Shown piece by piece: positions 1-48,226 of a stretch of 48,226 nt of DNA (its first letter is position 1; each line of letters begins with the position of its first letter). Under the pieces are notes generated by a model. It searched no databases and was not told the DNA's origin. It was given only the letters and a program-made list of their open reading frames with translations. The stretch is taken from contig NZ_QSDR01000032.1 of assembly GCF_003464085.1 (NCBI RefSeq), positions 1 through 48,226 on the forward strand, written 5' to 3'. This DNA is from Clostridium sp. AM58-1XD (GTDB lineage: Bacteria > Bacillota > Clostridia > Lachnospirales > Lachnospiraceae). Both the position numbers and the translations under genes were made by a program.

Positions 1-1986
1 ACTTTTGAAATTTTGACACATTATACTCCAATTCCAATTTTTTATTTGAACCAGATTTTCTTTAGATAACTTTTTAAAATCTTGTGGATTACATAATAAC
101 TGTTGTATCTTTTTAACCAATGCTTCAGAAGAACGTACGTTTAATATGTAATCCCTCTGAAACTCTCCAAAACATTCTGGTACCAGACCAACATCGGTTG
201 ATATAACGGGTACCCCACAAGCCATAGACTCTAAAACCGGATTGGGAGTTCCCTCGTGAAGGGAAGCACAAATATAACAGTCTATACCCGAATAAAACTC
301 TGGCATTTTGTAATGAGGAATAATTACCTCCTCCCTATCGGAGGTAACAAGCTCTACCGGATAGCCCTCATCTTGTAGCTTTTTGATGGCAGGTTTGATA
401 ATTGTATTAATTCCTTTTAAATCATTTATAATCCATCGACTATTTCCAACCCACCCAAAACGGATTACTCTGCCTTTAATATTGTCAAATCGTTCAAGGT
501 TTATAGGTTGAAATAATGTTAAGTTAACACCATCCGGCAAATAAGCAGCCGGACGAAGGCGAAGATCAGGCAATTGATTATATATTTTTTCTATTTTTCT
601 TGATGCCACCGCATAACATGTTACAATAGACGTTTTGTCCTGAAACAGTGCTGGTGTAATATGGCTTTCCTCATCATCCAAACATAGATGGTCATATATT
701 TCTGTAGAAATAATTTTATTTTTTAGGTATTGCTCGCGGAAGTCCGGTTCTGTCATTCCCAGATCTTTAATCCTGCTCTGAACCCATTCGCCCCAATAAG
801 AGGTCAGAATACCTCTCCATAAAAAATGTATAATTTTACAATCTTCACAAAGCATAAGGATATCTGCTAAATTATAAAAGTCCGTTTCGTACAATATTTT
901 GAATTCATAGTAATGGTTCAAATTTTCTTCTATTTCGGTTGCGATATGCTCCAGTGCCCAGTTAGGCCTATCTACAATAAGAGCAATTTTTGTTTTACCA
1001 CTTTCTGTTTCTGTAATTAACCCGGTATCCTTTTGACGTTCTTTTACCCATCCGGCAACACCTTCACTCCAGACACCAAAGCCAGATTTCTTTTCAAAAT
1101 ACATAGCAGACTCATAAAGTTTTTCATTAGAAAAGCGTTTCTGCTCATAGACTTTGTCGACCTGTTTTTCAGGCTTTGGATGATCGTGCAGAAGGCTTAC
1201 CATGCCGCAACATCCGACTTTATATCCTTGCTGAAAAATACGCATAGAAAATTCCGTATCCTCAAAACCTACAAACATATTGTCGTCAAATCCCCCCACT
1301 GCAAAAAATGTCTCTTTATTCATAACAGCAGCAGTTCCTGGAACACCTGTACAAAGAAAACCAGGAGCTTCTACATCCATCTGAACCCCATCGCAATAAA
1401 AGGTAGAGCCGATTCCAATACAAGCCCTATTTTCGAGATTTTCTACAAAAAGATGGCCGCCATATATACCATTTTTCCGATTTCCCTGGTCAAGTAACGG
1501 CAACGCTAGAAATTTCACCCCCAGTGAGTTGATATCTTTTTGAGCTTGCTTTAATGGATTACTAGTAAAATACAAATCATTATCTAATGATAAAATCCAA
1601 TCCGTTTTAACTTGTTCGAATGTACGATTCCGTCCACCAGCTACCCCATAATTTTGATCAAACTCAACCAATCGACATCGGAAAGGCATATATTTCATTG
1701 CTTTTTTTAGAATTTTTTTTTCTTCTTCAGCCGAGCCATTATCGCCGATCAAAAACTCTCCGGCAAAATGTGGAAGATGCTTTTTTATAGACTCCATCAG
1801 ACGGAGAGTCAAAGAAGCCCTGTTCATGGATAAAACAGCAATTGTTAAATTTTCGCCATTATTTCCGATATTCTCTAAAGAAAATTTTCCTCTTGTATTT
1901 TCAACACCAATCAACTGGTGCATTGAACTTGTATAATAGGGTTGTTTTTCTACTAAGAGACACATGTTTAATTTATTTCTATCCAT
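1..1986 (-). CDS. Two-domain glycosyltransferase (GT2-GT4 fusion), 3' end cut by window edge
   Basis: The frame is open for 662 codons from an ATG at 1986 to the left edge, with a GGGTGGG ribosome site 4-5 bases upstream, so the C-terminus is missing. Residues about 45-290 are a GT-A family 2 glycosyltransferase: an LTIAVLSMNR start, the metal-binding LDND, and the acceptor-side GGFDDNMFVGFEDTEF. The second half is a GT-B family 4 glycosyltransferase, with FGWVGNSRW and the donor-site stretch HEGTPNPVLESMACGVPVIS. It probably adds sugars to a lipid-linked polysaccharide at the cytoplasmic face. It is the last visible gene of the polysaccharide operon, 21 bases after the methyltransferase. The gene is strikingly AT-rich. 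Donor and acceptor sugars cannot be read from sequence. Confidence 0.88.
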   Translation of the reverse strand, partial: MDRNKLNMCLLVEKQPYYTSSMHQLIGVENTRGKFSLENIGNNGENLTIAVLSMNRASLTLRLMESIKKHLPHFAGEFLIGDNGSAEEEKKILKKAMKYMPFRCRLVEFDQNYGVAGGRNRTFEQVKTDWILSLDNDLYFTSNPLKQAQKDINSLGVKFLALPLLDQGNRKNGIYGGHLFVENLENRACIGIGSTFYCDGVQMDVEAPGFLCTGVPGTAAVMNKETFFAVGGFDDNMFVGFEDTEFSMRIFQQGYKVGCCGMVSLLHDHPKPEKQVDKVYEQKRFSNEKLYESAMYFEKKSGFGVWSEGVAGWVKERQKDTGLITETESGKTKIALIVDRPNWALEHIATEIEENLNHYYEFKILYETDFYNLADILMLCEDCKIIHFLWRGILTSYWGEWVQSRIKDLGMTEPDFREQYLKNKIISTEIYDHLCLDDEESHITPALFQDKTSIVTCYAVASRKIEKIYNQLPDLRLRPAAYLPDGVNLTLFQPINLERFDNIKGRVIRFGWVGNSRWIINDLKGINTIIKPAIKKLQDEGYPVELVTSDREEVIIPHYKMPEFYSGIDCYICASLHEGTPNPVLESMACGVPVISTDVGLVPECFGEFQRDYILNVRSSEALVKKIQQLLCNPQDFKKLSKENLVQIKNWNWSIMCQNFKS

Positions 1987-2007
1987 TTTCCCACCCTTTT
2001 TGAATAA

Positions 2008-3162
2008 TTATTTTCCCTTAATCAAATCGACCAGACGCCAACATTTCTGCAGCATTCGATATCCTTTTGTTTTTTTAATAATTTCAATATCTTTTTGAGC
2101 TATTTCCGCCTGCTCTTGATATTTTTTCATCTCATCTTTTAGAAATTTTTCATGATTTTCAAAAGAATAAATTCTACTCCATAGTTTATCCTCTTCCTTA
2201 TTAGCAAGTTCTAGCAATGAAGATGTCCTTCTCATTTCAATTTCTATGATCCGATATTCTTCCTTGAGACTTTGCATTTCTTTAAAATAACGTCCTTTTT
2301 CAGTTTCAATTTCCGCAAGCTGCTGAAGATGCTCCTGTTCAAGCTTCTCTATTTTTTTTCTCCACTCTTCAGTATCCGCTACATTAGGGTCTTCTGGCCG
2401 TTCAAAAAATTCTCTAGGAAAGAGGGTTGCATTCTGCAAATCATTTTTAGCTCCCCATACTCCTAAATAATAATTGCAATTCCAGTGATTAATATACCGG
2501 TCATGCGGAACTAATGCTGTTTTATCTAATAGTGAATATTGGAATAATCCTTGCATTGATTTAGGGGATATTTCATTTTTTTCTGGCTCAGTACAACGCG
2601 TCAAGGGAACATTCATAAAACCATTTAATGCAAATCCAAAATACCAGTCCACATTATCTCCTAAATGTGATTGAGTCAGTTTTGCGAAATCAAACCAGGA
2701 AAAAATCCTTTTATGGAATGGATTTTGGGGCTCACCTGCTTTCTGATAATAGGGATCATTCGGGCAGGATACCATTGCAATCCCGCCAAATTTTAGTACT
2801 CTGGATATTTCGGAGAGATATTTATCTGGAGAGTCTACATGTTCAATGGTCTCAAATGATATTACAACATCGAAGCTATCATTCTCAAAAGGAAGTTCTT
2901 CTGCACTATGTTGAATGTAATCTATACCATCTCCAGAAAAATTTTCTTTGGCAATTTCTATGGCTTCTTTTGATATATCTACACCAGTTACCTTAAGTGC
3001 GCCCCATTCCTTGAGCAATTTGCTTCCATACCCTTCGCCACAGGCGACATCCAACACTCGCTTCCCTTTAACAAAAGATTTAGCAGTAAAATAGCGATTA
3101 AAATGAATAGCAGATTCTATCGCTATATAGCTTGATTGATTGGTAAAGTCTAATCTCTCCAT
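2008..3162 (-). CDS. SAM-dependent methyltransferase with C-terminal coiled coil
   Basis: This 384-residue protein has a class I methyltransferase fold (Methyltransf_11 type). Motif I is VLDVACGEGYG (about residues 36-46), followed by the acidic VTGVDIS strand and the SFETIEHV region. Residues about 265-370 are rich in Glu, Lys and Gln with heptad spacing and no catalytic motif, which suggests a long coiled coil ending in a basic tail. Similar methyltransferase-coiled-coil proteins modify or terminate growing O-antigen chains and measure chain length (WbdD-like logic). That role here is inference. Only two bases separate it from the upstream GT2 gene, so the two are co-transcribed. Composition is AT-rich like its two neighbours. 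Confidence 0.85.
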   Translation of the reverse strand: MERLDFTNQSSYIAIESAIHFNRYFTAKSFVKGKRVLDVACGEGYGSKLLKEWGALKVTGVDISKEAIEIAKENFSGDGIDYIQHSAEELPFENDSFDVVISFETIEHVDSPDKYLSEISRVLKFGGIAMVSCPNDPYYQKAGEPQNPFHKRIFSWFDFAKLTQSHLGDNVDWYFGFALNGFMNVPLTRCTEPEKNEISPKSMQGLFQYSLLDKTALVPHDRYINHWNCNYYLGVWGAKNDLQNATLFPREFFERPEDPNVADTEEWRKKIEKLEQEHLQQLAEIETEKGRYFKEMQSLKEEYRIIEIEMRRTSSLLELANKEEDKLWSRIYSFENHEKFLKDEMKKYQEQAEIAQKDIEIIKKTKGYRMLQKCWRLVDLIKGK

Positions 3163-3164
3163 TT

Positions 3165-4643
3165 TTATTTCTCCTTTATCTCTGGTCTTATTCTTCGAAT
3201 CAGCTTATACCACCAAGTACTTTTAATTGCTGCCAGCTTATCGGACAATGCTGTATTGTCTGCAAGCAGCACGTTAAATTCTTTTTGAAGCTTGTTTTGG
3301 CGGTCTAACGTGTATTCGTCCATTCCTATGAAGTACTCCAATCCCATTGATCTTACTGTCAATTCATCCAGTAACGTGACATGGGAAGAAGGGGACAAAT
3401 AGTAAACTTTTTGAATTTTATTTTTAGTTAAACAATCAATCCACTCTCTACAACGATTTTGATATTGATCCCAATTGGCGTTTGTTGCTGCTTCTATATG
3501 AAATAGAGTATGGTTCAGATAGGATTCTCTTGTCTCAGGCGCATCCGAATCGGTAATTAAACATATCTTCCCACCTATTTGTTCTGCCATATTTATATAC
3601 TTCTGTAGAATATCATCCATAGCACTATAGCCGATATACCGATAGTAGACTGCTGTGTAGGACTGATTTAAAATTTGACTGCGCATCAGAATGTCATTTT
3701 GTTCTTCAAAATAACGTCGTCCTATGGCTCCTACAATAGCTTCTACTCCCCAGTAATGTAATAGTATTTCATAACCAGTCTTCTGGTCACTTATATCCAA
3801 TTTATTATGCCAGCAGTCCACACAATCCCATAATATATCATTACGAAAGACGTTAAATTCCTCAGATAGCTCCTCAAATTTTTGTTCCGATATCAAGAAA
3901 TCACGAATATTTTCAACAATAGCAGCCCCGCTGCAGCGACTTTCAAATCGTTTTAAATCTAGAATGGCACCACCAGTAATCCCAATCCCCATCCGGTAAT
4001 GATAATATTGATTCTTAATTCCTTGATAGGACTTCGCATAATATGTAATAATAAACGTTGCATACCGATCCTCAGCCGAGATATAGTATCCGTCTAAAAT
4101 TCTAGTGTAAGCTTTTTTGCAACACTCTGCCCTCCAGATTTTATTAAACATATTACAATTGAATTTACGGTCTATAATACTTTCCTGAAGAAGTTTTTTT
4201 CCTTCAATTCGTTCCAGGGATGGTTCCATAAAAGCAGTTGTCCATGCTATCATATTTTTTGAAACATACTCATTTGTCAATAACTCTGTTCCAAATTGAA
4301 GAATATCCACTTTATGCCGCACTATCTCTTTATACAAATTTTCACAAGCATCAAGCGATAAATAATCATCACTATCTAAAAACATAATATACTCGCCATG
4401 TGCTACTGCCACAGCGTCTTTTCTAGTCTGACAAAGTCCCTTATTTTCTGTATGTCTAATAATTTTAATTCTCTTATCTTTTTCTGCAAATTTTTCCAAA
4501 ATTTCTAATGAATTATCCGTAGAAGCGTCTTCGACACATATGATTTCTAAATCTTTTTCCGACTGATTTATAACACTGCTCAGACATTCATTCAAATAAT
4601 CAGAAACATTATAAATTGGAATTAACACCGAAATTTTGGGCAT
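3165..4643 (-). CDS. Family 2 glycosyltransferase
   Basis: I chose the ATG at 4643, giving MPKISVLIPIYNVSDYL and 492 residues, because AGGAGG lies six bases upstream. The longer in-frame start at 4670 has no ribosome site and only adds a basic extension. The GT-A domain covers about residues 1-230: the VSVLIPIYN-type N-terminus, the ICVEDASTDNS nucleotide-binding turn and the metal-binding FLDSDDYL. The remaining 260 residues have no motif I recognise; the last part (about 440-480) looks helical and may be coiled coil. It probably transfers a sugar to the surface polysaccharide repeat unit. The product substrate is unknown. It sits between the broken GT8 gene and the methyltransferase in a tight minus-strand operon. 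Confidence 0.87.
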   Translation of the reverse strand: MPKISVLIPIYNVSDYLNECLSSVINQSEKDLEIICVEDASTDNSLEILEKFAEKDKRIKIIRHTENKGLCQTRKDAVAVAHGEYIMFLDSDDYLSLDACENLYKEIVRHKVDILQFGTELLTNEYVSKNMIAWTTAFMEPSLERIEGKKLLQESIIDRKFNCNMFNKIWRAECCKKAYTRILDGYYISAEDRYATFIITYYAKSYQGIKNQYYHYRMGIGITGGAILDLKRFESRCSGAAIVENIRDFLISEQKFEELSEEFNVFRNDILWDCVDCWHNKLDISDQKTGYEILLHYWGVEAIVGAIGRRYFEEQNDILMRSQILNQSYTAVYYRYIGYSAMDDILQKYINMAEQIGGKICLITDSDAPETRESYLNHTLFHIEAATNANWDQYQNRCREWIDCLTKNKIQKVYYLSPSSHVTLLDELTVRSMGLEYFIGMDEYTLDRQNKLQKEFNVLLADNTALSDKLAAIKSTWWYKLIRRIRPEIKEK

Positions 4644-4676
4644 TATGATCCTCCTAAATCGCCAATACAACTAACG

Positions 4677-5204
4677 TTATTTTCTAATTGACTTATAGAC
4701 TTTCTTCACAGCCTCCCGCCGCCTGCTCCCAAACGGCAACAACCTGTTCGCTATCCTGCGAACCATCGGATCATTCCCAATCCAATCCACCTTCGTCTGT
4801 GGCATACGGTTCTCCAGTTCGTCAGCAAAACACCTTCGAATCCGCCTTAACAACATTTCATAGTAAGGCGACAGTTTCCCATACCTCCAGAAGTACTCCG
4901 CAAAATCACAGTCCACCACATCCCATGGCTTCTGGTATCCAGCAAAATGAATCATATATGGCTGCTTCCTGGCCTTCATATATTCCTCATATAAAGCTCT
5001 CGGCGCCATCTTCATGATCTGCATACGGCTACGTCCCGGTTCTTCCCAGCTCATCAGCACATTCCACTGCTGTGGGATATAAAATACCTGGTTTTTACAT
5101 ATCTTATTGAGAACATCCTGGTCATGACATCTCCATGACGCGGATAACGCTATTTGGATCATTTCTTCAGAGCTGGCAGTTTTTCGTAGTCCGTCTAAGT
5201 CCAT
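4677..5204 (-). pseudogene. GT8 glycosyltransferase C-terminal part, separated from its gene by a frameshift
   Basis: This frame carries the C-terminal third of a family 8 glycosyltransferase: MDLDGLR, WRCHDQDVLN, then HFAGYQKPWD, the usual GT8 sequence around the last nucleotide-sugar contacts. It directly continues the protein encoded at 5207-6571, but one frame away. The upstream frame reads YFQAGV then stop, whereas adding one base before TGATC gives YFQAGVLIMDLDG, the normal GT8 sequence. The first ATG in this frame (5204) has no separate ribosome site, so I treat it as a detached exon-like remnant of one gene and not as its own gene. Base composition is more GC-rich than the downstream GT2 gene. 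Confidence 0.8.
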
Positions 5205-5206
5205 GA

Positions 5207-6571
5207 TCAAACTCCTGCCTGGAAGTAGTCGTAAGGTTTTTCTAATCCCAGCGTTTCTGTCGCATACATCCTCCAGTCGTTTTGGTTTAAGTTCACCTGC
5301 CCGGCCACATCGATATCTTTTGCAGCTCCAATAATACATCCGCCCAGATCCATGTCATAAAGCACCGCCACATCATGATCCACGACCATATCACAATCTA
5401 AATAAAGGATTTTGTGATAATCCGGCATGATTTCCGGAATAATAAGGCGGTAGTAGGTTTCAACGGAAAGATGCTGATCAACAAACAGCTTCCCTGAATC
5501 AAAATACTGGCTGACGCGGATAAAGCGGATGGAAATGTTATTCCGGTCTTTCGCTGCCTCTTTAATCAGGTTCTGGTTCTTTTCGGAAATGTCGTTGAAC
5601 AAGACAATTATGTCATATTGTCTTGTTGACGACGCATTTGCTATTATAGAGCGTATCATAATATCAAGATACGGAGCAAAGCGGTCATTTGCCGATAAAA
5701 CAACCGGCACTCCCTCAATAAATACTGGTTCTAGCTTTGCCATAGGTGCTGTGTCCTGGAACAGGGTCTTTGGAAGTTCGAATGTCTTAATACCTGTTTG
5801 CTTCTTCAGGTATGTATAATAGATTCCACAGAGACGTTCTGCCAAATATCCCATTACCCTATATTCTTCCACACTATACCAGGTTGTGTCAATTCTTTTT
5901 TCTGCCTCAAATAAAATATCAAATAACCATTCGCAATACTTTAAGTAAACTTCTTTTTTCATTATGAACATATTACACTCATGAGTAACATGAGAGTTCA
6001 TATATTCATTAGCTGCATCTTCAAATTCCGGATATTTTTCTGTCAAAATCTTCAATGCAATATCCAGATCTTTTCGATGTTGGAAGGGAGCCGCACCATA
6101 TTCATGGTAAACATCAAGCAGGCAGCCACCTTCCTGAATGCGCGGATACCGCCTCCCTTTTACAGAAATTATATCATACTTGGTTATTATTTTTCTAATC
6201 GCCTCAGGCTGAAGTTTTATTTCTTCAATAACCTTATCTGTAATTCGCTCATAGGCAATGTTTCCCCATCCGTCATCCTTATTGAGTTCCGGATCAAATG
6301 CCAAGTATCTTCTGTAGTGAAAAAATCCGTAATAATCTGCTTCTTCATTCTTCCATGCCCAATATTGAGCAGTGAGTTCACAGTAACTCTTATTCTTTTC
6401 TGAAATGTTTTCGCCTGTATCGTCATGCAGCATGCCTTCAAGGCGTTTTCCCGCCAACGCGGCTCCAACCTGAATCGGGTATAGATATGGATTTTCCGGG
6501 ACATAAGATTCTTTATGGCATACTACATAAAGTTTTAAGTTCGGTTCTTTACACAAATTATCCTGTTCCAT
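5207..6571 (-). CDS. DUF4422-GT8 fusion glycosyltransferase, truncated by a frameshift
   Basis: The first 265 or so residues are a DUF4422 domain, with LYVVCHKESYVP, GENISEKN, ELTAQYWAWKN and DYYGFFHYRRYLAF. DUF4422 proteins are found in polysaccharide loci and are presumed glycosyltransferases. From about residue 285 a family 8 glycosyltransferase begins, with VPVVLSANDRFAPYL and the metal-binding YLDCDMV (DCD at about 392-394). The frame stops after YFQAGV at 5207, in the middle of the GT8 domain. The rest of the domain lies in another frame at 4677-5204. The intact gene would encode about 630 residues. A sequencing deletion, a true null mutation or on/off variation in the short T run are all possible; I favour the first. 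Confidence 0.85.
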   Translation of the reverse strand: MEQDNLCKEPNLKLYVVCHKESYVPENPYLYPIQVGAALAGKRLEGMLHDDTGENISEKNKSYCELTAQYWAWKNEEADYYGFFHYRRYLAFDPELNKDDGWGNIAYERITDKVIEEIKLQPEAIRKIITKYDIISVKGRRYPRIQEGGCLLDVYHEYGAAPFQHRKDLDIALKILTEKYPEFEDAANEYMNSHVTHECNMFIMKKEVYLKYCEWLFDILFEAEKRIDTTWYSVEEYRVMGYLAERLCGIYYTYLKKQTGIKTFELPKTLFQDTAPMAKLEPVFIEGVPVVLSANDRFAPYLDIMIRSIIANASSTRQYDIIVLFNDISEKNQNLIKEAAKDRNNISIRFIRVSQYFDSGKLFVDQHLSVETYYRLIIPEIMPDYHKILYLDCDMVVDHDVAVLYDMDLGGCIIGAAKDIDVAGQVNLNQNDWRMYATETLGLEKPYDYFQAGV

Positions 6572-6598
6572 TTTATATTCTCTCCCTGTACTATTATC

Positions 6599-7345
6599 TT
6601 ATCCGAAGCTTTCCATATAAGCCTGGCATACATTTTCTACTTCGCCCTTCATCATTACCTGACCTTTGTTCAACCAAATGGCATGATCACAAATTTCCTG
6701 CACTGACTTTATTGCATGTGAAACAAACAAAAGAGTAGTTCCACCTGCCAGCATTTCCTGCATCCTTTTCTGGCACTTCTCCTGAAACGCTATGTCGCCA
6801 ACGGCAAGAACTTCATCTACAATCAAAATTTCCGGTCTTACAATTGTGGCAATGGCGAATCCCAGCCTGGCTGCCATACCAGAAGAATAATTCTTAATCG
6901 GCATATTCATGAAGTCTTGTAATTCTGCGAATTCAACAATTTCATCATAATGGCTGTCCATAAATTCCCTGCTGTATCCCAGCACTGCTCCATTAAGATA
7001 AATATTTTCTGTTGCAGTCAGCTCCCCATCAAATCCAGCTCCCAACTCAATTAAAGGAGCAATATTCCCATGAATTTCCACATTACCTCTATATGGCTTC
7101 AAAATGCCACAGATCAGCTTTAAAAGCGTTGATTTTCCAGAACCATTCGTACCTACTAGCCCCCAAGCCTCTCCTCTTTTCACTTCAAAACTGACATCTT
7201 TCAAGGCTAAAAACTCCTGAAACATTAATTCTTTTTTAACTAATTTAACGAAATACTCTTTTAAATTATCAATTTTTTCTGAAGCCATATTAAACCGCAC
7301 AGTTGCGTCTGTTACTTTAATCATACAATCATTTTCTGCTGCCAT
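6599..7345 (-). CDS. Polysaccharide ABC exporter, ATP-binding subunit (Wzt/TagH type)
   Basis: This 248-residue ABC ATPase has Walker A GTNGSGKST (65-73), the signature YSSGM (153-157), Walker B ILIVDE (173-178) and a switch histidine in LLFVSHA. The YSSGMAARLGFA form is typical of the O-antigen and teichoic acid exporter family. It powers export of a completed lipid-linked polysaccharide with the permease encoded 12 bases upstream (7358-8146). It lacks the extra C-terminal carbohydrate-binding domain found in Wzt proteins that recognise a capped chain end. Chain selection is therefore probably not done by this subunit. It belongs to the operon starting near 10435. Confidence 0.92.
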   Translation of the reverse strand: MAAENDCMIKVTDATVRFNMASEKIDNLKEYFVKLVKKELMFQEFLALKDVSFEVKRGEAWGLVGTNGSGKSTLLKLICGILKPYRGNVEIHGNIAPLIELGAGFDGELTATENIYLNGAVLGYSREFMDSHYDEIVEFAELQDFMNMPIKNYSSGMAARLGFAIATIVRPEILIVDEVLAVGDIAFQEKCQKRMQEMLAGGTTLLFVSHAIKSVQEICDHAIWLNKGQVMMKGEVENVCQAYMESFG

Positions 7346-7357
7346 ATCACACCCCGC

Positions 7358-8146
7358 TTATATATACAGTATAAATTTGTCTTGTGTCTTAAGGAATGCC
7401 CATGTACCGATCACAAGCACGAATATTGCCGCTCCTGTACCGGCAATAATGAGATATGGGTCCGGCATACGACCTTCTAAGACAATCTGGCGAAATTCCG
7501 CTACATAAAAATACATGGGATTCAGCGCCATAACAATCTGGCGCAATTTGTCCGGAAGTAGAGTAATAGGATAAAATAAGGGTGTCAAGTACATCCATGC
7601 GGTTATAATCGCATTGTAAATATACTGAATATCACGAAAGAATACCGAGCTCTGAGCCAAAAGCATACCTAATCCGAGACAGAAAATGTATTCCTGAAGC
7701 AAAATAACTGGAATTAACAGATAGTAAATATTAGGCGTCACCCTACAAACAATGAATACGATAACCAAAGCGCCCAAAGCAAACAGTGTATTTACAAAAG
7801 AACTGGTTACTTTTGATACTGTAAAAACATATTTTGGCACATAGGTTTTTTTGAGAAGGGCGGCATTCCCAGTTATCGAGGTGATTGCCTGATTTGTGGA
7901 TTCACTCATAAAGTTAAACAATGTCTGCCCGATAATCAGATAAACCGGAAAATTCTCTATATCTGATCTGAACATATTGGAAAAAACAATAACCATGATA
8001 ACCATAATCATCAATGGATTGAGAATACTCCATAAATATCCCAGAAAACTTCTTCGATATTTCAGCTTGATATCCTTTGTAACTAACTGTTGCATCAAAA
8101 AGCGATATTGGTAAAAACCGCCTAACCGCCTAAAGAAAATACCCAT
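7358..8146 (-). CDS. Polysaccharide ABC exporter, permease subunit (Wzm/TagG type)
   Basis: This is an ABC-2 type permease with about six membrane segments. The family hallmark near the N-terminus is present: LVTKDIKLKYRRSFLGYLWS followed by NPLMIMVIMVIVF. The C-terminal half has the usual YIYNAIITAWMYLTPLFYP region and ends with a Lys/Gln/Asp cytoplasmic tail. I prefer the ATG at 8146 over the one at 8152: AGGAG lies seven bases before the former but only one base before the latter. Together with the ATPase just downstream it exports the finished undecaprenyl-linked glycan across the cytoplasmic membrane. No Wzx flippase is seen in the window, consistent with an ABC-dependent pathway. Confidence 0.92.
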   Translation of the reverse strand: MGIFFRRLGGFYQYRFLMQQLVTKDIKLKYRRSFLGYLWSILNPLMIMVIMVIVFSNMFRSDIENFPVYLIIGQTLFNFMSESTNQAITSITGNAALLKKTYVPKYVFTVSKVTSSFVNTLFALGALVIVFIVCRVTPNIYYLLIPVILLQEYIFCLGLGMLLAQSSVFFRDIQYIYNAIITAWMYLTPLFYPITLLPDKLRQIVMALNPMYFYVAEFRQIVLEGRMPDPYLIIAGTGAAIFVLVIGTWAFLKTQDKFILYI

Positions 8147-8156
8147 AATCATTCTC

Positions 8157-9104
8157 CTATCTCAAAAAGATGTTTCGGATAAAAATCCGCCTTCGGCTTC
8201 CTGCTGGAAACATCTTATTGAACTTTCTCATATCAATTTTTATTTCAACATTAGTAGGTCCCAACTTTATACTTTTTACATTTCTATTGGTCTTATGTTT
8301 CTCTTGCCCTTCCCTCTCTTCTGTATTATAAAATTTCAAATATGGAAGCTCTGCACAAACTGCTCCATTTGTTGTTTTATAAACATAAAATATGCCAAAA
8401 AGCCTTTCACCAATGTATCCTAATAAACGTTTTCTTTCATCTTCCAATTTCAAAAACTCGTCGCTTTGTTCAAAGATGCCTAATATGTCAAAAAGCCATG
8501 TACAGTATTCCTTAAATAGCTGCTTTTTCATGATAAACATATTCATATAATAGATATCTTTAGAGTTCAAATACTTATCTGCCGCGGCCGAATACTGTGG
8601 GTACCGCTCCTTTAATATCTTAATTACCGCATCAAGTATTCCCTGCTGATGATACTGGCAAAACTGCCGGTAAACAGTCACATTAATTCGTTCCCTAAGT
8701 ACTGTCAGTATATCATACTTCTGTATAACATTCTCCATAATATTCTGCTGGAGACCATACCTGGACAAATCCATCCTAATATCATCCAGTTCTGTATATG
8801 GACAGGGCCTTCTTTTATTTATGAGGTTCCCCTGAGCATCAATTGGGCAAACCTCGTCAAATGCCAAATACCTTCTATAATGAAAAAAGCCGTAGTAGTC
8901 CGATTCTATATTTTTCCAGGCCCAATACTGTGCTGTTAATTCACAATAAATATCATTTTTTTCTGATATATTCTCTCCAATATCATCATATATCATATCT
9001 GGGAGTCTTATACTCGCCTTTTTAGCTCCGACTTGAATAGGAATTAATAATTCATTCTGCAAGATGTACGCTTTTTTATGACACACTATAAATATTTTTA
9101 TCAT
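8157..9104 (-). CDS. DUF4422 protein, probable glycosyltransferase
   Basis: The start is the ATG at 9104 (MIKIFIVCHKKAYIL), which overlaps the stop of the preceding sugar transferase as ATGA. The longer open frame upstream lies inside that gene. The 315 residues carry the same hallmarks as the DUF4422 half of the gene at 5207-6571: an IFIVCHK start, IPIQVGA, GENISEKN, ELTAQYWAWKN and DYYGFFHYRRYLAFDE. The two are paralogues in one operon, but this copy has no GT8 domain. Members are common in capsule and O-antigen loci and are presumed to transfer galactofuranose-like or other sugars; that activity is not provable here. Coupled translation with the priming transferase suggests it acts early in assembly. 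Confidence 0.87.
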   Translation of the reverse strand: MIKIFIVCHKKAYILQNELLIPIQVGAKKASIRLPDMIYDDIGENISEKNDIYCELTAQYWAWKNIESDYYGFFHYRRYLAFDEVCPIDAQGNLINKRRPCPYTELDDIRMDLSRYGLQQNIMENVIQKYDILTVLRERINVTVYRQFCQYHQQGILDAVIKILKERYPQYSAAADKYLNSKDIYYMNMFIMKKQLFKEYCTWLFDILGIFEQSDEFLKLEDERKRLLGYIGERLFGIFYVYKTTNGAVCAELPYLKFYNTEEREGQEKHKTNRNVKSIKLGPTNVEIKIDMRKFNKMFPAGSRRRIFIRNIFLR

Positions 9105-10435
9105 AGTTTCACACCTTCCGTGCTTTCCTTCATAAACATAACCTTCGGTGTCATAATAATCAGCTTCAAATCCATCCACACGGAGTAATTCCTAATATAT
9201 GACAAATCTTGTTTTAGTTTATCATACGAGGTGGTATTATACTTCCCATAAACCTGCGCATAACCCGTCAATCCGGCTTTCACTTTCAATCTATAGGAGA
9301 ACTCCGGAATCTCTTTTTCAATCTCCGCCGCCAACTCCGGCCGCTCCGGCCTGGGGCCTACCAGGGACATATCCCCTTTTAATATATTGTAGATCTGGGG
9401 AAGCTCGTCCAGTCTCAACCTCCGCAGAAGTTTTCCGATCGGAAGTATTCTGTCATCCCCTTCAGATGCCAGTCTGGCGCCGCTCTTTTTTTCTGCGTCC
9501 TGTATCATCGTTCGAAACTTGTAAATTTCAAACTCTTTCCCATCTTTTGTAAGTCTGGTCTGTTTATAAAATACAGAACCACCATCCGTCACCTTAATGC
9601 ATACCGCAATAATAAGAAAAAATGGTAAGGTTATAATCGCTCCAGTCCCAGACATTATAATATCCATCAGCCGTTTGAAAAACTGCTGTTCAATTGTAAG
9701 TCCGTCATTCCTGGATAAAAGTAGAGGCGAATCAAATAATGTTAGTTCAGATGAACTCCTAAGTAAAATATCCGATATCTTCGGCACGCTGTATGTCCGA
9801 ATATCATTTTCAAAACAGTATTTCAGAATCTGATTCCTTTCATGGGAAGGCATATCGCCAATAATAACTCCGTCGAAATTGTGGACCTTCTTAAAAATCA
9901 GGTTCATTCCCTTCTTATAACTAATCAAATCCTTAATTTCGTATTTATCATCTCTTGCATTCATTTTTTCAAGCAGATGATAATCTCCCCTGTTTCCAGA
10001 CACCAACAGCATCTTCCTCGGTGGAAATATCCACACATAAAACTTTTGAAATACCATCGTCCAGACGACGATCACCGCACCATCTACTGCCGTCATAATT
10101 GACAAAGGAAGAGGGCTTAAAAAGTGCCTGTCCAACACAGCGATCTGAAAATAAGTAAAAATATTTACAAACACTACCGACAGTATCTGCGAATAAATAA
10201 GATTCCCCTTTTTAAGATATCCAACCTTAAATCCGCCATACATCTGCATAAAAAACACCAGCAAAACTCCATACAGGAAAACCATCATCCAGTTTCCACG
10301 ACGGAAAAACGGCAGTTCGATAATCTTATTGTAGTAATCTGTCCAGACAACACTATAAATGACGAGGATTAAGCCAATTAAAATTGTTGAAAACAGCAGC
10401 TTAATCAAACGTTTATATTTTTCATCAATTTTCAT
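9101..10435 (-). CDS. Polyprenyl glycosylphosphotransferase (priming sugar transferase)
   Basis: This 444-residue protein begins with about five membrane helices and a soluble nucleotide-binding-like middle. The catalytic bacterial sugar transferase domain follows from about residue 255: FFKRLMDIIMSG, then YKFRTM, then the LRRLRLDELPQIYNILKGDM and GPRPERP motifs, and AGLTGYAQVYGKYNT. It transfers a sugar-1-phosphate from a nucleotide sugar to undecaprenyl phosphate, which starts polysaccharide synthesis at the inner membrane face. It is the first gene of the minus-strand operon. A promoter-like sequence and the terminator of the preceding gene lie just upstream. The sugar cannot be assigned from sequence alone. 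Confidence 0.92.
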   Translation of the reverse strand: MKIDEKYKRLIKLLFSTILIGLILVIYSVVWTDYYNKIIELPFFRRGNWMMVFLYGVLLVFFMQMYGGFKVGYLKKGNLIYSQILSVVFVNIFTYFQIAVLDRHFLSPLPLSIMTAVDGAVIVVWTMVFQKFYVWIFPPRKMLLVSGNRGDYHLLEKMNARDDKYEIKDLISYKKGMNLIFKKVHNFDGVIIGDMPSHERNQILKYCFENDIRTYSVPKISDILLRSSSELTLFDSPLLLSRNDGLTIEQQFFKRLMDIIMSGTGAIITLPFFLIIAVCIKVTDGGSVFYKQTRLTKDGKEFEIYKFRTMIQDAEKKSGARLASEGDDRILPIGKLLRRLRLDELPQIYNILKGDMSLVGPRPERPELAAEIEKEIPEFSYRLKVKAGLTGYAQVYGKYNTTSYDKLKQDLSYIRNYSVWMDLKLIIMTPKVMFMKESTEGVKL

Positions 10436-10536
10436 AACAACTCATCCCTAACCCTTTACGCTTAACTTCTTTGGTTCCCGGCTCATTTATGTCATACAAG
10501 CGCAAAAATCCCCTATATCTGCGTATATTCTTGTAA

Positions 10537-10542
10537 AGTATA
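10537..10542 (-). promoter_or_regulatory. Probable extended -10 of the polysaccharide operon promoter
   Basis: Read on the minus strand, TGTTATACT lies just after the terminator hairpin of the upstream gene, about 100 bases before the priming transferase ATG. It matches an extended -10 (TG-N-TATACT). The -35 region 17 bases upstream is poor and falls inside the terminator stem. The same TGTTATACT string forms the -10 of the Ter operon promoter at 48025. The call rests on motif match only. Confidence 0.45.
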
Positions 10543-10546
10543 ACAT

Positions 10547-10577
10547 AAAAGGACTGATAAGTACATTCTATCAGTCC
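10547..10577 (-). terminator. Rho-independent terminator after the O-antigen-ligase-like gene
   Basis: A perfect 9-bp stem (GGACTGATA pairing with TATCAGTCC, 10551-10577) with a 9-base loop is followed on the minus strand by TTTTATG. It lies about 40 bases after the restored stop codon (10619) of the O-antigen-ligase-like gene. It separates that gene from the polysaccharide operon. Confidence 0.8.
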
Positions 10578-10668
10578 CGAAAAATATTAGAAATTATTTA
10601 AGAAATTGTTAAAAATGGCTAGTTTTTCTCTTTTTCTTCCTTTATTTTCATGCGTGCGGCTGCTAATC

Positions 10669-11934
10669 CTACCGCCAGAATCGTCCAAAAAGCCGGAGCA
10701 CTGCCGGAAGATCGATATTGACCACAGCCTGTCCGGAATAGCATGCTGCCGCAAAGACACAAGCCATCACTGCCGGAGACTTTCCTGCCTTTTTAATCAT
10801 CCAGACTATAGATGACACCAGAAATACCATATATGGGATAAGACCGGCCGGACCAATTGTTACAAAATACTGCAGATATGCATTATGCACGCTGTCATAA
10901 ATAACACCGAGTGACTCATACATCTTTGTGGCGGTAGAACCGGTATAGCTCGTAGTCAGTATTCCAAATGTATCAGCCCCATATCCGAAAATCTTATGGT
11001 GGAGCGGAAAATCATTATAAAGCTCCATAGCGAATCTCCACGCAAAACCTCTGTCTGTTCCCCATTCATCACTAAAGATCACATAATTGGAGATCGCACC
11101 ATAGCGCTCTCCATTACCGGCAAAATTGGCGTCGACGATAACCGCCGTAACTACCAGAATTACAGCAATTACAATACCGCCCCAAATCCGCTTCGGCCAT
11201 TTACCGGCATCATCGGATTTCTTTTTATTAAAATCCAGATAATATAAAACTGCTACAGCCGCCCAAAGGATCAGTGCAATCGCAGTCGTCCCGCTGAAAT
11301 GTCCAATCACCTTTGCCAGACCATCCAGACCGATCACACTCCCCCACTCATCACCTTTCAGCGCAAGGTCCAAAACTGCCAGTACCTTCATAACTGTAAA
11401 AATTGTAGCAAGCATAATTCCATATCTTTTTATGCCCTTTCTGGACCCAAATGCATAGAAAGGTAAAAAGCCAAACAGAACGGCAAACGCCAGATAAACG
11501 TTATCACTCTGCCCTGTAATTGCCGCTGTAATGGATATCAAGACACATATATAGTACCATACCGCCTTTTTTCTCGTGTCAGCCGCCACATAAAGTACCG
11601 CCGCTACTCCCAGCACTAAGGCGACAAATGCCGTATATGTGTTAATATTGCCAAACGTAGATGTGAAAATATCCAGATTTCTTATAGTCATTCCATCCTT
11701 GAATCCCATCACATCCAATCGAAAATAGTCTGTAATTCCAAACAGACATACCAGCATTGACGACACTAAAAATGCCTCCAGATACCACTGTTTAAAGCGG
11801 AACAGTCTCCCAATAATGAAAACACTCACGGCATATATAAGAAGAAGGAATGCGCCTGAAAACCGTCCCTCATTCCCCCACACTGATTCATACAGATAAT
11901 CGGACTGCAGCGTTGATATAATCACTGCAATCAT
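10669..11934 (-). CDS. O-antigen ligase-like membrane protein, central and C-terminal part (frameshifted at both ends)
   Basis: The 421 residues form about ten membrane helices. A loop with ISTLQSDYLYESVWGNEGRFSG near the start and HNAYLQYFVTIGPAGLIPY near the end are typical of Wzy_C/O-antigen ligase family proteins, the latter holding the conserved His region. Such proteins transfer lipid-linked glycan or glycosylate extracytoplasmic acceptors. Two frame breaks are visible. Upstream, adding a base near 11996 joins this frame to 11943-12254. Downstream, the frame ends in RLFGRFWR, whereas adding a base near 10698 gives FWTILAVGLAAARMK and a stop at 10619. The intact protein would be about 545 residues spanning 10619-12254. 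The first ATG used here (11934) is internal to the real gene. Confidence 0.8.
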   Translation of the reverse strand: MIAVIISTLQSDYLYESVWGNEGRFSGAFLLLIYAVSVFIIGRLFRFKQWYLEAFLVSSMLVCLFGITDYFRLDVMGFKDGMTIRNLDIFTSTFGNINTYTAFVALVLGVAAVLYVAADTRKKAVWYYICVLISITAAITGQSDNVYLAFAVLFGFLPFYAFGSRKGIKRYGIMLATIFTVMKVLAVLDLALKGDEWGSVIGLDGLAKVIGHFSGTTAIALILWAAVAVLYYLDFNKKKSDDAGKWPKRIWGGIVIAVILVVTAVIVDANFAGNGERYGAISNYVIFSDEWGTDRGFAWRFAMELYNDFPLHHKIFGYGADTFGILTTSYTGSTATKMYESLGVIYDSVHNAYLQYFVTIGPAGLIPYMVFLVSSIVWMIKKAGKSPAVMACVFAAACYSGQAVVNIDLPAVLRLFGRFWR

Positions 11935-11942
11935 AAAAATAA

Positions 11943-12254
11943 TCAGAGCAACTTCATGAAGGGCGAACGTCTTTTTCCAATTCCCCGGCTTAAACTTCGC
12001 AAAGATTCCTTCGTTCCCGCTCCTCCGTTTTCCATCATGTCAATAAACATGAATATCAGTGCCATGATCAGTATGATTGCCAGTGCTGCCAGCACAACAA
12101 TATAATAAAAATGGTACTTTGCTCGCAGTATGTTGGCATACCGGTCTTCCACATACAGGGGAAAAACAAAAAGCAGGAGGAAAGCCATTACGCCTGCGAT
12201 CTTTGCAAAGATGCTGTTTGCTTCTGTCTTTAAACCTGTGTTTTTATTATCCAT
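11943..12254 (-). CDS. O-antigen ligase-like membrane protein, N-terminal part (frameshifted)
   Basis: The start is the ATG at 12254 (MDNKNTGLKTEAN), preceded by AAGGAG at nine bases; an ATG six codons upstream overlaps the ribosome site. The piece encodes two membrane helices (IAGVMAFLLLFVFPLYV and YYIVVLAALAIILIMALIF) and then runs into an unrelated-looking SRGIGKRRSPF tail. If one base is added near 11996, the tail instead reads KFKPGNWKKTFALHEVALIIF. That runs straight into the ISTLQSDYL segment of 10669-11934, so the two pieces are one gene. It follows the small membrane protein gene at 12281-12475 with a 26-base gap. Confidence 0.72.
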   Translation of the reverse strand: MDNKNTGLKTEANSIFAKIAGVMAFLLLFVFPLYVEDRYANILRAKYHFYYIVVLAALAIILIMALIFMFIDMMENGGAGTKESLRSLSRGIGKRRSPFMKLL

Positions 12255-12280
12255 TTTTCTCAGCTCCTTCATCTCTCATT

Positions 12281-12475
12281 CTATTTTGCACATGGCTTGT
12301 ATTTTCTATCCATTCCCTGAAATTCCCTTTTAGTATACCATTCATGTGTTTCCGCCGCAACGCCCTTTGCTCCCTCTTTTGCAAGCAGCATATAGACAGC
12401 TGTAACAATCACGATCCAGAAGCACGTCATCCGCTCGAGCCGTAAATCCGCCCTCTTCTGGTACACAAATTCCAT
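12281..12475 (-). CDS. Small membrane protein of unknown function
   Basis: About 64 residues: a basic N-terminus (MEFVYQKRADLRLERM), one membrane helix (FWIVIVTAVYMLLA) and a charged C-terminus rich in Lys and Tyr. I do not recognise the family. It ends 26 bases before the start of the O-antigen-ligase-like gene and probably shares its transcript. The ATG at 12475 lacks a good ribosome site, and a GTG at 12484 is no better, so the true start may lie upstream beyond another sequence error. It could instead be a chance open frame; the membrane helix and operon placement argue mildly for a real gene. Confidence 0.4.
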   Translation of the reverse strand: MEFVYQKRADLRLERMTCFWIVIVTAVYMLLAKEGAKGVAAETHEWYTKREFQGMDRKYKPCAK

Positions 12476-12541
12476 TTTCAGCACTTCACGCCGCCGGATA
12501 CCGACTCATCCCATCCGCACCATGTTCCCTCTTCTATCTTC

Positions 12542-12597
12542 GATCTGCTTACTACGGTCTGTTTACTACGAACTGCTTACTGGGATCTGCTTATTAA
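12542..12597. repeat. Degenerate 14-bp tandem repeat, four units
   Basis: Four adjacent 14-base units follow the pattern G-A/G-TCTG-C/T-TTACTAC with two to four changes per unit. They lie in the 226-base gap between the HAAS protein gene and the small membrane protein gene. A related degenerate CTGCTTA-type repeat occurs on the other side of the HAAS gene. No function is evident. Apart from the repeat, I see nothing in this gap. Confidence 0.6.
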
Positions 12598-12710
12598 ACA
12601 GGAAAAAGGAGCCCCAGCATCCAGCTTTATCTCTACAGCTTCTGCCCCGGACTCCCTGATTCATTTCATATCTTTTCGCTATACCTTATCATTTGATTGT
12701 CCTGCCGTCA

Positions 12711-13256
12711 TTACCTCTGCCCGCGCCAAAGAAGCAGAATGAGAATTAAGATCAGGCCGACCGGTGAAAGGAGAAGTGAAAAGATTCCTCCCACAATCGT
12801 TACCAGGACAAAGATCACCAGCGTTAAAATCAAAATGCCGGCCAGCTTCCAATACCATTTATTCAGATTATACATATGGAAGGAGCCGCTGTGGTTCGTG
12901 CTTTCTCCATAAGATTGATAGCTGCTTCCCTGCGGTTCTCCGTCATAGCTTCCCTGGCTTCCATAGCCGCTCTGGCCTCCGGGGCCGGAAGCGTCTTCAT
13001 AAGGGGAATTGCCGAAGGGACTGCCTTCATTGCCGTAGCTGGCTGTCTCTCCGCCAGCCTCTGCGGCATCGATGATCGTTCTGGCAATCAGCCTTGGGCC
13101 GCCCAGTTCATTCATAATTTCACTCTCCGTACGGCCCTTTGACAGTTCTCCTGTTATATAATTATCGTAATATCGTATATTTTCCTGTATGATATGCTGC
13201 GGCACCTCGCCAGAAAGCGCTGCGCCAAGGGTTCGTAAAAACTCTTCTTTATCCAT
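12711..13256 (-). CDS. HAAS/DUF1700 domain membrane protein
   Basis: The first 65 or so residues match the HAAS (DUF1700-type) helical domain: MDKEEFLRTLGAAL, then YYDNYITGELSKGRTESEIMNELG and GPRLIARTII. A low-complexity Gly/Ser/Tyr linker of about 60 residues follows (SYGNEGSPFG, SGYGSQGSYDG, SSYQSYGES). The end has two membrane helices (LAGILILTLVIFVLVTIVGG and LLSPVGLILILILLLW). HAAS domains usually occur in small membrane regulators encoded beside PadR-type repressors, or as sensors; no PadR gene is visible here. The role is unknown. The gene stands alone, with repeat-bearing gaps on both sides. Confidence 0.8.
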   Translation of the reverse strand: MDKEEFLRTLGAALSGEVPQHIIQENIRYYDNYITGELSKGRTESEIMNELGGPRLIARTIIDAAEAGGETASYGNEGSPFGNSPYEDASGPGGQSGYGSQGSYDGEPQGSSYQSYGESTNHSGSFHMYNLNKWYWKLAGILILTLVIFVLVTIVGGIFSLLLSPVGLILILILLLWRGQR

Positions 13257-13313
13257 CTAAGTCTCCCTATTCTGCCTGCATTCTGCAGTATCAGGTATCT
13301 GCATATGTACCCA

Positions 13314-13372
13314 CTGCTTATTTACTTATGCTTATTTTACTCATGCTTACTTTATCACTGCATACTTTATTA
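13314..13372. repeat. Degenerate 15-bp tandem repeat, four units
   Basis: Four units of about 15 bases follow the pattern CTGCTTATTTACTTA, drifting to ATGCTTACTTTATCA and CTGCATACTTTATTA. They lie upstream of the HAAS gene in the 268-base gap between it and the FBPase gene. The core CTGCTTA-C/T-T is shared with the repeat at 12542-12597. The rest of the gap is AT-rich without a clear promoter or terminator. Confidence 0.5.
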
Positions 13373-13524
13373 TTGTTTAGTTTACGTGTTTTTAATGCAT
13401 TTATCATATCATACGTTTTTCTATTTATCTATTAAGTTTTTCTAAATTTTCCCTTTCCTATTCACTTTCCCATGTTTTATCCGTTATTTGTTTTGAACCG
13501 CTGCATTTATCCTATATATCCTTA

Positions 13525-13857
13525 CTATTTGTCCTTTTCCTTCAGAACTCCAGACCGGTACGCCGCCACCAGTTCCTTCAGATCCAGTATTCTCTGTGTC
13601 ATTTCCTTGCCCAAATCCGTGTCCGCTACGCGTATACGGTTCTTTGTCTTCTCAGTAATATAGACTTTCGGAGTATTTTCCTCATTTGGTTGAAATGGCT
13701 TATGTTCTGCCAGAGCCAGATGGTTGGAATTGTAGATCAGCGTATATCCGGCGATCCCAGTAGTTTTCTGGTATGCTTTTGAGAGGCCGCCGTCTATGAT
13801 ATAAAGCTTTCCGCCAGCCTTGACGGGCTTTTCTCCATCTTTGATCTTAACTGGCAC
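13525..13857 (-). CDS. fbp: Class III fructose-1,6-bisphosphatase, C-terminal part (frameshifted)
   Basis: This frame encodes the end of class III FBPase: HVPVKIKDGEKPVKAGGKLY, IDGGLSKAYQKTTGIAGYTL and YNSNHLALAEHKPF, then a charged C-terminal helix. In the upstream frame the sequence leaves the family after ILEEFGL. Adding one base near 13888 gives PKEGAHIINGHVPVKI, the conserved junction, and continues here to the stop at 13525. The piece has no start or ribosome site of its own. The intact enzyme would span 13525-15461 and about 645 residues, the normal family size. Confidence 0.88.
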   Translation of the reverse strand: MPVKIKDGEKPVKAGGKLYIIDGGLSKAYQKTTGIAGYTLIYNSNHLALAEHKPFQPNEENTPKVYITEKTKNRIRVADTDLGKEMTQRILDLKELVAAYRSGVLKEKDK

Positions 13858-15461
13858 ATGTCCATTGATAATATGGGCGCCCTCTTTCGGAGACCAAATT
13901 CTTCCAGTATCCTGTCGCAGTATGTTTCTTCCACGCTCAGGCGGTAATATGGATTCAGTGTTTCCTTATAGGTAGACTTGTCTGCAATGAAATAGTGTTC
14001 AAACGTCGTCATTCTGTCTTTTCCGAATACAGGTGATTTTGCCCCGCACCATAGGTACCACATAAAATCTCTTGCCTTCGCTTTCTCTTCTGCATCTTCA
14101 GGAAGAAAATAAGCCTTTTGAATCTGTTCATCGATGTAATCCATCAGGCTCTTTCCTGAGAGACGTTTGCCGTCCAGGCTGATTTCATCAAAACTTCCAT
14201 CTTCCTTCATCGGGATGCAACCATGATAAAGGAGATTGGAATTATAGCATTTATACAGACTTCCGTGTGTATAAATAAAATTTATATGGCGGTGAAGAAG
14301 CTCACTGTGGCGGAAGGAAAGGACCAGGGTATGCAGCAGCTCTTCCTCTTCCTTCGTCAGGCGGAACGGATCTTTCGGATCCACCGTCGGAAAATTTGTA
14401 TCCAGCATCGGATACTTCTTTCCCCTGAGCATTACGGTTCCATTTTCATAGTCGATCTGATTAAGAAGAAGCCTGTCGTCCATCTCGTATTCCGGATTCC
14501 GTTTAATAATCTGGCCTTCTACCTTAAATTGAATGACGGCGATCGCTTTGTGCATCTTAGCCGCCAGTCCCGGATCTACCGCGTCATAAATATTCTGATC
14601 GAGTGTATGAGGGATAAACCGCTCGCAGCTGTCTCCCTGGTATACATGGGCGGCAAACATGGAAAGCGGCCTTAAGTTAATCCCGTATCCGTCCTCCAGA
14701 ACATCAAAGCTGTTGTAGCTGATGGCGATACGCAGAACATTGCAGACACAGGCCAGATTTCCCGTTGCGGCTCCCATCCATGAAATGTCATGATTTCCCC
14801 ACTGGATATCCACATCGTGAAAATTCATCAACTCCTTCATAATGATGTCGGCCCTCGGTCCTCTGTCGAAGATATCCCCGATAATATGAAGGCTGTCGAT
14901 CGTCAGATTCTGAATCAGTTCACACAGCGCAATTATAAACTTTCCAGCCACATCGATTCCGATCATGGAGTTTAGTATTTCGCTGTAATAGACGTCTTTA
15001 TTGTTGTCACGGTAATCCACATGAAGGAGTTCATCGATGATGTACGCGAATTCCGTGGGCATTTTCTTTCTGACTTTTGAGCGGGTGTATTTTGAGGAAA
15101 CCTGGCGACAGATCTGTACCAGACGATAGATTATGATCTTCTTCCATTCGTCTGTAACTTTGCCCTGAAGTGTGTATTTGTTTAAGAAACGATCTGGATA
15201 ATAGATAAGACTTGCGAGCTCTGTCTGCTCTTCTTCTGAAATAATATGGCCAAATGTATCGTGAATCTTTTCACGAATAATACCTGACGCACTGCGCAGC
15301 AAATGAACAAACGCTTCATATTCTCCGTGTAAATCGCTGAAAAAATACTCGGTCCCCTTCGGCAGGCCCTGTATGGCCGTCAGATTGATAATCTCGCTGG
15401 ACGCCGTTTTCACGCTGGGGTACTCCCTGGCCAGCAGCTTCAGGTATGCTAATTCTCTCAT
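13794..15461 (-). CDS. fbp: Class III fructose-1,6-bisphosphatase, main part (frameshifted near its end)
   Basis: FBPase removes the 1-phosphate from fructose-1,6-bisphosphate in gluconeogenesis in the cytoplasm. This is the Firmicutes class III enzyme, with a metallophosphatase-like fold: FSDLHGEYEAF (from about residue 41), IIGDIFDRGPRADII and WGNHDISWMGAA carry the metal-binding Asp, His and Asn. The start is the ATG at 15461 (MRELAYLKLLAREYP) behind GGGAGAGG; an upstream in-frame ATG at 15506 adds a non-conserved leader. The frame diverges after FGL, and the family sequence resumes at 13525-13857 in another frame, indicating one missing base near 13888. It is divergent from the MBL hydrolase gene. 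Confidence 0.93.
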   Translation of the reverse strand: MRELAYLKLLAREYPSVKTASSEIINLTAIQGLPKGTEYFFSDLHGEYEAFVHLLRSASGIIREKIHDTFGHIISEEEQTELASLIYYPDRFLNKYTLQGKVTDEWKKIIIYRLVQICRQVSSKYTRSKVRKKMPTEFAYIIDELLHVDYRDNNKDVYYSEILNSMIGIDVAGKFIIALCELIQNLTIDSLHIIGDIFDRGPRADIIMKELMNFHDVDIQWGNHDISWMGAATGNLACVCNVLRIAISYNSFDVLEDGYGINLRPLSMFAAHVYQGDSCERFIPHTLDQNIYDAVDPGLAAKMHKAIAVIQFKVEGQIIKRNPEYEMDDRLLLNQIDYENGTVMLRGKKYPMLDTNFPTVDPKDPFRLTKEEEELLHTLVLSFRHSELLHRHINFIYTHGSLYKCYNSNLLYHGCIPMKEDGSFDEISLDGKRLSGKSLMDYIDEQIQKAYFLPEDAEEKAKARDFMWYLWCGAKSPVFGKDRMTTFEHYFIADKSTYKETLNPYYRLSVEETYCDRILEEFGLRKRAPILSMDMCQLRSKMEKSPSRLAESFIS

Positions 15462-15535
15462 AATACCTCTCCCTCTTACTAAAAACACTGTTTGCGGCAG
15501 TTGCATTTCCGCCTGAAATATAGTACCATGGGTTC

Positions 15536-15564
15536 ATCATAACATGCTTTCCTGAAAATGGAAA
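15536..15564 (-). promoter_or_regulatory. Probable promoter of fbp
   Basis: On the minus strand, TTTCCA (15559-15564) and TATGAT (15536-15541) are separated by 17 bases, with TG one base before the -10 (extended -10). It lies 75 bases upstream of the chosen fbp start. The -35 is weak. No similarly clear plus-strand promoter for the divergent MBL gene was found in this gap. Confidence 0.55.
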
Positions 15565-15687
15565 GTTTAATAATCAATACATTTTTTACATGTAACTGTT
15601 CATTGCAGCGGTAATCCAGGCGTAAAAATCGGCTGAACATGTGCCGCGCCGAACAGTACAACTATATTTGTTACAATGGAGGAAATT

Positions 15688-15909
15688 ATGGAGCAGTTAT
15701 ACGTATTAGGGACAGGCTACGCAACGGCAACACGTTGTTATAATACCTGTTTTGCAATCAGACAGGACGACGATTTTTTTCTTGTAGATACAGGCGGAGG
15801 AAATGGCATCTTAAGAATTCTGGAAGACATGGAGATCGATACTGCAAGAATACATGACATCTTCATCACACATGAACATACGGACACATTCTGGGGATCG
15901 TGTGGCTGA
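15688..15909 (+). CDS. MBL-fold metal-dependent hydrolase, N-terminal part (frameshifted)
   Basis: The start is the ATG at 15688 (MEQLYVLGTG), with GGAGG six bases upstream; the in-frame ATG at 15676 overlaps that ribosome site. The piece shows the metallo-beta-lactamase fold opening (LYVLGTGYATATRCYNT, FFLVDTGGG) and the metal motif FITHEHTD. There the frame breaks: FITHEHTDTFWGSCG-stop becomes FITHEHTDHILGIVWLIR when one base is added near 15885. That restores the last His of the HxHxDH zinc motif. The ribonuclease Z-like continuation is at 15900-16496. The intact gene covers 15688-16496, about 270 residues. Confidence 0.87.
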   Translation: MEQLYVLGTGYATATRCYNTCFAIRQDDDFFLVDTGGGNGILRILEDMEIDTARIHDIFITHEHTDTFWGSCG

Positions 15910-16496
15910 TCCGCGTTATCGCAACCCGCATGAAAAAGGGAACATATGAAGGTGATCTGAATATATACTGTCACGAAGACCTTGTTGATACGATCACAAC
16001 CATCTGCCGCCTGACCGTACAGGGAAAATTCTTTAAAATGATCGGTGACAGAATTCACCTGATTCCCGTAAAAGACGGCGAAACAAAATGCATCATGGGA
16101 TATGATGTTACATTCTTTGACATCCACTCTACAAAGGCAAAGCAGTACGGATTTACAACAATTTTGAAAAACGGGAAGAAATTCACCTGCGCAGGGGACG
16201 AGCCATACAATGCCGACTGCCATATGTATGTTGAGGGAAGTCAGTGGCTGCTTCACGAGGCGTTCTGCCTTTATGGAGACAGGGACCGCTTTCAGCCTTA
16301 TGAAAAGCACCACAGCACGGTTAAGGAAGCCAGTGAGCTGGCTGAAAGCCTTAATATCCCAAATCTTGTTCTCTGGCATACGGAGGATAAGAATATTACA
16401 CGCCGCAAGGAACTTTATACGGCAGAAGGAAAAGAATATTATCATGGTAATCTCTTCGTTCCGGACGACGGCGAAATTCTCAGTCTGGACCGTTAA
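15900..16496 (+). CDS. MBL-fold metal-dependent hydrolase, C-terminal part (frameshifted)
   Basis: This frame continues the hydrolase from the zinc motif: WLIRVIATRMKKGTYEGDLN, then FTCAGDEPYNADC (the bridging Asp region), GSQWLLHEAFC and LVLWHTED (the last metal-binding His). The pattern fits the RNase Z/ElaC-like branch of the MBL fold that hydrolyses phosphodiesters, but the precise substrate is unknown. The first ATG-like start here is internal and lacks a ribosome site. It is one gene with 15688-15909, split by a one-base deletion. A possible leader/terminator structure for the next gene begins 70 bases downstream. Confidence 0.87.
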   Translation: MWLIRVIATRMKKGTYEGDLNIYCHEDLVDTITTICRLTVQGKFFKMIGDRIHLIPVKDGETKCIMGYDVTFFDIHSTKAKQYGFTTILKNGKKFTCAGDEPYNADCHMYVEGSQWLLHEAFCLYGDRDRFQPYEKHHSTVKEASELAESLNIPNLVLWHTEDKNITRRKELYTAEGKEYYHGNLFVPDDGEILSLDR

Positions 16497-16565
16497 GATG
16501 ATTATACGGGCAGTTTAAGATCATTATTTTCACTGTTAATGTCCTAATATGATATCTCAAGTTCT

Positions 16566-16662
16566 ACATCAGGAAATACTCCGCATATGCTTATAACAGT
16601 ATTCCCCGGCATGTCCGAGGACTGAAATTTAAGTCGGAAGGGGCGTTTCCTGATGTTTTTTT
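16566..16662 (+). promoter_or_regulatory. Multi-branched RNA structure covering ribosome site and start of the M23 gene
   Basis: A perfect 11-bp stem pairs 16566-16576 (ACATCAGGAAA) with 16646-16656 (TTTCCTGATGT). The right arm contains the M23 gene's ATG (16653-16655) and is followed at once by seven T. The enclosed 69 bases can form further helices: TACT/AGTA (16577-16580 with 16598-16601), CCCC/GGGG (16604-16607 with 16640-16643) and GACT/AGTC inside. The AAGGGG ribosome site lies in the CCCC/GGGG helix. It could be a terminator of the MBL gene, or a leader controlling the M23 gene by termination and start-site masking. It matches no riboswitch class I know. Confidence 0.5.
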
Positions 16663-18035
16663 ATCATTTGTTCGATCACTTATGTAATATATTTCATAAA
16701 TTCTGTCATAAAATATCTTCTCTTTTTCATTCTTTCAAGGTCAGGATTCCGTTCATCGCCCACCCGGCTGATAGGAGCGATAAGGAACCTGTATTTTCGC
16801 AGCAGCCCGGCAGGCATCGCCGTCTCTCCCTTTCCTTTTCCATTATCCTTTTGGAATTGATCGTCCTACTTGGACTCTCCATACCGTTTTTCATGGCGGT
16901 CCCCACGTTTCTCGGCCAGATAGAGGGAATTCCGCTCCTTACTTCATCACGCAACCGTCTGTATACGGCAACAGATTCTGAGGCAAAGAAATTTATTAAA
17001 TGGGTGGATTTCGATGTGACGTCAGAAGCCATGAAAGCTGCTTTCCGATATGATGTAGATTCCTTTCAAAGCGATGTTCATTTGAATTGGGTCGATCTGC
17101 TCGCCTTTCTTGGTGCGAAATACGGCGGAGATTTTTCAAAGTATAAGAGCAGCGACATGGCTGCTCTGGCAGAGAGTCTGAAAGGCGGAAAGAAACTGGA
17201 AGACGTTACAAAAGACATGAAATATTTTTCCTATTATCGTGAAGCTTACGGCGCTGTTCTCGACGGCATGGTAGGCACTTACCGCATACAGATACCGAAA
17301 AGTGAAGCGCCGGCCTTTGCGCTGAACGATAACCAGAATCAGTCGGACCAGTCCTCCGGCAGCGCCTCACAGCTGTCTGAACCGGAATCTAATCCTGATA
17401 CTTCTAAAAATCCTGAATCTTCTAAAGACACAGGAAAAGAAGATGGCGACGGCAAGGATAAAGTATGGGTGACGAAATATGGACTGAAAGCATTTCATCC
17501 GCTTGCCAAAGGATTCCCTTACAGCGATTTTGATGATTTTGGCGTAGCCAGAAGCTACGGTTTCCGCAGGCAGCACCTGGGGCATGACATGATGGGGCAG
17601 GTAGGAAGCCCGGTAATCGCGGTGGAATCCGGGTACATTGAAGCGCTCGGCTGGAATCAGTACGGAGGCTGGCGGATTGGAATCCGCAGCTTTGATAAGA
17701 AAAGATATTATTATTACGCCCATCTCCGCAAAAATTATCCTTACCAGAAGGAACTGGCGGATTTAAAGGAAGGAGATACGGTAACGGCCGGCGACGTCAT
17801 CGGCTATCTGGGGCGCACCGGTTACAGCCGTACGGAAAATACAAATAATATCGACGAACCGCATCTCCATTTCGGCCTTCAGCTGATTTTTGACGAATCT
17901 CAGAAAGAAGGAAATAACGAGATCTGGGTAAACTGTTATGAACTGGTCAAGTTTCTCAACATGAACCGGTCTGAAGTGGTAAAGGCAGACGGGACAAAGG
18001 AGTGGGTGCGGGTGTATCAGATGGAAGATCAATAG
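16653..18035 (+). CDS. Membrane-anchored M23 family peptidase (LytM type)
   Basis: The 460-residue protein has a basic cytoplasmic N-terminus and one membrane helix (about 58-82, SLSFSIILLELIVLLGLSIP). An extracytoplasmic helical region and a Ser/Pro/Asp-rich linker (about 230-270) come next. The C-terminal M23 domain follows, with zinc-binding GHDMMG near residue 313, the SGYIEALGWN turn and HLHFGLQ near 408. M23 enzymes cut peptide cross-links of peptidoglycan; both HxxxD and HxH elements are present, so it is probably active. The start codon sits in a strong hairpin with AAGGGG nine bases upstream. A terminator follows at 18081. No operon partner is evident. Confidence 0.87.
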   Translation: MFFYHLFDHLCNIFHKFCHKISSLFHSFKVRIPFIAHPADRSDKEPVFSQQPGRHRRLSLSFSIILLELIVLLGLSIPFFMAVPTFLGQIEGIPLLTSSRNRLYTATDSEAKKFIKWVDFDVTSEAMKAAFRYDVDSFQSDVHLNWVDLLAFLGAKYGGDFSKYKSSDMAALAESLKGGKKLEDVTKDMKYFSYYREAYGAVLDGMVGTYRIQIPKSEAPAFALNDNQNQSDQSSGSASQLSEPESNPDTSKNPESSKDTGKEDGDGKDKVWVTKYGLKAFHPLAKGFPYSDFDDFGVARSYGFRRQHLGHDMMGQVGSPVIAVESGYIEALGWNQYGGWRIGIRSFDKKRYYYYAHLRKNYPYQKELADLKEGDTVTAGDVIGYLGRTGYSRTENTNNIDEPHLHFGLQLIFDESQKEGNNEIWVNCYELVKFLNMNRSEVVKADGTKEWVRVYQMEDQ

Positions 18036-18080
18036 AATCACATCCATTATTATATATCATATCATTTATTAATATTAAAA

Positions 18081-18143
18081 TGGATATCTGGCATACTGAT
18101 CATAAGTGTATTATACTTATGTTATAGCCTGATATCCGTTTTT
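18081..18143 (+). terminator. Rho-independent terminator after the M23 peptidase gene
   Basis: The 12-base arms 18081-18092 (TGGATATCTGGC) and 18127-18138 (GCCTGATATCCG) pair with one mismatch and one wobble. They enclose an inner CATAAGT/ACTTATG hairpin and are followed by five T. It ends the M23 transcript, so the LanM-like gene at 18200 needs its own promoter or readthrough. Confidence 0.75.
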
Positions 18144-18199
18144 GATTAATATTTTGAAATACACCTGGCAGGTAATCTGTTCTGCAGATCGGAGGATTT

Positions 18200-20077
18200 A
18201 TGAAGCAGTATGAAGTTCACACGCCTCAAAGTGAGATTTACCCCTCAATAAGCAACCAGACAGCTCTACTCGTTCATTCCCTCCCGCAGGTTTCCTATGC
18301 AAATTCTCTCCTGATTCAAAGAGATCCTGATTATAGGGAAATTTCCACACAACTATGGGACGGATTTCATGAGCAAATCACTGCTCTAATTATTTCTCAG
18401 CCCTATGATACGTATCATGCCGGTCCTGCGCTGCTTGAATCATTGCGCGGGGTACTCAGCGCCGACTCAGAAATTCTTAAACTCATGTCATATGCTTTCA
18501 GTAAAAGCGGCAATACAAAAGAGGAACAGATCGATTATATATTTAATTCACTCACCGATCAGCGCGCTCCTGTAGATCAGTTATTATTCCAGTCTCACTT
18601 TTCCCGGGTTGCCCAGGGTGTAACGGAACTGATGCAGGATATTCTTTATTGGGGCGCACATTTAAACGCCGCTGCTGTCACTGAAATCATTTTCACCGAA
18701 AGCGATCTTCATGACCGTGGATTAGGAGCCTCTATCGTTACTTATAAAACAGGACTTCTTTCCTCTGTAAAAAAAGTGATCAAGCCGGATAACCGGTCTA
18801 TTGACCGCAGCCTTCTGGGCAGTCAGCCCGGCAGCCTGGCCAATCAGTTTAACCGTCTGCCCCTGACGGTCGATGGAGATACGCGGCCTCTGGGCGGGCA
18901 GGTCCGCACCAGGACAATCGATGTTTCCGGCAGCCATGGCTCTATGGAGGAATTCATCCCCCACCTGCAGATCAAAAATATTCCTGCCTCGAAACGTTCT
19001 TCCATCTCTGTCCCAGACGAAAAAAAGACGCAGATTTTTTCGGCCCTGACTGGGCTGGAAGATCTTCATTATGAAAATCTCGTCTATACCACCCGCCTGC
19101 TGCGCTACTACCCGGCCGTAATCGATAGCGATATGCCGCTTTCCAAAAGGATATGGGGCAGCCTGAAGCATGCAGCTTCATGGAACCATGGTTTCCATTT
19201 CGATGGAGACGGGGCGGTCCATTCAGTCGAAGGCATCGATGCTTCATTCATAAAAACAGCAGTCAAAGCGGCCTTTCAGGGAGTACACGGAAGAGTGGTC
19301 CCAATTATGACCAGTCAGCTTCAGGATCGAATGATCACGTTTTCGAGCCTTCCGTCCGAAGATATCTGGGACGAGGGCAATCTGTCCGCACTTATCACGA
19401 ATGCCGCCAATAAAACCGGAGCCAGCTATAATGCTGTCGATAATGCCTATGCAGAAAAAGCCGTAGTCCTGGCAACCGTGGCTGCCGCCAAAGTATATTC
19501 TACCATTATCTATCCTGCGAAGTCTGATCTGAAGATCAAGAATTCTGATCTGGCGCCAAAAGCCCTTAACTTCGATATGTCCTCTTTGTTTAGTGGCACT
19601 TCCGCCACCATGACACATAATGCGTTCCTCTCCATGTTTAACAACTTCGATGATAGCGAAAAGCTGTGGTTCTGTGACAGATATATCTCTTATATGGAGG
19701 GCTTAAAAATCGGCTATGAATCTGTTCTTAAAGATGTTTCCAACAAAAGCACAAAGTTTTTTTATACCTTCCTCACACTTCTTGAATCAGGCACTTTTGC
19801 TGAAACACCACAATTGGAAACAGCTCCCGGCCTTCAGGGTATCGTCGGCCCAGCTGGACAGACCATGACTGCCTCTGAACGAAAAACAGCCTGCGAAGAA
19901 GCAGTGAAATGCTTCAAGGCAGGCCAGATTCCATTTTATGAATACCACTATTCGACAGGTGAAGTTAAAACGAACGGACAGACAATCTGGAATGGCCCGA
20001 CTCTGGACGAGCTGTTCAGTGATGAAAATGCTCAGGACCTGGCAGACCGGCTTTCCGGCGCCATACCTGATCGTTAA
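18200..20077 (+). CDS. Orphan LanM-like (DUF4135) dehydratase-domain protein without cyclase domain
   Basis: I do not know this protein by name, but its motifs fall in the order seen in the dehydratase half of type II lanthipeptide synthetases (LanM). SDLH-x-x-G is at 168-174, with a strand and lysine VKKVIKPDNRSID at 190-202 (LanM: YKPR then S-x-D). DLHYEN is at 288-293 and VIDSD at 307-311 (LanM: DLHFEN and IDLE); these correspond to the kinase-like active site. GLKIGY is at 501-506, STKFFYTFLTLLE at 517-529, and GQIPFY at 575-580 (LanM: DIPYF). It ends at residue 625, where LanM proteins continue into a zinc LanC-like cyclase. No precursor peptide, protease or exporter gene is adjacent. 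The start has GGAGG six bases upstream. It could phosphorylate or dehydrate an unknown target. Confidence 0.72.
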   Translation: MKQYEVHTPQSEIYPSISNQTALLVHSLPQVSYANSLLIQRDPDYREISTQLWDGFHEQITALIISQPYDTYHAGPALLESLRGVLSADSEILKLMSYAFSKSGNTKEEQIDYIFNSLTDQRAPVDQLLFQSHFSRVAQGVTELMQDILYWGAHLNAAAVTEIIFTESDLHDRGLGASIVTYKTGLLSSVKKVIKPDNRSIDRSLLGSQPGSLANQFNRLPLTVDGDTRPLGGQVRTRTIDVSGSHGSMEEFIPHLQIKNIPASKRSSISVPDEKKTQIFSALTGLEDLHYENLVYTTRLLRYYPAVIDSDMPLSKRIWGSLKHAASWNHGFHFDGDGAVHSVEGIDASFIKTAVKAAFQGVHGRVVPIMTSQLQDRMITFSSLPSEDIWDEGNLSALITNAANKTGASYNAVDNAYAEKAVVLATVAAAKVYSTIIYPAKSDLKIKNSDLAPKALNFDMSSLFSGTSATMTHNAFLSMFNNFDDSEKLWFCDRYISYMEGLKIGYESVLKDVSNKSTKFFYTFLTLLESGTFAETPQLETAPGLQGIVGPAGQTMTASERKTACEEAVKCFKAGQIPFYEYHYSTGEVKTNGQTIWNGPTLDELFSDENAQDLADRLSGAIPDR

Positions 20078-20137
20078 ACCAACAAACGGTGCATAATTCC
20101 GTTCCTGCCGCCCTTCCTCCACCTATTCATTCCATCT

Positions 20138-21394
20138 TTATCCCAGCATATGAATAAACAGCCCGCTTCTCAGCTTCGGCTCGAACCATGTGGATTTCGG
20201 CGGCATGAGAAGACCTGCATCCGCTACGGAAAGCAGCTCTTCGATGGATGTGGGATACATGGAAAATGCGATTTCCATGTCTTGTGCTACCCGACGTTCC
20301 AGCTCCTTCAACCCGCGGATACCTCCTATAAAGTCGATTCTTTTGTCAGTTCTCGGGTCTCCGATCCCAAGAACCGGCCCGAGAAGGCAGTCCTGAAGAA
20401 CCGATACATCCAGACTCTTTACCGGGTCGTTCTTCACCGCTTTTGCAGCTTCTTTCTTAAGTGTCAGCTTATACCAGATGCCGTCCAGAAGCATACCGAA
20501 GGTGGCTTTTTCCTTAGGCTCAAAAGGTGAAACTCCTACATCTCCAGCTCTCCTGATCTCGAAACTATCGTCGACTTTTTTCAGAAATGCATCCTTTGAA
20601 AGTCCGTTCAAATCCTTTACCACACGGTTATACGGCATGATCATCAGCTGCTCATCCGGGAACAGCACGGAAAGGAAATAATTAAACTGCTCTCTGCCTG
20701 TGTAATCTGGATTCTCTTTTCTGCGCTTTAAGCCCACCTTGACAGCGGAAGCCGCTCTGTGATGTCCATCTGCGATATATGTCGCAGGCACCTTTGCAAA
20801 TGCCGTCTCAACAGCGCTCACCATATCCGCGCTGTCAATCTTCCAGACGCGGTGGCGGATTCCGTCTTCTGATGTAAAGTCATATAGTTCATCTGTACCG
20901 GTAACCAGGTTTACAATTTTGTTGATCTCATCTGTCGCACGATAAGCGAGAAAAATCGGTCCTGTATGGGCATTCGTCACATCCACGTGGCGGATGCGGT
21001 CCAGTTCTTTCTCCTCTCTTGTATTCTCATGCTTTTTTATAATACCGTTCAGATAATCGTCGATGGATGAACACGCAACGATTCCCGTCTGTGTCCGTCC
21101 ATCCATAGTAAGCTCATAGATGTAATAAGCGTCAACTGTACCGGTGACGAATGTTCTGTCTGCTATTCTGTCATTCAAAAGCTCTTTTGCTTTCAAATAC
21201 ACCTGCTCGCTGTACATATCATAATCGTCCGGAAACTGTGTCTCCGGACGGTCAATATTCAAAAATGAGAGCGGTTTTCCCTGCACTTCTTCCTTTGCTT
21301 CTTTTCTGCTGTATACATCATACGGCAGAGCCGCTACCTGGCTGACAACCTCTGGAGCCGGTCTCACACACCGAAACGGTTTTACAACTGCCAT
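20138..21394 (-). CDS. DUF1015 family protein of the serine cluster
   Basis: The 418 residues match the DUF1015 family: MAVVKPFRCVRP at the start, AALPYDVYSRKEA, PLSFLNIDRPE, then THPG-like NAHTGPIFLAYR, TYIADGHHRAASA (strongly conserved) and a C-terminal STWFEPKLRSGLF. The biochemical activity of the family is not established. It is commonly found next to serC and serA in Clostridia and other anaerobes, as here, which suggests a role in serine or glycolytic-acid metabolism. The ATG follows AGGAGGAGACAG. The 191-base gap to serA is filled mostly by a palindromic repeat element, so co-transcription is likely but not certain. Confidence 0.88.
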   Translation of the reverse strand: MAVVKPFRCVRPAPEVVSQVAALPYDVYSRKEAKEEVQGKPLSFLNIDRPETQFPDDYDMYSEQVYLKAKELLNDRIADRTFVTGTVDAYYIYELTMDGRTQTGIVACSSIDDYLNGIIKKHENTREEKELDRIRHVDVTNAHTGPIFLAYRATDEINKIVNLVTGTDELYDFTSEDGIRHRVWKIDSADMVSAVETAFAKVPATYIADGHHRAASAVKVGLKRRKENPDYTGREQFNYFLSVLFPDEQLMIMPYNRVVKDLNGLSKDAFLKKVDDSFEIRRAGDVGVSPFEPKEKATFGMLLDGIWYKLTLKKEAAKAVKNDPVKSLDVSVLQDCLLGPVLGIGDPRTDKRIDFIGGIRGLKELERRVAQDMEIAFSMYPTSIEELLSVADAGLLMPPKSTWFEPKLRSGLFIHMLG

Positions 21395-21420
21395 CTGTCT
21401 CCTCCTGACTGTTTAGAAAA

Positions 21421-21549
21421 GCCGCCAGGGTGTCGCAAAAAGAAATATAGCAATGCCATCGATACCAGATGTAGTGACCTGGCCACTGCATCGAACGGAA
21501 TCTGGTATTGGTGGCACAGCGGATTCGACTTTTGCAATCCCCTCACGGC
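21421..21549. repeat. Intergenic palindromic repeat, copy A
   Basis: The outer arms GGGTGTCGCAAAA (21428-21440) and TTTTGCAATCCCC (21530-21542) enclose an inner palindrome ATACCAGAT (21462-21470) with ATCTGGTAT (21500-21508). It shares its end sequence, AAAAAGAAATATAGC and GGATTCGACTTTTGC with copy C (35086). It shares the centre, ACCAGAT...GTCACTA...TCTGGT, with copies B and D. It lies between serA and the DUF1015 gene. Confidence 0.75.
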
Positions 21550-21585
21550 CGCCTCCCTGTTTCTATTCCTATATCTGCTGACCTA

Positions 21586-22746
21586 TTACAGTACGCGTAC
21601 TCTGAGCACTCCCTTAATCCCCTTGAGGCGCTCTACCACTTCGCCTTCTGCTTTCTGTTCCAGATCCAGAAGGGTATATGCGTACTTGTCACGGCTCTTG
21701 TTCGTCATATCCGTGATATTGATATTTTCAGAAGCAAGAGTTCCTGTAACCTGGCCGATCATATTCGGGATATTGCGGTGAAGAACTGCCAGACGGCATG
21801 GTCCCTTCGGTACGCCCATATCGCAGTTCGGGAAGTTTACAGAGTTCTTGATATTTCCATTCTCCAGATAATTCATCAATTCCTTTACTGCCATCTTTGC
21901 ACAGTTGTCCTCAGACTCTTCCGTAGAAGCTCCCAGATGAGGGATTACAATCGCACCTGCCATATTAGCAGACTTGGAATTTGGAAAATCCGTAACGTAT
22001 TTGTGAACCTTTCCGGAATTCAGAGCCTCCGCCATATCATCATCATTTACAAGGAGATCTCTGGCAAAGTTCAGGATTACGACGCCGTCTTTCATCTCTG
22101 AAATCGTGGTCTTATTAATCATCCCCCTTGTGCTGTCAAGAAGGGGAACGTGAACGGTAATATAATCACATTCATGATAAATCTTATCGACTGCCGTAAT
22201 ATGTTTAACGGAACGTGACAACCCCCAGGCCGCGTTTACGGAAATATATGGATCATAGCCGTACACTTCCATTCCAAGAGAAGCTGCGGCATTAGCAACC
22301 TCCGCTCCGATTGCCCCCAGTCCGATAACCCCCAGTTTCTTTCCCTTAATCTCCGAACCGGCAAAAGCTTTTTTTCCTTTTTCTACGGTCTTTGTAATAT
22401 CCGGATCATCCTTAACGGACTGACACCATTCGATACCGCCTACAACATCGCGGGCCGCCAGAAGAAGGCCTGTAATCACGAGTTCTTTCACTCCGTTGGC
22501 GTTGGCGCCCGGCGTATTGAATACAACGATTCCTGATTCCGCGCACTTTTCAAGAGGGATATTATTTACTCCTGCTCCTGCTCTCGCAATCGCCTGAAGA
22601 CATTCCGGCAGTTCCATCTCATGCATGACGGCGCTTCTTACAAGTATCCCTTCTGCCTCTTCCATGTTGTCAGTCATGCTGTATTCCTCAGTCAACATGT
22701 CTGTGCCATAGCTGGAAATAGCATTTAAGCAATGAATCTTTTTCAT
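21586..22746 (-). CDS. serA: D-3-phosphoglycerate dehydrogenase
   Basis: This enzyme oxidises 3-phosphoglycerate to phosphohydroxypyruvate with NAD, the first step of serine synthesis. The 386 residues show the 2-hydroxyacid dehydrogenase pattern: AIARAGAGVNNIPLEKC, the NAD-binding KLGVIGLGAIGAEVA (about 138-152), FARDLLVNDDD with the active-site Arg region, and HLGASTEESEDN with the catalytic His. A C-terminal ACT-like domain (LAVLHRNIPNMIGQVTG onward, about 315-386) is typical of serine-feedback forms. The gene lies 21 bases after serC in the same operon. The middle of the protein reads NFPNSKSANMAG in place of the usual longer loop, as in the short Clostridia-type enzyme. Confidence 0.94.
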   Translation of the reverse strand: MKKIHCLNAISSYGTDMLTEEYSMTDNMEEAEGILVRSAVMHEMELPECLQAIARAGAGVNNIPLEKCAESGIVVFNTPGANANGVKELVITGLLLAARDVVGGIEWCQSVKDDPDITKTVEKGKKAFAGSEIKGKKLGVIGLGAIGAEVANAAASLGMEVYGYDPYISVNAAWGLSRSVKHITAVDKIYHECDYITVHVPLLDSTRGMINKTTISEMKDGVVILNFARDLLVNDDDMAEALNSGKVHKYVTDFPNSKSANMAGAIVIPHLGASTEESEDNCAKMAVKELMNYLENGNIKNSVNFPNCDMGVPKGPCRLAVLHRNIPNMIGQVTGTLASENINITDMTNKSRDKYAYTLLDLEQKAEGEVVERLKGIKGVLRVRVL

Positions 22747-22767
22747 AATTATTTACCCCTCTTCCAA

Positions 22768-23850
22768 TCAGCCGTTTTTCTTTTCAAAATCTCTCATGAA
22801 ATCTACCAGAGCCTGCACGCCTTCCATCGGCATTGCATTATAGATGCTGGCTCTCATACCTCCAACGGTACGGTATCCTTTCAGGTTCTCCAGGCCGATT
22901 GCCTTTGCTTCCTTGATAAACATTGCATCCAGTTCCGGATTTCCCGTTACAAACGGCACGTTCATCAGAGAACGATCCTTCTTTTCAACCGTCCCCGTAA
23001 ACATCTGGCTCTGATCGAGGTAATCATAAAGGATCGCTGCTTTCTTTTCATTATAATCCTTCATAGCCTGAAGGCCGCCCCTCTTCTTCAGCCATTTGAA
23101 TACCTTGCCGCAGATATAAATGCCATAGGTCGGCGGCGTGTTAAACAGGGAATTCGCTTCCACATGGGTCTTATAGCGAAGCATAGTCGGTGTTCCCGGA
23201 TAAACATCGTCCGTAATCAGATCGTCACGGATGATGACAATTGCAGTTCCTGCCGGACCGATATTTTTCTGTACACCGCCATAGACAAGGCCATACTTTG
23301 TCACGTCGATCGGCTCTGACAGGAAACAGGAAGATACATCTGCCACCAGGGTTTTTCCCTTTGTATTCGGCAGAGTGTGATATTCTGTTCCAAAGACCGT
23401 ATTATTCTGGCAGATATACACGTAATCCGCATCCGGTGAAATCGGCAGATCTGAGCAGTCCGGAATATATGTAAACATCTTATCTTCGCTGGAAGCGACG
23501 GCATTTGCCTTTCCATACAGCTTCGCCTCACCGTAAGCCTTTTTAGCCCATTGTCCCGTAATGATGTAATCAGCCACACGGTTTTTCATAAGGTTCATGG
23601 GAATCATCGCAAACTGTGTCCACGCTCCGCCCTGTAAAAACATTACCTTATAATTATCCGGAATGTTCATCAGTTCCCGGATATCAGCCAGCGCCTCATT
23701 ATGAATCTCTTCATACATCTTGGAACGGTGGCTCATTTCCATAACGGACATACCGCTTCCCTTGTAATCAAGCATCTCATCGGCTGCTTCTTTCAGCACT
23801 TCCTCTGGCAGATTCGCCGGTCCTGCGGAAAAATTGTAAATCCTGCTCAT
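22768..23850 (-). CDS. serC: Phosphoserine aminotransferase
   Basis: SerC converts phosphohydroxypyruvate and glutamate to phosphoserine and 2-oxoglutarate. It is a PLP enzyme of aminotransferase class V, 360 residues, the usual length. Hallmarks are YNFSAGPANLPEEVL at the N-terminus, MSVMEMSHRSK, FLQGGAWTQFAMIP for cofactor phosphate binding, ADVSSCFLSEP and the Schiff-base lysine in YGGVQKNIGPAG. FNTPPTYGIY and GGMRASIYNAMP complete the active site. It is the first gene of the serC-serA(-DUF1015) transcript, with GGAGGAG seven bases before the ATG and a promoter about 60 bases upstream. Confidence 0.96.
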   Translation of the reverse strand: MSRIYNFSAGPANLPEEVLKEAADEMLDYKGSGMSVMEMSHRSKMYEEIHNEALADIRELMNIPDNYKVMFLQGGAWTQFAMIPMNLMKNRVADYIITGQWAKKAYGEAKLYGKANAVASSEDKMFTYIPDCSDLPISPDADYVYICQNNTVFGTEYHTLPNTKGKTLVADVSSCFLSEPIDVTKYGLVYGGVQKNIGPAGTAIVIIRDDLITDDVYPGTPTMLRYKTHVEANSLFNTPPTYGIYICGKVFKWLKKRGGLQAMKDYNEKKAAILYDYLDQSQMFTGTVEKKDRSLMNVPFVTGNPELDAMFIKEAKAIGLENLKGYRTVGGMRASIYNAMPMEGVQALVDFMRDFEKKNG

Positions 23851-23875
23851 TTCTCTCCTCCTGTTTCTACCTAAC

Positions 23876-23903
23876 CATATTTCCTAATAAAACATATTTC
23901 CTA
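23876..23903. repeat. Direct repeat in the serC leader
   Basis: CATATTTCCTA occurs at 23876-23886 and again at 23893-23903, 17 bases apart, overlapping the predicted transcription start of serC. Two direct repeats less than two helical turns apart at this place could bind a repressor. This is motif-level evidence only. Confidence 0.4.
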
Positions 23904-23905
23904 AA

Positions 23906-23934
23906 ATACTACAGCATTTATCCTCAGATGTAAA
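23906..23934 (-). promoter_or_regulatory. Probable serC promoter
   Basis: On the minus strand, TTTACA (23929-23934) and TAGTAT (23906-23911) are 17 bases apart. The predicted start falls near 23899, giving a leader of about 50 bases before the serC ATG. Confidence 0.6.
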
Positions 23935-23962
23935 GTCAAAGTTCAAAGGACTTCTCTATGTA

Positions 23963-24025
23963 ATAAAAAGTATCCGGTCCTGCAGACAGATCACCCCTCA
24001 GAATGACCCGCCTGCCTGGCCGGAT
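23963..24025 (-). terminator. Rho-independent terminator after ilvB
   Basis: On the minus strand, ATCCGG (24020-24025) pairs with CCGGAT (23972-23977). An inner helix between GCAGG- and CCTGC-type sequences closes the loop, and ACTTTTTATTA follows. It lies just after the ilvB stop (24036) and separates the leuB-ilvD-ilvB operon from serC. Confidence 0.65.
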
Positions 24026-24035
24026 TTGTACATCA

Positions 24036-24890
24036 TCAGATTTCCAGATCAGATTCATCAAAGACATCCTGAATCGCTGCTCCCGGAGAAACCATCGGGA
24101 ATACCTTGTCATCACATCCGATTTCGCATTCAATGACTACCGGCTCTTTTAATTCAATTGCCTCTCTCAGGACCGGCTCCAGCTCTTCCACTTTAGTAAC
24201 CTTAAATGCTTTTGCTCCAAGTCCCTCTGCCACTTTTATGAAATCCACACTGTCTTCCAATATTGTATGTGAATAACGCTTTCCATAGAACATTCCCTGC
24301 CACTGGCGCACCATACCCAGCACATGGTTATTCAGAATAATCTGAATAACCGGAATCTTATATCTGGTCGCCGTAGCGATCTCATTCATATTCATGCGGA
24401 AACATCCATCGCCCGCAATATTAAACACAAGTTTATCCGGACAGCCGATCTTGGCACCGATTGCAGCACCGAGGCCGTAGCCCATAGTACCCAGACCGCC
24501 TGATGTCAGAAGGGTTCTAGGGCTGCGGTATTTGTAATACTGTGCCGCCCACATCTGGTTCTGACCGACCTCTGTCGTAATGATCGCGCCTCCATCCGTT
24601 ACCTTGTCAATCGTTTCTATCACTCCTGGTCCGGTCAGTATATCCTTATGATAGCTTAACGGATAGGCTTCCTTCATTTTCTGAATATGTTCCAGCCATT
24701 CCTTATGATCAATTGGATCCAGTCTGGCATTCATTTTCCTTAAAATAATCTTTAAATCACCGATTACTCTGGCGTCTACATCCACGTTCTTGTTGATTTC
24801 CGCAGGATCCACTTCAAACTGGATGATTTTGGCGTTTTTGGCAAATCTGGCTGCATTTCCTGTCACGCGGTCACTAAACCGGGCGCCCAT
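24036..24890 (-). CDS. ilvB: Acetolactate synthase large subunit, C-terminal part (frameshifted)
   Basis: This frame starts inside the middle domain (MGARFSDRVTGN) and continues through the thiamine-diphosphate domain. TEVGQNQMWAAQYY comes first, then the TPP/Mg motif GDGCFRMNMNEIATA ending about 30 residues later in LNN, QWQGMFYGKRYSHT and an FPMVSPGAAI tail. It is continuous with 24896-25717: one added base near 24901 turns ECDL-stop into ECDLLIVMGARFSD. The internal ATG has no ribosome site. The joined enzyme would be about 560 residues, normal for IlvB. No ilvN regulatory subunit gene follows; the operon ends here in a terminator. Confidence 0.93.
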   Translation of the reverse strand: MGARFSDRVTGNAARFAKNAKIIQFEVDPAEINKNVDVDARVIGDLKIILRKMNARLDPIDHKEWLEHIQKMKEAYPLSYHKDILTGPGVIETIDKVTDGGAIITTEVGQNQMWAAQYYKYRSPRTLLTSGGLGTMGYGLGAAIGAKIGCPDKLVFNIAGDGCFRMNMNEIATATRYKIPVIQIILNNHVLGMVRQWQGMFYGKRYSHTILEDSVDFIKVAEGLGAKAFKVTKVEELEPVLREAIELKEPVVIECEIGCDDKVFPMVSPGAAIQDVFDESDLEI

Positions 24891-24895
24891 TACAA

Positions 24896-25717
24896 TCAGA
24901 GGTCACATTCCGTAATTCCGAAATTAGATGTTTTCGTGCCGTGCATACCTACCATGCCTGTATAAAGCGGATCATTTCCGTCAAAAACCCCTTTTCCCAT
25001 CAGGCTGTCCGCAACAGGCGCCTGTATTTTATGAGCAAATGCCCGTACTTCTTCCCATGCTTCTGCCGCTACGGCGCCTCCTCCCACAAGGATATAGGGC
25101 CGTTTTGCTTTACGGATCATGTAGAGTGCGTTTTCCAGGTCTTTTTCCGTGATTGTATCCGTCTTTCTCTGAATTTCTTCCGGCTGATGATAGGAATATA
25201 CGCAGGAATTCGATGTTACATCCTTCGTAATATCCACCAGCACAGGGCCGGGACGCCCTGTTTTTGCAATTACAAATGCGCGGCGGATTACCCTCGCCAG
25301 ATTCTGTACGTCTTTTACAATGTAATTGTGCTTCGTAATAGGCATAGTAATTCCGGCAATATCTATCTCCTGAAAGCTGTCTTTTCCAAGAAGGCTTGTA
25401 GCGACATTGCAGGTAATCGCTACCATAGGAACGGAATCCATATATGCTGTCGCAATACCTGTAACCAGGTTCGTGGCACCTGGTCCTGACGTTGCCAGGC
25501 AGACGCCTACCTTTCCCGTAGCCCTGGCATATCCGTCTGCCGCATGAGCAGCTCCCTGTTCATGAGACGGCAGAACATGCCAGATTTCGTCCTGGTGATT
25601 ATAAAGTGCATCGTATATATTTAAAATAGCTCCGCCCGGATAGCCGAATACCGTATCCACGCCCTGCTCCTTCAGACATTCAACTACTATTTCTGCTCCT
25701 GTTAATGTTTTATCCAT
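24896..25717 (-). CDS. ilvB: Acetolactate synthase large subunit, N-terminal part (frameshifted)
   Basis: Acetolactate synthase condenses two pyruvates, or pyruvate and 2-oxobutyrate, in branched-chain amino acid synthesis. The N-terminal TPP-binding domain is clear: TVFGYPGGAILNIYDAL, then PSHEQGAAHAADGYAR containing the catalytic Glu53, GVCLATSGPGATNLVTG, SFQEIDIAGITMPITKHN and GRPGPVLVDITKDV. The frame stops at 24896 after FGITECDL, in the FAD/central domain, because of an apparent one-base deletion. The remainder is at 24036-24890. It is the third gene of leuB-ilvD-ilvB, 12 bases after ilvD. Confidence 0.94.
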   Translation of the reverse strand: MDKTLTGAEIVVECLKEQGVDTVFGYPGGAILNIYDALYNHQDEIWHVLPSHEQGAAHAADGYARATGKVGVCLATSGPGATNLVTGIATAYMDSVPMVAITCNVATSLLGKDSFQEIDIAGITMPITKHNYIVKDVQNLARVIRRAFVIAKTGRPGPVLVDITKDVTSNSCVYSYHQPEEIQRKTDTITEKDLENALYMIRKAKRPYILVGGGAVAAEAWEEVRAFAHKIQAPVADSLMGKGVFDGNDPLYTGMVGMHGTKTSNFGITECDL

Positions 25718-25729
25718 AAATAATCCCCT

Positions 25730-27403
25730 CTATCTTTTCGGAATCTCTAAAACAGCGCCTCTGTTGCCGGAAGTTACCATCGCTGCATATCTGGACAGAT
25801 ATCCTGTCGTCACCTTCGGCTGTCTCGGCTGCCATTTTGCCCTTCTGGCTTCCATCTCCTCATCAGAGATCATTACATTCAGGCTGTTATTGTTAATATC
25901 TATGGAAATTATATCTCCCTCTTCCACCAGTGCAATCGGGCCTCCCACTGCCGCTTCCGGAGAAACGTGTCCGATGGATGCGCCTCTGGAAGCGCCTGAA
26001 AACCTTCCATCCGTAATCAAAGCTACGCTGGAGCCAAGCCCCATGCCAACGATCGCAGAGGTAGGATTTAACATCTCTCTCATGCCGGGACCGCCCTTAG
26101 GACCTTCATACCGGATCACGACGACATCTCCATCCACAATTTTCCCGCCCTTAATCGCTTCAATCGCATCCTCCTCGCAGTCGAAGACTCTTGCCGGTCC
26201 CTCATGCTTAAGCATTTCAGGGGCAACAGCGGATCGCTTTACGACAGCAGTATCCGGCGCCAGATTTCCCTTCAGTACGGCGATACCGCCGGTTTCACTG
26301 TATGGATTTTCTACTGGGCGGATGACTTCCGGATTGAGGTTTACACAGTTTTCAATATTTTCTCCCACCGTCTTTCCCGTTACCGTCATGCAGTCCAGGT
26401 TCAGAAGCCCCTTCTTGCTGATCTCTTTCATAACGGCATAAATTCCGCCGGCTTCGTTCAGATCTTCTATGTAAGTCGGACCTGCCGGTGCCAGGTGGCA
26501 GAGGTTCGGAGTCCTGGAACTGATCTCGTTCGCCAGCTCCATATTCAGTTCCACTCCTGCCTCATGAGCCACCGCCGGAAGGTGGAGCATGCTGTTGGTA
26601 CTGCATCCCAGAGCCATATCCATCGTCATGGCATTGAGAAATGCTTCTTTCGTCATAATATCGCGGGGACGGATGTTCTTCTTATACATCTCCATAACCG
26701 CCATACCGGCATGCTTTGCCAGCTTAATTCTCTCAGAGTAAACGGCTGGAATCGTGCCGTTCCCCTTTAATCCCATGCCCAGCACTTCCGTCAGACAGTT
26801 CATGCTGTTGGCTGTATACATACCGGAACAGGAGCCGCATGTCGGACATACCTTCGCCTCAAATTCTCTCACATCGTCTTCTGTCATAAGGCCTGCCTCA
26901 TAGGAGCCGACCGCTTCAAACATGCTGGAAAGGCTTCTCTTCTGTCCTTTTACCCGGCCTGCAAGCATTGGACCGCCGCTGACAAATACGGTGGGCACGT
27001 TGATTCTGGCGGCTGCCATCAGAAGACCAGGAACATTCTTATCACAGTTTGGAACCATCACCAGGGCATCAAACTGATGAGCAGTAGCCATGCACTCCGT
27101 CGAATCGGCAATCAGATCTCTCGTTACAAGAGAATACTTCATTCCCACATGTCCCATGGCGATACCGTCACATACGGCGATCGCCGGAAATACGACCGGC
27201 GTTCCTCCTGCCATTGCGACTCCAAGTTTAACGGCTTCTACGATCTTATCTAGGTTCATATGGCCCGGCACGATCTCATTATAGGAACTTACGATGCCGA
27301 CCATAGGCTTCTTCATCTCTTCCTCTGTCATTCCCAGTGCATTAAACAGGGAACGGTGAGGCGCCTGCTGCATTCCGACTCTTACTGCATCACTTTTCAT
27401 CAT
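25730..27403 (-). CDS. ilvD: Dihydroxy-acid dehydratase
   Basis: IlvD dehydrates 2,3-dihydroxy-isovalerate and its methylvalerate homologue to the 2-oxo acids, using an Fe-S cluster. The 557-residue length fits. Cluster and Mg ligands are seen in [31 protein letters not shown] and [15 protein letters not shown]; the C-terminal domain has [15 protein letters not shown] and [23 protein letters not shown]. The start overlaps the end of leuB by 14 bases (start 27403, leuB stop 27390), so translation is probably coupled. ilvB follows 12 bases later. ilvC is not in the window. Confidence 0.96.
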
Positions 27404-28505
27404 CTATCTCCTCCTGACTTTTTTCCAGCTCTCTGCATATACAGTCTCCCATCTCTGCAGTGCCTGCTTTTTTACATCCTTCCGACATGATGTCAGCTGT
27501 GCGGATTCCGTCTGAAAGGACACGTTCCACCGCTTTTTCCACGGCATCGGCTTCTCTGTCCAGATCAAAGGAATAACGCAGCATCATGGCTGCTGATAAT
27601 ATGGTTGCGATCGGATTGGCAATATCCTTACCTGCGATATCAGGCGCCGAACCGTGGCTTGGCTCATACAAACCGAATTTCCCCTCATTCAGGCTGGCAC
27701 TCGGCAGCATTCCGATCGAACCTGTTATCATACTGGCTTCATCGGAGAGGATGTCTCCGAACATATTCTCGGTTAGAATCACGTCAAACTGTCCTGGATT
27801 CATGACCAGCTGCATCGCACAGTTGTCAACCAGCATATGGGTCAGCGTAACCTCCGGATAATCTTTCGCCACGTCTTCTACTACTTTTCTCCACAATCTG
27901 GAAGAATCGAGAACATTGGCCTTATCCACACTGATCACATGCTTCCTGCGTTTCATTGCAATTTCAAATCCCTTGACTGCAATTCTGCGGATTTCTTTCT
28001 CGTTATATGTAAGAGTGTCCACTGCCGTTTCCACTCCATCGATCTCTTTTGTATACCTTTCTCCGAAATACAGGCCTCCGGTCAGTTCACGCATGATGAC
28101 CATATCGAAACCGCTGCCAATAATCTCTTCTTTTAACGGGCAGGCCGCCGCCAGCTCTTTATAAAGGCATGCCGGCCGGATATTGGCAAATAAACCCAAT
28201 CCCTTTCGGATCGCCAGCAGTCCCGCTTCCGGTCTCAGGTTCGGCGCTACGTCGTACCATCTGGAATTGCCGACGTTTCCGCCGACCGCCCCCAGAAGGA
28301 CGGAATCGCTCTCTTTTGCCGTATTGAGGGATTCATCCGTGAGAGGAACGCCATGGACGTCGATCGAAGCGCCTCCCATCAGTATCTCTTTATAATGAAA
28401 TTTATGTCCATACAGTTCTCCGACTTTATCCAGGACCTTCCTCGCTTCCCTAACGATCTCCGGGCCGATTCCATCTCCAGGAATCACGGTAATCTGATAT
28501 TCCAT
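27390..28505 (-). CDS. leuB: 3-isopropylmalate dehydrogenase
   Basis: LeuB oxidatively decarboxylates 3-isopropylmalate in leucine synthesis, using NAD and Mg. The 371 residues show [39 protein letters not shown] (substrate-binding Arg/Tyr), [40 protein letters not shown] and the NAD-binding [17 protein letters not shown]. It is the first gene of the minus-strand leuB-ilvD-ilvB operon, behind GGGGAGAACGTAT and a good promoter 85 bases upstream. leuA and leuCD are not present in the window. Confidence 0.96.
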
Positions 28506-28589
28506 ATACGTTCTCCCCTTTCATTTCTTAAAGAGCGCCCCGCTGTTCTGCAGCAAATATAAGGCCAGCTCAAAATGGTATTTCTATTC

Positions 28590-28618
28590 ATAATATCCTA
28601 TTTATCTTTTTTTTTCAA
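28590..28618 (-). promoter_or_regulatory. Promoter of leuB-ilvD-ilvB
   Basis: On the minus strand, TTGAAA (28613-28618) and TATTAT (28590-28595) have exact 17-base spacing. The spacer is A-rich. The predicted leader is about 78 bases, too short for a T-box, and no attenuator hairpin is obvious in it. Confidence 0.72.
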
Positions 28619-28694
28619 CAATCCCTTTTATTTTTTCCGAAAAACGGGTATACCATCTAGGAATTGTTGATATAAACCGCAGTTATATAACTGC

Positions 28695-28723
28695 TTGTCA
28701 AAAATGCTCTTCAGTTGTAAACT
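28695..28723 (+). promoter_or_regulatory. Promoter of brnQ
   Basis: TTGTCA (28695-28700) and TAAACT (28718-28723) are 17 bases apart, about 73 bases upstream of the brnQ ATG. It is back to back with the leuB promoter, so synthesis and uptake genes for the same amino acids diverge from one 290-base region. Confidence 0.65.
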
Positions 28724-28733
28724 AAATATACTC

Positions 28734-28766
28734 ATAATTGTCCAGGACGCCATCCCGAACAATTAT
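28734..28766 (+). promoter_or_regulatory. Inverted repeat at the 5' end of the brnQ transcript
   Basis: ATAATTGT (28734-28741) and ACAATTAT (28759-28766) are perfectly complementary, with a 17-base loop. The repeat starts right at the predicted brnQ transcription start. It could be an operator for a dimeric repressor or a 5' stabilising hairpin. Confidence 0.45.
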
Positions 28767-28795
28767 ATACATCTTATCAGAAAGGACGTGCAGAC

Positions 28796-29986
28796 ATGCG
28801 TCATGACACTCATAAGCTAACACGATTTCATATGATACTGATCGGCTTTACTCTGTTTTCCATGTTTTTCGGAGCCGGCAACCTGATTTTTCCTCCGTTT
28901 CTCGGAATGGAGGCCGGAAGCAATATGCCGGCTGCCATGGCAGGCTTTCTGGTCAGCGCCGTCTGTTTTCCCATTCTCGGAGTCGCTGCCGTAGCCAAAT
29001 CTGACGGACTCCCGAATCTTGCAAGCCGAGTACACCCACGCTTCGCATTTTTCTTTACCCTGCTTATTTACCTGTGCATAGGCCCATGCCTTGCCATACC
29101 CAGAACAGCAAGTACGTCCTTTGAAATGGCTGTGCTCCCATTTATCCCCTCGGGCGGAAGCAATGTTCTGTTTCAGGCTGTATACTCCCTGTTTTTCTTC
29201 ATGCTGGCATCCTTCCTGGCTCTGAAACCGGACAAGCTGAAGGACCGATTGGGCAAGCTTATGACGCCTCTCCTGCTGCTTCTGATCGCCGTTATTTTTA
29301 TTGGCTGTATCCTAAGACTTCATACGGACTTTGCCATTCCATCGGATAAATATGCCGCTTCCCCCCTCATGACGGGATTTATCGACGGCTATCAGACGAT
29401 GGATACCATGGCTGCATTGAACTTCGGTATCGTAATTGCCGTTAACATCCAGTCTCTGGGCATAACCGAAAAAAATGAGATCGCGCGGGAGACGATTAAA
29501 GCCGGACTGATCGCAGGGCTTATGCTGGTTCTCGTTTACGCCGGAACCGCTTATATCGGTGCTTTGACCGGCAGTATGTTCTCGGAAGCTGAAAACGGAG
29601 CCCAGACGCTTACGCTCGTAGTTCGTTATCTGTTTGGAAATACGGGAATTATCATTTTGGGCCTTATATTCTTTATCGCCTGCCTGAACGTATGTGTCGG
29701 CCTCCTCTGCTGCTGCAGCGAATATTTCAGCACCGTATTCCCAAGGCTCGGCTATCAATCATGGCTGGCTGTATTTGCCGTCGTCAGTCTCATCATATCG
29801 AATGCCGGACTAAATACGATTCTGGCCTTTTCCGTACCGCTGCTGAGCATGATTTACCCTGTGGCAATCGCCCTTATCATTCTGTCCTTCCTCCCCGGGA
29901 AACTGGGGCGGTCCGCGCTCCTATACCGTGTTGTCATAACCGTAACAGCCGTTTACAGCATCGCTTCTACAGCTGGCCTGGTGTAA
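28796..29986 (+). CDS. brnQ: Branched-chain amino acid transporter, BrnQ (LIVCS) family
   Basis: The 396 residues form about 12 membrane helices. The family signature is at the N-terminus: MILIGFTLFSMFFGAGNLIFPPFLG, followed by GFLVSAVCFPILGV. These are sodium- or proton-coupled carriers for leucine, isoleucine and valine. The middle holds SLGITEKNEIARETIKAGLIAG and the end IYPVAIALIILSFLP. The gene is divergent from leuB-ilvD-ilvB, which makes branched-chain amino acid uptake the likely role. It is slightly shorter than the usual 430-440 residues because the C-terminal loops are short. A strong terminator overlaps its last codons. Confidence 0.93.
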   Translation: MRHDTHKLTRFHMILIGFTLFSMFFGAGNLIFPPFLGMEAGSNMPAAMAGFLVSAVCFPILGVAAVAKSDGLPNLASRVHPRFAFFFTLLIYLCIGPCLAIPRTASTSFEMAVLPFIPSGGSNVLFQAVYSLFFFMLASFLALKPDKLKDRLGKLMTPLLLLLIAVIFIGCILRLHTDFAIPSDKYAASPLMTGFIDGYQTMDTMAALNFGIVIAVNIQSLGITEKNEIARETIKAGLIAGLMLVLVYAGTAYIGALTGSMFSEAENGAQTLTLVVRYLFGNTGIIILGLIFFIACLNVCVGLLCCCSEYFSTVFPRLGYQSWLAVFAVVSLIISNAGLNTILAFSVPLLSMIYPVAIALIILSFLPGKLGRSALLYRVVITVTAVYSIASTAGLV

Positions 29987-30025
29987 AATATCCAAACTGG
30001 CATTTTACACTAGGCCAGTTTTTTT
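29973..30025 (+). terminator. Rho-independent terminator of brnQ
   Basis: A 17-bp stem pairs 29973-29989 with 30002-30018 (only one G-U pair), with a 12-base loop, followed by seven T (30019-30025). The left arm begins inside the brnQ coding end; the stop codon at 29984-29986 is in the stem. Confidence 0.9.
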
Positions 30026-30050
30026 GTATGATACCTTCAACATAATTCAA

Positions 30051-30074
30051 ATACCCGCATCAGGATGCAGGTAT
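30051..30074 (+). promoter_or_regulatory. Palindrome upstream of the ECF S-component gene
   Basis: ATACCCGCAT (30051-30060) pairs with ATGCAGGTAT (30065-30074) except for one central mismatch, with a CAGG loop. A TATAAAAT sequence that could be a -10 overlaps its right end. It may be an operator for vitamin-responsive control of the downstream transporter and kinase. No known riboswitch motif is present in this leader. Confidence 0.4.
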
Positions 30075-30112
30075 AAAATATTAAGGCAGCGTGAATAAAA
30101 GGAGGGACTCAT

Positions 30113-30625
30113 ATGTCTGATAAGTCAACGAAACGCCTGTGTCTGGCCGCTATGGCCGCTGCACTTGTATGTATATCAACCCTGTTTTTTAAGGTTCCGA
30201 TTCCTCTCGGATATGCCCATCTTGGAAATGGCTTCATTCTCTTCGGCTGCAGCCTGCTAGGCGGCCCCTATGGAATCTTTATCGGTGGCTTTGGCTCCGC
30301 TATGGCGGATCTTCTCGGCGGCTACAGCGAATGGATCATTCCTACCTTAATTATAAAAGGAACGATGGGATATGCAATTGGAAAAATTGCCAATCCAACA
30401 GGCGAAGTATTCCATCTGTTTACGATCCGGACCTTTATCGCCTCTGCCGTGGGGATCGCGGTGATGGTCGTTGGTTATTTCCTTGGAGGGATGCTTCTTT
30501 CCGGAAGCCTTGCTGCCGGTATTGCCCAACTTCCCGGCCTTGTCTCAGAAGGTATCGTCGGAATCATTTTGTTCTATATCATGGGAGCTGCTTTTAACCG
30601 GGTCCATATCTATCACTATATCTAA
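30113..30625 (+). CDS. ECF transporter S component, probable vitamin B6 (PdxU-like)
   Basis: The 170 residues form about five or six membrane helices, with the S-component pattern near the N-terminus: LCLAAMAAALVCISTLFFKVPIP, then HLGNGFILFGCSLLGGPYGIFIGGFGSAMADLLGG and PTLIIKGTMGYAIG. S components bind a vitamin and dock onto a shared EcfAA'T energy module encoded elsewhere. The next gene is a pyridoxamine kinase, and B6-type S components (PdxU) are known to pair with such kinases, so a B6 vitamer is the likely substrate; this is inference from context. GGAGGGA lies seven bases before the ATG. The kinase gene follows after a palindromic repeat element. Confidence 0.85.
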   Translation: MSDKSTKRLCLAAMAAALVCISTLFFKVPIPLGYAHLGNGFILFGCSLLGGPYGIFIGGFGSAMADLLGGYSEWIIPTLIIKGTMGYAIGKIANPTGEVFHLFTIRTFIASAVGIAVMVVGYFLGGMLLSGSLAAGIAQLPGLVSEGIVGIILFYIMGAAFNRVHIYHYI

Positions 30626-30638
30626 TTGATTATCGAAA

Positions 30639-30753
30639 GGATGCTGCAAAAAACGAAAAATCATTGCCGTGAATACCAGATTTCGTGACGTGGCCGCCGC
30701 CTGGAACGAAATCTGGTATCCACGGCACGTCTGATTATCCTTTTGCAGCACCC
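30639..30753. repeat. Intergenic palindromic repeat, copy B
   Basis: The outer arms GGATGCTGCAAAA and TTTTGCAGCACCC (30741-30753) enclose a second, almost perfect 22-bp inverted repeat (30665-30686 with 30706-30727, core ATACCAGATTTCGT / ACGAAATCTGGTAT). It lies between the ECF S component and pyridoxamine kinase genes. It is the same family as copies A, C and D; its central hairpin is the best preserved. Confidence 0.8.
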
Positions 30754-30786
30754 TCACCATATATATTTCAGGAAGGGTTTTAAACT

Positions 30787-31626
30787 ATGGCATATGCAGA
30801 CCATAATCATCAGAAAAAAATTGCAGTCATCAATGACTTTTCCGGGTTCGGCCGCTGCTCTCTTGCGGTCGAACTCCCTGTTATTTCTCAGCTGAAGGTT
30901 CAGTGCTGCCCTGTACCGACCTCAATATTTTCCAATCATACAGGCTTTCCCCACTATTTCTTCGATGACTACACAGACAAAATGGAAGCTTATATCTCAC
31001 ACTGGAAGCAGCTGAACCTGCATTTTTCCGGAATTTTAACCGGTTTTCTCGGTTCCGTTCATCAGATGGATATCGTACGTCGGTTCATACAGGATTTTCA
31101 GGATGAACATACGCTTATTATCATTGATCCGGTCATGGGCGACAACGGGAAACCTTACAGCACATACACACCGGACATGTGCGAAGCCATGAAGGGGCTT
31201 ATATCTTTTGCAGATGTTCTCATTCCAAACATGACAGAAGCCTGTATTTTAACCGATACCCCTTATAAAGCAGAAGGTTGGAAAAGCAGGGAACTATTTG
31301 AAATGGCCGATAAGCTCAGCCGCTCAGGTGCAGAAAAAATCGTCATCTCCGGCGTAGTCATAGGACAGTATATCGGAAATGTCGTCTATGAACGTGGAAA
31401 AGAGCCATGTATCCTGCGTACAAAACGCGTTGGTCACACCCGTTCCGGAACCGGTGATATCTTTTCAGCAATTATAGCTGCTGACTGTGTAAACGGGGCC
31501 GAATTAAAAGCCGCCGTATCGAAAGCCGCTCATTTTATCCAAAAATGCATTGCTGCAACCGAAAAACTTGACATCCCCATGACGGATGGGGTATGTTTTG
31601 AAGAAGTTCTTCACGAACTTCATTAA
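30787..31626 (+). CDS. Pyridoxamine/pyridoxal kinase
   Basis: This ribokinase-fold vitamin B6 kinase of 279 residues phosphorylates pyridoxal, pyridoxine or pyridoxamine. Seen are IAVINDFSGFGRCSLAVELP (N-terminal substrate region), SIFSNHTGFP, IIDPVMGDNGKPYSTY (Asp and Mg region), LIPNMTEACILTD and the anion-hole and base motif HTRSGTGDIFSAIIAA. The PdxY/PdxK branch with this GTGD is clear. Its partner is the ECF S component upstream, forming an uptake-plus-trapping pair. The radical SAM gene follows 23 bases later. The PdxY and PdxK names are used variably for this group, so no symbol is given. Confidence 0.92.
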   Translation: MAYADHNHQKKIAVINDFSGFGRCSLAVELPVISQLKVQCCPVPTSIFSNHTGFPHYFFDDYTDKMEAYISHWKQLNLHFSGILTGFLGSVHQMDIVRRFIQDFQDEHTLIIIDPVMGDNGKPYSTYTPDMCEAMKGLISFADVLIPNMTEACILTDTPYKAEGWKSRELFEMADKLSRSGAEKIVISGVVIGQYIGNVVYERGKEPCILRTKRVGHTRSGTGDIFSAIIAADCVNGAELKAAVSKAAHFIQKCIAATEKLDIPMTDGVCFEEVLHELH

Positions 31627-31649
31627 CGCGAAGAAAGGAAAAATCTGCT

Positions 31650-32252
31650 ATGACAATACTGTATGAGGTACATGAAAATCTCTATGTTAATATGACGAAC
31701 CGCTGCCCCTGCTCCTGCACATTCTGTTTGAGACAGACAAGAGATGAAATGGAACATTCCGGCAGTTTGTGGCTGGAAAGAGAGCCGTCTGTTGAAGAGG
31801 TCCGGAAAGAATTTGAAAAGTTTGATATGAGCCGTTACAGGGAGGTCGTCTTCTGCGGCTTCGGTGAGCCGACGGAACGGATCGATGATCTTCTGGAAAT
31901 TGCCGCTTTTGTAAAAGAAACATACCATATAAAAACCAGGATCAATACGAACGGCCTGGGAAGCCTGGTAAATGGACGTGATATCGCTCCTGATCTAAAA
32001 GACAAAATAGATACCGTCAGCATAAGCCTGAATACGCCAAATGCGGACCGCTATCTGGAACTTACTCGGAGCCGATTCGGAGCAGAAAGCTTTCAGGCCA
32101 TGCTTGATTTCGCAAAAGAAGCGAGGAAATATGTTCCTCATGTAGTTTTAACAACGGTTTCCACTACGCTTACGAAAGCGGAGGAAGAGGCCTGTCAAAA
32201 AATCTGCGACGATCTTGGAGTAACATACCGTATCCGTCCCTGGGAGGACTAA
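31650..32252 (+). CDS. TatD-associated radical SAM protein
   Basis: The 200-residue radical SAM protein binds a 4Fe-4S cluster through C19, C23 and C26 (the CxxxCxxC motif within NRCPCSCTFC). Further family marks are VVFCGFGEPTERIDDLL (GGE-like SAM-binding strand), RINTNGLGSLVNGRD and VSISLNTPNADRY. The pattern matches the short TatD-associated radical SAM group, normally encoded beside or fused to a TatD nuclease. Here no tatD gene is adjacent; the neighbour upstream is pyridoxamine kinase. The reaction is unknown. Its stop codon overlaps the end of the convergent acyltransferase gene by four bases. Confidence 0.85.
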   Translation: MTILYEVHENLYVNMTNRCPCSCTFCLRQTRDEMEHSGSLWLEREPSVEEVRKEFEKFDMSRYREVVFCGFGEPTERIDDLLEIAAFVKETYHIKTRINTNGLGSLVNGRDIAPDLKDKIDTVSISLNTPNADRYLELTRSRFGAESFQAMLDFAKEARKYVPHVVLTTVSTTLTKAEEEACQKICDDLGVTYRIRPWED

Positions 32253-33280
32253 GCCGTTCTCCCTCCGGTAAGAAGGGTCCAGACAGGCGGTGAAATTTTT
32301 TTTATTGCAGCGGACAGCAAGCTGCTGATAACAATACATATAATTGGCATCAAAAGATACAGGGTCAGCGGAACTTCGATCACATGAGGGAGAACTGCTG
32401 CCCCTGTTTTATTAATCAGGCGTACAAAGGCAAAGTGAACGGCATACAGGAAAAAATTGTTTTTCATCCATCCCCTGGCCTTGAGGAGCTTCTTTTCACT
32501 TACCATCAGCCACAGAGAGAGTGGAATCAGCAGGCGGAACATCACTACAAACACAACCCGTACTCCACCTGCAGACAACATCAGGCTGGTGACTCCTGCA
32601 GCTGCCATCACGGCGCCGACCGCCATTCTCCGGCCGCTCCATTCTCCTTCCGCCGCCCGTTTTCCATGAACGGCAAAGTACGCTGCGATTCCGTAATACA
32701 AAAGGGCGTCCAGATTCAGATACATCAGACGATAGCCGCAGTTTATAGCCAGCAGCACTGCTATACCGGCAGCCGCAGCCGTGTACCTGTTTCTGATCAC
32801 CAGATAAATGAACGGCGCCAGGAGGATTAAAAGGATCAGCTGATACAGATACCAGAATACATAATTATACGTGTAATTGAGAATTGCATCGCCGGCAGCC
32901 ATCAGATTAAATGGAACGATTCCCTTCCCCACTACGTCTTTCAGCCCAGTGATCCTGCTTGCAATCACATAGCCCATATAATAAAGAAAATTCCATACAA
33001 TAAAAGGAACCAGCACAGTCCTGATTCTGGAATACCACTTTATTTTTAATTTGTCCCAGGAAAAATTGCGGTAAAAAAGATAGGATGAAATCATAAAAAA
33101 GCCCGGCACCGCCACCTGCGCAACGACATTGCCGATGAAATTTTCAAACGCATACAAAAGATAGGCCTCGTCTGTCCAGCCAAGATAAATCTCCGCATTA
33201 GCTGAATGCACCCAGACAACGAGAACGCTGAAGAGAAATGTAAACCAGTATATTTTATTGCGGAACCGGCCTTCTTCCAT
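32249..33280 (-). CDS. Membrane acyltransferase (acyltransferase 3 family)
   Basis: The 343 residues form about ten membrane helices in the acyltransferase-3 pattern: FTFLFSVLVVWVHSANA with the catalytic His after the first helix, then VPGFFMISSYLFYRN and RIRTVLVPFIVWNFLYY (the conserved R/PF-xWN loop). These enzymes O-acetylate or otherwise acylate extracytoplasmic glycans, peptidoglycan or lipids, using acyl-CoA. Target and donor are unknown. It is transcribed against the radical SAM gene, overlapping by four bases at the 3' ends. A hairpin-rich sequence occupies the region upstream of its start. Confidence 0.85.
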   Translation of the reverse strand: MEEGRFRNKIYWFTFLFSVLVVWVHSANAEIYLGWTDEAYLLYAFENFIGNVVAQVAVPGFFMISSYLFYRNFSWDKLKIKWYSRIRTVLVPFIVWNFLYYMGYVIASRITGLKDVVGKGIVPFNLMAAGDAILNYTYNYVFWYLYQLILLILLAPFIYLVIRNRYTAAAAGIAVLLAINCGYRLMYLNLDALLYYGIAAYFAVHGKRAAEGEWSGRRMAVGAVMAAAGVTSLMLSAGGVRVVFVVMFRLLIPLSLWLMVSEKKLLKARGWMKNNFFLYAVHFAFVRLINKTGAAVLPHVIEVPLTLYLLMPIICIVISSLLSAAIKKISPPVWTLLTGGRTA

Positions 33281-33341
33281 AAGCAGTCACCTCAATTGTC
33301 TGATTTGTTCAAGTACGTTTCCGAAATACTATATATGCCCG

Positions 33342-33463
33342 CTATACGCTCATTATGATATCCGCTTCCCGGATATCAGCATTCGCTGTTTTTATGCGCT
33401 CTGCTTTCTGCGGTGTACGCAGAAACAGAATGCGCCAGTATAATGAGCTATATGCTCATTATA
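33342..33463. repeat. Hairpin cluster with terminal inverted repeats, MITE-like
   Basis: Three hairpins lie in a row: GATATCCG/CGGATATC (33357-33364 with 33370-33377), an extended TTTCTGCG/CGCAGAAA stem (33405-33412 with 33418-33425), and a perfect TATAATGAGC/GCTCATTATA stem (33439-33448 with 33454-33463). GCTCATTAT also occurs at the left end (33348-33356), inverted relative to the left arm of the third hairpin, so the block has terminal inverted repeats of about 10 bases. It fills part of the 479-base gap between the acyltransferase and subtilase genes. No coding potential is seen. Confidence 0.5.
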
Positions 33464-33563
33464 CCATATTCCCATATTACTCACAACTCTGTAATGTAAG
33501 CACCTGATAAAGAAATCGTAAATATTTTTCACACAATTTTCAATTCATTTTCCACTTTTTGTG

Positions 33564-33696
33564 GTATACTAGGAGCACTTGGCGAGGTACTTTCGAGCTT
33601 AGTGCGAGTCATACCCATTCTCTTAACGAGGTCTTCCACGAGTTTAGAGATTGGCGTATACTAGGAGCACTTGGCGAGGTACTTTCGAGCCTAGTG
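33564..33696. repeat. Structured repeat array of about 46-bp period upstream of the subtilase gene
   Basis: Two 41-base copies (33564-33604 and 33656-33696) differ at one position and are 92 bases apart. Midway, about 33610-33650, a diverged third copy keeps the core CGAGGT...CGAG...TTAG. In each copy the ends are self-complementary: ACTAGG with CTTAGT or CCTAGT in the outer copies, and CTCTTAA with TTTAGAG in the middle one. Pairing is kept although sequence changes. A TGGTATACT extended -10-like string overlaps the start of the first copy. The array ends 63 bases before the subtilase ATG. Confidence 0.65.
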
Positions 33697-33759
33697 TTTT
33701 GATTTCATGTCATGGCTGTATTGCAGACATGATAAACTGTTCATTGAGGAGGTACATAT

Positions 33760-35076
33760 ATGTACAAAAATAAACTTTCCCTCTTTCTTGCTTCGGCCAC
33801 AGCTGCAGCGCTCGTTTTCACCTGCCCATTTCCAGGCAGACCGGATACGGCAGACGCGTCTGAAACGTCTGCACCTGAGGGGTTTTCATCCTCCAGCACC
33901 GCTTCCTCCGAAGACGAATTCCATACGTTTGATATTGGCCCCGGACTGGATAATCTTTCTCCATCAGATGAATATGCAGCTTACCAATGGGGATTCAAAA
34001 ATTACGGTGATCTCCGCATGATTGAAATCAGGAAGCGTTTTTCTGATATCAGCCAAAAATACAGAAATGTTATTGATCCCAGCGGCTTAATCGGCCTGCC
34101 GCGCCACAATGGTCCGGATACGTATGAACGAATTACCACGGATTCTGTAGCCGGAATTGATATCAACATACTCCCGGCCTGGGACCAGTATAAACAAATA
34201 CAGACGAAACGCGAAGTTATTGTAGCTGTCATTGATACGGGTATTGATATCAGCCATCCTGACCTGAAAAATGCCATCTGGACCAATACGGACGAAATTC
34301 CCGGCGACGGAATCGATAACGACGGCAATGGATATGTAGACGATGTAAACGGCTGGAATTTCTTTCATAATAACAATCAGGTTTACGTAGGCGAGGAGGA
34401 TGATCACGGCACTCATGTGGCCGGAACTATTGCAGCCAGCCGCGAAAACGGCGGAATTGTAGGGATTACAGATAACTCATACGTAAAAATCATGCCGGTG
34501 AAGGCCCTGGGAACAGCTTCCGGCACCGGCAAGCCGGAAATGATTATCAATGCGATAAAATATGCAGAAGCCAACGGCGCCTCGATCTGCAATTTAAGTT
34601 CCGGCACTCTGACTTCCTATCCGGAATTAAATGAGGTAATAAAGAATTCCAAAATGCTCTTTATCGTAGCTGCCGGCAACGGCGATACGAACGACATCGG
34701 CTACAGCCTTGACGTCAATCCCGTATATCCGGCGGCACTTCCTTACGACAACATCATATCCGTAGCGAACCTGCTGTTCGATGGAAGTCTGGACGAAAGT
34801 TCCAATTTCGGTCCTGTTACCGTGGATATTGCCGCTCCCGGTTCCTTTATTGTCAGCACCGTCCCCAATGGCTATGGCGTGATGAGCGGGACCTCCATGG
34901 CGGCTCCTATGGTTACCGGAGTTGCCGCGATGCTCTATTCTTCACATCCTGACTGGACCATTCTGGACGTAAAAAATGCCATATTAAATTCTTCCAGGAA
35001 GCTGGAAACTCTAACCGGCAATATCGTCACAGGAGGAATTCTGGATGCTTCGGCCGCAATGCAGTATCAAAAATAA
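33760..35076 (+). CDS. Secreted subtilisin-like serine protease (S8 family)
   Basis: The 438 residues begin with a signal peptide (KNKLSLFLASATAAALVF), a Ser/Thr/Glu-rich spacer and a short pro-like region. The S8 domain from about residue 150 has the full triad: D159 in VIDTGIDISHPDL, H216 in DDHGTHVAGT and S379 in MSGTSMAAP, with the oxyanion Asn307 in VAAGN. A calcium-loop-like insert, GDGIDNDGNGYVDD, lies at about 182-195. It is probably an active exported protease. C22 near the signal end is not a good lipobox. GAGGAGGT lies seven bases before the ATG. A structured repeat array precedes the gene and a palindromic repeat follows it. Confidence 0.92.
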   Translation: MYKNKLSLFLASATAAALVFTCPFPGRPDTADASETSAPEGFSSSSTASSEDEFHTFDIGPGLDNLSPSDEYAAYQWGFKNYGDLRMIEIRKRFSDISQKYRNVIDPSGLIGLPRHNGPDTYERITTDSVAGIDINILPAWDQYKQIQTKREVIVAVIDTGIDISHPDLKNAIWTNTDEIPGDGIDNDGNGYVDDVNGWNFFHNNNQVYVGEEDDHGTHVAGTIAASRENGGIVGITDNSYVKIMPVKALGTASGTGKPEMIINAIKYAEANGASICNLSSGTLTSYPELNEVIKNSKMLFIVAAGNGDTNDIGYSLDVNPVYPAALPYDNIISVANLLFDGSLDESSNFGPVTVDIAAPGSFIVSTVPNGYGVMSGTSMAAPMVTGVAAMLYSSHPDWTILDVKNAILNSSRKLETLTGNIVTGGILDASAAMQYQK

Positions 35077-35085
35077 ATATGAAAT

Positions 35086-35150
35086 CAATGAGGGTGTTGC
35101 AAAAAGAATATAGCGTTGCCGCTGATTCGACTTTTGCAGCACCCTCATTG
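35086..35150. repeat. Intergenic palindromic repeat, copy C (short form)
   Basis: The 19-base arms 35086-35104 and 35132-35150 (AGGGTGTTGCAAAA with TTTTGCAGCACCCT) pair with only one G-U. The inner 27 bases (AGAATATAGCG...GATTCGAC) match the shoulders of copy A, but the central hairpin is absent. It starts ten bases after the subtilase stop and may act as its terminator despite lacking a T run. Confidence 0.75.
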
Positions 35151-35198
35151 CGTCAGTACTAAAACTGTACGGCCATCAAACGGTAGTCCCAAACAATA

Positions 35199-35248
35199 GA
35201 AGGGAGAGCAGATATAGATAACATGTTCTCTATATCTGCTCTCCCTTC
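35199..35248. terminator. Perfect 20-bp inverted repeat between convergent genes
   Basis: 35199-35218 and 35229-35248 are exact complements (starting GAAGGGAGAGCAG), with a 10-base loop. It lies between the convergent subtilase and StiP-type genes and so could stop transcription from both sides. Neither side has a real T tract, so classical Rho-independent termination is doubtful. Confidence 0.5.
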
Positions 35249-35270
35249 GGTTCATACTTGGTTATCATTC

Positions 35271-36371
35271 TTATACATCAGAACACTTCCGTATGATTCC
35301 GCATGCCTTATAATTTTTCAGCCCATATGGTACCACCTCAACCCCTTTTTCATGAGCCAGGCTGAAAATATGACGCAGAACAGGATCGTCCACCTCTTCT
35401 TTCTTTATCAGAATCTTCCACGGTACGCGCCGCAAAAGCACTCTTGTCGTTTCTCCTATACCCGGCTTAATAAAGTTAATATCGGTGACGTTGAAGTCTT
35501 CAGCAATCTCCCTGATCTCCTCCAGCCCTGTCCGTATCCCTTTCGTTCTGCTGCTTTCCAGTTTGCTGCATTCCGTTTCCGCGCCTTCCTCCCATCTGTC
35601 TCCTTTATGAGTGTCATAGATAAATTCTTTCTCCACGGCGTTTATGAATTCATAAGTAACATCCTTTGCTTCTAATTCTCCATAATATGCTGCGCCGTGA
35701 AAGTCATCCTCTCCTATGATATCGTCCCTTAAAAACGTTCGGCTCATCAGTCCGGAAACAACGCTGTTCAGGCACGAGCTTGGAATCAGAATGTCTTCAT
35801 GCGTTCCGCAGAGTTCCGTCATATGCGCCGGGTCCGCCAGTACGGCCAGCTCAGGGGAAACGCCGTTATACTCTTTTACTGCTTCCTCCAGAACGGAAAG
35901 AATCGCACCTTTTCCGATCCATCCATCTACAAACTGAAGATCCTCTGCCCTGTGGTTTTCCAGCAGATACTTCATGGCATTCCTGTCAATGCCCTTTCCC
36001 CGTATAATGGAAATGGTATAATGAGGCAGGCAGATTTTATATTTATTCCACAGATAGTGCTTCATCAGAACACCAGCAGACGTTCCGGCTCTCGCCAGTG
36101 AGACAAGGACTGCCTCCCTCCCCTTTTTCCTCAGAATTTTCTCTGCCGCCGCCGCGGCTGCGGCTGCCGTTTCTCCCGCATAGTTCTTAAGCGCAATCTT
36201 ATACGCCTCCATATATCCAGGAGACGGCTCATACTCTAAAGGCAGCATTTCGCAGTAGTGCGTTCCGCTCTGTATCTTTTTTTCTCTCTCCTCTGTCGGA
36301 AGGGGCTTCACCAGCCCTGTGATATCCTTCAGTAAAATAATCACGTCTTCAATTCTGTATGTGCTTCTCAC
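35271..36371 (-). CDS. StiP-type cysteine protease of the Ter biosynthetic module
   Basis: The 366-residue protein matches the StiP-like family found in tellurium-resistance-linked biosynthetic operons: a MRSTYRIEDVIILLKDITG start, SGTHYCEMLPLEYEP, VLVSLARAGTSAGVLMKHYL, HYTISIIRGKGIDRNA and FVDGWIGKGAI. An alanine-rich helix (TAAAAAAAAEK) is notable. The family is annotated as a cysteine protease, but I cannot assign the catalytic residues with certainty, and parts resemble phosphoribosyltransferase sequence. It is the last gene of the run HAD, lyase, PRTase, StiP, starting one base after the PRTase stop, so translation is coupled. Confidence 0.82.
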   Translation of the reverse strand: MRSTYRIEDVIILLKDITGLVKPLPTEEREKKIQSGTHYCEMLPLEYEPSPGYMEAYKIALKNYAGETAAAAAAAAEKILRKKGREAVLVSLARAGTSAGVLMKHYLWNKYKICLPHYTISIIRGKGIDRNAMKYLLENHRAEDLQFVDGWIGKGAILSVLEEAVKEYNGVSPELAVLADPAHMTELCGTHEDILIPSSCLNSVVSGLMSRTFLRDDIIGEDDFHGAAYYGELEAKDVTYEFINAVEKEFIYDTHKGDRWEEGAETECSKLESSRTKGIRTGLEEIREIAEDFNVTDINFIKPGIGETTRVLLRRVPWKILIKKEEVDDPVLRHIFSLAHEKGVEVVPYGLKNYKACGIIRKCSDV

Positions 36372-37586
36372 CTATTCACTCCATCTGACTATATAAATTT
36401 TCGAGTTTCCAGCGGCTTCCAGAGCTGATGTAAGGCTCTCTATTCCCTGTGCCGTATAATTTCTCGTATCGCTCATAAGAAAAACTACGTCGTAAGAATC
36501 CAGATTATAAATATAAGTTGTCCTTTCTCCATCGTAAACGCTCTTTAATTCTGCTCTCGACTGGAGAGGATAACCTTCTTCTGCATCCGGAAGAATCGGA
36601 CTCCTAGTTGTTGCATGGAAACGCACATCGCAGCTGCATTCCTCTTCCACATACTGAGCTGTTTTCAAAGCCGGATACATAAATTCCTCCGTACCAAGAA
36701 AAAGGGCCCGTTTGCCTGACCAATCCCATCCTGGTTCTTTTTCCGCCAGCCAGATACAAAAATGTGCCAAATTTCTGCTTGCCTTCAGATATGGAACCGG
36801 TTCTACCCCCAAGCGCGGCTCACACCTTCCCGGCGCCGAATAGATGATCCTTTCTCCCTTCTTCCGGCAGCTTTTTTCTTCTTCCATATCCCTGGAAAAA
36901 TCCTCTTTTTCTCCTTTAAAATCATAACGTTCCAGCTCCGCTGTGAAATCTCGGCCGCTTATTTTCTTTAAAAACAGGCGTTTAATCCCCGCCCGGTCAA
37001 ATTTTTCCGAATTGCTCTCATCCATGCCATTCAGAACGGAGACGATTCCAAAGGCCAGTTTTCGCTCCCTGCCTCCTCCTGAACCGCGCTCTGAGTCACT
37101 TTCCGAATCCGCTTCGTACCTCTCTCTCATACACTGAATCAGATTCCATATGGTATTGCCTGTTGTCACCTCGTCTTCTGCAAATACAATTCTGTCTGCG
37201 AGGCGGATCATTTCATCTAATTTCTCTGTTGCCAGCCGCTGCTCGGTCGCATGACTGTGGATCTCTGAAAAATAAAGGAAGTTCGAACTGCCTTCCACCT
37301 GTTCTCGCGTCGTATGCATATAAAACATAACTTCCGGGCAGTTTTCTGCAATTATCGCTCCTATGGCCGTAGCTGTTTCTGCAAATCCGATTAAAAGCAG
37401 CCTTTCTCCCGCATAAGTGTCTGAAACTTTCCCTGCCAGCTCTTGAACCATATGGATACATCGGGACGGCTGCACCGGAATATGCTTTCCCTGAAGAGGA
37501 TTTACAAGAAGGTATGACCGCTTCGTGTTATTATCCCTCTTTGCGATTTTCATCAATTCCTGTTCTTCATATATTCTCATCGTCAT
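36372..37586 (-). CDS. Ter-module phosphoribosyltransferase
   Basis: The 404-residue protein has a PRTase domain in its N-terminal half: LVNPLQGKHIPVQPSRC, LLLIGFAETATAIGA (PPi-loop region) and the PRPP-binding VFAEDEVTTGNTIWNLI (about 132-148). The C-terminal half (RNLAHFCIWLAEKEPGW, ALFLGTEEFMYPALK, FHATTRSPI, DVVFLMSDTRN) fits the TRSP-type domain fused to such PRTases in Ter operons. It is predicted to make an N-glycosidic bond with PRPP in synthesis of a nucleoside-like metabolite (proposal of Anantharaman and co-workers); the product is unknown. The start overlaps the upstream lyase gene by 20 bases. The middle holds a Ser/Glu/Arg-rich insert. Confidence 0.85.
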   Translation of the reverse strand: MTMRIYEEQELMKIAKRDNNTKRSYLLVNPLQGKHIPVQPSRCIHMVQELAGKVSDTYAGERLLLIGFAETATAIGAIIAENCPEVMFYMHTTREQVEGSSNFLYFSEIHSHATEQRLATEKLDEMIRLADRIVFAEDEVTTGNTIWNLIQCMRERYEADSESDSERGSGGGRERKLAFGIVSVLNGMDESNSEKFDRAGIKRLFLKKISGRDFTAELERYDFKGEKEDFSRDMEEEKSCRKKGERIIYSAPGRCEPRLGVEPVPYLKASRNLAHFCIWLAEKEPGWDWSGKRALFLGTEEFMYPALKTAQYVEEECSCDVRFHATTRSPILPDAEEGYPLQSRAELKSVYDGERTTYIYNLDSYDVVFLMSDTRNYTAQGIESLTSALEAAGNSKIYIVRWSE

Positions 37587-38589
37587 TCACTCCATAAATT
37601 TCTGCCAGCTTCAGAACCTTTTTCGCCCATGTCGTATGAGTCTTCTTCTCGTTCATCCTCTCGCCCCCGTTATTCTTGGCTACTCCCAGAGAATCTCCCT
37701 CCCAGTCAAGTATTGACAGGGCATCCTGATAATCAGCCTTCCGTACGCGCATGCAGCTGTTAACGACCGGAATCTGATTGGGATGGATTACAGTCTTTCC
37801 TATAAAGCCGTTCAGTAGGTCCATTCTGATTTCTCTTTCCAGCCCTTTTTTCCACAGCTCTCTGTCTCCTGCAAAGTATTCCCATACAGGACCCGAAACC
37901 ACATAATCTCTCGAAAATACGGTCAAAATATCCGTAAGTATCTTTGATACGGCCCGGACATCATAAATACTTTCATCCATGCGGCGGCGTACTCCAAAGT
38001 AACTGCAGAAATCATTTCCTCCGACACGTACATTCAGGACCATATCTCCTGCTTCATCCAGCATATCCTTGACCGCATACAGATTTTTCTTCCTGGTTCT
38101 CATGTCAATGATGTCCCCGCTCTCCAGAATCGGCATCATATACATCTTTCTGCCGTTTTTTTCATTAAGCCGCTTCATAATCCCGATATAATCTCTTCCT
38201 CCCGATACCGAAAACTTAGGGAAGACGTATCCTGCAAGAATATCACTGTATGCAAGGAATTTCCCTCCCAACTGTTCCAGCTGACCCGGTGTCCGTACAC
38301 GGACAAATATCAGCGGCAGTTCTTCATTTTTGATCTGTCCGGCTCTCCATGCTTCACAGATTTCACCCAGTGTTTTCTCCAGCTGTTTTTCCGCCTGTCC
38401 CACTGCCTCATCCCGGATCGAATCCTCCAGACAGAAGCAGAGCGAATAAGAGCCTCCGTACTTCCTTTCGATCACGCCTTCTGCGGCCGACTCCTGTATG
38501 GCCGGCGTATACATAAGCGGCCCCACTCCATATGCCAGCTTTTCCTTTTCCCAGTCTCGTTTCTGACCGCCCCTGCTTTTATATTCCAT
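37567..38589 (-). CDS. HpcH/HpaI-CitE-like C-C bond lyase of the Ter module
   Basis: The 340-residue TIM-barrel protein is related to citrate lyase beta/HpcH aldolases. Features are GPLMYTPAIQES near the start, CLEDSIRDEAV (metal-binding acidic strand), PLIFVRVRTPGQ (CoA/substrate Arg), MPILESGDIIDM and VLNVRVGGNDFCSYFGVRR. FIGKTVIHPNQIPVVN is the classic CitE-type C-terminal motif. In Ter operons this C-C bond lyase family accompanies a PRTase and HAD phosphatase. The substrate is unknown. It starts 46 bases after the HAD gene and overlaps the PRTase start. Confidence 0.87.
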   Translation of the reverse strand: MEYKSRGGQKRDWEKEKLAYGVGPLMYTPAIQESAAEGVIERKYGGSYSLCFCLEDSIRDEAVGQAEKQLEKTLGEICEAWRAGQIKNEELPLIFVRVRTPGQLEQLGGKFLAYSDILAGYVFPKFSVSGGRDYIGIMKRLNEKNGRKMYMMPILESGDIIDMRTRKKNLYAVKDMLDEAGDMVLNVRVGGNDFCSYFGVRRRMDESIYDVRAVSKILTDILTVFSRDYVVSGPVWEYFAGDRELWKKGLEREIRMDLLNGFIGKTVIHPNQIPVVNSCMRVRKADYQDALSILDWEGDSLGVAKNNGGERMNEKKTHTTWAKKVLKLAEIYGVNDDENI

Positions 38590-38635
38590 GTCAATCGTTC
38601 TCCTGACTTTCTCCTATCATATAAACTGGCTGTTC

Positions 38636-39409
38636 CTAAAAACAGTCCTTTAAATATTGTAACACTACATTTGATAAAAAGGAATCCCTACTGGTTTCAC
38701 AGTCTTTTCGTCCCTTATTCTTCCGGATCATTCCATGAAGCTCTTTCGGGTAAAATGAAAGATCTGCTTCTTCCAGCATTCCGATATCAAACAGGCTGTC
38801 TCCGGCTGCCGCCGTTAAATCTGGGCAAAGCCTCTCTTTCAGTTTCCTGACTGCCCACGCCTTACTCATTTTCTTTGGAAAAATGTAAACCTTTTCTCCA
38901 TTAGAAAACAACGATACCTGTTTCGTATCAAGGGCCGTATCCATCTGCCCCAGCACCTGTTCCGGATTCTTTACTTTTGTAAAGACGAACAGTCCGTCTA
39001 CCAGCCTCACGTCCAGATTTCTGTCCCTTGTATGTTCCAGGATATCCATTCCCCTTTTCATCTCTTCTTCTGCTTCCTTTTTGACTGCCATAGACTCCGC
39101 CAGCCACTGTCTGTCTATCTCTCCATTATGGAGAAGAATCCCGCCGTTGCTTACAAGGGCATATTCGGGCATCCGTTTTCCCGTTCGTATATGTTCAGGA
39201 AACCGTATACGGCCATATTGTTCCATAGACCGTGTTGTTACCGGCACAAACCTCACCTGATCGGAAAGTGTGCTCAACATTTGACTGGCTTCCTCCGTCA
39301 TGTAAGACAGATTTTTCCCATCCTTCTCTTCCACCAGGACCCTGCTTCCAATTTCTTTTTTATAGGAATAGATCAGTGTATTGTCCAAATCCGATACAAA
39401 TAAAACCAT
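38636..39409 (-). CDS. HAD family phosphatase of the Ter module
   Basis: This is a 257-residue Cof-like HAD hydrolase. Motif I is VSDLDNTLIYS (nucleophile Asp7), motif II falls in VPVTTRS, the motif III Lys is probably in KKMSKAWAVRKL, and motif IV is AAGDSLFDIGML. It would remove phosphate from the module's metabolite. It is the first gene after a terminator-like hairpin at 39461-39518, so the four enzyme genes HAD, lyase, PRTase and StiP may be expressed partly apart from the upstream TerD and ATPase genes. I found no convincing promoter in the 50-base gap between hairpin and start. Confidence 0.87.
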   Translation of the reverse strand: MVLFVSDLDNTLIYSYKKEIGSRVLVEEKDGKNLSYMTEEASQMLSTLSDQVRFVPVTTRSMEQYGRIRFPEHIRTGKRMPEYALVSNGGILLHNGEIDRQWLAESMAVKKEAEEEMKRGMDILEHTRDRNLDVRLVDGLFVFTKVKNPEQVLGQMDTALDTKQVSLFSNGEKVYIFPKKMSKAWAVRKLKERLCPDLTAAAGDSLFDIGMLEEADLSFYPKELHGMIRKNKGRKDCETSRDSFLSNVVLQYLKDCF

Positions 39410-39460
39410 ATTCTGTCACCTGCAGTCTTTCTTGTTTTTCAAAGTAGACGATCCTGTAAA

Positions 39461-39518
39461 ATATAAAAACGGAGGCTTCAGCTGCCGAACCGCAGTCCGG
39501 CAGTATCATTCCCCCGTT
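39461..39518 (-). terminator. Internal terminator or attenuator in the Ter operon
   Basis: On the minus strand, AACGGGGG (39511-39518) pairs with CCTCCGTT (39468-39475) around an inner CTGCCG/CGGCAG hairpin, followed by TTTTTATATTTT. It lies between the P-type ATPase stop (39565) and the HAD gene start (39409). It could lower expression of the four metabolic genes relative to the upstream part. Confidence 0.65.
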
Positions 39519-39564
39519 CATATAATTCCAAATAATAAAGTAATTATTATCAGCTGTTCTTCCG

Positions 39565-41316
39565 TTATTCCTGATCCTCTTTCTTTCCTACGATCAGCTT
39601 TCTGATCAGATCGACCGGAATAATAGTAAAGGCCAGCACTGTAACGATCACCCATTCTTTCGGTGCAAGTCCGTAACAGCGCAATACATCGCCGCCAAAG
39701 TCTGCCATCAGCACCTGAACCACGATAATCAGCAGAATGATTCTCCAGAATCCATGGTTCTTTCCGATATTGTCGAACAGATTCAGCTGATCCGTACGCG
39801 CATTGAAAGCGTTAAATGCAGCCATAAATATATAGAAGGTAAAGTACCCTGTCATTAGGTACTTTGCGTTCTCATCCGCCCTGAAATACGGAACAACAAG
39901 CGGCGTCATCAAAAATACCATACTCATGGCAAATGTCCAGAGACCGCCTGTTTCAATGGATGTCCTCATGGAACGGCTGATGATATTCTCATCGCGGCGC
40001 TTCGGCTTCTCCTTCATGAAACGCTCCAGTGCAGGCTCACCGCCGAATGCCAGGGCTGCCAGCGTATCCATGACCAGGTTCACCCACAGAATCTGTACGA
40101 TAGACAGCGGATTCTCCTTTCCAAGAAGAGGAGATACAAAGGATATCATAACGGCGCTGACATTTATCGTAAGCTGGAAAATGATAAACTTGCGGATGCT
40201 GTTAAAAATCGTACGGCCGTAAAGAATCGCCTGCTTGATAGAATTAAAATTATCATCCAGAATGACGATATCTCCCGCTTCCTTAGCCACTTCCGTTCCG
40301 CCTCCCATGGCAAATCCAACGTCAGCTTTCTTAAGAGCCGGGGAGTCATTGACACCGTCTCCCGTCATGCCTACTACGAGGTTCATCTCCTGAGCAATCC
40401 GGACAAGTCTGCTCTTATCGCTTGGCAGAGCTCTCGCAACCACACGGATGGAATTCATCTTATCCCTGACTTCATCGTCAGACAACTTTCCGAGTTCTTC
40501 TGAAGTTAGTACGATGTCGCTTTCCTGCTGAATAATTCCAGCCTCTTTTGCAATCGCTACAGCCGTATCCTTTCTGTCACCCGTTATCATGACAACCTGG
40601 ACGCCTGCTCCCTGAACCTCACGGATTGCTGTAATGGATTCCGGCCTGACTTCATCTCTGATCCCGATGATACCTACAAGTGTCCATTCTCCGTCCGGCA
40701 GCACATCTCCTTCGATTTTCTGACTGGATACAGCAAATGCCAGCACACGGATGGCGCGTTCTGCAAGGCTGCTTATTTTCTTTTCTAGCTCTTCCCTTTT
40801 ATCAAGTGGAATTACTTTTCCATCTGAATCATAGCACGTTCTGCATCGGTCGATAATCTTTTCAGGTGCTCCCTTGATCAGAGTCAGATTGTACTCCCCT
40901 TCTATATAGGACGCAGAATATTTATTGGCACTGTTAAATGGAATCGAACTGATCTTCGCTACGCTTAAATCTACGGAAGTGCTGGCGGCGTAAGATAGAA
41001 TTGCCCGCTCCGTCGCATTTCCTCCGATAATTTTCATTTTCCTGCCTTCCCCCGTAATAACCGCATCCGTGTTGTGGTGAATGCTGAGAGAAAGCAGCTT
41101 TCCAATTTCGCCTATAACATCGCTGCAGCTCTTATATTCCCTGACCTCTCCGTCTACAAAAGTAACGGCCTCCAGCTGTCCCTTTGTAATCGTCCCTGTC
41201 TTATCGCTGAACAGGATATTCAGACTTCCTGCCGTCTCAATGCCGACGATTTTTCTTACCAGGACGTTGTCCCTTAGCATCTTTCTCATGTTCAGAGCAG
41301 ATACGAGAGCGATCAT
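39565..41316 (-). CDS. Calcium-type P-type ATPase, catalytic and C-terminal part (frameshifted)
   Basis: This frame holds the phosphorylation and nucleotide domains: LFSDKTGTITKG with the phosphorylated Asp38 of this piece, FNSANKYSAS, LIKGAPEKII, the hinge TGDGVNDSPALKKADVG, then four to five C-terminal membrane helices (SAVMISFVSPLL, ILWVNLVMDTLAALAFGGEP). The sequence MIALVSALNMRKML at its start directly follows the conserved PEGLP of the upstream piece once one base is added near 41325. No separate ribosome site exists. It belongs to the type II (Ca2+/Mn2+) ATPases. In the Ter operon it sits where Bacillus-type operons usually carry a TerC membrane protein. Confidence 0.92.
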   Translation of the reverse strand: MIALVSALNMRKMLRDNVLVRKIVGIETAGSLNILFSDKTGTITKGQLEAVTFVDGEVREYKSCSDVIGEIGKLLSLSIHHNTDAVITGEGRKMKIIGGNATERAILSYAASTSVDLSVAKISSIPFNSANKYSASYIEGEYNLTLIKGAPEKIIDRCRTCYDSDGKVIPLDKREELEKKISSLAERAIRVLAFAVSSQKIEGDVLPDGEWTLVGIIGIRDEVRPESITAIREVQGAGVQVVMITGDRKDTAVAIAKEAGIIQQESDIVLTSEELGKLSDDEVRDKMNSIRVVARALPSDKSRLVRIAQEMNLVVGMTGDGVNDSPALKKADVGFAMGGGTEVAKEAGDIVILDDNFNSIKQAILYGRTIFNSIRKFIIFQLTINVSAVMISFVSPLLGKENPLSIVQILWVNLVMDTLAALAFGGEPALERFMKEKPKRRDENIISRSMRTSIETGGLWTFAMSMVFLMTPLVVPYFRADENAKYLMTGYFTFYIFMAAFNAFNARTDQLNLFDNIGKNHGFWRIILLIIVVQVLMADFGGDVLRCYGLAPKEWVIVTVLAFTIIPVDLIRKLIVGKKEDQE

Positions 41317-42221
41317 GAGCGGAAGCCTTCCGGCACCGCCATAACGATAATGATTACGGCCAGCATAACAGCTTCCACCAGATCGTTAATTACCGTCATC
41401 CAGTTTGAGAAATAAGCAGCCATCAGCTGAAGGTCAAACTGGTTGTGAACGACAACGCGCTGAAACATGAATGCAGCTGCGATCGCAACGCCGCCGATAT
41501 ATCCGAACTTGCTGATACTCTCCGCCAGTTTTCCAAGTTTTACCTTCAGAGGGGATTCTCTGTCCTCTTCTCCCTGCAGCTCGCTAGCAATCTGCCCGTA
41601 GACTGATTTGTCACCTACCGTTACGATCTCCATGACCGCATTGCCGGAACAGACAACTGCTCCTCTAAACACTTTATATCTGTTCAGGAAGTCCATAGAG
41701 GAGTCTTCGTCGATATAATCTGCCGGCATGACTTCCTTCGTCGCTTCCTTGCTTTCCCCATTCAACACAGACTGATCCACCTTCAGGCGTCCGTCGATCA
41801 GAACTCCATCCGCCGGAATTTTGTCGCCGGTCTGAAGGAGCACACAGTCTCCTACTACGAGATCATTAATGGATATCTCGCTGATTTCCCCATTTCTATA
41901 TACTTTGCAGTAAATTCTGGAGGCTTCCTCCTGCAGCTTCTGAAAGGCGTTTTCATTGCTGTATTCCGAGTATGTTGAAACAAATGTCGCCAGTATGACC
42001 GCAATGGCAATTCCTGCCGATTCATACCACTCTGTCTGTCCCAGGAATGCAAAAATAATGTTAATTACCAGGGCCACACATAATATTTTTATCATTGGAT
42101 CGCCAAAATTATCCTTCAGTTTGCTGAAGAATCCTTCTCCCTGCTGTTCCGTCATCCGGTTATCGCCGTATTTTGCCTTTGATTCTTCCACCTGTTTATC
42201 GGTCAATCCTGTAATCTTCAT
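41313..42221 (-). CDS. Calcium-type P-type ATPase, N-terminal part (frameshifted)
   Basis: The N-terminal cation ATPase domain (GLTDKQVEESKAKYGDNRM), the first two membrane helices, the actuator domain (VGDCVLLQTGDKIPADGVLI, then VDQSVLNGESKEA with the TGES-like loop) and helices 3-4 are seen. The frame ends at the ion-site motif VMAVPEGFRS-stop, whereas one added base gives VMAVPEGLPLMIAL as in the family. The two pieces together make about 885 residues, normal for type IIB-like pumps. GGAGGAG lies six bases before the ATG. A palindromic repeat (copy D) separates it from the last TerD gene. Confidence 0.92.
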   Translation of the reverse strand: MKITGLTDKQVEESKAKYGDNRMTEQQGEGFFSKLKDNFGDPMIKILCVALVINIIFAFLGQTEWYESAGIAIAVILATFVSTYSEYSNENAFQKLQEEASRIYCKVYRNGEISEISINDLVVGDCVLLQTGDKIPADGVLIDGRLKVDQSVLNGESKEATKEVMPADYIDEDSSMDFLNRYKVFRGAVVCSGNAVMEIVTVGDKSVYGQIASELQGEEDRESPLKVKLGKLAESISKFGYIGGVAIAAAFMFQRVVVHNQFDLQLMAAYFSNWMTVINDLVEAVMLAVIIIVMAVPEGFRS

Positions 42222-42242
42222 AAATTCTCCTCCGGAAATCTA

Positions 42243-42367
42243 TATGAGGGGGGTGCAAAAGTCAAATCGGACACGCCCCGAACCAGATTTCGTTCCAAAT
42301 CAGTTGCCATGTCACTAAAATCCGGTTCAGGGCTGCCCCCTTTTCCTTTATTTACATCCCCCTCATA
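42243..42367. repeat. Intergenic palindromic repeat, copy D (diverged)
   Basis: The ends TATGAGGGGG and CCCCCTCATA are inverted repeats. Inside, GCCCCGAACCAGATTT pairs imperfectly with AAAATCCGGTTCAGGGC. The centre ACCAGATTTCGTTCCA...GTCAC-TA matches copies A and B read on the other strand. It is located within the Ter operon between a TerD gene and the ATPase gene. Confidence 0.65.
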
Positions 42368-42386
42368 TGAATCAGTCCTACTGTGG

Positions 42387-42986
42387 TCAGACGTATCTCT
42401 GGATCAGCTCGCCAAGGCCCGGATCTTTCGTAGCCTGGCCAACAGCGCTAAACTTCCATTCGTTGTTATGACGGTAAACTTCTCCAAAAATCATGGCAGT
42501 CATGCCGCTGTAATTCTCACTCAGATTATATCTGCACATTTCTGCATTCGTCCGCGCATCTACAATACGAATGAACGCATTTTCAATCATACCGAAATCC
42601 TGATGTCTCTGAACTGCCTGGTAGATATTAACTACCAGAACGATTCTGTCATACTGCTGGGGAATCGCTGACAGATCAACTGTAATCTGCTCGTCATCGC
42701 CTTCCCCGGCTCCCGTCAGGTTGTCGCCCATATGCTGGACGGCTCCGCTGCCATGTCTGAGATTGCCGAAATAAACCACATCATTCTTATTATGCAGCTT
42801 GCCTCCCTGAAGGAGAATTGCGGATGCATCACAGTCGATCTCCGCTGTCTTACCCCCAAACAGACCTCCCAGAAGTCCCTTGGACTGCTTTGCCTGGTCC
42901 CAGCCAAGACCGATGATTACACGGTTCAAAGTTGCATTATCTTTCGTCAGGCTGACTTTTTGTCCCTTTTGTAAACTAACTGACAT
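42387..42986 (-). CDS. TerD family protein, divergent paralogue
   Basis: The true start is the ATG at 42986 ([16 protein letters not shown]), with AGAGGA about eight bases upstream; a longer open frame to 43094 only runs through the gap. The 199-residue protein follows the TerD fold ([21 protein letters not shown] core, [32 protein letters not shown]). It differs from its two neighbours: after LGWDQ there is an insert KQSKGLLGGLFGGK, and the calcium-site DLDAAAF becomes IDCDASA. TerD proteins bind calcium and act in stress and tellurite resistance with TelA/TerC-type partners. It is the third of three tandem TerD genes. Confidence 0.9.
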   Translation of the reverse strand: MSVSLQKGQKVSLTKDNATLNRVIIGLGWDQAKQSKGLLGGLFGGKTAEIDCDASAILLQGGKLHNKNDVVYFGNLRHGSGAVQHMGDNLTGAGEGDDEQITVDLSAIPQQYDRIVLVVNIYQAVQRHQDFGMIENAFIRIVDARTNAEMCRYNLSENYSGMTAMIFGEVYRHNNEWKFSAVGQATKDPGLGELIQRYV

Positions 42987-43037
42987 ATCGTTTTCCTCTC
43001 TTTTTTTATTTCGCTCGGTCCTCGCTCCATAAAAACA

Positions 43038-43087
43038 CGCGGGAACCGCCTTGACCTTACGGTCAAGCCGTAGCAAATAGTTCCGCG
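43038..43087 (-). other. Two-level hairpin between TerD genes
   Basis: CTTGACC (43050-43056) and GGTCAAG (43061-43067) form a 7-bp stem with a TTAC loop. They sit inside an outer helix of CGCGGGAAC (43038-43046) with GTTCCGCG (43080-43087). It lies in the 124-base gap between the second and third TerD genes. There is no T run, so an RNA processing or stability element is more likely than a terminator. Confidence 0.5.
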
Positions 43088-43110
43088 CTTTCACGGCGCG
43101 TCACTATTTT

Positions 43111-43692
43111 TTATTCTGTATCGATTCCGTAGCTTGCGCAGAGGGCCGCCAGCCCCCCCTGATATCCGCTTCCGATCGCGTTGAATTTCCATTCGCCGTT
43201 ATTCTTATACAGCTCTCCGAATACAGCTGCCGTTTCTATGGAAAAATCTTCTCCCAGATCATATCTCAGAATTTCTTCCCCGCTGTCTATGTTAACAATA
43301 CGTATAAACGCGTTATTTACCTGGCCGAAATTCTGATTGCTGTTTTCCGACTCATAAATCGTAACGGTGAAAACAATTTTAGAGATGTTGGCAGGCACGG
43401 CAGATAAGTCTACTCGAATCTGCTCGTCGTCGCCTTCTCCCTCTCCTGTGCGGTTATCGCCCATGTGCTCCACGGCTCCGCTCGGATGGAGCAGATTGCC
43501 ATAGAATACAAAGTCCTCCTGACGGGTCACATGGCCGTCATCCCCTACCAGGAATGCTGCAGAATCCAGGTCGAATGCGCCTCCTGTATCGTACTGGTTC
43601 ACGTCCCATCCAAGCCCTACCATAATATTCTTAAGTCCCGGATTTCCCTTCGTCAGACTCACTTTCTGACCTTTTTTCAAACTAACCGGCAT
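43111..43692 (-). CDS. TerD family protein
   Basis: The 193-residue TerD domain is complete: [41 protein letters not shown] (calcium-binding acidic residues), [26 protein letters not shown] and [19 protein letters not shown], ending in [12 protein letters not shown]. Its length equals the family norm. It is closely similar to the protein at 43714-44295, so the pair arose by recent tandem duplication. Role by family: a calcium-binding stress protein, probably acting at the membrane with TelA and YceG-like proteins. AGGAGG lies six bases before the ATG. The 21-base gap to its neighbour marks one operon. Confidence 0.94.
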
Positions 43693-43713
43693 AATGACCT
43701 CCTGTCCTTTCTT

Positions 43714-44295
43714 TTAAGCTACTTCAATTCCATAATTATCGCAGAGTGCCGCAAGGCCGCCCTGATATCCGCTTCCTACTGCGTTGAATTTCCACTCACC
43801 GTTATGTCTGTATAATTCACCGACAACAACCGCTGTCTCTATGGAGAAATCTTCTCCCAAATCGTAGCGGATCAGTTCTTCCCCTGACACTTCATCCACA
43901 ATTCTGATAAACGCATTTGCAACCTGGCCAAAATTCTGCCGTCTCACATCCGCGTCATAAATCGTAACAGTAAATGCGATTTTCATAACATCTGCCGGAA
44001 CTTTGCTCAGATCAATCTGAATCTGCTCGTCGTCACCTTCGCCTTCTCCTGTCAGGTTATCGCCCATATGCAGCACGGACTCGCTGTCATGCTGAAGATT
44101 CCCGTAGAAAATAAAATCTTCCTGCTTACGCACTTTTCCACTGGCTCCAAGCAGAAATGCCGCCGCATCCAGGTCAAAATCATAACCGCTGTCATACTGG
44201 TTGACATCCCAGCCAAGACCAACCATCAGATTTTTAAGACCTGCTCTTCCTTTTGTTAAATCGACTTTCTGTCCCTTCTGTAAACTGATTGGCAT
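43714..44295 (-). CDS. TerD family protein
   Basis: A complete 193-residue TerD domain: [36 protein letters not shown] and FLLGASGKV give the first acidic calcium site, [17 protein letters not shown] the second, then [16 protein letters not shown] and [19 protein letters not shown]. It is the first of three tandem TerD genes and the nearest relative of the next one (43111-43692). In Bacillus subtilis the comparable operon is yceCDEFGH, with three TerD-like proteins, a TerC-like protein, YceG and the TelA-like YceH. Here TelA lies 63 bases upstream. Confidence 0.94.
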
Positions 44296-44358
44296 AGTGT
44301 TCTCTCCTTTTATATATTTCTCAGCTTTAGCCGTACTCAGGCCATCCGCTGGCTGATA

Positions 44359-45507
44359 CTATTTTTTATGCATATACTGTTTTTCAAAGTCAGCTTTGAT
44401 TGCGTCGAGACGCACCTTATCGTCTTCTCTCTGTTTTCTGGCATTTTCCTGAATCTGCTTTGTCTCTTCGATTCCATTCATAATGGTTCTCCACGTCGTT
44501 TCGAGAGTCTCAATCTTAACGGAACTTCCGCTGGCCAGAGCCGCCGTCTGCTTCGACTGTTCCACCGTATTCTGGGCGTTTTTGATCAGCATCTCATTCG
44601 TCTTGGCATCCAGAGCTGCCATGGCCTCCGCCTGAATCTTCTGACGCTTAAGCAGGATTGCCTGGGAGAGCGCCTGTTTAAAGATCGGCAGCGTTATGAT
44701 AAATGCGGAATTAATCTTTCTTACCAGGTTCAGATTGCTGAATTCCATGGTTTTTAACATAGGAACTGACTGAAGGGCCACATTTTCTGCAATTCTAAGG
44801 TCCTGTACTCTCTGTTCCAGCATCATTTTTGCCTGATCCAGGCTGGTCAGCTCGAACTGAATCGAATTATCCCCGCTCTGCTCCAGTTCCTGCCGCCTCT
44901 GCGCAATATATGCGTCCAGCTCACGGATTCCCTGCTCTCCGGCCATAATATACTTCACGAGTTCGTGATAATATTTCACATTAACCTGGAACATATCCTC
45001 CAGCTTTTTATTCGACTGCTTAATTTCCGACTCATACTGTTTGAGCTGAACGTAAATCTTGTCCACCTCATCCCCCATCGTATGATATTTTGCCAGAATC
45101 TGATCCAGCTGCTTTGTAACATTTCCGAATATTTTTTTAAACAGCCCCGGCTTTTTCTCCTCTTCTCTCAGCTCGTCGATATTAAACTTGTCCATAATGG
45201 AGCCAAGAACCGTGAGCATCTGGCCTGACTGGTTAATCTGGCTCATATCCATGCTGTTTAAAACCGTGTCGGAACATCTTGCGATCTCCTCTGCAGCTTC
45301 TCCGCCAAAATTTACGATTGTTTCCGGGTCATTGACCACAATCGTGCTGACGATTTCGTCGATCTCCTTTGAATTGGCCAGTTCAGCCGCCATTCTCTCC
45401 CTGTCGGCCTGAATGTTGTACTCCTGTACAACCATCTCGCCTCCTGAAGGAGCTGTTCCCGCTCCTGCTCCGGCTGTTGCCGTCTGTCCGCTGAAATTAA
45501 TTCCCAT
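44359..45507 (-). CDS. TelA-like toxic anion resistance protein
   Basis: The 382-residue protein is largely helical and matches the TelA/YceH family. It has AELANSKEIDEIVSTIVVNDPE, an FGGEAAEEIARCSDTVL helix, KKPGLFKKIFGNVTKQLDQIL (a strongly conserved basic segment), LDAYIAQRRQELE and a long coiled coil. It ends with ALDAKTNEMLIKNAQNT, QTAALASGSSVKIETLE and TWRTIMNGIEE. No signal peptide or membrane helix is seen. TelA proteins are needed for tellurite and other stress tolerance with TerD partners; the mechanism is not established. AGGAG precedes the ATG at nine bases, and YceG ends 17 bases upstream. Confidence 0.93.
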   Translation of the reverse strand: MGINFSGQTATAGAGAGTAPSGGEMVVQEYNIQADRERMAAELANSKEIDEIVSTIVVNDPETIVNFGGEAAEEIARCSDTVLNSMDMSQINQSGQMLTVLGSIMDKFNIDELREEEKKPGLFKKIFGNVTKQLDQILAKYHTMGDEVDKIYVQLKQYESEIKQSNKKLEDMFQVNVKYYHELVKYIMAGEQGIRELDAYIAQRRQELEQSGDNSIQFELTSLDQAKMMLEQRVQDLRIAENVALQSVPMLKTMEFSNLNLVRKINSAFIITLPIFKQALSQAILLKRQKIQAEAMAALDAKTNEMLIKNAQNTVEQSKQTAALASGSSVKIETLETTWRTIMNGIEETKQIQENARKQREDDKVRLDAIKADFEKQYMHKK

Positions 45508-45523
45508 TTGCCATTTCTCCTCT

Positions 45524-47995
45524 CTACTTCCTTCTGCTCCAAAGCTTACTGATGATTCCCTCTACGTGGCCTGCCGTTGCCAAATCATTCAGATTCGGCA
45601 CACTCATGTCATAAATGTATTCTCCCACCTGATGTTCCGTAAAGACAGGAGATGAGAAGAACCGCTCCACGCTCTGATATCCTGTTGGAATCAAAAGCAG
45701 AACGTCGAAGCCAAGGAGGCTTAACAGCATCGTTAATATACTGTCCTCCAGGCTGCACAGCCCTTCATTTGTATTGATCAGTACCATCTTAGGTATGTTC
45801 TTCGTAAAATCATATTTCTGAAGAATACGCAGAAGGCTTTTATCCATATTAAGCGCCGTTGCCAGTATGGTGTATTCCACACCTCTTGAAAACGTGCCTG
45901 TAATAATTTTGGAGTCCAGCATCTGCTGTATTTTGTCAAAGATAAACCGCTGCATATCTTCCCGTATAAATCCGTACTGATATGATGGATGGTGGATGAT
46001 TTTCTCTGTAAGAAGTTTTCCGTTTTTCAAAAACGACGTTACATGAGGCTTGATGGGATTCGGCGTCTCTGCTGTTATATATGGAAGATGGTCGATTAAA
46101 AATGCTCCATCTTCCGTAAATCTTGCCGCGTCCTGCCAGTATCGGACCTTATTGCCGTCTTTTACACCTGAAATTTTTGAAAAGATAACCGGAACCATCA
46201 CCCGGTCAGCCAGCACTTCAAAATTAGGCCTGTATTTTGCCTCCTGCTTCCATAAAATCCCGATTTCTTCATATGTAGTCTGCAGGATAACAGGGATCGC
46301 CTGCTTAAACTGGTGATTCCTGTATATGCCGCTGTCCTGGTACATCGCCGTATCCAGATCCCGTTCCGCATTGTAAGCTGCCGTATGAAATGTCACTTCT
46401 TCCAGCTTATCCGGAAAAGATCCCATGGGCAGTGATTCTTCAAATGCTTTGCTGAAAAGCACCTGATCGTGCAGCTTGTTCTCTGTCCGTTCCGCCAGCT
46501 CCAAATCAGGGCAGATCAAAAATACATCTGCCGGTATTCTGGACAGCAGGCGGAGAAACAACGCTTCATTTTCATTCCTGCATGTTCCATAGTACAGGAA
46601 GACCGGATATTCGTGAAGCCTCCAGTCGGGGAACATCTGAGGAATATACCGTCTCAGCCATACAATCATACAGACAGCTCTGTTCATCACCTTCTGAACA
46701 TTGCCTGCCTCTTCTGCTATCAGCTCCACGAACGCTTTTTTGACCAGTTTTTCCAGCTCTCTGCAGGATGGAAAACTAACATTTGAAAGAATATCCGCTA
46801 TCATTGCCTTTACATTCGGATAATTCCCTCTCCGAACCTTCTGCACCTCTTCTACCGATGGCATAAGGATCTGTTTTTCAATCAGAATCAGCCTCCTGCC
46901 GTTTGCTTCCAGCTTCATTTTCCATCGAAGGAGCCTGGATAGGTACGTCCCCTTTTCTTCCGCTCCATATATGCTTACAAACATGTTGTAATATACGTCT
47001 TTTTTGTCCCCTCTGGCCGCTTCTTTTTTTAATGAATCCTGCCATGGATCACCTGTAAGCCAGCTGTTCGTCCCCATCATCCCCGCAGGCGGCGGATACA
47101 ACGATGTAAAATCAGAAGCCCGTACTCCCTGTGTTCGGTCTGTTCTGTCTGTCTTTTCTTCTTTATTTTCCTCTCTCGGTCCGACTTTAATTCGAAGCGG
47201 AGCAGAGGACGTACCTGCCGCGCCTGTACCCACTGTGGTATTCTGACTTCTGGCCGTGCTTTCTGCGGCACCTGTATGAATATTAATATTCACTCTGACC
47301 GGTTCTCTTCTCTGCAAAGGAGTCGGAGCAGGACCCGCCGTATTTTCCGGCGGGAACGCACCTCCGTCCGCAAGATCAATCTTTTGGGAATACGCCGAAG
47401 ACGGATCCTGTTTTGTATACTCTCCGTCGCCGTTTTTCTCAACGAGAAGGACATCGCAGCCTGTGCCTGACAAAATCCGCATAAGTTTGAGTTCATATGC
47501 GCTGATATCACCTTCATACAGAATCTTAGGAACTTCATCCATTCCCGTGCGATTTAAAATTCGTTCAAACTTATAGTAAAACCAACACATAAATTTAATA
47601 TAGGCATTTCGCAGCATCGCCTGGTTCTTACCGGCCCTCTGCAGCTCTGATAAAATCTCGAACATGGCTTCTGCAAGGCCTGTACGCTGACCATCTGTAA
47701 GCCGTGGCAGCCAGCTCTTTAAACTGCTCTTCATAAATTCCATATCCATCCTGAAATCCAACCCGGCCATCTCATCAAAGAATGCCAGCTGGCGCTCATC
47801 AGGATTCGGAATCTTACTTTTTATGTAAACTCCATTTTTATTTACTTCCGCCCGGAAGCGCGCCAAAAACTCCCCCGTCTGTTGATTCCAGGAAGCCAGA
47901 CGGCAGAAATATACAGTTTTATGACCGCGTTCTGAGCTTCGCTTAAAATATGATTCCAATGAATCCAGTTTTCCCCGTTCAAACACCTTCCACAC
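45524..47995 (-). CDS. YceG-like protein with internal duplication
   Basis: The 823-residue C-terminal two thirds match the YceG family encoded with TelA and TerD (DPWQDSLKKEAARG, VWLRRYIPQMFP, PVFLYYGTCRNENEALFL, PVILQTTYEEIGILWKQEA, VPVIFSKISGV, TILATALNMDKSLLRIL, FDVLLLIPTGY). The first 200 residues look like a second copy of the region around 340-500: CWFYYKFERIL...VPKILYEGDISAYELKLMRILS...CDVLLV parallels VWLRRYIPQMF...PVFLYYGTCRNENEALFLRLLS...ADVFLI. A proline- and charge-rich linker (about 205-310) joins them. The GTG at 47995 overlaps its AGGCGG site; the GTG at 47986 is spaced better. It is the first gene of the Ter operon. Confidence 0.85.
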   Translation of the reverse strand: MWKVFERGKLDSLESYFKRSSERGHKTVYFCRLASWNQQTGEFLARFRAEVNKNGVYIKSKIPNPDERQLAFFDEMAGLDFRMDMEFMKSSLKSWLPRLTDGQRTGLAEAMFEILSELQRAGKNQAMLRNAYIKFMCWFYYKFERILNRTGMDEVPKILYEGDISAYELKLMRILSGTGCDVLLVEKNGDGEYTKQDPSSAYSQKIDLADGGAFPPENTAGPAPTPLQRREPVRVNINIHTGAAESTARSQNTTVGTGAAGTSSAPLRIKVGPREENKEEKTDRTDRTQGVRASDFTSLYPPPAGMMGTNSWLTGDPWQDSLKKEAARGDKKDVYYNMFVSIYGAEEKGTYLSRLLRWKMKLEANGRRLILIEKQILMPSVEEVQKVRRGNYPNVKAMIADILSNVSFPSCRELEKLVKKAFVELIAEEAGNVQKVMNRAVCMIVWLRRYIPQMFPDWRLHEYPVFLYYGTCRNENEALFLRLLSRIPADVFLICPDLELAERTENKLHDQVLFSKAFEESLPMGSFPDKLEEVTFHTAAYNAERDLDTAMYQDSGIYRNHQFKQAIPVILQTTYEEIGILWKQEAKYRPNFEVLADRVMVPVIFSKISGVKDGNKVRYWQDAARFTEDGAFLIDHLPYITAETPNPIKPHVTSFLKNGKLLTEKIIHHPSYQYGFIREDMQRFIFDKIQQMLDSKIITGTFSRGVEYTILATALNMDKSLLRILQKYDFTKNIPKMVLINTNEGLCSLEDSILTMLLSLLGFDVLLLIPTGYQSVERFFSSPVFTEHQVGEYIYDMSVPNLNDLATAGHVEGIISKLWSRRK

Positions 47996-48024
47996 CGCCT
48001 ACTGTTTGTCTATTTACAAAATTA

Positions 48025-48053
48025 AGTATAACATTTTTTTATATATTTTACAA
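48025..48053 (-). promoter_or_regulatory. Promoter of the Ter operon
   Basis: On the minus strand, TTGTAA (48048-48053) and TATACT (48025-48030) are exactly 17 bases apart, with TG one base before the -10. The spacer is an A/T run. The predicted start near 48018 leaves a leader of about 22-32 bases. It is the best promoter match in the window. Confidence 0.75.
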
Positions 48054-48175
48054 TATTTCGACTTCTTACGAAAAAATTACCTAAAATGAAATTTTAAATT
48101 CCGCTCCCATATTCCCCAGTGGAATTTACTTTCGCACAGTTGATATTTACTCTTTCATATATTAGTGATACGGTT

Positions 48176-48206
48176 ATGTCTCCTTCTGACAGCAGTAGAA
48201 GGACAT
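48176..48206 (+). other. Hairpin over a possible ribosome site at the right edge
   Basis: TCCTTCT (48181-48187) and AGAAGGA (48197-48203) form a 7-bp stem with a 9-base loop. The right arm contains AAGGA, six bases before an ATG at 48210 (MSNYI, then the window ends). It may mask the ribosome site of a plus-strand gene that starts at the edge; only 17 bases of that gene are visible. Between this and the Ter promoter I see only AT-rich sequence. Confidence 0.3.
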
Positions 48207-48226
48207 TTTATGAGCAACTATATTCC

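Follow-up and report, generated by a model that had tools for sequence, protein, structure and literature searches.

A divergent stand-alone LanM-like protein of Clostridium sp. AM58-1XD, a candidate injected kinase and phosphate-eliminating effector

The window analyzed here is a 48,226-nucleotide stretch from the genome of the gut bacterium Clostridium sp. AM58-1XD (contig NZ_QSDR01000032.1). Its plus strand carries an open reading frame (ORF) of 625 codons (18200 to 20077) that begins with ATG, lies 4 nt behind the ribosome binding site GGAGG (18191 to 18195, plus strand), and encodes a 625-residue protein that we describe, from its predicted structure and a profile score, as a stand-alone LanM-type kinase/lyase protein. 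By Pfam, the neighbors are an M23 peptidase gene (16653 to 18035, plus strand) and a convergent DUF1015 gene (20138 to 21394, minus strand). A terminator-like hairpin followed by a T-run lies 3' of the M23 gene (18077 to 18142, plus strand; -27.6 kcal/mol, z score of -6.9), although it was not among the results of a simple terminator scan. A first reading of the letters, here called the sequence-only reading, had likewise placed the gene between a terminated M23 gene and a convergent DUF1015 gene. Because of the hairpin, the LanM-like gene probably has its own promoter. Its GC content of 0.476 (0.486 at third codon positions) resembles that of its neighbors, so composition gives no support to recent foreign DNA.

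Pfam, run on 35 of the 76 ORFs in the window that reach 100 amino acids, recognized no LanC domain and no lantibiotic precursor, and the gaps beside the gene (164 bp and 60 bp), read by eye in six frames, held no precursor-like peptide. The sequence-only reading was correct in finding neither cyclase nor precursor, and we rejected a lantibiotic locus on these grounds. In contrast, an annotated lantibiotic precursor was present in three of five LanM stretches from plasmids. We also count as right the suggestion that the protein may have a target different from a linked peptide. An ABC transporter pair occurs at 6599 to 8152, set among glycan genes; no transporter linked to the LanM-like gene was recognized in the scanned ORFs.

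The protein opens with a leader predicted to be disordered (residues 1 to 46; 18200 to 18337; pLDDT below 50), and LIQR (38 to 41; 18311 to 18322), at the junction of leader and domain, is an instance of a [PVILM][IVM]Q motif common to the family described below. The following domain holds, all on the plus strand, a P-loop TESDLHDRG with D169 and H171 (18695 to 18721), K195-P196 (18782 to 18787), a catalytic loop DLHYEN with D288, H290, and N293 (19061 to 19078), IDSD including D309 (19121 to 19132), the pair R365-x5-T371 (19292 to 19312), and GQIPFY (575 to 580; 19922 to 19939), a C-lobe motif common to the family and LanM. The motifs listed in the sequence-only reading are all where it put them (SDLH at 168, KPDNRSID at 195, DLHYEN at 288, IDSD at 308, GLKIGY at 501, and GQIPFY at 575). 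That GLKIGY forms a helix in LanM order holds only in part; the motif is present but lies in segment 375 to 556 (19322 to 19867), which is mostly of low pLDDT and is not aligned by the family profile.

A structural search with the predicted model (mean pLDDT of 61) found LanM dehydratases, as had been expected from the motifs, with 12 to 15% identity in alignments to CylM and LicM2 and Foldseek TM-scores against CylM of 0.31 (query) and 0.23 (CylM). The window protein is thus predicted to have the LanM dehydratase fold, without a cyclase. A search with the DUF4135 HMM, proposed as a check of the sequence-only reading, was positive for the family, in which 33 of 35 rows matched at E ≤ 0.01 and a relative, P0002, scored 52.2 bits, but not for the window protein itself, which reached 15.1 bits, below the Pfam gathering cutoff of 29. 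With TIGR03897, the NCBIfam LanM model (cutoff of 304 bits), the window protein had no match at E ≤ 1, P0002 scored 30.3 bits, and 21 of the 35 members matched at E ≤ 0.01.

Relatives were scarce. A direct protein search with the window protein gave none among the 7,992 candidates listed. Three of 397 Lachnospiraceae genomes matched at E ≤ 0.01, weakly in G015 and G042 (E of about 0.003) and clearly only in G245 (locus L081; 39% identity over residues 141 to 329; E = 6.5e-23), which was the single whole genome with a clear relative (1 of 397 and 1 of 391). A search with that relative, P0002, yielded at least 34 proteins including P0002 itself, and together with the window protein, to which they are 21 to 28% identical, they form the 35-row alignment A1. 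A profile of the 34 relatives built without the window protein scored it at 175.7 bits over residues 51 to 374 and 557 to 590, against at most 4.8 bits for 2,000 shuffles and at most 3.8 bits for 269 other stop-to-stop window frames of more than 60 amino acids, which rules out a chance motif match. In a tree with five LanMs, the window protein grouped with the 34 relatives, apart from the LanMs, with 100/100 support, under a long-branch warning; its own branch is very long (3.72). The label of orphan given in the sequence-only reading therefore does not hold; the protein is one member of a stand-alone LanM-like family.

Several other searches were negative. A pattern search of genomes, a search of viral contigs, and tblastn searches of plasmids and phages gave no relative of the window protein, and a phage or plasmid gene was rejected for that reason. 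With P0002 as the query, phages gave no match, plasmids gave only two Streptococcus salivarius lanM genes (E = 1e-4), and its model had no match in a viral structure library at E ≤ 0.001. An anti-phage system was rejected, as neither the window protein nor P0002 nor P0012 matched anything in PADLOC. A protein database search with the A1 profile returned the window protein only, apparently because the search words came from its first row, and a PDB sequence search with that profile returned no LanM, only catalytic-loop stretches of GRK5 (best E of 0.074). A genus search for DUF4135 (0 of 11) was uninformative, its control giving no match either. One member, P0011, has a precomputed LepB_N domain (Pfam LepB_N in 1 of 35 rows; E = 0.0033), and lipid-kinase-like effectors may be remote kin of the family.

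According to the available text of the CylM study (PMC4550811), K274, D347, H349, N352, and D364 of that enzyme serve phosphorylation and D252, H254, R506, and T512 serve elimination. The counterparts in the window protein, in the same order, would be K195, D288, H290, N293, and D309, and then D169, H171, R365, and T371. The invariant columns of A1 include K195, P196, D288, H290, E292, N293, D309, R365, and T371, in keeping with the earlier expectation that homologs would keep the Lys/DxHxxN/Asp set, and D169 and H171 are conserved at 90% or more; E311 of the family is Asp in the window protein. When the family was compared by hhalign with an alignment of the five plasmid LanMs (E = 2.8e-11), D169, H171, K195, D288, H290, N293, and D309 fell on the corresponding LanM residues. 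An R-x5-T occurs at the expected place in all 35 family rows and in four of the five LanMs, the Streptomyces LanM having no clear one. For R365 and T371 as the LanM elimination pair, the alignment evidence is mixed: hhalign of C-terminal parts placed them on the LanM Arg and Thr in each of three overlapping cuts (E of 0.0007 to 0.0012), but a full-length global alignment did not. In both predicted models the Arg lies in a strand and the Thr starts the next helix, and the metal-binding Asp stands closer to the Arg than in the S. salivarius LanM (56 residues, D309 to R365, versus 139). At the level of sequence, then, putative counterparts are present for all nine CylM kinase and elimination residues. 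The sequence-only reading had the elimination Arg seemingly lost and Thr518 kept, which was mistaken; the R-x5-T spacing is that of LanM, and Thr518 was discarded because it lies in segment 375 to 556, outside the family-profile alignment.

The nearest relatives of the DUF1015 protein are from Lachnospiraceae (best 80 of 497), and those best 80 loci, many cut short, held no relative of the LanM-like protein (best tblastn E of 3.1). Four of them contain the M23 ortholog. At one locus, L008, the M23 and DUF1015 genes abut within about 70 bp and the LanM-like gene is missing, and at three others (L003, L011, and L031) a 395-residue gene, which we take to encode an iron-type alcohol dehydrogenase, adjoins DUF1015. 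Because it is missing at related M23/DUF1015 loci, the LanM-like gene counts as accessory and its site as variable. An MBL-fold, RNase Z-like ORF in the window (15900 to 16496), seemingly without its N-terminal part, has relatives in L003, L008, and L031.

The family is connected to extracellular contractile injection systems (eCIS) through the domain eCIS_core (PF13699), called DUF4157 in papers. Pfam at E ≤ 0.01 found eCIS_core in 11 of the 35 rows and LanC in none; 24 members, five of them short, lack eCIS_core, the window protein included. The available text of two surveys gives DUF4157 in 36% of known eCIS toxins versus 0.06% of others (PMC11297309; also PMC8213781) and places 88% of known eCIS toxins within ten genes of the operon (PMC11297309). 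Neither the window protein nor its neighbors carry eCIS_core, and no eCIS gene was recognized among the 35 scanned ORFs. In the sample of 397 Lachnospiraceae genomes, 21 had eCIS_core at E ≤ 0.001 (20 over the cutoff), 39 had a CIS tube, and 15 had both (Fisher, 1.7e-12). In G245, a scan of 20 of the 30 ORFs of at least 120 amino acids in L089 and L090, on the contig of the relative, found AAA, sheath, two gp19 tube, CIS_tube, spike (Phage_base_V), gp25, baseplate J, and Tail_P2_I genes. This operon begins about 28 kb beyond the relative, farther than usual; two further sheath genes lie on other contigs and an eCIS_core cargo gene lies on contig C3. The cargo (L092, 784 to 2175, minus strand) has 463 residues and, by eye, an HNH-like CHH motif. 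A BspA-type leucine-rich repeat gene (L084, 12412 to 13311) stops 14 bp short of the relative, with which it could share an operon.

The family leaders share a short motif. The pattern [PVILM][IVM]Q[RKMYCLGQ], written after the leaders had been seen, occurred within 75 residues before the domain in 23 of 30 leaders (1.63 expected), five of the 35 members being too short and dropped. As a semi-independent check, [PVILM][IVM]Q was sought within 90 residues after the core in other eCIS_core proteins, and 6 of 14 had it (1.82 expected); these 14 nonduplicate tails of at least 60 residues came from 28 loci and retain L117, L118, L119, and L124, which resemble false eCIS_core matches, and one match (L094) is the cargo of G245 itself. 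A [PV][IV]Q motif recurs directly ahead of the effector domain and, in other cargo, behind eCIS_core; it may serve the HExxH core as a processing site. The leaders of P0002 and of the G245 cargo are only weakly alike (identical at 9 of 19 positions; E = 0.053, or 8.7e-5 with loose settings). A match of A1 in that cargo (E = 9.3e-6) is no evidence of a shared leader, since it spans the end of eCIS_core and beyond and A1 rows carry eCIS_core.

The available text of Zhang et al. 2012 (PMC3482391) describes a Tox-Peptide Kinase from Firmicutes, associated with PVC (eCIS) and bearing DxH, YKP[KR], DxHxEN, DxE, S, and R, and predicts it to be an injected, protein-modifying toxin that phosphorylates Ser/Thr of the target cell. 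Judged by its motifs, the LanM-like family is Tox-Peptide Kinase in kind. It shares the LanM-related kinase domain, the occurrence in Firmicutes, the DxH (SDLH at 168), KP, and DxHxEN (DLHYEN at 288) motifs and, in the eCIS_core members, the PVC-metallopeptidase. Unlike the printed description, the window protein has IKPD and DSD in place of YKP[KR] and DxE (the family mostly IKPE and DAE), and it has no PVC-metallopeptidase and an unshared segment 375 to 556. The lyase pair is newly pointed out here, as the 2012 prediction treats the family as kinases only.

We give a probability of roughly one half to the reading that the window protein is a divergent LanM-like injected effector of the Tox-Peptide Kinase kind, combining a kinase with phosphate elimination. 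The disordered leader would load it into an eCIS or some comparable secretion pathway. Once inside the target cell, the protein would bind ATP, phosphorylate Ser/Thr of one or more target proteins via K195, D288, H290, N293, and D309, and then eliminate the phosphate via D169, H171, R365, and T371. The resulting dehydroalanine or dehydrobutyrine would be an irreversible modification, for which a cyclase would be unnecessary. We infer that the window's own protein is delivered by injection or secretion, and the odds of delivery rest on the fusion of family members to eCIS_core; because 24 of 35 members lack that domain, the protein may instead take another route or act inside its own cell. We propose with more reserve that the whole family consists of injected Ser/Thr dehydratases, in which a single enzyme would phosphorylate still unmodified proteins of another cell and then remove the phosphate, lantibiotic synthetase chemistry serving as a weapon or host-signaling tool in gut Clostridia.

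Somewhat unlikely, in our judgment, is an injected or exported enzyme that is a protein kinase only, with the R...T pair binding substrate or the activation loop and no elimination taking place. Phosphorylation is what the available text of PMC3482391 predicts, the kinase half is the part best aligned with LanM by hhalign, and the stretch from metal-binding Asp to Arg is short; against this, all four CylM elimination residues are matched. The fold and residues would also suit a RiPP-pathway dehydratase with its precursor and partner enzymes encoded elsewhere, and the dehydratase half of CylM works by itself. That reading appears improbable, given that no RiPP gene was recognized beside the window gene or, from the ORF list by eye, beside the G245 relative, and that the tree sets the family apart from the LanMs. 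The fusion of 11 of the 35 family members to eCIS_core, and of none to LanC, likewise makes protein modification in another cell likelier than antibiotic making. The lack of a close relative in the collections searched, the very long branch, and the absence of the gene from L008 would also fit a cargo gene that is decaying or has lost catalysis and survives in this strain alone. We consider this more improbable again, as the 625 codons are open behind a ribosome binding site, the composition is neighbor-like, and every catalytic residue is kept despite the low identity to relatives.

An injected kinase and lyase would differ from known enzymes in several respects. Stand-alone LanM dehydratases of the PoyF type have no cyclase, as in the window protein, and lie within a RiPP cluster with a precursor. 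OspF and SpvC have a fold other than the LanM-like one. Like those phosphothreonine lyases (PMC4159009, available text), the window enzyme would turn residues of its target proteins into dehydrobutyrine or dehydroalanine, but they take already phosphorylated kinases, whereas it would carry out both steps. With the class II synthetases CylM and LicM2 it shares the predicted fold and the nine residue counterparts in the N-terminal domain, without the LanC cyclase or a linked precursor.

If the lyase half works, kinase and phosphate elimination would be coupled in one delivered protein, a combination absent from the titles and abstract beginnings of the papers found on injection-system cargo. By name, Tox-Peptide Kinase was found in PMC3482391 alone; "lanthi" and "DUF4135" are absent from the main texts of PMC11297309 and PMC8213781, and "lanthi" from PMC12210884. 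The available text of PMC12560110 mentions a 556-residue Cardinium protein distantly similar to lanthipeptide synthetase, which by its length could be another such LanM-like protein. The family also allows the prediction made in 2012 to be tested directly, and it cautions that labels such as DUF4135 or "lanthipeptide synthetase" on short proteins may mark effectors and not antibiotic pathways.

Elsewhere in the window, a Ter-type stress cluster (35271 to 47995) includes StiP, PRTase_2/TRSP, C-C_Bond_Lyase, a cation ATPase, TerD, TelA, and YceG_bac. Three minus-strand genes are each broken into a pair of ORFs covering consecutive portions of a single family, and these are frameshifts or assembly errors: a family 8 glycosyltransferase (4677 to 5339 and 5207 to 6571), an acetolactate synthase-type thiamine-pyrophosphate enzyme (24036 to 24890 and 24896 to 25717), and a P-type cation ATPase (39565 to 41316 and 41313 to 42221).
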